Shown here in pieces: positions 1 to 35,774 of a stretch of 35,774 bases of DNA. A program made the position numbers and the translations under genes. Origin of the DNA: a virus; the IMG/VR virus record IMGVR_UViG_3300032322_000623, positions 1 to 35,774 of that record; one strand, written 5' to 3'. Every line of letters starts with the position of its first letter. Position 1 is the first letter of the stretch. The notes below the pieces were generated by a model. It was not told where the DNA came from, ran no database searches, and was given only the letters and a program-made list of their open reading frames with translations.

Positions 1-1329
1 CACCAGCGCCAGACGGCGGCCTTCCTGACGCTGCACAAGAAGGCTCTGGTGCTAAACGAGATCGGCACCGGCAAGTCCATGAGCGCGCTGTGGGCGGCTG
101 ACTACCTGCTCTCCACGCGCAAGGTATCGAAGGTGCTGATCCTCTCGCCCCTCTCCACGCTGGAGCGGGTGTGGAACGACGCCATCTTTATGAACTTCGT
201 GGGCCGCCGCGCCGTGGTGCTGCATGGCACCGCCGAGAAGCGGAAGAAGCTGCTGAACAGCAACGCTGACTACTACATCATCAACCACGATGGCTTCGAG
301 ATCATCGCTGAGGAGGCCATCGGTAAGTTCGATCTGGTGATCGTCGATGAGGCGGCAGTGCTGCGCAACCCGGGCACGCGACGCTTCAAGGTGATGCGTA
401 AGTGGATGAGCCAGAACCCCGATGCACGGCTCTGGTTGATGACGGGTACGCCGACGCCGAATGAACCGACCGATGCGTGGGCGCTGGCCAAGCTGGTGGA
501 TAGCCCGTTCTGCACATCAACCTACACGGCGTTCCGTGATCAGGTGATGATGAAGATCGGTCAGTACAAATGGCTGCCGCGCACAACCTCCATCGAGACT
601 GTGCAGCACATCCTCCAGCCATCGGTGAGGTACACGCGCGACGAGTGCTTCGATCTACCCGATACCGTGGTGCAGCATCGCCGCGTGGATCTGACACCAG
701 ATCAGCGTAAGCACTATGATCGCATGATGCGCCACCTCGTCTCCGAGGTGCAGGGAAGCGAGGCAACGATCACGGCGGTGAACGAAGCCGTGAAGATGCA
801 GAAGCTCGTACAGATCGCTTGCGGTGTCGCGTACGACGACGATGGCCGCAATGTGGAACTCGACTGCTCGCCGCGTGTGAGCCTCGTGTCGGAGATCATC
901 GAGGAGGCTGGGCAGAAGGTTATCATCTTCGTACCGCTCACAGGCACACTGAACATGCTGGAACGTGAGCTTGGTAAGAAGTGGTCCGTGGCGGTGGTGA
1001 ACGGTGCAGTGAGCGCGTCAGAGCGCAACACGATCTTTCGCAACTTCCAGGAGGCCAAGGACCCGCACGTGCTGATCGCCCATCCGGCTACGATGGCGCA
1101 TGGCTTGACATTGACCGCTGCCAGTACTGTGATCTGGTACGGTCCGATCACCAGCAACGAGCAGTACGTGCAGGCGAATGGTCGCGTCGAACGCATCGGC
1201 AAGCGCCATGTGTCGAACGTGATCCACATCGAGGCAACAGACCTTGAGGCGCGGATCTATGAGAGGCTGAAGGGTAAGCAGAAGCTGCAAGGTTTGCTGC
1301 TCGACCTGATCCAACAACAAACGAGGTGA
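1..1329 (+). CDS. SNF2-type DNA helicase/ATPase, 5' end cut by window edge
   Basis: The reading frame is open from base 1, so the true start lies outside the window; 442 residues are visible. It is a superfamily 2 helicase/translocase of the SNF2 type that phages use in replication or recombination. Counting from base 1, a Q-motif-like HQRQ opens the fragment and Walker A is NEIGTGKS at residues 19-26. The Walker B position reads DEAA at 116-119 rather than DEAH or DEAD. Motif III-like MTGTPTPN begins at 147. The second RecA lobe includes KVIIFVPL and ends in QANGRVERIGK from 391, with the arginine-finger candidates R395 and R398. Only a short N-terminal piece seems to be missing. It heads a run of + strand replication genes and is followed 4 bases later by a small unknown gene. 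The superfamily is secure; the exact role is inferred from context. Confidence 0.87.
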   Translation, partial: HQRQTAAFLTLHKKALVLNEIGTGKSMSALWAADYLLSTRKVSKVLILSPLSTLERVWNDAIFMNFVGRRAVVLHGTAEKRKKLLNSNADYYIINHDGFEIIAEEAIGKFDLVIVDEAAVLRNPGTRRFKVMRKWMSQNPDARLWLMTGTPTPNEPTDAWALAKLVDSPFCTSTYTAFRDQVMMKIGQYKWLPRTTSIETVQHILQPSVRYTRDECFDLPDTVVQHRRVDLTPDQRKHYDRMMRHLVSEVQGSEATITAVNEAVKMQKLVQIACGVAYDDDGRNVELDCSPRVSLVSEIIEEAGQKVIIFVPLTGTLNMLERELGKKWSVAVVNGAVSASERNTIFRNFQEAKDPHVLIAHPATMAHGLTLTAASTVIWYGPITSNEQYVQANGRVERIGKRHVSNVIHIEATDLEARIYERLKGKQKLQGLLLDLIQQQTR

Positions 1330-1333
1330 ACAA

Positions 1334-1741
1334 ATGCCTGAACCCAACGTGGACCAAGTGATCTCGGCGTACCTGAAGCTGAGGCACCAGAAGGATGCCG
1401 TGGAGAACGCGGCTAAGCAGGAGGTGCAGGTCATCAAGGATAAGATGGCCAAGCTGGAGTCGTGGCTGCTGTCGCAGGCCAACGAGCAGAGCGTGACCTC
1501 CTTCAAGACCAAGAGCGGCACGGCCTTCGTCACCACGACCGACTACGCGAACGTGGCTGACTGGGATGCGGTGCTCGCTTACGTGAAGGCGAACGAAGCC
1601 TTCGACATGCTGGAGCGGCGCGTCAGCAAGATCGCAGTGCGCGGCTACATCGAGAACAAGGGCGCTGTGCCCGCTGGCGTGAACTACGGCACGAAGATCG
1701 AGATCAACGTGCGCAAGCCGACCGCCAGGGTGGATGACTGA
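1334..1741 (+). CDS. small phage protein of unknown function (135 aa)
   Basis: I do not recognise a function. The first 50 residues are charged and probably helical (HQKDAVENAAKQEVQ...KDKMAKLESWL) and could form a coiled coil. The middle part (SFKTKSGTAFVTTTDYANVADW) looks like a small mixed beta/alpha fold, and the C-terminus (GVNYGTKIEINVRKP) is beta-like. It starts at an ATG four bases after the helicase stop, with AACGAGGTGAAC as a plausible ribosome site overlapping that stop. Its stop overlaps the next gene by 8 bases (ATGACTGA). The tight spacing between helicase and ssDNA-binding-like genes places it in the replication/recombination operon. No catalytic motif or cysteine pattern is visible. 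Confidence 0.8.
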   Translation: MPEPNVDQVISAYLKLRHQKDAVENAAKQEVQVIKDKMAKLESWLLSQANEQSVTSFKTKSGTAFVTTTDYANVADWDAVLAYVKANEAFDMLERRVSKIAVRGYIENKGAVPAGVNYGTKIEINVRKPTARVDD

Positions 1742-2060
1742 GATGATCAAGGGGCTGGTAAGGAAGGTGGTCACCTGGGCACTACAGGATAAGTCCGCCG
1801 TGACGACCGAGTTTGGGGCACGCAATCTGACCGGCATGATCCGCGAGGGCAGCGTACCGGTGATAACAGTATGGCCGATCTCCAACGGCTACCTGATTGT
1901 GAACGGTTATAACCCTATGATGATGAACGACCCCACGATCATCTACGTCAAGGATATCGAAGAGATTGGTGAGCAGATCGCCACCATGCAGGCGCGTGTT
2001 GCGATTGGGGTGCCGAGCAAGGTGAGGCTCGCCCACGACTTCAACAACCGCATCCTGTGA
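1734..2060 (+). CDS. small protein of unknown function (108 aa)
   Basis: This is an unrecognised protein of 108 residues if the first ATG is used; a second in-frame ATG at 1743 would remove three residues. The reading frame overlaps the upstream stop as ATGACTGA, which suggests translational coupling. The sequence reads as a compact alpha/beta protein: a basic helix at the start (IKGLVRKVVTWALQ), a beta-rich middle (PVITVWPISNGYLIVNGY) and a helical section (DIEEIGEQIATMQARVAI). There are no cysteines, membrane segments or known motifs. It lies directly upstream of the ssDNA-binding-like gene, whose ribosome site follows its stop. A role in replication is inferred only from position. Confidence 0.74.
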   Translation: MTEMIKGLVRKVVTWALQDKSAVTTEFGARNLTGMIREGSVPVITVWPISNGYLIVNGYNPMMMNDPTIIYVKDIEEIGEQIATMQARVAIGVPSKVRLAHDFNNRIL

Positions 2061-2072
2061 CTACCAACCCAG

Positions 2073-2077
2073 AGGAG
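2073..2077 (+). promoter_or_regulatory. ribosome binding site fixing the start of the ssDNA-binding-like gene
   Basis: AGGAG lies six bases before the ATG at 2084. The longer frame would begin with a GTG at 2057, inside the stop of the previous gene, and would have to translate this Shine-Dalgarno. The ATG at 2084 is therefore the better start. Confidence 0.75.
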
Positions 2078-2083
2078 AGAGTG

Positions 2084-3073
2084 ATGAGCAACATCGTTCC
2101 CGCTAACATCAAGGTTCCGGCGCACCTCGCGGCGCGCGTGGGCAAGCCGTCTGCCCTGGCTCAGGCCATGGCCGGTGGCATCACCGGAGGCTCGGACTTC
2201 CCGCGCATCTCCATCAAGGGTGCGCGCTTCCGCATCGTTGAGGACGGCACCGAGACGGTGATCAACCAGACCAACCTCGATGTGGTCGTGGTGGGCGCTA
2301 ACCCGCGCCTGTCCAAGACGTGGTACGCCAAGGAGTGGAACAAGGATGCCGAGCCTTCGGCACCGGACTGCTACTCGCTCGATGGTGTTGGCCCGCACCC
2401 GGAGAGCACCAGCCCGCAGAGCGATCTGTGCGCGTCGTGCAAGTGGAACGCCTGGGGCTCCAAGGTGGCTCCGAACGGTCAGCAGCTGAAGGCGTGCTCC
2501 GACAAGAAGCGCCTCGCGGTGGTGGCTGCCGATGACGCCACGGGTCCTGTGTATCTGCTGGAGGTGACCCCGGCTGCGCTGAAGGGCCTGAACGCCTATC
2601 AGAAGGAACTGTCGGTGCGGGGCATCGCCCCTGAGATCGTGCGCACGCGCATCTCCTTTGACACCGATGCGTCCTTCCCGAAGCTCATCTTCAGCTTCGG
2701 CGGCTTCCTCGATGAGGCTGCCATGGAGGCAATCGACAACCTGTCGGGTTCTGATCAGGTGGCCGAGATCACGGGTGAGAAGGTGCAGACCGTGGCGCAG
2801 CCCGCTCCGGTTGAGGCTCCGCGTCGTGCGCCGCTGAAGGCTGTGGCTGCCCCGGCTCCGGTGGTTGAGGAAGAGGAGGCTCCTGCCCCCGCCCCGGCTG
2901 CGCCGAAGCGTGGGTTTGGTGCGGCGAAGGCAGCCCCGGCTGCTTCTACCCCAGCTCCGGCTGCTGCTCCGAAGCCTGCGGCGAAGGCGGCTGCTGTGGC
3001 CCCGGCGGGTGCGTCGTCGCTGGCCGACGAGATCGCTGGCCTGCTCGACGAGGTGGGAGCCGATGACGCCTAA
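2084..3073 (+). CDS. putative single-stranded DNA-binding protein with Cys4 site and acidic tail (329 aa)
   Basis: No named family is certain, but the layout resembles a phage ssDNA-binding protein. The N-terminal two thirds are a folded, beta-rich domain with four cysteines at residues 96, 116, 119 and 138 (C-x19-C-x2-C-x18-C), a likely zinc site like that in T4 gp32. After about residue 230 comes a long alanine/proline-rich flexible linker. The chain then ends in an acidic peptide (LLDEVGADDA), as in SSB, T7 gp2.5 and gp32, where such tails recruit replication partners. It lies between helicase and primase genes. The ATG at 2084 is preferred because it follows a good AGGAG. The HTH gene overlaps its 3' end by 11 bases. 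What is seen is the architecture; DNA binding is inferred. Confidence 0.78.
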   Translation: MSNIVPANIKVPAHLAARVGKPSALAQAMAGGITGGSDFPRISIKGARFRIVEDGTETVINQTNLDVVVVGANPRLSKTWYAKEWNKDAEPSAPDCYSLDGVGPHPESTSPQSDLCASCKWNAWGSKVAPNGQQLKACSDKKRLAVVAADDATGPVYLLEVTPAALKGLNAYQKELSVRGIAPEIVRTRISFDTDASFPKLIFSFGGFLDEAAMEAIDNLSGSDQVAEITGEKVQTVAQPAPVEAPRRAPLKAVAAPAPVVEEEEAPAPAPAAPKRGFGAAKAAPAASTPAPAAAPKPAAKAAAVAPAGASSLADEIAGLLDEVGADDA

Positions 3074-3344
3074 GGCCATCGACTTCAACAAGGTCGAAGC
3101 CCTCCGTCAGCACTTGATGCTGACGGCAGGGCAGCTGGCACAAATGCTTGGGGTCAGCCGCATGACTTACTACAACTGGTTGCGCGGCAAGCCCATCAGC
3201 AAGGCCAACGAGACCACCGCTCGTGCGGTGATCCGCAACCTGATCTTCCTCATGCACGCGCACCAGTGGCCTTCGGAGGAGATCACTAAGATGCCTTCTA
3301 AGCAGAGGCACGAACGCCTGCTTGCTCTACTCGCTGAGCGTTAA
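3063..3344 (+). CDS. small helix-turn-helix DNA-binding protein (93 aa)
   Basis: A compact helix-turn-helix occupies about residues 20-43: AGQLAQMLGVSRMTYYNWLRG has the layout of Cro/XRE-like HTH units, with GVS as the turn and the TYYNW helix as recognition helix. The rest is helical and basic. The ATG lies inside the end of the upstream gene (ATGACGCCTAA, 11-base overlap), so translation is probably coupled to it. A much longer in-frame extension upstream is an artefact of reading the Ala/Pro linker of that gene in another frame. It is followed by a strong hairpin and then the primase gene, so it could regulate the early/replication operon or act at the origin. Its operator is not identifiable here. 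Confidence 0.8.
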   Translation: MTPKAIDFNKVEALRQHLMLTAGQLAQMLGVSRMTYYNWLRGKPISKANETTARAVIRNLIFLMHAHQWPSEEITKMPSKQRHERLLALLAER

Positions 3345-3350
3345 TACACT

Positions 3351-3376
3351 TGGGTGGGGAGTTGCCTCCCCACCCA
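3351..3376 (+). terminator. 11-bp perfect hairpin between HTH and primase genes
   Basis: TGGGTGGGGAG pairs with CTCCCCACCCA around a TTGC loop. It lies in the only gap (56 bases) of the replication operon. No T-run follows on the + strand (CCATAAAACTA), so it is not a classical intrinsic terminator. Attenuation, RNA processing or transcript protection are alternatives. Confidence 0.5.
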
Positions 3377-3400
3377 CCATAAAACTAGGGTAGGGGAACC

Positions 3401-6268
3401 ATGGATACGGCAGAGTTCCTTGGGCGGGTGATGCCGCCGCAGGGATATTATTCCATCATTACCATCCAAGGTAGTGCACCGCGCCAGCGGTTCGTGGATG
3501 ATATCGAGACCCTGGCGGAAACCGTGCTGCGCCTCAGCGCGCGCGGTGAGAACGCCTACTACGCCGTGTCGTCGTTCCGAGACAGCACGAGCCGCACGCA
3601 GAAGAACGTCCTGCTTACCAAGGCGCTCTACCTCGACATCGACTGTGGCCCGGGTAAGCCCTTCGCCGACTGGAAGGAGGGGCTGCTGTGCCTACGTGAC
3701 TTCATCGCTGGGAACGCGCTGCCCAAGCCGACCATCGTATCATCAGGCAACGGCCTGCATGTGTATTGGATCTTGGATGAAGCCATCCCACCCGAGGACT
3801 GGCAGCCCATGGCTGACCGCCTCAAGGCTCTGATCCCGCGCGACCCCACCAGTGGCACGCCGATGTTCGATCCGGCGGTGCCTGCCGACAGTGCGCGTGT
3901 GCTGCGTGCTCCAGGCACGACGAACCCGAAGGGCAACAAGACCGTCCGAGTGCTGATCGAAGCACCAGAGGTGCCCGTTGCTGAGATGCGCCGCGTGCTG
4001 GGAAACCCCCAGCCTCGCATAGTGCAGGCACAGAAGTCCAACGTGCTGGCATCGATGGCGGTGAAACAGGAGTTCCCGCCTTCCGACCCAGTGACCGTTG
4101 AGCGCAAGTGCGCGCAGGTTGGGTGGGCTGCGGGCCACCAAGCCGAGGTGGAAGAGCCGTTCTGGTACGCCCTGCTGGGCATCGCAGCTTTCTGCCAGCA
4201 ACCTGAGGAGACGGCGCTTGCATGGAGCGAGCAGCACCCGGGTTTCGACGAAGCCAAGACCCTCAACAAGCTGGCTCAGTGGCGCTCTAGGGCCACGGGT
4301 CCGACCACCTGCAAGAAGTTTGAAGAGCTGCGCCCTGATGGCTGCAAGAAGTGCCCGCTGAAGGACCGCATCTCCACACCGGCTGCGCTGGGCATCCAGT
4401 ACCAAGAGGTTGCCATCGCAGAGGACGCGCCAGATGAAGGCGCTGAAGACATTCCCATGCCTCATGGGTTCAAGCGGGCGGCGCAGGGCATCGTGCTCAG
4501 CCTGGACGGTACGGACATCCCCCTGTGCAGCTTCGACATCTATCCGCTGAGCTACGGGCGTGACGAGTCCCTGGGCTACGAGACCGTCCGCTACCGCTGG
4601 AAGCGTCCGCATGTGGGCTGGCAGACCCTGACCTTCCGGCAGGCGTACTTACCCGACAACGCAGCTCGGGAGTTTGCCAGCACCATCGCCGACCAGGGCA
4701 TCGTCCTCACTACACGCAAGCAGACGGAGACATTTCAGCACATGCTGCGCTCCTACATGGAAGAGCTGCGCAAGCTCCGCAGCGTGACCAACCTCTACTC
4801 CACGATGGGGTGGAAGGAAGACAACACCCAGTTCCTCATCGGCGACACCCTCATCCGGCAGAACGTCGGTGGCTCCGTGGTGCACGACGATGCCACCACG
4901 GCATCGGCCATCCAGCGTAACTCCGAGGCCATGTTCACCTCCTCCGGGAGCGTGGAGGAGTGGGCATCGTTCACGGCGCTGTTGGAGAAGGCCAACATGC
5001 CGATCCACATGTTCGCCCTGTGCGTGTCGTTCTCAGCACCGCTCTACCAGTTCTCCGGTCTCAAGGGCCTGACGATCAGCCTCTATGGGCAGACCGGTGC
5101 GGGCAAGACGCTGGCCCAGCTGTGGCAGCAGTCCATCTGGGGTGACCCAACCAAGCTCCACTTCACAGCGAAGTTCACTCAAAACGCCCTCTTCGCTCGC
5201 ATGGGTCTCTACAACAACCTGCCTGTAACTATCGACGAGACCACCATGCTACCGCCCAAGGAGGTGGGTGACTTCCTCTACTGGGTGACACAGGGCCGGG
5301 ACAAAGCCCGCCTTACCCGCGCTGCTGAGGAGCGCGACCACAAGACCTGGGCGACAGTGGTCATCACATCGGCCAACCGGTCCATGGCCTCCATGCTGGC
5401 GGCAACGGGGATGGAGTCCGACGCGCAGATGGCGCGCCTCCTCGAAGTCACGATGAACCCCCACCCCCTCTTCGTCCGCAGCACCGATGCAGGCAAGCGG
5501 ATCTACGACTTCATCACCAGCCACCACGGCACTGTCGGTCAGGCGTTCCTAGACGCACTGGTCGCCATGGGTGAGGCGGGTATCCGGGCTGCGCTGGCCC
5601 ACCATCGGGAGCGGTTCTTCCAGAAGTACAACTGCGCCTTCACGGGCAATGAGCGGTTCTGGGAGCAGGGCATCGTCCTGGCCGACTTCGCTGGCGAGAT
5701 GGCAGCATCACTTGGCCTGATCCAATTCGACTACACCAAGGGCATCAAGGTCGTCCTCACGCAGATCGGTGCCATGCGGAAGGTTGTGCAGGAGAACAGC
5801 CTGGATACCTTCGACCTCATCGCCGAGTACCTCAACGTCCATGCGGGCCAGACCCTCCAGGTGGTCCACAACGGCAACCCGAAGCCCTTCATCGACGAGA
5901 GCCGCTTGCCACGCGGCGAGGTGCATGTGCGCTACGATCTCTATGGGCCGAAGGGCTCCATCGCTGGTCCCTTCGATGGCGGCACCGTCACGCTGGATCG
6001 GCGGCACTTCAAGCAGTGGGTGGCGAACAGAGGCGCTGACTACCGCACCATCGTGCGCGACATCACCGACCAGGGCGTGAACGTCACGCCCACCAGCGAG
6101 AAGGCGTATCTAGGCAAGGACTCGCCCATCAAGATCGGTCAGCAGTACGTGCTGTCGATCAACCTCAAGCACGCCCGGCTTGAGGGCATCCTGCGCGACG
6201 TGGATATCGCCACGACCAACGCTGCCCTCGACACCGTGCCGAAGGTGGTACCGCTGCGGAAACCCTGA
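3401..6268 (+). CDS. primase-helicase: AEP-type primase domain fused to a DUF927/SF3-like ATPase (955 aa)
   Basis: This bifunctional replication protein probably primes and unwinds DNA at the fork. The N-terminal part is an archaeo-eukaryotic-type primase. The metal-binding pair is D79 and D81 (YLDIDCG), the catalytic histidine is H120 in SSGNGLHVYW, and D163 falls in the conserved DSARVLRAPGTTNPKG segment. A Cys-containing stretch (CKKFEELRPDGCKKC, about 305-319) may bind zinc. The C-terminal half is an ATPase with Walker A GQTGAGKT at 563-570, Walker B VTIDET with D612/E613, and a sensor-like VVITSANRSM. Length and order match phage and plasmid primase-helicases. The ATG follows GGTAGGGGAACC. 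The gene ends one base before the stop of the convergent late operon. Confidence 0.9.
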   Translation: MDTAEFLGRVMPPQGYYSIITIQGSAPRQRFVDDIETLAETVLRLSARGENAYYAVSSFRDSTSRTQKNVLLTKALYLDIDCGPGKPFADWKEGLLCLRDFIAGNALPKPTIVSSGNGLHVYWILDEAIPPEDWQPMADRLKALIPRDPTSGTPMFDPAVPADSARVLRAPGTTNPKGNKTVRVLIEAPEVPVAEMRRVLGNPQPRIVQAQKSNVLASMAVKQEFPPSDPVTVERKCAQVGWAAGHQAEVEEPFWYALLGIAAFCQQPEETALAWSEQHPGFDEAKTLNKLAQWRSRATGPTTCKKFEELRPDGCKKCPLKDRISTPAALGIQYQEVAIAEDAPDEGAEDIPMPHGFKRAAQGIVLSLDGTDIPLCSFDIYPLSYGRDESLGYETVRYRWKRPHVGWQTLTFRQAYLPDNAAREFASTIADQGIVLTTRKQTETFQHMLRSYMEELRKLRSVTNLYSTMGWKEDNTQFLIGDTLIRQNVGGSVVHDDATTASAIQRNSEAMFTSSGSVEEWASFTALLEKANMPIHMFALCVSFSAPLYQFSGLKGLTISLYGQTGAGKTLAQLWQQSIWGDPTKLHFTAKFTQNALFARMGLYNNLPVTIDETTMLPPKEVGDFLYWVTQGRDKARLTRAAEERDHKTWATVVITSANRSMASMLAATGMESDAQMARLLEVTMNPHPLFVRSTDAGKRIYDFITSHHGTVGQAFLDALVAMGEAGIRAALAHHRERFFQKYNCAFTGNERFWEQGIVLADFAGEMAASLGLIQFDYTKGIKVVLTQIGAMRKVVQENSLDTFDLIAEYLNVHAGQTLQVVHNGNPKPFIDESRLPRGEVHVRYDLYGPKGSIAGPFDGGTVTLDRRHFKQWVANRGADYRTIVRDITDQGVNVTPTSEKAYLGKDSPIKIGQQYVLSINLKHARLEGILRDVDIATTNAALDTVPKVVPLRKP

Positions 6269-6283
6269 CCTATTCGGTCAGGG
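6263..6283. terminator. hairpin spanning the stop codons of the convergent replication and late operons
   Basis: CCCTGACC and GGTCAGGG form an 8-bp stem around a 5-base loop. It contains the TGA of the primase gene (6266-6268) and the TAG of the giant gene (6270-6272). A stem at a convergent junction can stop transcription from both sides. T-runs are weak on both strands (TTT after the stem on the minus strand), so its strength is uncertain. Confidence 0.55.
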
Positions 6284-9200
6284 CGTTCACCAGATCGCGG
6301 ATGTCTTCACGGGCTGCGAGAGGGGCAGCCCGCAGGGCACGCTCACCAGCACCACGCTGGGCCTCGCGGAGTGCCCGCTGCGAGTTCTGGAGGAAGCGAG
6401 TGATCTCCAGAGCCGTACCCCGGGTACCGTCGTTCCAGTTGTTAACCGCCTCGACGATATCGCGCGCACCCTGGCTATCGCCACGCATGGTGGCCTTGAT
6501 CCACGCCTGCCGGTAGGCCGCGACGACCTCCTTCTGATAGTCCGTCTCGCGCTGCGCGATGCGGATGATATCGTACTGGGAGGCCGCCCGCTCGGGGTAG
6601 AAGCCCGCCAAGCGAGTGAGGATCGTACCCACATCCATCTCCGGGCTGACCACGTAGCCCCGACGATCCACCACAGCCCCCGAGGAGAGGTAGGCCGAGG
6701 TGTCGCCCAGCATCCGCATCAAGGTAACGGGCGAATTGCGGGCAATATCCTCCAAGGTCTTGGTCGAGGAGAAGGGGTAGGTAACGAGGTCGCGGGCCGT
6801 GCCTGCCACCCCAGAGACAAAGCCCGCTGCCGGACCAAGGATATCGCCGAGTTCACGTGCCACATCGGCACCGGCTAGCCCGATGGAAGTGCCCGGGAAG
6901 ATGTTACCCATTCCCGTGCGCGCTGCGACATCCGCCAGACCAAACTGGTTGATCCAGCCCTTCAGGATGATGGGCGACCAGCCGGGGACAATCTCCTCCA
7001 GATGGCGGATGATCTCGGCGCGGATGCTGCCCTGCTGGAACCCAAGCTGCTGCGCCAGCGTGTCGATCAGATCTTCCAGATCCTCAGCGAAGGGCAGACC
7101 CGTCACACCCGACAGCAGCCACAGACCGCCCAACATGCTGAGCTGACCCGTACGGCTCAACCGCCGCATCGTCTGGATCACCGTGGTGGGGTAGGTCTTG
7201 TACATGTAGAGGAACTGCGTCGGGCCGCTGCGCCATGCGGGCGGGCGGTTCATCACCGAGTACTCGCCAAGCGTCAGGTCCAGCGACATCACGGCCTTCT
7301 CCCGAGCGTCGTTGGCGGCATCACGCTCACTCAAACCTGCCGCCTGGGCACGGTTCCGGTAGAGGCGATACGCGGCCAGGAAGGCCGCCCGGCGCGCAGC
7401 CTGCTCCGAGAGATTGAAGGGCGCCATGAACTTATCCATGAACTGCAACGCCCACCGGTTAGTGGTGGTGCCGCGCGCCATGCCCATGAGCGCGTTGTTC
7501 TGGGCAGGCTGGAGCTTACCGCTCTGGATCTCCTGCGCCATGACCCGCGCTTCTTCCGCCGTCAGGTCGTACTTACCCCGCAGCGTCGGGTTGTTGACCA
7601 TATCGGTGTAGAAGCTGGCGTCGTTCATCGCCATGCGAGCGATGCCGGGTGCGCCGATCTTGGTGTACGCCCGGTGGTATTCGGCCTGGACCTTACCGAT
7701 GCTGAACCCGCCGCCGAAACCCGTCTTGCCGTTCTGGGTTGCCATGTACGGCATCCAGTTGGTGTAGGGGCTGATGCTGTTCAGCACGCCCTGCGCGATG
7801 GAGCCACCAAGCTGGAACATGGCGGTGTAGGCGCGGATGCGGGCCATGAGCGGATCGGCGAAGAAGTCCGACTCATCCACAAACTTGTTGCCATCAAGCT
7901 GGCTCACTGCCGCAGCGGACGCATTGTAGTAGCTGTTCGCCATGTTGACGCCATCGCTACGCTGCGTCTTCTGGAGCATGTTCTCAGCCTGCGCCAGCGC
8001 ACCCTTGTAGTACGCCTTTGCCTCGCGCGTGGCGCTGGGATCGGCGTTGACCCGTGCGTACTCCTTACGAAGCTGCTCGACGCCAGCCACGTTGCCGTTC
8101 CATAGTGCGGCGGTTTCCGGCAGATCGCGGTTCAGCAGCTCGCGCAGCTTCGGGCGGATGGTAGCCCGCGCCGTGGCAGAAGCCATCTTCTCGGTGTAGC
8201 GCGAGACAGCGTAGATGCCCTTCGTGTCGTCGTAGCCAGGGGTCTGCGAGAACTCCAGGCGACCACGGGCACCCGCTCCCTGACGAGAGAGGCGGGTCAC
8301 AACCCGCTCCATAACCTTCGGGTTCACGTCGATATTGAACAGGCTCAGGCCGTAGAGGAACTGCTGGAGGTTCAGCTGCGGATCGGTCGATACCGCATCC
8401 AACACGGCCCCAGCCTCGGCGCGGAGCGTGACTTTCTGCACCTCAAAGTTCCCGTCCTCGTTGCGGACGAGCAGGTCGAAGGTCTTACCATCCAGCTCTT
8501 TGTTGAGAAAATCCGTGAAGCCTGTCGCGTCAGTCTTCTCGCCGAACTGGGAGTAGATCAGTAGCTCCTGGTGAACGTCCTTCACCTCCACTGGCTTGCC
8601 GTTTAGGTAAGCCTGCATACGCGTCTGCCACTTCCCTTCGCGGACCGTGGAAACGTACCCAGTGGAGATGTTGCGACGTACGATACGCTGACGATTATTG
8701 AAGTCGTGGCTGTTGAGGAACAGCGCCTTCACCTCATTCTGCAAGGTGAAGGCTTTGGCGCCTTGCAGATCCTTACGTGCAACCCGACGCTGGCGCATCG
8801 CCATCATCTGGTCGATGAACTTGTCGGCGTCAGCCTTCTCCTTGAAGAACGGCACGATAGCAGCGTTGAGGTCCGTACCATTTGCCAAGAACGCCGTGTG
8901 CGCCTTCTCCAAGAAGTCGTTGGCTTTCTCTATGGAGGCGGGGTTTGGTAGCTCTAGGCCAACGGCGTTTGTTATAGGGTTCTCTGTGTACAGCTCGCCG
9001 TACTTCTTCACAAAGGCATCGATGAAGGCGCGGTCGTCCTTATCGAGCTTCTTAGACTTCATCAGAGGCTGCATCTCGCGGAGCGAGACCTTACGGTTCG
9101 CCAGCATCCCCAAGTATTCCGCAGCCAGTAGATCGAGGTCGGCGTCCAGGATCGTCCGACGCAGGCTAACGTACTTGGCGTAGTCCTCCTCAGTGAAGTC

Positions 9201-12200
9201 CTTGTAGCCCTCGAACGTGTCGGTGATCTCCGTGGCCGTACCATCATCCAGAGTGCGCTTCCACTTGAAGCCTTCACGGATCTGGTCGATGGTCAGCAAC
9301 CCGGACTTGAACAGCTTCTCCACCTCAGGCTCGTTGCGAACGGGATCACCTTCGGCGTTGATGATGATGAGGTTCGGACCGCGCAGCACCTGCTTATTAA
9401 TGTTGGCGAGCTTATAGCCGCGACCGGCGTACATGGCCCGGGACAGCTTGTCCTGGGTGGCCGAGCTGGAGTTCATCACAGCCCGCAGGTTCTCGTTCAT
9501 GCGGGTCTTCATCGCCATGGCGATGTTAACCATCGACCCGATCAGCTGGTTCACCTGGAAAGAGCCAGGGTTCTCCAGTGCGCTGAAGGCGGGCAGCCGC
9601 AGGAACTTATCCTTGAACTCCTCGAAGGTTGCGCGAGCGTTGATCGTGCGGTCAGTGATCGCCTTGAACAGCCCATCGAGGCTGGTCGGCATCACACCCA
9701 TCTTATCGAAGTACGCCCGCGCCAGCGTGGCGGTCGAGTACGCAGAAGCCGGGCTGTAGCGCCCATCCGCGTGGACGCCAGACTCCACATCGTGCAGCCG
9801 CTGCGCGACCGCCGCGCTCTCAAACACCGCACCCTGACGCCCATCGCGCACATAGCGGCGCGACTGGTCGAGGAGGTAGCGCGTCATGGAGTCGCCGGAC
9901 TTGATCCCAAGGGCGTTGAAGAACCGCTTGATGGCGTTCCACACGCGAGCCACCGTGCTGGTAGCCAGCATGGAGGCGTAGTCAGAGAGGTACTCCTCAA
10001 CCGCTTCAGGCTTGGAGAGGCCACGAGTATCCATGGCGGCATCAGCTGCGGCCCGCGCCTGCGGGTCGGTATCGTAGATGCTCTCCATCGCCGCGTCGAA
10101 GCGGTCGCGCGGCAGGATGCCGCGCAGGCCGAAGTGACCAAAGGTCTCATGCGCCAGGACGAAGCGGAGGTGCTGCTCGTTAGCGATGCGGTCGGTGAAG
10201 ATGATGACGTTGCCGTCGCCGAAGGCGTAGCCTGCCGCATTGGCCGTAGCAAAATCGCCCTGAGAGCGAGCAGCATTGGCGCGAGCGTAGAGCGCCGGGT
10301 TGGTGCGCTGCAACTCCTGCTGGTTGGCAACGACCGTAACCTTCGGCTTAGTTGCCAGCTTCGACAGGAAAGTTTGCACCAGCATCTGCACACGACCGGG
10401 TGCCATCGGACGGGCATCCGTGCCGTCCGCGTTCTTCCAGTTAGTGCGGGTGTTCCAGTCAGTGAGAGAGGGGCGTCCCGTATCCCAGCCCAGGGCCTCC
10501 TTGGCCGCGTCAGCGATCTGCGGGTTAGGATCTTCGGACAGCCGGACCAGCTCAGCCGAGGCGTTGTTGAGCGTCTTCTCAGAGGCGGTGCCAGCCTCCA
10601 GCGTCTTCCTGGCGAACGCGATCTTCCTGAGTGTGGCCTGGGTCTCCTCGCTGGGAAACTCACGCTCCACCTGCTGAGCCGTGCTGCTGCTCAGCGGAAC
10701 ACCCGTGGCGACCAGTCGGTCCCACTCCCGCCGCGCTTCGGGCGAGAGTTTGTTGTAGCCCTCACCCTCATCATCCATGACCGCAGCCCAGCGAGACTGT
10801 GGGTGGGTAGGGGGCAGCACACCCTCGGCAGCCGGGACCGGCGGCGCGGCCAGCCGCGCCTCGATCTTCTCGATGGCCTGGGTCAGTTCCGTGGTGCTGC
10901 GACCCTGTTCGGCTTCACGCTCGACGCGCGCTTCGAGTTCATCGCGCAGCGTGAGCAGCTCACCGCTTGCTGCGGCCCGGTCGATCTGGGCGTCGAAGTT
11001 CGGACGCTGCGCCGCCACCGGGGCGGCGGGCACCTCTAAAGGGCGCGGAGGGGCTGCCTCCACAGCCGGGGCAGGTGCCGGGGCTACTTCTTGCGCGGCT
11101 TGGGCTTGCGCCCCCGCTCCGCGACGGAGAGCGCGATTGCGACCGCCTGCTTCTGTGGGCGCCCTTCCTTCATCAGCTGCCGCACGTTCGACGACACGGC
11201 CTTGTCCGACTTGCCCTGTTTCAGCGGCACGAGCACGACCCCTTCTCAGATTGGTGGGAGCTGCGGGAGTAAGCTGGTCGGCGGGGACATAGCTATCCCG
11301 GCCTTCGTAGCTCACACGCTGGTAGTACCTTCCATCGGGGCCAAGCTGCGGCGCTTCTGCTGAGACAGTTACGGGGATATCCGCATCAGGTCCGGCCCAC
11401 ATTGCGCGCCCAGGTGGGATGGTAGGAGCAGCAGGCGTAGGCGCCACGGGCTGCACCATGGTAGGCGCGGCCAGCGCAGGCGCGATCTCAGCAACAGGTG
11501 CAGGCAGAGCCGTGGGGATCGCCGCTTCACCCGGGGCCGTCTCTGCGATAGCATTGAGCTGCCTCCGCACCCGCTGTGTTTCTACAGTGGGCATCCGCTC
11601 AACGCGCGCCAGGAAAGTCGCCGGATCGTCACCGTACCCGGTCAGAACCTCATCCTGCTGGGCCTTGGTCAGCCCATTGAACTGCTGCACCACAGAGCGA
11701 CGCGCATTGTCCGCACCGGGATTGCGCCCGGTGACCACGGCCTCCGTATCCAGGGTGAGCGGTCGGTTAACCGTAGCCTGGGCCAGCGCCGCTTCGTAGT
11801 CCCGCTCAGCCGCAGTGGGGGCAGGCGGCTGGGCCGCCCGTTGAGCCTCAGCCTGCCGAAGTTCCATCTGGCGACGAAGCGCCAGCAGCTGGTTACCAGC
11901 CTGGGTTTCACCAAGCTGAACCGGAGGGGTAGGACGGCGCAGCGCCGCCTGCCCGGAAGGTACAGTCCCGCTAGGCGCAGGCGGCCCAAACTGCGCAGGA
12001 CCCGCAGGACCGAACTGCATTGGCGCAGGCGGGCCAAACTGGTCACGCCCAAAGGGGCCGAACTGACCTAGGTCGCCGCGAGCGCCAATCGGCGCAGGTG
12101 GGCCAAATTGCTCAGGCCCTCCGGGACCAAACTGCATCGGCGCAGGCGGGCCAAACTGGTCACGCCCGAAAGGACCGAACTGCTCAGGCGCAGCTGGACC

Positions 12201-13622
12201 AAACTGCTCAGGACCGAAGGGGCCGAACTGCTCTGGTGCGGGCGGCCCAAACTGCTCAGGCCCAAAGGGTCCATACTGCTCAGGTGCTGGCGGTCCAAAC
12301 TGGCCGCCACCAAGGTCACGCCCCTGAGGCGCTTGCTGCCCCTGGTTCTGGAGGATATCGCGCGGCTCACGCCCGGTCTCGATGAACCGACCCGCACCAC
12401 CAAAGCCCGCACCCAGCAGAGCACCAGCGCCAGCGGCGATCAGCGCGTTCTCACCGTACCGCTCGACGGCATAGGGGGCGAGGGCCTTCCAGTCGTTAGC
12501 CGTCAGCAGGCTGCGGAACTGCGGATCGAAAAGCGCCTGCTCCACCACCGTCTGGAGCGCCTCGGTCCCGGCTTCTTCCAGGCCACTGCGAACCGCAGCA
12601 CCGCCCACCGACTTAGCCCGCGCCAAGCCCGTGACTGCACGCTGGCTGGCTTCTTCGATGGCACCGGACAGGGTGCGCGAAATGCTGCCCGCCACACGAC
12701 CCGGGGCAATGACATCGAGGAGGCTGGTCGCCAGGGCGCCACCAGCAATCTGCAATTGGATCTGCGAGTTGGTCACGTCATAGGCGGGCTGACCATCCGG
12801 GGTCCGCGCGTCGCGCGCCGCCTCATAGAAGGTGTTCAGCTGCTGCGGGAAGCTGGTGGCAAGAAGACCGCCCACCGCACCAATTGTGCGTGCACGCGCC
12901 AGGGTAGCAGCCGTAGCTGCACCCGCAGCAGCACCCGCCGGACCAGCGACAAGACCACCAGCAACACCGCCGGCCAGGGCTGCTGCACCGCTCGTTAGGA
13001 CCGAGGGGACACCCTCAATCGCAGCGTCCACGATGTTGTTGAAAAGGGAGTTGCTGCGCTGGATCACCGCCGACCGCTGACGGTCGAACTCGTCCTGGCC
13101 CGTGACAGCCTCACCAAACCCAGCAATGGCAGCACCCGTCTCGGGCGCACCCAGCATCTCAATGCCACGGCCCACGCCACCGATGAGACCGCCAACAGCA
13201 GCACGACCACCACGTGCCAGCAACTCGCCCGTACCCCGGCGCTCAGAGAACCCAGCGAGGTAGTCAGTGAAGCCGCGCTGCGTCAGTGGCTGCCAGCCAG
13301 CGCCCGGAGGGGGCGCAGAGGGGGTAAGCGCCTGCGATGCCTGGAGCGCCGAGCCCACGTCACGGATATCGAACGCCCGCCCACCAGCGAACATCTGGTT
13401 GGTGGTGGGGTTAAAATACGCTGACGCTCCGGGTGCGGATGGTGCGCGCAAACCCTGCAAGCCAACGTTGACCCGCTGAAGAACCTGCTCTTGGAACGCA
13501 GCTTGGTCAGCAGTGGACGGCATAAGCCCGGCAACACCAGTAGCCTGCGTGACGCTACGCGGGGCACTAGTAGCTTCAAGACCCAGCGCAATCTGCTCAG
13601 GCGAGTAGAAGAGATCAGACAT
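6270..13622 (-). CDS. giant internal virion/ejection protein with metallopeptidase-like site (2450 aa)
   Basis: This is the last gene of the late operon and 20% of the window. Position and size fit the largest podovirus DNA-ejection protein (role of T7 gp16), and the chain resembles large polyvalent, PLxRFG-type phage proteins. In order: an Ala/Gly-rich, membrane-active-looking region at about 200-420; 13 QFGP-type octapeptides at 441-551; Pro/Ala-rich and charged linkers to about 950; HETFGH (H1158, E1159, H1163) with EAVEEYLSDYA about 45 residues later, like a zinc peptidase with a third glutamate ligand; and long helical regions. It ends with a conserved-looking FLYMYKTYPTTVIQTMRRL (about 2135) and GLADVAARTGMGNIFPG (about 2225). 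No lysozyme motif or RNA polymerase catalytic motifs were found. Start: ATG after AAAGGACG. Proteolysis of host or virion proteins is inference. Confidence 0.88.
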   Translation of the reverse strand: MSDLFYSPEQIALGLEATSAPRSVTQATGVAGLMPSTADQAAFQEQVLQRVNVGLQGLRAPSAPGASAYFNPTTNQMFAGGRAFDIRDVGSALQASQALTPSAPPPGAGWQPLTQRGFTDYLAGFSERRGTGELLARGGRAAVGGLIGGVGRGIEMLGAPETGAAIAGFGEAVTGQDEFDRQRSAVIQRSNSLFNNIVDAAIEGVPSVLTSGAAALAGGVAGGLVAGPAGAAAGAATAATLARARTIGAVGGLLATSFPQQLNTFYEAARDARTPDGQPAYDVTNSQIQLQIAGGALATSLLDVIAPGRVAGSISRTLSGAIEEASQRAVTGLARAKSVGGAAVRSGLEEAGTEALQTVVEQALFDPQFRSLLTANDWKALAPYAVERYGENALIAAGAGALLGAGFGGAGRFIETGREPRDILQNQGQQAPQGRDLGGGQFGPPAPEQYGPFGPEQFGPPAPEQFGPFGPEQFGPAAPEQFGPFGRDQFGPPAPMQFGPGGPEQFGPPAPIGARGDLGQFGPFGRDQFGPPAPMQFGPAGPAQFGPPAPSGTVPSGQAALRRPTPPVQLGETQAGNQLLALRRQMELRQAEAQRAAQPPAPTAAERDYEAALAQATVNRPLTLDTEAVVTGRNPGADNARRSVVQQFNGLTKAQQDEVLTGYGDDPATFLARVERMPTVETQRVRRQLNAIAETAPGEAAIPTALPAPVAEIAPALAAPTMVQPVAPTPAAPTIPPGRAMWAGPDADIPVTVSAEAPQLGPDGRYYQRVSYEGRDSYVPADQLTPAAPTNLRRGRARAAETGQVGQGRVVERAAADEGRAPTEAGGRNRALRRGAGAQAQAAQEVAPAPAPAVEAAPPRPLEVPAAPVAAQRPNFDAQIDRAAASGELLTLRDELEARVEREAEQGRSTTELTQAIEKIEARLAAPPVPAAEGVLPPTHPQSRWAAVMDDEGEGYNKLSPEARREWDRLVATGVPLSSSTAQQVEREFPSEETQATLRKIAFARKTLEAGTASEKTLNNASAELVRLSEDPNPQIADAAKEALGWDTGRPSLTDWNTRTNWKNADGTDARPMAPGRVQMLVQTFLSKLATKPKVTVVANQQELQRTNPALYARANAARSQGDFATANAAGYAFGDGNVIIFTDRIANEQHLRFVLAHETFGHFGLRGILPRDRFDAAMESIYDTDPQARAAADAAMDTRGLSKPEAVEEYLSDYASMLATSTVARVWNAIKRFFNALGIKSGDSMTRYLLDQSRRYVRDGRQGAVFESAAVAQRLHDVESGVHADGRYSPASAYSTATLARAYFDKMGVMPTSLDGLFKAITDRTINARATFEEFKDKFLRLPAFSALENPGSFQVNQLIGSMVNIAMAMKTRMNENLRAVMNSSSATQDKLSRAMYAGRGYKLANINKQVLRGPNLIIINAEGDPVRNEPEVEKLFKSGLLTIDQIREGFKWKRTLDDGTATEITDTFEGYKDFTEEDYAKYVSLRRTILDADLDLLAAEYLGMLANRKVSLREMQPLMKSKKLDKDDRAFIDAFVKKYGELYTENPITNAVGLELPNPASIEKANDFLEKAHTAFLANGTDLNAAIVPFFKEKADADKFIDQMMAMRQRRVARKDLQGAKAFTLQNEVKALFLNSHDFNNRQRIVRRNISTGYVSTVREGKWQTRMQAYLNGKPVEVKDVHQELLIYSQFGEKTDATGFTDFLNKELDGKTFDLLVRNEDGNFEVQKVTLRAEAGAVLDAVSTDPQLNLQQFLYGLSLFNIDVNPKVMERVVTRLSRQGAGARGRLEFSQTPGYDDTKGIYAVSRYTEKMASATARATIRPKLRELLNRDLPETAALWNGNVAGVEQLRKEYARVNADPSATREAKAYYKGALAQAENMLQKTQRSDGVNMANSYYNASAAAVSQLDGNKFVDESDFFADPLMARIRAYTAMFQLGGSIAQGVLNSISPYTNWMPYMATQNGKTGFGGGFSIGKVQAEYHRAYTKIGAPGIARMAMNDASFYTDMVNNPTLRGKYDLTAEEARVMAQEIQSGKLQPAQNNALMGMARGTTTNRWALQFMDKFMAPFNLSEQAARRAAFLAAYRLYRNRAQAAGLSERDAANDAREKAVMSLDLTLGEYSVMNRPPAWRSGPTQFLYMYKTYPTTVIQTMRRLSRTGQLSMLGGLWLLSGVTGLPFAEDLEDLIDTLAQQLGFQQGSIRAEIIRHLEEIVPGWSPIILKGWINQFGLADVAARTGMGNIFPGTSIGLAGADVARELGDILGPAAGFVSGVAGTARDLVTYPFSSTKTLEDIARNSPVTLMRMLGDTSAYLSSGAVVDRRGYVVSPEMDVGTILTRLAGFYPERAASQYDIIRIAQRETDYQKEVVAAYRQAWIKATMRGDSQGARDIVEAVNNWNDGTRGTALEITRFLQNSQRALREAQRGAGERALRAAPLAAREDIRDLVNALTE
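11970..12302 (-). repeat. QFGP octapeptide repeat region in the giant protein gene
   Basis: Residues 441-551 consist of 13 units of Q(F/Y)GPxxPx, alternating PPAP and PFGP types so that a 16-residue super-repeat appears. One unit is stretched by an insert (IGARGDLG). At DNA level, bases 12013-12065 and 12130-12182 are a 53-bp direct repeat with four mismatches, 117 bp (39 codons) apart, pointing to growth by recent duplication. Confidence 0.9.
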
Positions 13623-13637
13623 ACGCCCGTCCTTTTA

Positions 13638-15488
13638 TCAGCGTTGTCCCACCGACATCGGCTCGATAGTAAACGTAGGTTGCGCACCCCGGGCACTACC
13701 CGGAGGCGGCGGCACCTGGATAATACGAGCACCACTTACAGTCTGACCAGTACGCTTATCGACGACAACGACCATCTGCTGTCCGTCAGCGCCTGTGATC
13801 CGCTGCACGTCCAGTTCGGGCGACGCCGCCCTGACCTGCGCCTTGATGACCTCAAGGATACCCTCAGCACTGACCCTAGCATTCTGCCGGATCTCTTCCT
13901 GCGCCCGAAGGAGGCTCAAGGCGGCACGCTGAGTCTGCTGCTGCTGGATCTGCGCCCGGAAACGGGTGTCGAACTCCAAACGGGCAGCGGTCTCAACCTC
14001 ATCGCGCGTTACACCCTGACGCGACAACTGCCCATCAAGGAACACGTTAAACGTGCCATCCGAACGCGGCTGAAAGGACAAACGCCGACCGGATATCTCA
14101 TGGAGCACACCAGCCAGTGGTGCGGCATCGCCGTTACGGAACTGGGTGATCGCCGTCATACCATTGAGGTGCGTCAGCTCCTGGTTAATCTCGTTCATGC
14201 GCGCGATAGCTTGGTCCACCCCAGCGCGATCCCGTGCGGCCAGTGCCGTTTGATACCGACGCTGAAGCTGTGCGTACTCCGTGGTAAGCCTACGCTGATC
14301 AGAACCGATACGCAGCGGCTCCAGGATATAGGACATCGTAGGAGACTCGCCACGGCTGACAGCAGCGTCTGCTGCGGTCTGCGTAGTGCCCCCCTGGCGC
14401 GGTGCCTGCGGCTCGGGCCTTGGCGGGCCAAAGACTCCCCGGTCGCTAAGGTTTGGGTCGAGACCGGCAGCCTCAGTGCTAACAGCAGCGGCACCAGGGG
14501 CAGCGGCAGCAGGGGCACCAGGGGTGGGAGCAGCGCCGGAAGCCCGACGCTCAAGCAAAGTGCGAGCAGACTCAGCCAGCGCGGCTTGGCCTGCGGTTAC
14601 GCCACGGCGCTGTCCATAGATCGTACTCGGCGTACCGTTAGCAACAATCTCGCGCAGCTGGGCGTCAGAACGCCCGGCAAGAAAGTTATCGATGGCGGCA
14701 TTAGAGGCAGCAACATCTGCGGTAATCGACGGAGCCAGCCCAGCTTCATACCCGCCCGGCACAGGTGCGCTTGTGGGTAGAGGCGGCTGAGCCGCAGTAG
14801 GCGGCGGGGAGATAGAACGCTCAGGCATACCAACAGGCGCACCCCTGCCGGTTAGATCAGCCGGTTCCTCCGGTGTAGCGTCGCTTGCGACCTCACCCAA
14901 TTGAGCCATCTGCACACCCATTGGCGCTCCAGGGGCACGCGCATATGGGACCGGACTCATCCACGAAGGGCGAAGTTCCGACTGCCGACCGGGTGTGGCG
15001 GGAGCAGCGGGCACAACAACGGGGGCCATGAAACCAGGGGTGGCGCCGGGGACCGCCACGCCAGGGGCAGCCTGCGGAGGTGCTGCACCGGGAGTTACCA
15101 TGGGGGGCGCAACCTGAGCGCGGAGAGCCGCGATAGCGGCGTTCTGCTCTGCGATGGTACGCTCAAGACCCTGGATCGTCAGCTCGCCGCGACGAATCTC
15201 CTGGGGCAGCAGCTGCTGCGAACGGCTAACCCCAAGGGCGGTCTGCTTCATAGTGAGCGGAAACTGCGCGGCAGTACGAGCTTCTAGTGCCTGAGCACGC
15301 TTCTCAGCCTGCTGCGCCCGCTGCTCCTGAAGCTCACGCATCTGCGCAAGCTGGCGCATCTCGTCCATACGCATCGCGTTGGTCTCGATCTGCTGACCGC
15401 CCACGAAGCCACTACGGAACGCCTGACCCGGCGACTCCGGCTGCCCGGAACCCTGATACGGCGTGTACTGGTAGAGCGAACCGGACAT
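13638..15488 (-). CDS. internal virion (ejection) protein, coiled-coil and Pro/Ala-rich (616 aa)
   Basis: This is a putative internal virion protein, analogous by position to T7 gp15. The N-terminus has a Tyr/Gln-rich start (SLYQYTPYQ) followed by a long charged coiled coil at about 38-75 (MDEMRQLAQMRELQEQRAQQ) and more helix to about 125. Residues of roughly 127-270 and 320-385 are Pro/Ala-rich, low-complexity linkers. The C-terminal third is again helical (YAQLQRRYQTALAARDRAGV and following), then ends in a small beta-like domain (QMVVVVDKRTGQTVSGARI). No enzymatic motif is seen. It sits between the 424-aa membrane-type protein and the giant, as the middle gene of a three-gene ejection set. 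The start codon follows a weak GGGGGTCTCA site. Function is inferred from order and composition. Confidence 0.82.
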   Translation of the reverse strand: MSGSLYQYTPYQGSGQPESPGQAFRSGFVGGQQIETNAMRMDEMRQLAQMRELQEQRAQQAEKRAQALEARTAAQFPLTMKQTALGVSRSQQLLPQEIRRGELTIQGLERTIAEQNAAIAALRAQVAPPMVTPGAAPPQAAPGVAVPGATPGFMAPVVVPAAPATPGRQSELRPSWMSPVPYARAPGAPMGVQMAQLGEVASDATPEEPADLTGRGAPVGMPERSISPPPTAAQPPLPTSAPVPGGYEAGLAPSITADVAASNAAIDNFLAGRSDAQLREIVANGTPSTIYGQRRGVTAGQAALAESARTLLERRASGAAPTPGAPAAAAPGAAAVSTEAAGLDPNLSDRGVFGPPRPEPQAPRQGGTTQTAADAAVSRGESPTMSYILEPLRIGSDQRRLTTEYAQLQRRYQTALAARDRAGVDQAIARMNEINQELTHLNGMTAITQFRNGDAAPLAGVLHEISGRRLSFQPRSDGTFNVFLDGQLSRQGVTRDEVETAARLEFDTRFRAQIQQQQTQRAALSLLRAQEEIRQNARVSAEGILEVIKAQVRAASPELDVQRITGADGQQMVVVVDKRTGQTVSGARIIQVPPPPGSARGAQPTFTIEPMSVGQR

Positions 15489-15506
15489 TGAGACCCCCGG
15501 ACTGCG

Positions 15507-16781
15507 TTAGGAGAAGAGAGACTTCTGCTGGGTGGACGACCGACCACCAAAGGCGCTCGCCAGACCGCCGAAGCCGCTCGCCAGATCCCGGTAGTACTCA
15601 CGTTCACGGCGCTCGACATCGCGGTAGGCAGGCAACGCCAGAGTGGCAGCACCGGCAGGAGCCGTGGTGGGCATCGCATTTAGACCCGCCGTCAGAGCCG
15701 TCGTCGCCCGAACGTTTTCAGCCGCAGCAGCCTCTGCACCAGCCTGACCACCCAAGATCTCACTACGGCGGATATCGTTCTCGCTACGCAGACCGGCCTC
15801 GCGGGAGCGACGCTGCGCGCCCATGCTAGCCTGAGCAAACGCCTGCTCCGGGTTGGCCGTACCCTGCTGAAGTAGGCGCCGCGCCGCCGCCACGCGCTGG
15901 TCGAACATCTCGCGGTTAGTCCCCGCCAGACGGGAGGTCTCTTCGACGTAGGCGCGCTCCTCAGGGGTCAGCCCCTCGGGCGGCTTGTTGTACATGGTCA
16001 TGGCTAGCTGGCCAACGCTGGCAAGGCCAGACGGCGTGGTGAGACCAGCGCCAAGGTTACCCACAGCGCGACCCAAACCCTCAGCCGAGAAGAAGCTCGG
16101 TGCAGCTGCACCAGCAACGCTCCCGCTGAAGCCCGGAGCAGCACCAGTCGCCAAACCTGCACCACCAGTAGCAGTGGCAGGGGCTGCCGCAGCAGCACCG
16201 CTAACGGGCTGGCCAGTGACACCGGACATAAACCGCTGCCAAGTGGTTGGTTCAGGCGCAGCCGCCCCACCTGCGCTACCGATGCCCGTGGTGGAAACCG
16301 GCGTGGTTGCCGCAGCCTCATAGGACATCGCGGGAGTGGCTGCGGTGCCAAGAGTGTTAGCCTCGGACACCCCTGGCGTAAAACCTACGCCACTATCAAG
16401 CGTCGTCGGGCCGTAATACCCAGCCTCACCAACAGGCGCGACAGTTGCAAGCTCAGGGCGAGTATAGCTTATCGTGGTCGCCGTTTCTGGCGCAGTGCCG
16501 AAGAGTGCACCCCGCGTAGCCTCAATGCCGCCGCCCTGGATGAAGCCGCCCGCAGCACCGCCCGCACCACCGATCAGCGCGCCGCGACCCATATCACCCG
16601 TGATCGAGCCAGACAGGGCGCCAGTGGCTGCACCGTAAAGCGCGCCAGCTGCCGTCGAGGCAGCGACAGCCGTGCTGCCGAACACCGCAGTAGCGATAGC
16701 CGGAACGGCGAAGGGGAGCGCAACCGCCGCCACCACACCAATGGCCGCTGCGAGGATACCCCGGTTTCTCTTCCCACCCAT
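15507..16781 (-). CDS. membrane-type internal virion (ejection) protein, Gly/Ala-rich (424 aa)
   Basis: The N-terminus carries a hydrophobic stretch (ILAAAIGVVAAVALPFAVPA, residues 9-28) followed by glycine-zipper-like sequence to about 85 (GALIGGAGGAAGGFIQGGG). This is typical of podovirus ejection proteins that insert in the outer or inner membrane, such as T7 gp14. The middle is a low-complexity Ala/Thr/Gly region. From about 275 on it is helical and charged (EERAYVEETSRLAGTNREMF, RREREYYRDLASGFGGL), probably a coiled coil for packing with partner proteins. It ends with Gly/Ser-rich sequence. A strong AGGAGG lies ahead of the ATG. It belongs with the next two genes as an ejection set. The membrane role is inferred from composition. 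Confidence 0.82.
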   Translation of the reverse strand: MGGKRNRGILAAAIGVVAAVALPFAVPAIATAVFGSTAVAASTAAGALYGAATGALSGSITGDMGRGALIGGAGGAAGGFIQGGGIEATRGALFGTAPETATTISYTRPELATVAPVGEAGYYGPTTLDSGVGFTPGVSEANTLGTAATPAMSYEAAATTPVSTTGIGSAGGAAAPEPTTWQRFMSGVTGQPVSGAAAAAPATATGGAGLATGAAPGFSGSVAGAAAPSFFSAEGLGRAVGNLGAGLTTPSGLASVGQLAMTMYNKPPEGLTPEERAYVEETSRLAGTNREMFDQRVAAARRLLQQGTANPEQAFAQASMGAQRRSREAGLRSENDIRRSEILGGQAGAEAAAAENVRATTALTAGLNAMPTTAPAGAATLALPAYRDVERREREYYRDLASGFGGLASAFGGRSSTQQKSLFS

Positions 16782-16790
16782 GACGGCCTC

Positions 16791-17219
16791 CTACAGTGCC
16801 ATTCTAACGTATGAACAAGTTTCGGTGAACCCAAACTTGCGCAGGTAGATCTGAGCCAGTCGGGGCTCAGCATAGGCATCCACGTACTGTGCGCCGTTTT
16901 CCTTGAACCACGCAAGGATAGACGGCCAGAACGCAACCTTAAATGCAGTTAGGTCCCGGCCCGCAACTGCCAGGATCGTGGCAGTCCGCACACCCTTGGA
17001 GCGCCCAAACTCGAACGCTAGGACCATAGCAAGATCATCGCCGTCGTAGAACGCCAGGACGTGACAGACCCCGTGGATAGCAGCGTGCCAAATGCCCTCG
17101 GCGTTCAGAGGGTCGGGAGCATGACCACTAGACTGAACCACCCGATTTATAAGCGGCTCAATGCTAGGCCACAGCTCCTTAACCTGCCCAGGATCTAGCA
17201 GCTCAACTCGACGATTCAT
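16791..17219 (-). CDS. GNAT-like protein of the ejection gene cluster (142 aa)
   Basis: Length and secondary-structure pattern fit a GCN5-type N-acetyltransferase fold. Helices (VKELWPSIEPLINRVVQ) are followed by beta strands (HVLAFYDGDDLAMVLAFEFG), then helix and strand. The typical GNAT end is EPRLAQIYLRKFGFTETCSYVRMAL-like, with the YLRKFGF segment usual before the last strand. A clear acetyl-CoA loop (Q/RxxGxG/A) is not obvious, so activity may be lost. T7-type phages carry similar small proteins beside the internal virion proteins (T7 gp13 position), so it may be a virion or assembly factor rather than an enzyme. It overlaps the upstream gene by 17 bases. Confidence 0.7.
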   Translation of the reverse strand: MNRRVELLDPGQVKELWPSIEPLINRVVQSSGHAPDPLNAEGIWHAAIHGVCHVLAFYDGDDLAMVLAFEFGRSKGVRTATILAVAGRDLTAFKVAFWPSILAWFKENGAQYVDAYAEPRLAQIYLRKFGFTETCSYVRMAL

Positions 17220-18027
17220 CGCTGTATTCTTCGCTCTCGTCGCTCTCTTCCATCTTGTTCTTCGGCTTGCCGCTCTTGGTGTAGGACGCCAACATCTTGT
17301 CGAAGAACTCGGTGCCCTTGGCCTTCACGATGTGCGCCGGGATGACGTACTCGCCCTCATGGAGCTTGGCGACCACAGGATCGCTCCTGCTGTCGCCCTT
17401 ATTGGGGACCGGCCCGCCAGCCTTGAAGGAGGGGATAGCCCCACCCTGCATACCGCCCTGACCACCCATCCCAGCCTGCATGGCCTCACCCATCAGCACC
17501 AGGATAAACACAAGGCCGGGGTCGAACTCCTCGCTGATCTCGCCGGGCTCAGCCACACCACGCTGGATGGCGATGCGCCGCAGCTGCGGGTAGAGCGCCG
17601 GGTTCTGGGCTGCCGAACGGGCCATCTGGATGACCATGTTCAGCTCTTCGCGGGTCAGCTCGCCGGTCTGAAGCAGCCGTTGAAGTTCGGCCAGCATCTG
17701 CTGCACTTGCTGAGGATGCTGCTGCACGAAGCGTTGAGCCTCAGGGATAATCTGCTCAGGGCGCAGCATCTGCTGCGACGCGCCGGGCGGAGCAAGACCA
17801 GGGGCACCCATACCACCCGCACCGCTCAGCACATCGGCACCCATCCCAGGGGGGCGCATCGGCGTACCACCAGGGCCAACCATGCCGCCCATCTGGAAGG
17901 AGGGCATCTGCGGCGCCATCGCAGCAGTGCCGATCCCCATCGGCGGGGTAGGACCCGTGGGCGTGGTGCCCACGTTGAGCAGGCTGGCCAGCGCCGGGGG
18001 CAGGTCAGCGGATGTGGTGTAGGCCAT
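17203..18027 (-). CDS. virion-associated protein with conserved LHEGEYVIPA motif (274 aa)
   Basis: The N-terminal 75 residues are Gly/Pro/Met-rich and disordered. Residues of about 85-165 form a helical region rich in Gln and Leu (QRFVQQHPQQVQQMLAELQR). The C-terminal part has GGPVPNKGDSRSDPVVAKLHEGEYVIPAHIVKAKGTEFFDKML in successive blocks; this phrase recurs in phage proteins next to tail or ejection genes. The very end is acidic (ESDESEEYSDESSS). Its start shares bases with the upstream stop (TAATG). A structural or assembly role is inferred from context; no catalytic residues are visible. I recognise the type but know no proven function. Confidence 0.75.
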   Translation of the reverse strand: MAYTTSADLPPALASLLNVGTTPTGPTPPMGIGTAAMAPQMPSFQMGGMVGPGGTPMRPPGMGADVLSGAGGMGAPGLAPPGASQQMLRPEQIIPEAQRFVQQHPQQVQQMLAELQRLLQTGELTREELNMVIQMARSAAQNPALYPQLRRIAIQRGVAEPGEISEEFDPGLVFILVLMGEAMQAGMGGQGGMQGGAIPSFKAGGPVPNKGDSRSDPVVAKLHEGEYVIPAHIVKAKGTEFFDKMLASYTKSGKPKNKMEESDESEEYSDESSS

Positions 18028-18377
18028 TACGACCCCCTCAGCTGGGAGATAAGGGACACAAGGGTGGACCGCAGCACGGCCACATCCTGGGAGAGCAACT
18101 GGAAGTCCCGCAGCAGAGCGGTGTAGTCATCCAGGGTAGGCACCTGAACACCCGAGATTGTAAAGCCACTGCCTTGCGCGGACAAGCCCTGGAACTGGGC
18201 CGCCACGGGCGGGCGCGTGGTGACGCTAGAGCGCAGCACAGCCGAGCTAGCACCGTCAGCTTCGTTGCGAATACCCGCCAGCAGTTCAACGTTCTGCTTG
18301 ATAGCGTCGAGGGTGCGGAACTGCCACTCATCCACGCCGCTCTGCGGGATGTCGGGGATACCGGTGAAGCGCGACAT
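18027..18377 (-). CDS. small virion-associated protein (116 aa)
   Basis: It begins SRFTGIPDIPQSGVDEWQF, a phrase I recall from short proteins downstream of podovirus nozzle genes. It is helical at both ends (FRTLDAIKQNVELLAGIRNE; DYTALLRDFQLLSQDVAVLR) around a central flexible part with Gly/Ser, so it could be a coiled-coil adaptor. It has no cysteines or membrane segment. Both junctions are overlaps: TGATG with the nozzle gene and TAATG with the next gene, so all three are translated together. A tail or ejection apparatus role is inferred. Confidence 0.74.
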   Translation of the reverse strand: MSRFTGIPDIPQSGVDEWQFRTLDAIKQNVELLAGIRNEADGASSAVLRSSVTTRPPVAAQFQGLSAQGSGFTISGVQVPTLDDYTALLRDFQLLSQDVAVLRSTLVSLISQLRGS

Positions 18378-20800
18378 CAGACCGTCCTCAGGCTGATCGG
18401 AGTGCCACCCAAGTAGATCGCCCGCACGCGCACAAGGCTATCGAGACCGACCTCAAAGGTGTCGGACTTGTAGCCCGTAGGCAGGCGGAACACGCTGCTG
18501 TTCGACTGGGTGGTCGTGAAGATCAACTGCTTGTTAACATAGAGCCGGAAGGTGATGGGATCTGGCGCATCCCACAGCTCCTCAGTGGCTTCCCAATTGG
18601 TCTCAACGTCCTCCCAGATGGAGGACCCTGCCAAGCCGGTGTAGTCCGCTACGATCCGCGCAGCTCCCACATTGGTGAAATCCTTGGTGATGAAGGTCTT
18701 GGACTTCCACGTCATCGTGGTGCTGGGCTGCGCCAGATCATCCCACTGGTAGATATCACCAGCGGTCCCGGCAACGGCATAGAGGTTGTTGGTTATCGAA
18801 TCGTACCACGCCGCCGTGAAGGCGAAGTCATTGTCAACGAAGGTTGGCTCAGAGCGACCAGCTCCGGGCTCGAAGGTGATCGACGCCGTAGCGTGCGAGG
18901 CGATGTAGGTGTCCTTATAGGACACGCCGATCAGCGTATCTGGGTTGAGCGCCGCGTTCCAAGTGTCGCTGCTGTGCACCAAACGAGTAAACAGCTGCGC
19001 TGCCGTCGAGGGTGCGTAGAGCACAAGACCATCGTGAGTGGCGTAGACCACGCCGAAGCTGGTTTCCACGATGCTGCGCCGGTTCACGCAAGGATAGCGC
19101 GCAGAGAGACGCGCCTGCGACATGATCGCTGGGTTCGAGCCCGAGAGGATGTACGGGTAGTCCTCGGTCAGCACGAGGAGCGAACCGCCGATCTGCGCCA
19201 GCCCAACGATGTTGCTGTCGAAGGAGCGTGCGTAATCCTCAGGCCACGCATGGAAGATGCCGGGCTCAGAGAAGTACACCGTGTTGCCAACGAAGCCCGC
19301 CAGGATGCTGTTCTGGATCAGTGTAAGGCCCTGGAGATCAGGCGGCGGTGCATCGTAGTTCGACGTGCGGAGCACGTTGGTCAGCGAGCGGAAATCGAAG
19401 TCGTCGGTGAAGGTGTAGTCGCCACCGTCGCCCCAGTAGCGCGCCGTCGTGGTCGGCGGGTTCTCCGACACATCGTAGTAGAGGTCACCCGTCGCTGCCA
19501 CGGAGGCAACGTCAGCAGCCGACTGCGCGTACCTGATGGTGTACTCATCCACCACCTCAGTGACGATGCCGCCCGTTATGTTGAAGGTGGCGTCGCTGCA
19601 CCCGCTGATCTTGAACCGATCATCCTTGAAGAGCTGGTGAGGGTAGGTGAAGGTCACCGTCGAGACATTGGTGGCTCGCGCCACGCGGTTGACGCTGTTC
19701 GGGAACCAGAGCGTGGACACGCGGAAGTACGCAGCATCGGTCGTGCTTGCGAGCGTGCGATAAAGCCGAATGCCACGGATGAAGTTGCTGCCGCTAGGCG
19801 GCACAGTCGGAAGGGTCGCCACAGTGACGACCTGCCCTTCCTTGATGAAGAGCGGGTCAGAGGGTGAGGAGCCGATGGATTCCTCTTCCCAGCCTGTGTA
19901 CCACGTGTAGAGGTACGTGCGCCCCTGAACCTGCCCACCAAGGTCGATGCGACCATCGGTGTTGGCTGTCGTCGTCACAATAGGGCCGGGCGAGAAGTAG
20001 CGCAGGGTAGTCGAGTCGATGACCGTCGCCTCGGCGGTCGTGTTAAGATCGCCGATATCCCAGCTGACATCGCCCGACGTAGAACCCGTCGCAGTGTCGT
20101 TGCAGGTGAACGTGTTCGTACCCGTCACCGTGATGGTGTAGGTATTCGAGGTCGCCGTGCCAGAGGTGAAGCGCAGCAGCACGTCAGCGCCACTGCTCAG
20201 GCCATGGCCCGTGATGGTGACCGTGATGGTCGTGCCGGTGCGGCTGTAGGTGCCGGTGCGGAAGGCGAAGCCTGTGACCGTGATCAGTGCACCAGACTTC
20301 AAATTATGCGGCGTGCTGGTCACCAGGGTAACGTTGTTACCCGCCGAGCGAGCAAACGAGGTCGTGGAGACGACCGAGAACGCTGCTGCCGTGGTGGTCG
20401 GCTTCACCGTAGGGAGCGGGAGCCCCAGCTCGTAGTAGTTGGTCGGATAGGGTGCCGTGCCCTGGGTAGCCAGTGCATAGGTGCTAACCTTCGGCACCCC
20501 ATCCCCGGTGTAGTAGAACCGCTGCTCACCCAGAGAGTCCGTCGCAGGCGTGACGATATCGACGGTATCAAGCCAGCTGAGCCAGACTAGAGCATCGGTG
20601 TCCGGGTTCCGCAGCGCGTAGAGCGTGCGGATAGTCCCAGTCCTCGCAGCGTTAGCAACAATCGTCGGCTGCGGGTACGGAATAAGATCACCAGAGTAGA
20701 GCTTGCAGTTGCGAGCAACCTGGGCAGCGGTATCCGCCAGCAGCTCCGAAGCGTTCTTCGGTGCTGTTCCCAGAAACTTGGTGATCTTAATCGCGGTCAC
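18377..20800 (-). CDS. tail nozzle/stabilisation protein (807 aa)
   Basis: This is a large beta-rich protein whose length matches T7 gp12-type nozzles (about 790 aa) and is longer than P22 gp10 (about 470 aa). Its opening is typical: FLGTAPKNASELLADTAAQVA then ARNCKLYSGDLIPYPQP, a segment shared by nozzle proteins. Residues of about 140-275 form a Thr/Ser/Gly-rich insertion that looks like Ig-like or carbohydrate-contact domains (TPHNLKSGALITVTG). The remainder shows repeated beta-propeller-like strands (GNTVYFSEPGIFHAWPEDY; GSLLVLTEDYPYILSG). The product would close the tail channel below the adaptors. It starts with GTG at 20800, four bases after the stop of the tiny Cys-rich gene. Nozzle is the best call; the insertion's function is unknown. 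Confidence 0.83.
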   Translation of the reverse strand: MTAIKITKFLGTAPKNASELLADTAAQVARNCKLYSGDLIPYPQPTIVANAARTGTIRTLYALRNPDTDALVWLSWLDTVDIVTPATDSLGEQRFYYTGDGVPKVSTYALATQGTAPYPTNYYELGLPLPTVKPTTTAAAFSVVSTTSFARSAGNNVTLVTSTPHNLKSGALITVTGFAFRTGTYSRTGTTITVTITGHGLSSGADVLLRFTSGTATSNTYTITVTGTNTFTCNDTATGSTSGDVSWDIGDLNTTAEATVIDSTTLRYFSPGPIVTTTANTDGRIDLGGQVQGRTYLYTWYTGWEEESIGSSPSDPLFIKEGQVVTVATLPTVPPSGSNFIRGIRLYRTLASTTDAAYFRVSTLWFPNSVNRVARATNVSTVTFTYPHQLFKDDRFKISGCSDATFNITGGIVTEVVDEYTIRYAQSAADVASVAATGDLYYDVSENPPTTTARYWGDGGDYTFTDDFDFRSLTNVLRTSNYDAPPPDLQGLTLIQNSILAGFVGNTVYFSEPGIFHAWPEDYARSFDSNIVGLAQIGGSLLVLTEDYPYILSGSNPAIMSQARLSARYPCVNRRSIVETSFGVVYATHDGLVLYAPSTAAQLFTRLVHSSDTWNAALNPDTLIGVSYKDTYIASHATASITFEPGAGRSEPTFVDNDFAFTAAWYDSITNNLYAVAGTAGDIYQWDDLAQPSTTMTWKSKTFITKDFTNVGAARIVADYTGLAGSSIWEDVETNWEATEELWDAPDPITFRLYVNKQLIFTTTQSNSSVFRLPTGYKSDTFEVGLDSLVRVRAIYLGGTPISLRTV

Positions 20801-20803
20801 TGA

Positions 20804-20953
20804 TTACTTCTTCTTACCGGCCATAGCGCAGGCGCCAGCAGCGCGGCACTTGGCGGGGGAGGGGCAGTTCGCACACGGCTTGAAGCCCTTAACCATGCCA
20901 CCCTTCTGGTAGGATGCCATCGCTGCCTTGGTCTTCGGCTTACCACGCATCAT
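20804..20953 (-). CDS. tiny Lys-rich protein with four cysteines (49 aa)
   Basis: This is a very basic small protein starting MMRGKPKTKAAMASYQKGG and ending in GKKK. The cysteines are spaced CANCPSPAKCRAAGAC (C-x2-C-x5-C-x5-C), compatible with a tiny metal-binding knuckle. The double ATG at 20953 is chosen because AGGAGAGAG sits just upstream. An in-frame ATG at 21007 would add 18 residues, but it has no ribosome site and would read through the hairpin. It lies alone between the lysis cassette and the nozzle gene. Similar tiny basic genes occur at 30438-31094. Nucleic-acid binding or head packing is only a guess. Confidence 0.7.
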   Translation of the reverse strand: MMRGKPKTKAAMASYQKGGMVKGFKPCANCPSPAKCRAAGACAMAGKKK

Positions 20954-20956
20954 CGG

Positions 20957-20965
20957 CTCTCTCCT
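20957..20965 (-). promoter_or_regulatory. strong ribosome binding site for the tiny Cys-rich gene
   Basis: On the minus strand AGGAGAGAG stands four bases before the ATG pair at 20953. It decides the start in favour of the 49-residue product over the longer form. Confidence 0.65.
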
Positions 20966-20971
20966 AAATGA

Positions 20972-20992
20972 CCGACGCTGTGAAAGCGTCGG
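20972..20992 (-). terminator. 8-bp hairpin upstream of the tiny Cys-rich gene
   Basis: CCGACGCT and AGCGTCGG pair around a five-base loop. On the minus strand it is followed by TCATTTAGG, which is too weak a T-run for a classical terminator. It sits in the 106-base gap between lysin and Cys-rich gene and could protect or tune the downstream transcript. Confidence 0.4.
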
Positions 20993-21002
20993 GACGAATA
21001 CT

Positions 21003-21032
21003 TTCATACCGCGAGGTCTAGCGAAAGGTCAC
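21003..21032 (-). promoter_or_regulatory. weak candidate sigma70-like promoter
   Basis: On the minus strand GTGACC and TATGAA, each 4/6 to the consensus, are separated by 18 bases. The position, in the longest gap of the late operon ahead of the nozzle and ejection genes, makes sense. The match is poor and may be chance. Confidence 0.2.
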
Positions 21033-21044
21033 TTACAAACCGCA

Positions 21045-21057
21045 CGGCTGGAAGCCG
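21045..21057 (-). terminator. short hairpin after the muramidase stop
   Basis: CGGCT/AGCCG forms a 5-bp stem with a 3-base loop, starting three bases after the muramidase stop codon. On the minus strand it is followed by TGCGGTTTGTAAG. At best this is a leaky end of the lysis cassette. Confidence 0.28.
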
Positions 21058-21059
21058 GA

Positions 21060-21575
21060 TCAGTGCTTGGCCATACGCATGGCAATCTCACCCACATCGC
21101 TCACACGCCGGGTCCAGCCCTTGCCAAAGGTAGCGAAGGTTGGAAGGGCCTCAAGGAAGTGCTGGCGGTTGCGCTGGTAGGTCTCGATCAGGGTGGCAGG
21201 GTTCTGTGCCTGCACGGCGGCCAGCGTCTTGGGGCCAATCGCGCCATCGGGCACTGCACCCACCGCAGACTGGAGCAGCCGCACAGCCCGGCCAGGGCCG
21301 CTATTCACCGCCATGTCGAACACAACGTAATCCACACCAGCGGGGAGGTCATCGCCGCGCACAGCATCCCAGTAAAGGGTCTTGTAGATCGCCTTGAGAT
21401 GCTCGTCAGGGATAGCCCGAAGCTCTTCCTTCGACGCCGGGCGACTTAGCCACGTCGAGTAGGTCTTGAGGGTGACGCCCTTCATGGTCGCGCCGCCAGG
21501 ATCAGCAGGGTGGTCAGCCCAACCACCTTCATGCTTCAGCACGTGGGGGAGGCTGGTGTCGAAGTTGCCCTTCAT
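21060..21575 (-). CDS. endolysin: GH108-type muramidase with peptidoglycan-binding C-terminus (171 aa)
   Basis: This enzyme cuts the peptidoglycan sugar backbone at lysis. The N-terminal glycoside hydrolase 108 signature is clear: VLKHEGGWADHPADPGGAT carries the catalytic glutamate E16. The helical middle (LKAIYKTLYWDAVRGDDLP) is usual for the family. From about residue 86, FDMAVNSGPGRAVRLLQSAV and DGAIGPKTL match the associated peptidoglycan-binding domain. Length is typical. There is no signal peptide, so export depends on the holin. The start overlaps the holin stop as ATGA, giving a holin-endolysin pair translated together. Confidence 0.93.
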   Translation of the reverse strand: MKGNFDTSLPHVLKHEGGWADHPADPGGATMKGVTLKTYSTWLSRPASKEELRAIPDEHLKAIYKTLYWDAVRGDDLPAGVDYVVFDMAVNSGPGRAVRLLQSAVGAVPDGAIGPKTLAAVQAQNPATLIETYQRNRQHFLEALPTFATFGKGWTRRVSDVGEIAMRMAKH

Positions 21576-22093
21576 TTGTCGCTCTTCAATACCTGATTGA
21601 GCTGCTGGGTCTTTTCGCGGGACCCAGCTGAGGAGCCAAAGTAGTAGCTAATGATAGCACCCCAGGCGGTCCCAAGGGTACCCAGCATAACAAGCATCGC
21701 CTCGCCGCCATTGGCAGGGAGACCGTAGGAGATCATCCAAGAGAGGACGCCGAAGAAGCCAAGCGTGACAGCCGCTGCCAGGGCACGCGGGGTCCAGTCC
21801 CCAACCTTAATCTCACGCTCACGGGCACTGTTGCGGTCGGCAGCGTCGATGCGCTGGATATCAATCTCCAGCTCCTTCATCCGCACCGTGAAATCTTGTT
21901 CGGCCTGCTTCAGCGCCAGCAGTTGCTCTGGCGTGGCAGTCTTCGCGGCCTCGACCAGTTCGTCCTCAGTGCCATCCGGCTTACCCAGCAGGGCTTCGGA
22001 GATCGCACGGGTCGCCATACCCGCAAGCGGGCCGCCAACGGCAGTGGCGATGGACGGTGCGACCGTCCTAACGAGGTTGAGGAGCGGTTCCAT
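21572..22093 (-). CDS. holin of the 3-TM (gene-transfer-agent) type (173 aa)
   Basis: The layout matches the 3-TM holin family named from gene transfer agents. A weakly hydrophobic N-terminus (IATAVGGPLAGMATRAISEALLG, read in parts) is followed by a charged helical linker (LLALKQAEQDFTVRMKELEI). Two strong transmembrane helices come next, at about 105-125 (ALAAAVTLGFFGVLSWMISY) and 132-153 (MLVMLGTLGTAWGAIISYYF), before a polar tail. It would open the inner membrane to let the muramidase out. The start overlaps the upstream membrane coiled-coil gene by 26 bases, and the stop overlaps the muramidase start. Confidence is high from the membrane layout and neighbour. Confidence 0.85.
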   Translation of the reverse strand: MEPLLNLVRTVAPSIATAVGGPLAGMATRAISEALLGKPDGTEDELVEAAKTATPEQLLALKQAEQDFTVRMKELEIDIQRIDAADRNSAREREIKVGDWTPRALAAAVTLGFFGVLSWMISYGLPANGGEAMLVMLGTLGTAWGAIISYYFGSSAGSREKTQQLNQVLKSDK

Positions 22094-22559
22094 TCCGGGA
22101 CTCCAAGAGGGCTACACGCCGTTCAAGCTCGTTGATCGCGCGTGTCAGGTCAGCACGGATAGCTGCGCGAGCAGCAGCCGCATCGGCAGCCATCTCAAGG
22201 CGGCCACGTTCAATGCCTGCCATGCTGCGCTCGCGGTCCAGCGTCATGTTGCCCCGCGCAATAGCGGCGTCCCGCTCCACCTGCTCGATCCGGTTGGACA
22301 GATGCTCGCGGATCTGGGCCATGTCGATGGTCGTGCCCTGCGGCGGGATCGCCCGGTTGTCCTGCGTCACAACCACCGCAACACGGGACTTGAGGATGGT
22401 GATCTCTTGGTTCGCCGAAGATAGGGAGGTCATCAGGTAGACGACGCAGCTAAAGAGGATCGGGATAGCGGCGAAGACGACCTTCTCGATCAGCGCGCCC
22501 TTCGAGGCGTTGGCCGCCATCTGCTCCGACATCTGTGCCTGCTTGGCGGCATCCGACAT
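22068..22559 (-). CDS. membrane-anchored coiled-coil protein of the lysis cassette (163 aa), possible spanin-like
   Basis: A 25-residue polar N-terminus precedes one transmembrane helix (VVFAAIPILFSCVVYLMTSL, about 27-46). A long coiled coil follows (SSANQEITILKSRVAVVV; IREHLSNRIEQVERDAAIAR; LTRAINELERRVALLESR). One membrane anchor plus a periplasmic coil is the plan of an inner-membrane spanin (Rz), and it lies directly upstream of holin and muramidase. However, no outer-membrane lipoprotein partner with a lipobox was found in or near it, so the spanin role is only a hypothesis. It may instead be a holin regulator or virion protein. The start follows GGGGATAAGCGCC. Confidence 0.7.
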   Translation of the reverse strand: MSDAAKQAQMSEQMAANASKGALIEKVVFAAIPILFSCVVYLMTSLSSANQEITILKSRVAVVVTQDNRAIPPQGTTIDMAQIREHLSNRIEQVERDAAIARGNMTLDRERSMAGIERGRLEMAADAAAARAAIRADLTRAINELERRVALLESRNGTAPQPR

Positions 22560-22571
22560 GGCGCTTATCCC

Positions 22572-22739
22572 CTAGTGCAGCTTGAAGGCTATACCGGCCA
22601 AACCGGTAATGATGGCACCTGCCGCGACCATCAGGATGGTTTCAAGCCGCTTTAGTCGCGCGTTAATGGCCTCATAGCGCAACTGACACACGGCCTCATG
22701 GGATTGCAGGCGGGCCTCAGTTTCGCTGATCTGGACCAT
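22572..22739 (-). CDS. small coiled-coil protein with C-terminal membrane anchor, XhlA-like (55 aa)
   Basis: Residues 1-34 are charged and helical (SETEARLQSHEAVCQLRYEA; INARLKRLETI), and residues 36-53 form a hydrophobic helix (LMVAAGAIITGLAGIAFKL). This plan is like the XhlA family of lysis-associated phage proteins. The ATG at 22739 is chosen because GGAG in the preceding stop region (GCGGAGTAGGCCG) provides the ribosome site; a longer version starting upstream has none. It lies five genes upstream of the nozzle gene, in the lysis group. A lysis accessory role is likely but not proven. Confidence 0.68.
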   Translation of the reverse strand: MVQISETEARLQSHEAVCQLRYEAINARLKRLETILMVAAGAIITGLAGIAFKLH

Positions 22740-22743
22740 CGGC

Positions 22744-22911
22744 CTACTCCGCAGGAGCAATCGTGAGTTCGCCAGCCGCCACCAGCGCCATGATGTTCTG
22801 GTAGTCGGTGTTCGCCGGGTCGAGCGGCACGAAGCTGGTTATGCCAGCGATGTCGCAGCGGATATGAGTGTTTTGCCCATCAGAAGCAATGTACTGAGCG
22901 TTTGTGTACAT
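22744..22911 (-). CDS. short phage protein of unknown function (55 aa)
   Basis: Translating the gap between fibre and lysis genes gives MYTNAQYIASDGQNTHIRCD, then a beta-like IAGITSFVPLDPANTDYQNI, and AALVAAGELTIAPAE-type ending after ...IMALVAAGELTIAPAE. The phrase FVPxDPANTDY recurs in short proteins beside tail-fibre genes of aquatic phages, so it is likely a real gene. It starts three bases after the fibre stop (TGAGCTATG) and ends in TAG four bases before the next start. It may be a fibre chaperone or tip protein; this is inference. Confidence 0.7.
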   Translation of the reverse strand: MYTNAQYIASDGQNTHIRCDIAGITSFVPLDPANTDYQNIMALVAAGELTIAPAE

Positions 22912-22914
22912 AGC

Positions 22915-24069
22915 TCAAAGCTCCGACGCTGCGGTGAAGTGGAACAGAGCGGTATCCTGTGTGTATCCCGTTCCCGGATACATCAAAAAATTATTCTCGC
23001 CCAAAGCTAACCCGCCCGCACTAGTTCCGGGAGACACATTGTCAGTCCAAGACCCGGCAGAATAGTTACTAAACTTTGTGCTATTACCGGCCCTGTCCCA
23101 GTAACTGAGCGTCGGTGCAGCGCGTTTGGTCACGCGGAAGGTGTTGCTGCTGGGGATTACGCGAGCGTTTGAGTAGAAAGCCGTGCCGCCAACAAGACCC
23201 GCCGCTGTGTTGGTGCCTGGAACTGTGCCAACGGCATAGCTTTTCTCATAATACCTCTGGCACAGCGCCAGTTCCTGCCCGTACTGCCTGCGTTCAAACG
23301 GCGTTGCGGCGGTTCCGACTTCAAGCTGGACGCCGGTCAGGTAGAGGGTAGCGCCAGATGTGGCCGTTACGTTGACTGCTCCAGTGGCCCCCCTAAAGAT
23401 ACTCGTAGCCCAAACGCCTGCCGTTCCGCTGACAGACGAACCAGCACTAAGGCTAAAATGGACAGCAATCCCAATACTGTTGTTGGTTGCCCACAACCCA
23501 GAGGTTTCGCCGGGTATAGTAACCGTTTTGTATTCCCAGGTGTTTGCGGCTGTTATCGTGTAGGTGAATGGATAGGATCGAGTTCCCCCTCCGTTATAGA
23601 TAGAACCAGAAAAGGTGCCGGTCAGAGAGCTTCGAGCCCAAAAGGAAAGTGTGACAGGCTGGGCTCCAGCGGAACCCCACCCAAGGTCAGCAGAGTTAAA
23701 CCCCTCAATACCTTGGATACAGGCACTAAACTGACCCGCAGAGGGAGAGTTTGTGCCAGACGAAGTGAAGCCGAGATAGTTGGTGAAGCCGGGTGGGGGC
23801 GTCACGCTGCCAGCATTTTGCTGCCAAGTGATCGGGAGCGACATATTGGTAGAGTGAACCCACCTATCCACCGTATAGGCAGACGCGGTGCCGCTCGCCC
23901 CGGCATTGCGCTGGTCGATCTCCATCGCGCCATTGATGATCCGGTTCCGCAGGAAGGACGACGCCATCGCCGCAGTGCCCGCGAAGGTCGCGTTGCCCGA
24001 AGCGTCGAGGACGATGTTGTTGCTCGCAGAGGCGGCGTTCTTGAGGTTGGTAGCCTGTAGGGTGGACAT
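22915..24069 (-). CDS. tail fibre protein with C-terminal binding module (384 aa)
   Basis: The N-terminus STLQATNLKNAASASNNIVL and the following LDASGNATFAG resemble the shaft start of many short fibres. FLRNRIINGAMEIDQRNAG (about 40-58) opens a beta-rich domain with many aromatic and Thr/Ser/Gly residues, resembling a carbohydrate-binding sandwich (LSFWARSSLTGTFSGSIYNG). The phrase YLTGVQLEVGTAATPFERR (about 244-262) and LCQRYYEKSY are widespread in phage fibre ends. Its base composition is visibly richer in A/T than the neighbouring capsid and ejection genes. It likely contacts the host surface. Starts by TGATG overlap with the preceding gene. Confidence 0.82.
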   Translation of the reverse strand: MSTLQATNLKNAASASNNIVLDASGNATFAGTAAMASSFLRNRIINGAMEIDQRNAGASGTASAYTVDRWVHSTNMSLPITWQQNAGSVTPPPGFTNYLGFTSSGTNSPSAGQFSACIQGIEGFNSADLGWGSAGAQPVTLSFWARSSLTGTFSGSIYNGGGTRSYPFTYTITAANTWEYKTVTIPGETSGLWATNNSIGIAVHFSLSAGSSVSGTAGVWATSIFRGATGAVNVTATSGATLYLTGVQLEVGTAATPFERRQYGQELALCQRYYEKSYAVGTVPGTNTAAGLVGGTAFYSNARVIPSSNTFRVTKRAAPTLSYWDRAGNSTKFSNYSAGSWTDNVSPGTSAGGLALGENNFLMYPGTGYTQDTALFHFTAASEL

Positions 24070-24449
24070 CAGGGGGTCTCCTCAATGACAGGAACCCAGG
24101 ACAGCGTAGTTTCATCCCAAGTATAGAGGTGGTCAGCATCGCCAGGATAGGGGATTGGCGCTTCCCACTGGCAAGTGCTTTCGTTCAGCACCCAGCTTGC
24201 ATAGGGCTGCGGCGGGACGAAAGCGTCGCGGCCAGCGTCATAGCTGTAGCCAACGCCCCCATAGTTCTTGCGGAAGTTCCCGTTGTAGCTGGTCTGAGCC
24301 CAGTGGGTGTTGGCACCAAAGAGAGACTGGCAGAACGCCACACCCAACGGCTCGCTCTCGGGGAACGACAGATCGTTGATCTCGACGTTGCTGACGACGA
24401 TGACCTGGGTGACCACCCCAGCAGCATCCAGTTGCGCGAAGTGAGCCAT
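24069..24449 (-). CDS. fibre-associated small protein, MAHFAQLD type (126 aa)
   Basis: It starts MAHFAQLDAAGVVTQVIVVS, a recognisable opening of proteins found with the tail-fibre genes of many aquatic phages. The middle (WAQTSYNGNFRKNYGGVGYS) and end (NESTCQWEAPIPYP, then YTWDETTLSWV) also fit that group, with regular Trp/Tyr turns. It could be a fibre tip, an attached subunit or an assembly chaperone. No lab-proven function is known to me. Overlapping TGATG junctions on both sides couple it to the Gly-rich adhesin and the 384-aa fibre, so the three probably form one adhesion unit. Confidence 0.8.
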   Translation of the reverse strand: MAHFAQLDAAGVVTQVIVVSNVEINDLSFPESEPLGVAFCQSLFGANTHWAQTSYNGNFRKNYGGVGYSYDAGRDAFVPPQPYASWVLNESTCQWEAPIPYPGDADHLYTWDETTLSWVPVIEETP

Positions 24450-25294
24450 CAGAAGGTGATGCTCCCCGATCCGGTCCAGGTGTAGATGCGGAAGCCGCCC
24501 GACACTGTGACAGTGGGCGATCCGGTGGTTGCTGCCGCTGCATCAAAGGTGTCCGCATAGCGGATGATGACGATGCCAGAGCCGCCATTGCCAGCCGTGC
24601 CGGAAGAAGTGCCGCCGCCGCCACCACCTCTGTTTGATGTGCCCGCAACAGCATTGCCTGATCCTACCGCGCCAGCACCACCGCCACCCGACCCACCGGA
24701 ACCGGCGGTGTCAGGCGCAGAAAAGATGCCGCCACCGCCACCGCCTGCATAGGTAACAGACGCCCCAGAAATACTTGAGGCAGTGCCGTTGCCGCCATTG
24801 CCTGCTGCTGTTGATTTCGGGACACAAGTTCCACCAGCGGCGCTCGCGCCACCGCCACCGCCGCCGCCAGCCGGGGTGCTTGTAAAGCTAGAGTCGCCGC
24901 CAGCATTTCCTTGGCCAGCGGTCCCAGCGCCGCCGCTGCCAACAGCACCGCCTGAGGCCCCAGTTCCGCCGCCGCCAGAGCCGCCCGAAGCGCCGTTTAG
25001 GGTATTCGTTCCGGCTCGACCGCCACCTGTAGACGTGATTGAACTGAAGACGGAATCCGAGCCGCTGGTGGGGGAAGTTCCGCCCGTGCCGCCACCACCA
25101 ACAGTAACGGTGATTGCAGAGCCACTGCTGACTGCAAAGCCAGATGCAGTTCTAAATCCCCCGGCACCGCCACCGCCGCCGCCTCGATTAAGCAGGGCAC
25201 CGCCACCGCCACCGCCAGCGACGACAAGGTATTCAACGGTTGATGGCGGGTTTGGCGGTCTTGGCGTGCCCAGGAACATCTGCTGGAGGGGCAT
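24449..25294 (-). CDS. glycine-rich fibre/adhesin with polyglycine segments (281 aa)
   Basis: After a short start (LGTPRPPNPPSTVEYLVVAG) the chain from about 26 to 240 is dominated by runs of glycine separated by Ser/Thr/Ala loops (GGGGGGALLNRGGGGGGAGG; GGSGGGGTGASGGAVGSGG). This pattern allows a polyglycine-II bundle as seen in the T2/S16-type gp38 adhesin, where glycine helices pack and the loops between them bind receptor. The end is ordinary beta sequence (GIVIIRYADTF; SGGFRIYTWTGSGSITF), and YLVVAGGGGGG with SGIVIIRY are known bookends of Gly-rich phage proteins. It is probably a receptor-binding tip. The loops are the likely variable part. Confidence 0.84.
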   Translation of the reverse strand: MPLQQMFLGTPRPPNPPSTVEYLVVAGGGGGGALLNRGGGGGGAGGFRTASGFAVSSGSAITVTVGGGGTGGTSPTSGSDSVFSSITSTGGGRAGTNTLNGASGGSGGGGTGASGGAVGSGGAGTAGQGNAGGDSSFTSTPAGGGGGGGASAAGGTCVPKSTAAGNGGNGTASSISGASVTYAGGGGGGIFSAPDTAGSGGSGGGGAGAVGSGNAVAGTSNRGGGGGGTSSGTAGNGGSGIVIIRYADTFDAAAATTGSPTVTVSGGFRIYTWTGSGSITF

Positions 25295-25842
25295 CAGGTA
25301 AGACCCGCACCGCTGATGACGAAGGTGTTGGAGGCGACGCAGAGGATGGTGCAGATGCCGCGTTGAGCAAGTGTCCGGTTGCCGGTCGTCGCAGTGCCAC
25401 CAAGGTACATCGTCACGCTGCCGCCCTGCGTGATCGTCTGGCTGCTGCCGCTGTTATTGTAGATGCTGATCGCATCACCAGCACCAAATATGCCCGAATT
25501 GACCGTCACGCCACCCGTGGTGATTGAGATGTGCCGACCAGCGTCAGCCGCGACCAGCACATAGGCACCGGTCTGCGCATTCTGCGGGACCGACCGCACA
25601 TCACCTTTGCTGTCACGGATCGCACCAACCACGTCGAGCTTGGCAGCGGGAGAAACGGTGCCGATACCGACATTGCCACTACCGTCGATCCGCACGACCT
25701 CCGCGCCGCCTTCGGCGAACGCGATCTGGTCAGCCGCAGGGAAGAACATCCCGGTGTTAGTGTCGGTGCCCTGGACAGCAGGCGTTGCGGCAGAGCCGTC
25801 CGTGCCAGAGATGCCGGTGGAGCCGTTGATGATCACGGGCAT
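25294..25842 (-). CDS. short fibre protein with VGIGT module (182 aa)
   Basis: It opens PVIINGSTGISGTDGSAATP, a common start for small phage fibres. It then has a shaft-like module with VRIDGSGNVGIGTVSPAAKL followed by DVVGAIRDSKGD, closely like modules in the fibre gene at 26610-27389. The C-terminal half is beta-rich (RHISITTGGVTVNSGIFGAG; SGSSQTITQGGSVTMYLGG) and may be a small jelly-roll tip. It is bounded by TAATG and TGATG overlaps. Its role as a fibre segment or receptor-contact subunit is inferred from the modules and from neighbours. Confidence 0.8.
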   Translation of the reverse strand: MPVIINGSTGISGTDGSAATPAVQGTDTNTGMFFPAADQIAFAEGGAEVVRIDGSGNVGIGTVSPAAKLDVVGAIRDSKGDVRSVPQNAQTGAYVLVAADAGRHISITTGGVTVNSGIFGAGDAISIYNNSGSSQTITQGGSVTMYLGGTATTGNRTLAQRGICTILCVASNTFVISGAGLT

Positions 25843-26018
25843 TATCGGGCCTCCACAGCGTCAAGCTGCTCTTGCGTGGGGCGAGGCAGCGTCGGGTGGT
25901 TCCAGGCGGCGATATAATCGCCACGGCCATCGCTGTCGTTCTGGAGCCGGATGACGGTCAGAAAGTCCTGCGTCACCAACGTGGGGTAGATCGCCATGAT
26001 CTTGTCGTAGAGGCTCAT
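25842..26018 (-). CDS. small fibre-cassette protein, XkdW-like (58-59 aa)
   Basis: Translation gives MSLYDKIMAIYPTLVTQDFL, then VIRLQNDSDGRGDYIAAWNH and PTLPRPTQEQLDAVEAR. The ending PxPTxEQLDA with an aromatic WNH just before it is typical of XkdW-type and tail-fibre-assembly-related short proteins. Two adjacent ATGs (26021 and 26018) overlap the preceding stop, giving 59 or 58 residues. The stop overlaps the next start as TAATG. It fills what would otherwise be a 175-base gap. A chaperone or fibre attachment role is inferred. Confidence 0.78.
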   Translation of the reverse strand: MSLYDKIMAIYPTLVTQDFLTVIRLQNDSDGRGDYIAAWNHPTLPRPTQEQLDAVEAR

Positions 26019-26608
26019 CATGCAGCCCTCACAAGAACACCCTGGAAGTAGCTGTTAGTCCCGCCGCCACCTTCGACGCTCAACGTGCTGCCAGAGTCTT
26101 GATATGCGTACAGCTCAACATAATCGCTGGAGCCGTTAAAATAAACCAACGCGGAAACAGCCGACGCTTGGCCCGAACTTGCGGCACTTCCAGACTGTGT
26201 TCCGCGCTTAAACTCAGAGCCGTTCTTATATATCGAAGTGATAAGAATAGCGGCGGCTCCCGTCATTTTAACTTCACCGTTAATTTGATAATACCCAGCG
26301 ACTGTTGGGGTGAAGCGATAGTTTGTGGCGTTGTCGTAGTTGGAGTTGGTATCAAACTCTTCAGTGTTCGCTTGAACTTTTGTCCAAGTAGCGGTGTTGG
26401 CCGTTTGGTTCGTGCTGCGGTACGCGCTGAACGCAGGCCCATTGCCCGCCACGCTGCCTGCCAGCATCGTCTGCGTGACGACGCCCGTGCTGCCCGTGGT
26501 CACAGCTGTACCGCCGGTTGTCGGCAGAAGCACCGTGGTGTTGGTCGCAGTGGCGGTCGTGTCTAGCGTGACGGAGCCGCCACCGGAGGAGTTGAGGCGT
26601 ACAGGCAT
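26018..26608 (-). CDS. fibre protein with C1q/TNF-like C-terminal domain (196 aa)
   Basis: The first 60 residues are a Thr/Gly-rich shaft (LLPTTGGTAVTTGSTGVVTQ). From about residue 57, AFSAYRSTNQTANTATWTKV begins a C1q/TNF-like jelly roll. Its key strands are visible as YRFTPTVAGYYQINGEVKM, and SDYVELYAYQDSGSTLSVEG near the end, closing with SYFQGVLVR. Such domains form trimers in many phage head and tail fibres and bind surface ligands. The DNA of this domain is visibly more A/T-rich than its own shaft, hinting at exchange. One base separates its start from the preceding stop. Confidence 0.82.
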   Translation of the reverse strand: MPVRLNSSGGGSVTLDTTATATNTTVLLPTTGGTAVTTGSTGVVTQTMLAGSVAGNGPAFSAYRSTNQTANTATWTKVQANTEEFDTNSNYDNATNYRFTPTVAGYYQINGEVKMTGAAAILITSIYKNGSEFKRGTQSGSAASSGQASAVSALVYFNGSSDYVELYAYQDSGSTLSVEGGGGTNSYFQGVLVRAA

Positions 26609-26609
26609 C

Positions 26610-27389
26610 TCAGACCACCGTCCATGTGCTGCCCGAAGGGACCGTCACGACCGCGCCAGAGGCTACGGTAACGGGACCAAAGGTACCAGCATTCTGACCG
26701 CTCGGGATGGAGTAGCTGTTATTGATCGTGGTGCTGTTCAGATAGAACGCCTGATCACCACCGCCGCCCGTTGCGCCGCCACCGATACTGCCCCAGGCAG
26801 TGCCGTTGTGGCCCTCAAAACTGCTGAGCGAACTGTTATAGCGGAGGTAGCCGGTCGCACCCGTGGGGCGCTCACCGGTCGTACCAACAGGCACCAGGAT
26901 CGCATCGGTGCTGCTGATAGCCAGCTTCACCGCCGGGGTGGGCGTACCCACGCCAACGTTACCAGTCCCCGTCACGACGAATGGGGTGGAGTCCGTGCTG
27001 GCTGCATCCTCAACAACCAGGGCATTACCTGCGCCGGTCTGCGTGATGCGAAGCGCATCCGAAGAGGAGTTGTCGGTGATCGCCGCTGCGCCCACTACAT
27101 CGAGGCGCACACCCGGCGAGTTCGTACCGATACCAACGTTCCCGCTCGCATCGACGATGAGCGGTGTGGAGTCGGGGTTAGCCTCATCCTCGACGAGGAG
27201 TGCAGCACCGGTACCCACCTGCGTGATCCGCAGAGCGGTTGAGGTGCTGTTGACGTTAACGACCGTAGGACCAGTGAGGGTACCCCCACCGGTCTCCAAC
27301 TTGTCGCTGTTCAGGTTGGTAAAGTTCGCATCCACCTCAGCATTTGTGAGGGGTGAGCCCTTACCAGCCCGGGTGATGATTGTTGCCAT
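26610..27389 (-). CDS. fibre protein with repeated VGIGT-type modules (259 aa)
   Basis: The start GKGSPLTNAEVDANFTNLN is a common N-terminus of phage fibre proteins and probably serves attachment. Two similar modules follow: ALRITQVGTGAALLVEDEAN with DASGNVGIGTNSPGVRLDVV, then ALRITQTGAGNALVVEDAAS with TGTGNVGVGTPTPAVKLAIS. After them comes LRYNSSLSSFEGHNGTAWGS, a known end-of-shaft phrase, and a small C-terminal beta domain. It has no chaperone-type peptidase signature (no S-x-K or D/E dyad seen). It starts after GAGGTTTAG. It most likely is a shaft subunit carrying the downstream tip proteins. Confidence 0.83.
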   Translation of the reverse strand: MATIITRAGKGSPLTNAEVDANFTNLNSDKLETGGGTLTGPTVVNVNSTSTALRITQVGTGAALLVEDEANPDSTPLIVDASGNVGIGTNSPGVRLDVVGAAAITDNSSSDALRITQTGAGNALVVEDAASTDSTPFVVTGTGNVGVGTPTPAVKLAISSTDAILVPVGTTGERPTGATGYLRYNSSLSSFEGHNGTAWGSIGGGATGGGGDQAFYLNSTTINNSYSIPSGQNAGTFGPVTVASGAVVTVPSGSTWTVV

Positions 27390-27399
27390 CTAAACCTCG

Positions 27400-27858
27400 T
27401 CAGGCCGAGATCGTCACAGTCCAGGTAACCTGGAGCGTGTCGGAGGCGCCCTTGTTCACCACCGAGAACACCGTGCGGCAGAGCATGGTACCAGAGGTAG
27501 AGGCATTGAAGATACCGGCTTCGGTCACCGCGCCAGTGGCTTCGCCCGCGTTGAAGGTAGTGACGTAGACGATATTCTCGTTGTTCGAGCCGGTGCGGTT
27601 GGCGCTATCGAACGTCTTGCGCGAACCAAGCGCAGAACCAAGAGCGGTATCACCGGCAGCAGCAGGCGACGTACCAGCGCCAAGACCCATGTGGCTCATC
27701 ACGTTCTGTGAGGTGCCCACCATGCGGGAGGTGATGTGGTCAAGGCCGGTGTTCACAACGAGGTTCTTCACCTCGCGCACATCCTTCACCTTCCCATCTG
27801 CGCCCTTCAGCACGATGGTTAGGCGGCCCGTCATACCCAACTTCTCAACCGGTCCCAT
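27400..27858 (-). CDS. small tail/virion structural protein (152 aa)
   Basis: The order of conserved-looking phrases (LTIVLKGADGKVKDVREVKN, LVVNTGLDHITSRMVG, MSHMGLGAGTSPAAAGDTAL, VTEAGIFNASTSGTMLCRTV and NKGASDTLQVTWTVTIS) identifies a widespread phage structural protein found beside fibre genes. The chain is beta-rich, with no membrane or catalytic motif. A perfect-looking TAGGAGGACACC lies before the ATG and includes the upstream stop. It may cap or connect the fibres. The family is recognised, but its exact position in the virion is not known to me. Confidence 0.8.
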   Translation of the reverse strand: MGPVEKLGMTGRLTIVLKGADGKVKDVREVKNLVVNTGLDHITSRMVGTSQNVMSHMGLGAGTSPAAAGDTALGSALGSRKTFDSANRTGSNNENIVYVTTFNAGEATGAVTEAGIFNASTSGTMLCRTVFSVVNKGASDTLQVTWTVTISA

Positions 27859-27867
27859 GGTGTCCTC

Positions 27868-28506
27868 CTAGGTAAAGGCGCGAGAGACGCCCACATAGTC
27901 CTCGGCGAAGTAGCTGATGTCGCAGTAGTCCTGCATCACCAGGATACCGCTATCCGAGGCTACCGGCTGGTCTATGATAACAAGCCTGGGCGCCAAAGCA
28001 ACGACATCTAGCAAGCTGGCCGTATCCGTGGGTAACTTACCTACGGAGCGTACGGACGTATCAGCCAGGGCAGCAGTGTCAGCAAAGCCCTTGGTTATAG
28101 AGCGGGTAGCAGCATCTGCCGCCGTCGCGGTATCGCTCGGGTTCTTTCCAACCCGCCGAGACGTGGCGTCTGCGACAGAAAAAGTATCGCTAAAGGACCT
28201 TGGAAAAAGAAATGCCAGTACGTCACTAACTACAGCAACGTCAGCAAGTACCTTTCCAATACTTAGCGCAAAAGGAACACCGACATATCCTGGATCGGTA
28301 TAGTCCTCAGCGAAGTAGGTCTCACCTTCTGACACCCGTGCGGTATCAGTGATGAACTTCTGCTTAAAGAACTCACCTAGGGCATAGCGAAAACTGATGT
28401 AGGGAACGACAACTGCCGCCCCGATGACCCCAGCCTTATAGGCAGCAGTGACCGCTGCGGTGCGAACGACCGCCCGGATGCGCCTAAGGGTAGGGTCTAT
28501 CCTCAC
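27868..28506 (-). CDS. structural protein with exact 18-residue repeats (212 aa)
   Basis: I recognise a repeat protein but no named function. Residues 87-176 are five consecutive 18-residue units of the form xxDTxxxxDxxxRxxxKx (for example FSDTFSVADATSRRVGKN, PSDTATAADAATRSITKG, FADTAALADTSVRSVGKL). The motif YFAEDY stands on both sides, at 64-69 and 199-204. The N-terminus has a hydrophobic stretch (AAYKAGVIGAAVVVPYI). Regular D, R/K spacing suggests a stacked beta-solenoid or coiled rod. It lies between an Ig-like protein and fibre genes, so a fibre or tail rod is likely. The start is GTG, overlapping the upstream TGA as GTGA. Confidence 0.77.
   Translation of the reverse strand: MRIDPTLRRIRAVVRTAAVTAAYKAGVIGAAVVVPYISFRYALGEFFKQKFITDTARVSEGETYFAEDYTDPGYVGVPFALSIGKVLADVAVVSDVLAFLFPRSFSDTFSVADATSRRVGKNPSDTATAADAATRSITKGFADTAALADTSVRSVGKLPTDTASLLDVVALAPRLVIIDQPVASDSGILVMQDYCDISYFAEDYVGVSRAFT
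27979..28248 (-). repeat. five tandem 54-bp (18-codon) repeats, diverged at DNA level
   Basis: The repeats encode residues 87-176 of the structural protein: units begin LADV, FSDT, PSDT, FADT and PTDT, all exactly 18 codons. Only the protein pattern (D-T, D, R and K positions) is kept; the DNA units are not near-identical, so the array is old. The first and last units are the most diverged. Confidence 0.82.
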
Positions 28507-28853
28507 GCAAACTGATCTCTGAGCCTGAACTTCAGCACATCATAGACCGTCTGCCGCATACCGGTGGAGAACAGCACCTCAACCTCACCGTCATAGTCGC
28601 CCGGCGTCTGGCTCAGATCCGAGGCTCCCCAGACCACTAGGGCAATCCCCTGTGTGGCCGTGCCAGCGGGAATAGTCAGCGGGCGGCTAACCACCACAGT
28701 CCCGGTGGCGAGCGACTTCATGTAGAGGGTTGCCGTCGCACCGCTCAAGTTGATAGGCGACCCGGTGCTCTCATCCGTAAGGGTGAGTTGGATCTGCGGC
28801 CCAGTGTCGTTCTTAACCAACCGGATACGGTTGTCGGTGATGCGAGGGTCCAC
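28503..28853 (-). CDS. small Ig-like protein, BppU-N-like (116 aa)
   Basis: The phrases IRLVKNDTGPQIQLTLTDES, PINLSGATATLYMKSLATG and PGDYDGEVEVLFSTGMRQTV are characteristic of the beta-sandwich found at the N-terminus of BppU-type baseplate/upper tip proteins and in short stand-alone phage proteins. Here it is a stand-alone domain. It probably decorates or joins tail parts. The start is GTG six bases after GGAGG. Its last bases overlap the repeat protein's GTG. The fold is well supported by pattern; the partner is unknown. Confidence 0.76.
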   Translation of the reverse strand: MDPRITDNRIRLVKNDTGPQIQLTLTDESTGSPINLSGATATLYMKSLATGTVVVSRPLTIPAGTATQGIALVVWGASDLSQTPGDYDGEVEVLFSTGMRQTVYDVLKFRLRDQFA

Positions 28854-28862
28854 GGCTACCTC

Positions 28863-29534
28863 CTAAGCAAACGGCGGGAACCGCACGGAGAGGGACCCCC
28901 GGAACACACCAAGGTTGGCCTGCGCCCGCGCCTCGTTCAGCGTGAAGATGAACTGCTTGGCATGGTAGGTGGCCAGCTCACGATCAGACCACTCCACCTT
29001 CGGCATTACCAGAAGGTTCTGGAGCGCCGAGTGCATGATGGGCAGCTCGTACTCGTCGAACACACCCTCATCCATCTCCAGCGCACTGCGCGAGGGCTTG
29101 AGGGCGTAGATCATCCGCAGGGTGTAGGTCACCGCTGCGTCAGGTGCGGGGAGCACGATGTAGCGATGCACATCGACCTGCGCGACCGAACGCGGCTCAG
29201 TGCCGTTCTCTTCGATATCCTGGCTCGTCGTCGAGGTGACCGGCCATGTCGGGTAGAGGTTTCGCGCGTCGTCGAGGGTGAGGATCTCAAGCGGCGAGTT
29301 ATTCAGCGTCGCCAGCAGCACTGCCTGCACCTGCGTATCAGCGGGCTTGTTGAAGTTGTATTGGTACTGCCCCGGGGTCAGGTTGAACACGGGCTGCTCA
29401 TAGCGCCAGATGAGGGCGCGCTCGCACACCCGGATCGCAGCATCACGGATGTACTGAACGATCAGCGGGTAGGGGCAACCCGGCACACTGGCGCTGACCT
29501 TAGCTGAGAGGGTGGAGAAGGCACGGGATGCCAT
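28863..29534 (-). CDS. head-tail adaptor/tail tubular-type protein (223 aa)
   Basis: This is a T7 gp11-like adaptor by pattern. Helices at the start (LIVQYIRDAAIRVCERALIW) are followed by a beta-rich centre (LTPGQYQYNFNKPADTQVQA). The end has helices around YELPIMHSALQNLLVMPKVE and WSDRELATYHAKQFIFTLNE, then a conserved RAQANLGVFRGSLSVR. This protein would sit below the portal and connect to the nozzle. ATG at 29534 is chosen because GCAGAGGTAGG precedes it; a GTG six bases upstream (29540) falls within the previous gene's stop. It is co-translated with the preceding adaptor. Confidence 0.82.
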   Translation of the reverse strand: MASRAFSTLSAKVSASVPGCPYPLIVQYIRDAAIRVCERALIWRYEQPVFNLTPGQYQYNFNKPADTQVQAVLLATLNNSPLEILTLDDARNLYPTWPVTSTTSQDIEENGTEPRSVAQVDVHRYIVLPAPDAAVTYTLRMIYALKPSRSALEMDEGVFDEYELPIMHSALQNLLVMPKVEWSDRELATYHAKQFIFTLNEARAQANLGVFRGSLSVRFPPFA

Positions 29535-29536
29535 GA

Positions 29537-30172
29537 TCACCTACCTCTGCTCGGCATACGCTCGTTATCGAGGACCGCCTGCTGCTGGAGATCCACGCCG
29601 AGCGCACTGGTGAAGGAATCCTGGAACAGCTTGGCGCGGTTGGAGTTCACATGCTCATCGTCGATGGACGAGGCGAGGAACACCACGCCATCCACCACGA
29701 CGCCGAGATAGGTGTCCTTCAGATACAGGATCGTCTGGTTGATGGTGTAGGCAATCGGCTCCACCACGTACTCAACCGTTGCCGTCAGGTTGGCGATGGG
29801 GCGCGGGTAGAGAAAGAACTTGGTCGCGTTGCGCGGATGGCGGATGAAGTTGAACGGAATGCCAGAAGGATCGGACACCCACTGTGGGTAGGCCCGCTCC
29901 AGCACCTCGCGCTCGACCTCATTGACTGAGTTGTAGTTGTCAATGAAGAACACCTGCACCAACCGATGCGCATCGGAGGGCAGATCCTGGATCACCGTGT
30001 TGGCCGTTAGCGGCACGCTGGTGATGTTCGTAAACAGCGTCGGACGGAAGACAGCCATCCGCTTCAGCGTCTGGTTCACATACCCCACGAGGTCTGTGTC
30101 GCTGTAGCGGTAGGGCGCCTGGGTATCCTGGAGGAGCTTACGCGCCTCCACGATCACGTCCGAAGGTGTCAC
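29537..30172 (-). CDS. phage adaptor protein (211 aa)
   Basis: The N-terminus SDVIVEARKLLQDTQAPYRY followed by SDTDLVGYVNQTLKRMAVFR is typical of podovirus adaptor proteins that ring the portal base. A beta-rich middle (FFIDNYNSVNEVEREVLERA; KFFLYPRPIANLTATVEYVV) and a helical end (FLASSIDDEHVNSNRAKLFQ) follow. Together with the next gene it gives the two adaptors usual between portal and nozzle. It begins with GTG overlapping the upstream stop as GTGA. Its stop is two bases before the next ATG. Confidence rests on layout and position. Confidence 0.82.
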   Translation of the reverse strand: MTPSDVIVEARKLLQDTQAPYRYSDTDLVGYVNQTLKRMAVFRPTLFTNITSVPLTANTVIQDLPSDAHRLVQVFFIDNYNSVNEVEREVLERAYPQWVSDPSGIPFNFIRHPRNATKFFLYPRPIANLTATVEYVVEPIAYTINQTILYLKDTYLGVVVDGVVFLASSIDDEHVNSNRAKLFQDSFTSALGVDLQQQAVLDNERMPSRGR

Positions 30173-30435
30173 GGGAGCCCCCTCGAAGCCTCAGCGTTGA
30201 GCGCCTCGTTCGTGTAACCGGGCTCTTCCGGGATGTCAGCCGTGAACAGGTCCACGGGCTCCCGCTTCTTCCGACCACGCTTGGCGGCAATAGCTTCGAT
30301 GGCAGCAACAGGGATGAAACGTTCAGGGTACGCCTCTTCCTCCGTCACCTCATAGAGATGCGGGTTCTTTGCCAGGATGGGGTCCCACTCGAAGATCCAC
30401 CCATCCTTCCGGCTCTTGAGGTAGCGAATGGTCAT
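30169..30435 (-). CDS. small unknown protein before the adaptors (88-89 aa)
   Basis: The protein starts MTIRYLKSRKDGWIFEWDPI and contains PHLYEVTEEEAYPERFIPVA. The RKDGWIFEWDPILAKNP phrase recurs in short phage proteins near head-tail joining genes. A longer in-frame start lies inside the previous gene, but the ATG at 30435 follows a GAAGAAGAAGG site and the upstream stop by two bases. The middle carries a basic KRGRKKREP patch that could bind DNA or the head interior. Function unknown; head completion is the best guess from position. Confidence 0.72.
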   Translation of the reverse strand: MTIRYLKSRKDGWIFEWDPILAKNPHLYEVTEEEAYPERFIPVAAIEAIAAKRGRKKREPVDLFTADIPEEPGYTNEALNAEASRGLP

Positions 30436-30437
30436 GG

Positions 30438-30671
30438 TCAGACCTTCTTCTTCCGCCCAGAGGGCGTAACGGGCCAAGACTGCCGGGCAGGCCCAGTCTT
30501 GCGCGCAGCCACAGATCGCTTCTCAGCAGTGGTCATTTTAGCAGCAGCGGCCTTCGGGCGGCAAGCAGGATAGCCCCGGCGGTCCTTATCACCTGAGCGC
30601 CCGCACTCCTTGCCGGTCTTCACATCGACCCACTTCTCGCCGAACCACTTGCCGAGCCCGCCCTTAGCCAC
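30438..30671 (-). CDS. tiny basic protein, WFGEKWVDV type (77 aa)
   Basis: Key phrases are GGLGKWFGEKWVDVKTGKEC and DRRGYPACRP, followed by a Lys/Ala-rich end (GPARQSWPVTPSGRKKK). The two cysteines near YPACRP and TGKECGR suggest a small metal or nucleic-acid-binding fold. In some giant viruses and phages this block follows another short block in one chain (a DUF5872-like protein, named from memory); here that other block is the overlapping upstream gene. The start is taken as GTG at 30671, which overlaps the upstream stop (GTGGCTAA). A GTG at 30713 would add 14 residues. Function unknown. Confidence 0.68.
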   Translation of the reverse strand: MAKGGLGKWFGEKWVDVKTGKECGRSGDKDRRGYPACRPKAAAAKMTTAEKRSVAARKTGPARQSWPVTPSGRKKKV

Positions 30672-30840
30672 GAGGTTTCTTGACCCGGTTGTCCGGGCCT
30701 CCCCAGGTTCCACCGCGCTTCTTGTACTCCTTGGCAGCCCAAGCGTTAGCGTAGGCCGAGGGGTACACGTCGAACTTGGCCTTGGCCGCCGCCTTCACGC
30801 GGGACCAAAGGGCAGGGTTCTTGGGGGTCGAGGCAGCCAT
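30664..30840 (-). CDS. tiny basic protein, FDVYPSAYANAW type (58 aa)
   Basis: The sequence is mostly one motif block: SRVKAAAKAKFDVYPSAYAN then AWAAKEYKKRGGTWGG, rich in Lys/Arg. It ends RVKKPRG. The start ATG at 30840 shares an A with the TGA of the previous gene (TGATG); an upstream TTG start in frame would add four residues. The 3' end overlaps the next gene by eight bases. The block matches the N-terminal half of proteins that in other viruses continue into the WFxEKWVDV block. It may be a packaged DNA-binding protein. The grouping is from memory and not searched. Confidence 0.68.
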   Translation of the reverse strand: MAASTPKNPALWSRVKAAAKAKFDVYPSAYANAWAAKEYKKRGGTWGGPDNRVKKPRG

Positions 30841-31094
30841 CAGCAGTTCCAAGCCCGGAGGGACTTGTTGATCCGCGAGTTTGGATCATTCGCCGTCTTG
30901 GCGCTGGTCAGTTTCTTTTTCATCCCCTTCATCCGGGCACAGAAACTGTCGCGGCGCGGGCCACCCTCAGGCTGTGGTGCCTTCAGGCCGGGTTTCCCGG
31001 GGTTGGCGCGGTTGTAGGAAGCACGCCCCTTGGCGTTTAGGCCGCCTTCAGGGTCCTTACCTTCCTTGCGCTGCCAAGCAGGCGTCTTAGCCAT
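30840..31094 (-). CDS. small basic protein, KDPEGGLNAKGRASYNR type (84 aa)
   Basis: The opening MAKTPAWQRKEGKDPEGGLN followed by AKGRASYNRANPGKPGLKAP and SFCARMKGMKKKLTSAKTAN is a characteristic short phage protein, possibly the DUF6321 family (from memory). It is strongly basic, with a Cys in SFCARM and a terminal Cys (RAWNC). Both borders overlap neighbours by TGATG. The three tiny basic genes here are a compact unit between a fibre-like head gene and the adaptors. Packaging, binding of the genome or a head completion role are possible; none is shown. Confidence 0.74.
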   Translation of the reverse strand: MAKTPAWQRKEGKDPEGGLNAKGRASYNRANPGKPGLKAPQPEGGPRRDSFCARMKGMKKKLTSAKTANDPNSRINKSLRAWNC

Positions 31095-32014
31095 CAGGCG
31101 ATCCTCTCAGCACTGATGATAGCAGAAGGGGCAGCAGGGACCGCAGGAGGACCGACTACAGCTGGGATATGGTCGAGTGTAATCGCAGTATTATTAGGGA
31201 GCCAAAACAGCTGCACATACTGTCCAGCTGTAACAGTAACATAAAACACAATCTGAAAGAACGTCACGCCGCCATCGGCCAACCTTGGCACACTAAGCCT
31301 TGTATTTGAGCGAGGGATGTTAACTCCATTCAAAGCAAACCAAACACTAAGTGCGTGGTCGGAACTATCTGAGTTAGCTATTTGGAGGTTAGGTACAATA
31401 GAATAGGTACCAGCCGCAGCAAAAGTTAGGCGGGTCAAGTTAGTGCCGTCTGTCACCATGGTGATCCCAGAACCGGCTACTTCTACCGTACCAAACTTCA
31501 CCGCCGTAGGGGTGCTGGTACTACCAACCTGATCCGTAATATCAGAAAACGCAGCAAGGGCTCGGTTGGTAATCGTGCTGAATGGCACCTTACCGCTCAG
31601 GATGTCGATATTGGTGACGTTGACCTCACCCGTGCCCTTCGGCGTCAGATTGATGTCGATATTGGTGTCGGTGCCGTCAGCCGTTAGCGTGGTCCCAGCG
31701 AGGTCAAGATGCGCCGCCGCTCCGGTCGTGCTGAGCGTGGCCCCTTCTAGGGTCGTGAACTGGGCCTTTGGAATGATGACCGACCCAGTGCCGTTGGGGG
31801 TGATGTTGATGTTGCCGTTGGTGTCGGTCGAGGAGATCGTGTTGCCGTCGATCTTGATGTTATCGACCGAGGCAGAACCCGTACCGAGCGACAGCGCCGT
31901 AGCAACACCGGTCCCGCTATGGACCACCTTCTCAGCACCCGCAGGGCCGCCGTCGATGTGCAGCAGCTGGCTGTAGGTATCCTTGATCTTGTTGCCAGTC
32001 AGATTGATAGGCAT
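31094..32014 (-). CDS. fibre-like virion protein with C1q/TNF-like end, probable head fibre (306 aa)
   Basis: N-terminal INLTGNKIKDTYSQLLHIDG is followed by a shaft with two similar modules (NINITPNGTGSVIIPKAQFT; NIDINLTPKGTGEVNVTNID). From about residue 205, GTYSIVPNLQIANSDSSDHA and LSVWFALNGVNIPRSNTRLS form the start of a jelly roll that ends FYVTVTAGQYVQLFWLPNN, a C1q/TNF-like end. The 3' part is clearly more A/T-rich than its 5' shaft. Because it lies between head decoration and adaptor genes and far from the tail fibres, it may decorate the head. Its start follows GGGAGC. A terminator-like hairpin lies just upstream. Confidence 0.79.
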   Translation of the reverse strand: MPINLTGNKIKDTYSQLLHIDGGPAGAEKVVHSGTGVATALSLGTGSASVDNIKIDGNTISSTDTNGNINITPNGTGSVIIPKAQFTTLEGATLSTTGAAAHLDLAGTTLTADGTDTNIDINLTPKGTGEVNVTNIDILSGKVPFSTITNRALAAFSDITDQVGSTSTPTAVKFGTVEVAGSGITMVTDGTNLTRLTFAAAGTYSIVPNLQIANSDSSDHALSVWFALNGVNIPRSNTRLSVPRLADGGVTFFQIVFYVTVTAGQYVQLFWLPNNTAITLDHIPAVVGPPAVPAAPSAIISAERIA

Positions 32015-32037
32015 AGCGGGCTCCCAAGTAAAAAGGA

Positions 32038-32061
32038 GAATAGGGGCCTAAGCCCCTATTC
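32038..32061 (-). terminator. 10-bp hairpin followed by T5, terminator-like
   Basis: GAATAGGGGC pairs with GCCCCTATTC around a 4-base loop, one base after the stop codon of the head protein gene at 32063-32578. On the minus strand TCC TTTTTAC follows, giving a short T-run. It probably reduces transcription from head genes into the downstream fibre-like gene. Confidence 0.65.
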
Positions 32062-32062
32062 A

Positions 32063-32578
32063 TTAAGACACGGTTGCGCTGAACGGCGTAGCTTCAGAAC
32101 CGGTAGCGATAACAGTGCCAGTGACGCTGAAATAACCAGCAGCCACATCAACAATGTTGATACGCTCACCAATCTTCACCGAGCCGGTCGTGGTGCGGTT
32201 CAATGTAATCGTATCGCTCGCAGCCACGGTCCCAAACGTCGTGGCAGTGCCATCGGCGTTATCAACCACGGTCAACGACCCAGACAACACATCGGTCGCA
32301 TTGGCCACCTTGATCACATGGCTGTTGCTGGTAGCAAGAGCCTTGGTCACAAAAGTGTACACGTTACCCGTACCGGTTGCCGCAGGAAGCGTCACAGTGG
32401 AGCCCGCAGCGGCATCCAAAGCGATAATCTTCCCGGCATGGGAAGCAGCGGTCACAGTCAAAGTTGATCCGGCGGAAACCGGAACAGCAATGCTGGTAAC
32501 CGTACCAACCACGAGGCTATCAACCTTCGCTTCAATAGCGCGTAGGTTAGATTGCGTAATACCCGTATAGAGAGCCAT
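32063..32578 (-). CDS. head decoration-like virion protein (171 aa)
   Basis: The chain is almost entirely beta-prone (AGKIIALDAAAGSTVTLPAA; NVYTFVTKALATSNSHVIKV; GERINIVDVAAGYFSVTGTV). It begins with a short helix (TGITQSNLRAIEAKVDSLVV) that could attach it to the capsid. Similar small beta-rich proteins follow capsid genes in many podoviruses and stabilise or decorate the shell. It lies between a UUCG-type hairpin upstream and a terminator-like hairpin downstream, so its expression may be set separately. The ribosome site AGGAGAT is strong. Decoration is inferred from position and composition. Confidence 0.77.
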   Translation of the reverse strand: MALYTGITQSNLRAIEAKVDSLVVGTVTSIAVPVSAGSTLTVTAASHAGKIIALDAAAGSTVTLPAATGTGNVYTFVTKALATSNSHVIKVANATDVLSGSLTVVDNADGTATTFGTVAASDTITLNRTTTGSVKIGERINIVDVAAGYFSVTGTVIATGSEATPFSATVS

Positions 32579-32598
32579 GTCCTATCTCCTGTTGGAGA

Positions 32599-32618
32599 TG
32601 GGGGGCCGAAGCCCCCCA
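32599..32618 (-). ncRNA. UUCG tetraloop hairpin between two head protein genes
   Basis: On the minus strand TGGGGGGC-TTCG-GCCCCCCA forms an 8-bp GC stem closed by a C(UUCG)G tetraloop, one of the most stable RNA hairpins known. No T-run follows (TCTCCAACAGG). It is more likely an mRNA stabiliser or processing site than a terminator. Confidence 0.6.
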
Positions 32619-32623
32619 CCGGG

Positions 32624-33091
32624 TCACGCGCTGGGGATCACGCCGAGGTCCGCACCCAGGTTCACCACCGCGATGGAGACCTTGATGCGAGCCACGTCGA
32701 TGCTGTTGGTGTCGATGGTCATCACGACGTTCGTATCAGCCGTAAGATAGGACGGGGTGGTGCCAGCAGACGTAGCACCCACCGTCCCATTCAGGTTGAA
32801 GTTGCTCGCAAACAGCGTCAGCGAGCCCGTGATACCGAGATCCACCGTACCGGAAGCGCCCTCCGCGCGAACCAGGGTGGCACCGCCACCGAGGATCAGG
32901 CTGCCCTTCGGGAGGACAGCGATCACCAGGGTGTCGGTAGCCGCCAGGGCAGCCGCACCAGCCGCCGAGCGAGCCGCCGCGATGGTGCGGAAGTCGAGGT
33001 CGATCTCAACCACCGACAGGCGGTTGGCGTAGTTGGAGGGGAAGCCAACCGAGTTCTTATAGAACCCAAGGGAGTCCGTGTAATCAGTCAT
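32624..33091 (-). CDS. small virion structural protein next to the capsid gene (155 aa)
   Basis: It begins TDYTDSLGFYKNSVGFPSNY and continues ANRLSVVEIDLDFRTIAAAR. The rest is beta-prone with Gly/Ala-rich stretches (SLILGGGATLVRAEGASGTV; SLTLFASNFNLNGTVGATSA). No cysteine or catalytic motif is seen. Immediately after the major capsid gene, with an AAGGAGAGAC ribosome site, it is likely a head decoration or minor capsid protein; the gene plan capsid-small-small is common in podoviruses. It ends before the UUCG hairpin. The exact virion location is inferred. Confidence 0.77.
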   Translation of the reverse strand: MTDYTDSLGFYKNSVGFPSNYANRLSVVEIDLDFRTIAAARSAAGAAALAATDTLVIAVLPKGSLILGGGATLVRAEGASGTVDLGITGSLTLFASNFNLNGTVGATSAGTTPSYLTADTNVVMTIDTNSIDVARIKVSIAVVNLGADLGVIPSA

Positions 33092-33103
33092 GTCTGTCTC
33101 TCC

Positions 33104-34033
33104 TTAGGCGAAGGTCACGACGGACTGGGCCAGAGCTTCCGGCTTCACCACCTTGTAGCCATAGACCTGAAGGCCACGGATGACGTTACCGAAGGTGCTC
33201 TCCGAGCGGATGGTCTCCATCTCCGTCATCTGCGACGCGAAGGTGAGGCCCATCTTAGTCCCAGCGACGATGTTGTACTTCCCACCCGTGTCAACCTTCA
33301 GGTTGTGGCTGACATAGAGCGTGAAGCGATCCACCATGCCCAGGCGGCCATTGCGGATCATCGAGGTGCCGTCACCAACCAGCGACGCATCCTTCAGCTC
33401 GGACTTCTTGATGAGGCCAGCCATACGGGCCGGGATCACCAGGAAGCGACCGGCTTCCGGGCAGTTCGCCTCATCGAGGACGGTACCCAGGTCCACGATC
33501 AGGTCCACCACCGAAGCAGTGCCGCCAGCGCCGTCCTTCGTCACCGTCAGCGGAGAAGCCGTGGTGCCGAGGTTGAACGCGCCGGAAACCGCACCCGCCG
33601 CCGTGCCCTTGTTCAGAGCAGCGATGTCGGGGAGCATGTCGGTCAGCACACGCTGGTCGATCTTGATCTTCATCTGCTCGGACGCATCCTTGGACCACAT
33701 GTCCATCAGCTTGATGTCCGACTGAACGCGATCAATGTCATCCTCAACGCAGGCGAAGTACTCGCCCTTGTCGATGACCAGCTGGAGCTTCGGCTTGTCG
33801 GGGTTCTCCACGACAATGCCCTGACCCTTCACGTACTCACGGATCGTGATGTTCGGGGTCGTACGGATGTTCACCGTATCACCCTGGTTGCGGATCTCAC
33901 CCTCGTAGTCGGTGTTCGAGATCGCAGCCAGAACGGTGGCATCGTAGAAGTTTTCGATCAGCTTGCCGGACCAAATCTCGGGGATGAAGTTACCCGAGTA
34001 GTTGGGGCGGCCAGGAGCAACAGGGTAGCCCAT
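33104..34033 (-). CDS. major capsid protein, P22-coat-like (309 aa)
   Basis: The pattern resembles P22-type coats of the HK97 fold. PEIWSGKLIENFYDATVLAA is the start helix region, NTDYEGEIRNQGDTVNIRTT and LQLVIDKGEYFACVEDDIDR form the spine-strand region, and IDQRVLTDMLPDIAALNK is part of the long helix zone. A later PEAGRFLVIPARMAGLIKKS belongs to the axial domain, and the end has SESTFGNVIRGLQVYGYKVV. The protein is the main shell subunit. ATG at 34033 is chosen over the in-frame GTG at 34045 because the ribosome site GGAGAG lies between them. It follows the scaffold by 12 bases. This is the most secure structural call of the window. Confidence 0.92.
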   Translation of the reverse strand: MGYPVAPGRPNYSGNFIPEIWSGKLIENFYDATVLAAISNTDYEGEIRNQGDTVNIRTTPNITIREYVKGQGIVVENPDKPKLQLVIDKGEYFACVEDDIDRVQSDIKLMDMWSKDASEQMKIKIDQRVLTDMLPDIAALNKGTAAGAVSGAFNLGTTASPLTVTKDGAGGTASVVDLIVDLGTVLDEANCPEAGRFLVIPARMAGLIKKSELKDASLVGDGTSMIRNGRLGMVDRFTLYVSHNLKVDTGGKYNIVAGTKMGLTFASQMTEMETIRSESTFGNVIRGLQVYGYKVVKPEALAQSVVTFA

Positions 34034-34037
34034 GGTT

Positions 34038-34043
34038 CTCTCC
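34038..34043 (-). promoter_or_regulatory. ribosome binding site of the capsid gene
   Basis: GGAGAG lies four bases before the ATG at 34033 and inside the longer GTG-started frame, so it supports the shorter start for the capsid protein. Confidence 0.75.
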
Positions 34044-34045
34044 AC

Positions 34046-35053
34046 TTAACCGTTGGCGACAATGCGATTTTCGCGCTGTGCGGCGAAGATATCGCGTTCG
34101 ATCCGGTCGCGTTCGGCTTCCTTCCCCCGATAGGTACCACGGCGAACATCATCAAAGAACTTGGCGATGTCCTTCGAGGAGTAGGTCTTGCTGGCAGTGC
34201 CCGTAGAGGGGACAGACCCTCCACGGCTACGTCCAGGTGCGACCTGCTTATCGAGTTGGGAGTCCGGCGCACTCCGATGGGGCTGAGCAACAGGTTGGCC
34301 GTTCAGACCCTGCCAAGCAGTGAAGAAAGCAGCAACACGCCGAACATCGAGATTGCGCTGAGCATCTTCCAGATACGTCTGGCGGGTCAGACCCGTCAGC
34401 GGATCAACGTCGAGGAGCCACCTGTGGAAGTCCTGGCTGGTGTTGATATCGCGCCATTCAGGAACCGCCGTAGTCAGCTCACTCCAGAAAGCCTGCTCAG
34501 CCGTCACGGCCTGTCGTTGAGCGACCTGCTCAACGCGCGGGAGAACACTGGTCTGCACCTGCTTCAGCATGTGCTCCAGCTCAGCGATCTTACGCTGGTA
34601 TGCCGAGGACTCCTCACGGGAGACGCGCCGCATAACCTCGATGGAATCGCCGTACTCCTCAACATCCTTCTCGGTCACCAGCTTCTCTGCCGCCGTAGCG
34701 GGGACCTGCTGTGGAGCCGCAGAAAGAGTGGCCAGCAACTGCTCTAGTTGCGTAACCCTGCTATTCAGTTGCTGATTGTCCGCACGAAGGCGGGCAGTGT
34801 CAGCGTTGTACATCCCTTGGAGCGTGCGATACCGCTGCTCAAAGGTCTGTGCGTCACTATTGGTGTCCGGTCGCCGTTGCTCACTCGGCGCGGACTCAGG
34901 CGCAGCATCGGTCGCACTGTCGGCGGGCGCAGGCTGATCAGCAACAACGCCCGTAGCATCTGCCGCATCGGCAGGTGCTTCATTGGCAGCGTTGTCCTGG
35001 TACAGCTTGGCAATCGCCTCAGACTGACGACGGACCTGCTCGGGAATGGCCAC
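34046..35053 (-). CDS. scaffolding protein (335 aa)
   Basis: It has the scaffold layout: an acidic, Ala/Asp/Pro-rich N-terminus (residues of about 20-70), a long coiled coil (FEQRYRTLQGMYNADTARLR then ADNQQLNSRVTQLEQLLATL) and more helix (YQRKIAELEHMLKQVQTSVL). The basic C-terminus carries helix-turn-helix-like YSSKDIAKFFDDVRRGTYRG and EAERDRIERDIFAAQ, like the coat-binding end of P22 scaffolds. It guides procapsid assembly and later leaves the head. The start is GTG, with AAGGAGCGTATT in front. Its stop lies 12 bases before the capsid ATG. Order portal-scaffold-capsid supports the call. Confidence 0.87.
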   Translation of the reverse strand: MAIPEQVRRQSEAIAKLYQDNAANEAPADAADATGVVADQPAPADSATDAAPESAPSEQRRPDTNSDAQTFEQRYRTLQGMYNADTARLRADNQQLNSRVTQLEQLLATLSAAPQQVPATAAEKLVTEKDVEEYGDSIEVMRRVSREESSAYQRKIAELEHMLKQVQTSVLPRVEQVAQRQAVTAEQAFWSELTTAVPEWRDINTSQDFHRWLLDVDPLTGLTRQTYLEDAQRNLDVRRVAAFFTAWQGLNGQPVAQPHRSAPDSQLDKQVAPGRSRGGSVPSTGTASKTYSSKDIAKFFDDVRRGTYRGKEAERDRIERDIFAAQRENRIVANG

Positions 35054-35101
35054 AATACGCTCCTTATCGGTGTGCGTGGTTAAGCAGCTGCTACTTGCGC
35101 A

Positions 35102-35332
35102 CTACCCCTTATGGGGGTCCGCACGAAGTTTTGCGGCTACGTCGGGGGCATCCTGTACCAAGCGGTACAGCTCTGTCAACATTTGACATCTACCCTGAGC
35201 GACCGCAACACTAGCGGGAGCTACAAAGGGTAGTTGCTCTAGTTCGCGCTGCCGCCATTCGGTCAGCCAGGGCAGGATCATATTACTTGCCCGGGCAAGT
35301 GCCACCACAACCTCGGGCGGGGGCCGGGTCAT
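35102..35332 (-). CDS. small unknown protein between portal and scaffold (76 aa)
   Basis: Reads MTRPPPEVVVALARASNMIL, then PWLTEWRQRELEQLPFVAPA, with a helical end (CQMLTELYRLVQDAPDVAAK). It has the helical character of small proteins that follow portal genes in many podoviruses. Its ATG shares bases with the portal stop (TAATG), so it is probably made together with the portal protein. No membrane, metal or catalytic pattern is visible. About 48 bases without a gene follow before the scaffold start. Function unknown; head assembly is a guess from position. Confidence 0.76.
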   Translation of the reverse strand: MTRPPPEVVVALARASNMILPWLTEWRQRELEQLPFVAPASVAVAQGRCQMLTELYRLVQDAPDVAAKLRADPHKG

Positions 35333-35774
35333 TAGGCTTGGCCCGTCATCTGGTTGGCGACCACGTTCATCTGCGAGCCTGGACCGCCACCCTCAGGAGA
35401 GGGCGCTGGAGGCTGCCCCTGCGGAGCCGCTAGCTGAGCCTGCTGCTGGGTACGGATCATGTAGTCAAGCTTCTCGCGCGACGGAATGATCTCATCGACC
35501 GGCATCTGGAGGCCCTTGGCCACCTCACGCAGCAGCGCCGCACGGCCATCGATGCCGACGATCTGCATATCCACTGGGTTGGCGGTCGCGTTGAGGAACT
35601 CGACGCGCCGAACGTTGACCGTCTCGCGCACAGCGAGGTTGATCGCGCCACGCGGGATGATCTCGGCGTCGCCCTTGATCGCCTCATCCGGGTCATAGCG
35701 CATGTTATAAACAAACTGGCGCTTAACGACCGGCTTGATAACATCGTTATCAATATGCATGACAACCTGTCGGA
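35332..35774 (-). CDS. portal protein, C-terminal part, 5' end cut by window edge
   Basis: The frame is open to the end of the window, so the gene starts outside; about 147 residues are visible. NDVIKPVVKRQFVYNMRYDP and IKGDAEIIPRGAINLAVRET, followed by a helical RRVEFLNATANPVDMQIVGI and REVAKGLQMPVDEIIPSREK, match the crown-side end of podovirus portal proteins. An internal ATG in the fragment is not a start. The tail is Gln/Pro/Gly-rich. It marks the head-packaging vertex ring. Terminase genes are expected just upstream, beyond the window. Confidence 0.83.
   Translation of the reverse strand, partial: RQVVMHIDNDVIKPVVKRQFVYNMRYDPDEAIKGDAEIIPRGAINLAVRETVNVRRVEFLNATANPVDMQIVGIDGRAALLREVAKGLQMPVDEIIPSREKLDYMIRTQQQAQLAAPQGQPPAPSPEGGGPGSQMNVVANQMTGQA

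Follow-up and report, generated by a model that had tools for sequence, protein, structure and literature searches.

The adhesin gene and its place in the window

The window, which is the whole stretch of viral DNA analysed here (IMG/VR record IMGVR_UViG_3300032322_000623, 35,774 bases), carries an array of tail-fibre genes that includes a glycine-rich gene, referred to below as the adhesin (Table 1). The original prediction of a glycine-rich protein at 24449-25294 was correct, but the gene lies on the minus strand; the plus-strand frame at these coordinates contains many stops. The protein has 93 glycines, of which 87 fall among the 215 residues at positions 26-240 (40%). The glycine runs are 6, 6, 4, 3, 4, 7, 6, 4, and 6 residues long, and the stretches between them are rich in Ser, Thr, Asn, and Ala. 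As read from the sequence, the adhesin start overlaps the stop of the upstream fibre gene by one base (TGATG), and the adhesin stop overlaps the start of the downstream partner gene in the same manner (TGATG). A proline-rich plus-strand ORF of 172 aa (24783-25301) is an antisense shadow of the adhesin glycine codons and illustrates a route by which genes rich in such codons can be mis-annotated.

Table 1. Features of the fibre array and related genes in the window
Feature	Position	Strand	Length	Basis
Gly_rich_2 (PF21722, phrog_2295) adhesin	24449..25294	minus	281 aa	one complete ORF, ATG to stop
Adhesin N-terminal tail, residues 1-18, proposed plug for the preceding fibre	25241..25294	minus		lowest-confidence part of the model; tracks the upstream C-terminus
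Glycine-lattice core, residues 19-247, with nine variable loops	24554..25240	minus		alignment; fold match to Pam3 gp24 and Bxb1
C-terminal beta-hairpin cap, residues 248-281	24452..24553	minus		same hairpin precedes the core in canonical relatives
Partner gene, phrog_7759, proposed fibre chaperone	24069..24449	minus	126 aa	phrog_7759 E 2.7e-44; directly downstream of the adhesin
Upstream tail-fibre gene	25294..25842	minus	182 aa	phrog_9942 and phrog_18345 tail fibre
C-terminal 50 residues of the upstream fibre, proposed socket domain	25297..25446	minus		same end in locus L089; pairing test
Further fibre gene of the same array	22915..24069	minus	384 aa	phrog_4492 tail fiber E 1.5e-55
Further fibre or adaptor gene	26018-26608	minus	196 aa	
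Further fibre or adaptor gene	26610-27389	minus	259 aa	
GP4 fibre-I-like protein	27400..27858	minus	152 aa	PF23140 E 1.1e-4, 23 bits, below the cut-off of 27
Tail nozzle homologue	18377..20800	minus	807 aa	chain 8jov_A, E 1.3e-56

The nozzle homologue is accompanied by a 211-aa protein (29537-30172) that matches chain 8jov_2 of the same structure (E 8.2e-9), which we take to be the tail of podophage GP4. These two matches and the GP4 fibre-I-like gene, whose score is below the cut-off, support a short-tailed phage with GP4-like nozzle and adaptor homologues. The record is probably incomplete, because the contigs of four relatives measure 55-57 kb. A megablast search of window positions 18000-35774 against phages found no match. 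Elsewhere in the window, a minus-strand gene at 6270-13622 encodes a virion-type protein of 2450 aa, which has PHROG matches solely to families of unknown function and repeated QFGPxAPEQFGPFGP-like segments in its N-terminal quarter.

Family and fold of the adhesin

The adhesin matches the Pfam family PF21722 (E 2.7e-22; 80.3 bits against a cut-off of 24.3), with residues 14-246 aligned to positions 11-225 of the 226-position profile, and no other Pfam family was found at E up to 0.1. It also matches phrog_2295 (E 2.8e-46), the function of which is listed as unknown in PHROGs. A phmmer search against PDB sequences returned chance hits only. Tblastn with the whole adhesin and with its last 45 residues found no match in annotated phages, and a PF21722 search of the window's own record found none either, despite the score of the protein itself. 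These tblastn and own-record misses are taken as low-complexity filtering or a loose first look, not as absence.

Structure prediction had been proposed as a check on whether the chain is disordered. The AlphaFold2 model, built on alignment A1 (described below), is confident (pLDDT 94.8, pTM 0.90) and ordered; its lowest-confidence part is residues 1-10 (mean pLDDT 74). Only 18 residues precede the first strand, and the model contains no helix. By DSSP the glycine runs lie outside strands and helices, which agrees with polyglycine-II packing without proving it.

The best structural match is the tail tip of mycobacteriophage Bxb1 (9d93, chain Qb), with a VIA-align Z of 13.4, an rmsd of 3.0, and 37% identity over 164 aligned residues; it covers model residues 15-247 (Foldseek E 2.5e-4). 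The Pam3 fibre gp24 (7ypx_A) follows with a Z of 12.0 and an rmsd of 2.5 over 163 aligned residues, covering residues 16-252 (Foldseek E 0.054; sequence profile E 0.0099). The next matches are the glycine-rich domains of ALK/LTK, at Z 4.0-5.3. Predicted viral structures gave 136 matches at E up to 0.001, and the best 50 of these 136 are mostly annotated phage glycine-rich domain proteins, including those of HTVC025P and Bellamy. The fold was also found among predicted proteins of algal viruses.

The earlier comparison with a gp38-like glycine sandwich holds for a folded glycine-lattice adhesin and for structural kinship with the solved receptor-binding tips of Bxb1 and Pam3; kinship with gp38 itself was not found. 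Direct membership of the gp38 family was rejected on sequence, as PF21722 is the only Pfam family found. Gp38 of phage S16 is absent from the Foldseek and VIA matches listed and from the sequence-profile matches, an absence that does not amount to exclusion. Gp38 is better regarded as an analogue in function and general architecture than as a demonstrated family of the adhesin.

Conserved glycines and variable loops

Relatives were picked by the sequence pattern at the start and end of the core. From 73 viral-contig loci, 43 non-redundant relatives were retained and aligned with the window to give the 44 rows of A1. The 87 core glycines of the window have a mean identity of 0.82 (median 0.95) in this alignment, against 0.40 for Ser, Thr, and Asn, 0.38 for Ala, and 0.36 for the remaining core residues (glycine versus other residues, Mann-Whitney p 1.7e-18). 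Because the glycines are kept across the relatives while other residues vary, the glycine pattern is selected and not a product of compositional chance.

Each of the nine loops has 40-43 distinct sequences among the 43 relatives, and loop lengths also differ, for example, 2-15 or 4-18 residues. With loop borders drawn by eye on A1, and thus with some circularity, the difference is larger in loops than in blocks for all 946 pairs, with means of 30% in the framework and 83% in the loops. With the same by-eye borders, the closest pair (L048 and L060) differs by 2% in the framework and 22% in the loops. The glycine-versus-other test is free of such circularity. As expected, glycines are kept and loops vary across the 43 relatives, and the reverse pattern did not occur. 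Conservation in the alignment is particularly high at the first core residues.

Tandem arrays of at least two glycine-rich adhesin genes with different loops were observed at eight loci (L009, L016, L024, L038, L041, L050, L062, and L141), and the partner gene often comes after the last member of such arrays.

Position of the C-terminal hairpin

The last 33 residues of the adhesin were turned into an HMM, and natural relatives were compared. The hairpin precedes the core in canonical relatives (L049, E 5e-8) and follows it in proteins of the window type. From 191 unique glycine-rich ORFs, 44 without anchors and 12 with several domains were removed, leaving 135 single-domain ORFs. By HMM the hairpin lies only after the core in 120 of these and only before it in 6; none has it on both sides, and 9 have it on neither. 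Inspected by eye, two of these nine carry the hairpin before the core, and the rest have a variant tail after it. Some two-domain proteins (L026, L109) hold the hairpin between their domains, which offers a route for its change of position. These arrangements suggest that the adhesin is a circular permutation of its canonical relatives, with the corresponding rearrangement presumably extending to the three-dimensional structure.

Pairing of the N-terminal tail with the upstream fibre

The comparison set the final 50 residues encoded by the upstream gene against the first 14 of the adhesin. It was limited to pairs without tandem glycine-rich neighbours, with tails of 10-45 residues and cores of 200-330 residues; removal of redundancy from the 62 pairs left 59 loci with a short-tailed adhesin, including the window. 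Similarity of the N-terminal tail follows that of the upstream C-terminus, with a Mantel r of 0.69 that none of 5000 permutations reaches. The correlation is 0.15 between the tail and its own core and 0.28 between the upstream C-terminus and the core. Within the largest class of 18 loci, upstream end and tail correlate at 0.79, and upstream end and core at 0.02. Counted more crudely, 38 of 59 loci have their nearest upstream relative within the six most similar tails and 18 of 59 have their nearest core relative there, where chance would give about 6. Tails of the MxxQQMF type pair with upstream ends in FVISGAGLT or GVT (window, L089, and L159), MSGALQAVFQNQRSFG tails with ends in WLISGSGLT, MQILAFGG tails with ends in VVVGNLSA, and MPPILSAFGAASARGFG tails with ends in TVLAAQTKFA.

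The simplest functional reading of this pairing is that the tail docks into the end of the upstream fibre. The main rival is genetic linkage, in which recombination breakpoints at the conserved core start keep tail and upstream end together and no docking takes place. In the window, no more than about 60 bases separate the conserved core start from the upstream stop, and the strong conservation of the first core residues would suit such breakpoints. Linkage could explain part of the pairing; as its only cause it is possible but rather unlikely. At a comparable distance the tail does not track the first 60 core residues (r 0.15 versus 0.69), and the pairing persists inside a single class. Socket, tip, and partner are also common to the window and L089, whose fibre N-termini differ.

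The partner gene

The partner belongs to phrog_7759, a family listed with unknown function in PHROGs, and has at least 600 matching stretches in viral contigs, of which at least 593 are confirmed relatives. In loci fetched with the adhesin, a protein of the MAHFA type commonly stands directly after the glycine-rich ORF or, in tandem series, after the final one, and 41 non-redundant partners were taken from these loci. In the reverse test, 80 loci fetched with the partner alone gave 81 partner ORFs, 4 of them cut by contig ends. A glycine-rich ORF directly precedes the partner in 65 of the 77 evaluable cases (62 by HMM and 3 by composition); the other 12 have another gene (11) or nothing (1) at this place. 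Several partners that lack the glycine-rich gene have a 2OG-Fe(II) oxygenase there instead.

Among annotated phages, 39 records contain the partner, and 18 regions were examined. A PF21722-type gene lies directly upstream by HMM in 12 of these isolate regions and is missing from that position in 6; Pfam confirmed PF21722 in the 9 genes scanned out of the 12. HTVC025P and CRP-143 have this gene order. A glycine tip had been considered less expected in a short-tailed phage, a view that finds no support in these short-tailed isolates (Autographiviridae) with PF21722 genes; such a tip is not unusual there.

The partner model is confident (pLDDT 94.3). Its first Foldseek and VIA match is the Pam3 chaperone (7ypx_a; Z 5.5, rmsd 1.8, 54 aligned residues) over partner residues 1-79, a match that is weak alone (Foldseek E 1.2), and Mu Tfa (5yvq_B) is matched weakly (Z 2.5). 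The model lacks the helical C-terminal trimerisation domain of gp25; at its C-terminus it has beta-hairpins in which Trp, Tyr, and Pro are conserved. No Pfam family was found for the window partner, although DUF1579 matched weakly in 2 of 42 members, and a PDB sequence search found nothing relevant, so that membership of the Tfa or gp25 sequence families was not obtained. The adhesin leads to Pam3 gp24 and its neighbour, independently, to the Pam3 chaperone, which adds weight even though neither partner match is strong alone. By this analogy, the partner is probably a folding and assembly chaperone of the adhesin. Co-evolution of partner and adhesin core is not claimed, since their similarities correlate at only 0.12 (not significant; 720 of 5000 permutations reach this value).

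A phrog_14370 match is common to the partner and to small genes that follow glycine-type proteins in L086, L081, L019, and L066. An oxygenase-type gene directly precedes the partner in L122, L137, L144, L150, L151, L153, L158, L168, and L171; PF13759 was confirmed for L171, and the other loci were judged by a similar start. In cyanophages P-RSM4, S-TIM4, S-MS29, and S-CAM8 (L177, L178, L180, and L184), the phrog_7759 homologue stands beside 2OG-Fe(II) oxygenases and not beside a glycine-rich gene. It follows a gene annotated as ferrochelatase in the first three and as hypothetical in S-CAM8.

Turnover of the fibre cassette

Relatives of the nozzle protein are encoded in fifteen loci. The flanks of L074 and L082 are 90-100% identical to the window (nozzle 96%, endolysin 97%, GP4-type fibre 100%, and the 259-aa fibre 95%), and between these flanks they carry a different fibre cassette without such an adhesin gene. 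L086, a relative just as close, encodes a fusion of a PF21722 domain (E 7.6e-11) with a fibre adaptor that starts with MPVRLNSS. L089 has fibre, adhesin, and partner in the order of the window, and its upstream fibre combines the same C-terminal domain with a different N-terminal adaptor.

Upstream of the nozzle gene in L079, L087, and L077, the lysis genes beside the fibre cassette are replaced as well, and another lysozyme-like gene of about 215 aa occupies the place of the window's 171-aa endolysin.

Proposed role of the adhesin

Very probably, the adhesin sits at the end of a tail fibre and its nine variable loops contact the host of this virus of aquatic bacteria. The fuller reading is likely, namely that it is a detachable fibre tip of a short-tailed phage, with a tail that plugs into the fibre, a phrog_7759 chaperone, and exchange as a cassette. 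The glycine runs, packed as extended strands in a lattice, would form a stiff stem, presumably in a trimer, and the nine hypervariable loops would sit at its distal end and contact the host surface. Stem and receptor-surface loops are proposed because of the analogy with Pam3 gp24 and Klebsiella TFP_Y. By precedent, the receptor may be a polysaccharide such as LPS. The short tail would plug into the C-terminal domain of the upstream fibre, and the phrog_7759 product would act in folding and assembly. Socket, plug, tip, and chaperone would be exchanged between phages as one cassette, while within the tip the loops would change and the lattice would stay. Fold, conserved lattice, variable loops, gene order, pairing of the tail with the upstream end, and turnover of the cassette are computed results; the trimer, receptor, docking contact, chaperone action, and three-dimensional permutation are inferred.

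Three other readings bear on this proposal. The adhesin may be the tip while the phrog_7759 protein is a lasting virion component, with a structural role or as a second subunit in contact with carbohydrate, and does not act as a transient chaperone. The C-terminal hairpins of the partner and its lack of a helical trimerisation domain would fit this, as would its place beside oxygenase genes in some cyanophages, and phage Mu Tfa is reported to remain on the fibre tip (PMC10579305). It is nevertheless unlikely, given the likeness of the partner's N-terminal half to the chaperones Pam3 gp25 and, weakly, Mu Tfa. A general decoration of head or tail, or a weak surface adhesin with no role in host specificity, is considerably less probable. 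The occurrence of the fold in predicted algal virus proteins leaves room for such a role; set against this are the position of the gene inside a tail-fibre array, the rapid exchange of its cassette, and loops much more variable than the framework. That the ORF is low-complexity, disordered, or spurious is suggested by its glycine runs and by the tblastn and own-record misses, but it is hardly credible beside the confident model, a glycine register kept in 43 relatives, and one-base overlaps with both neighbours.

If the detachable-tip reading is right, phrog_2295 and phrog_7759, which are common in marine and freshwater phages, gain testable roles as receptor-binding tip and fibre chaperone. 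It would then be possible to assign tips to fibres from the sequences of plug and socket classes, and in uncultured phages the residues likely to touch the host could be recognised by the loop pattern. A wider proposal is more tentative, with the chances slightly against it: a plug-in adhesin system widespread in aquatic phages, composed of permuted tips, class-specific plugs, and phrog_7759 chaperones in one travelling cassette. If true, the cassette is passed among phages with short and with contractile tails, fibre class can be predicted from plug class, and phrog_7759 is a new family of fibre chaperones. The fold itself is known; the partner family, plug classes, permuted cap, and pairing rules look new. 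Neither the PF21722-phrog_7759 pairing nor a plug-socket rule was found named in the accessible parts of the literature searched, which does not prove their absence from it.

Comparison with known systems

In T-even phages, gp38 (Salmonella phage S16, PDB 6F45) is a separate polypeptide that forms the fibre tip and combines a glycine lattice with hypervariable loops. The window adhesin resembles it in being a separate tip gene directly after a fibre gene and in its variable loops. The Bxb1 protein, the closest structural match, is presumably part of a siphophage tail tip and not a separate podophage fibre tip. ALK/LTK receptors have the same general TNF-like and glycine-helix arrangement; they are animal receptors, and the match is weak and has no functional link. 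In phage SU10, the term 'glycine-rich' refers only to a capsid loop, as far as the accessible text of that paper goes (PMC9509320).

A short-tailed parallel is provided by Pelagibacter phage HTVC025P (MH598799), in which gp43, with PF21722, is followed by gp44, a phrog_7759-type protein, with a one-base overlap. Both are annotated as hypothetical. Unlike the window adhesin, gp43 (538 aa) has an extra Ig-like domain (He_PIG) and lacks the short plug tail.

Klebsiella myophage SCNJ1-Y represents another phage type with a known receptor, and its likeness to the window adhesin is drawn from one paper alone (PMC12671077). There, TFP_Y is described with gp24-like TNF-like and glycine-rich domains and LPS as the receptor, and mutations in its glycine-rich domain are host-range mutations that changed which LPS triggers DNA ejection.

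A parallel for both adhesin and partner is cyanophage Pam3. According to the available text on this myophage (PMC9608196), gp24 has a conserved glycine stem, a variable tip, and an N-terminal helical domain for the baseplate, and works with the chaperone gp25; its authors aligned only 52 C-alpha atoms between gp24 and gp38. Gp24 (PDB 7ypx, 7yfw) and the window adhesin have the TNF-like and glycine-rich fold in common, and the N-terminal domain of the Pam3 chaperone is the best fold match of the window partner. Where gp24 has a baseplate-docking helical trunk, the window adhesin has only its 18-residue tail; its C-terminal hairpin is not covered by the alignment, and the window partner differs from gp25 in having no helical C-terminal domain.
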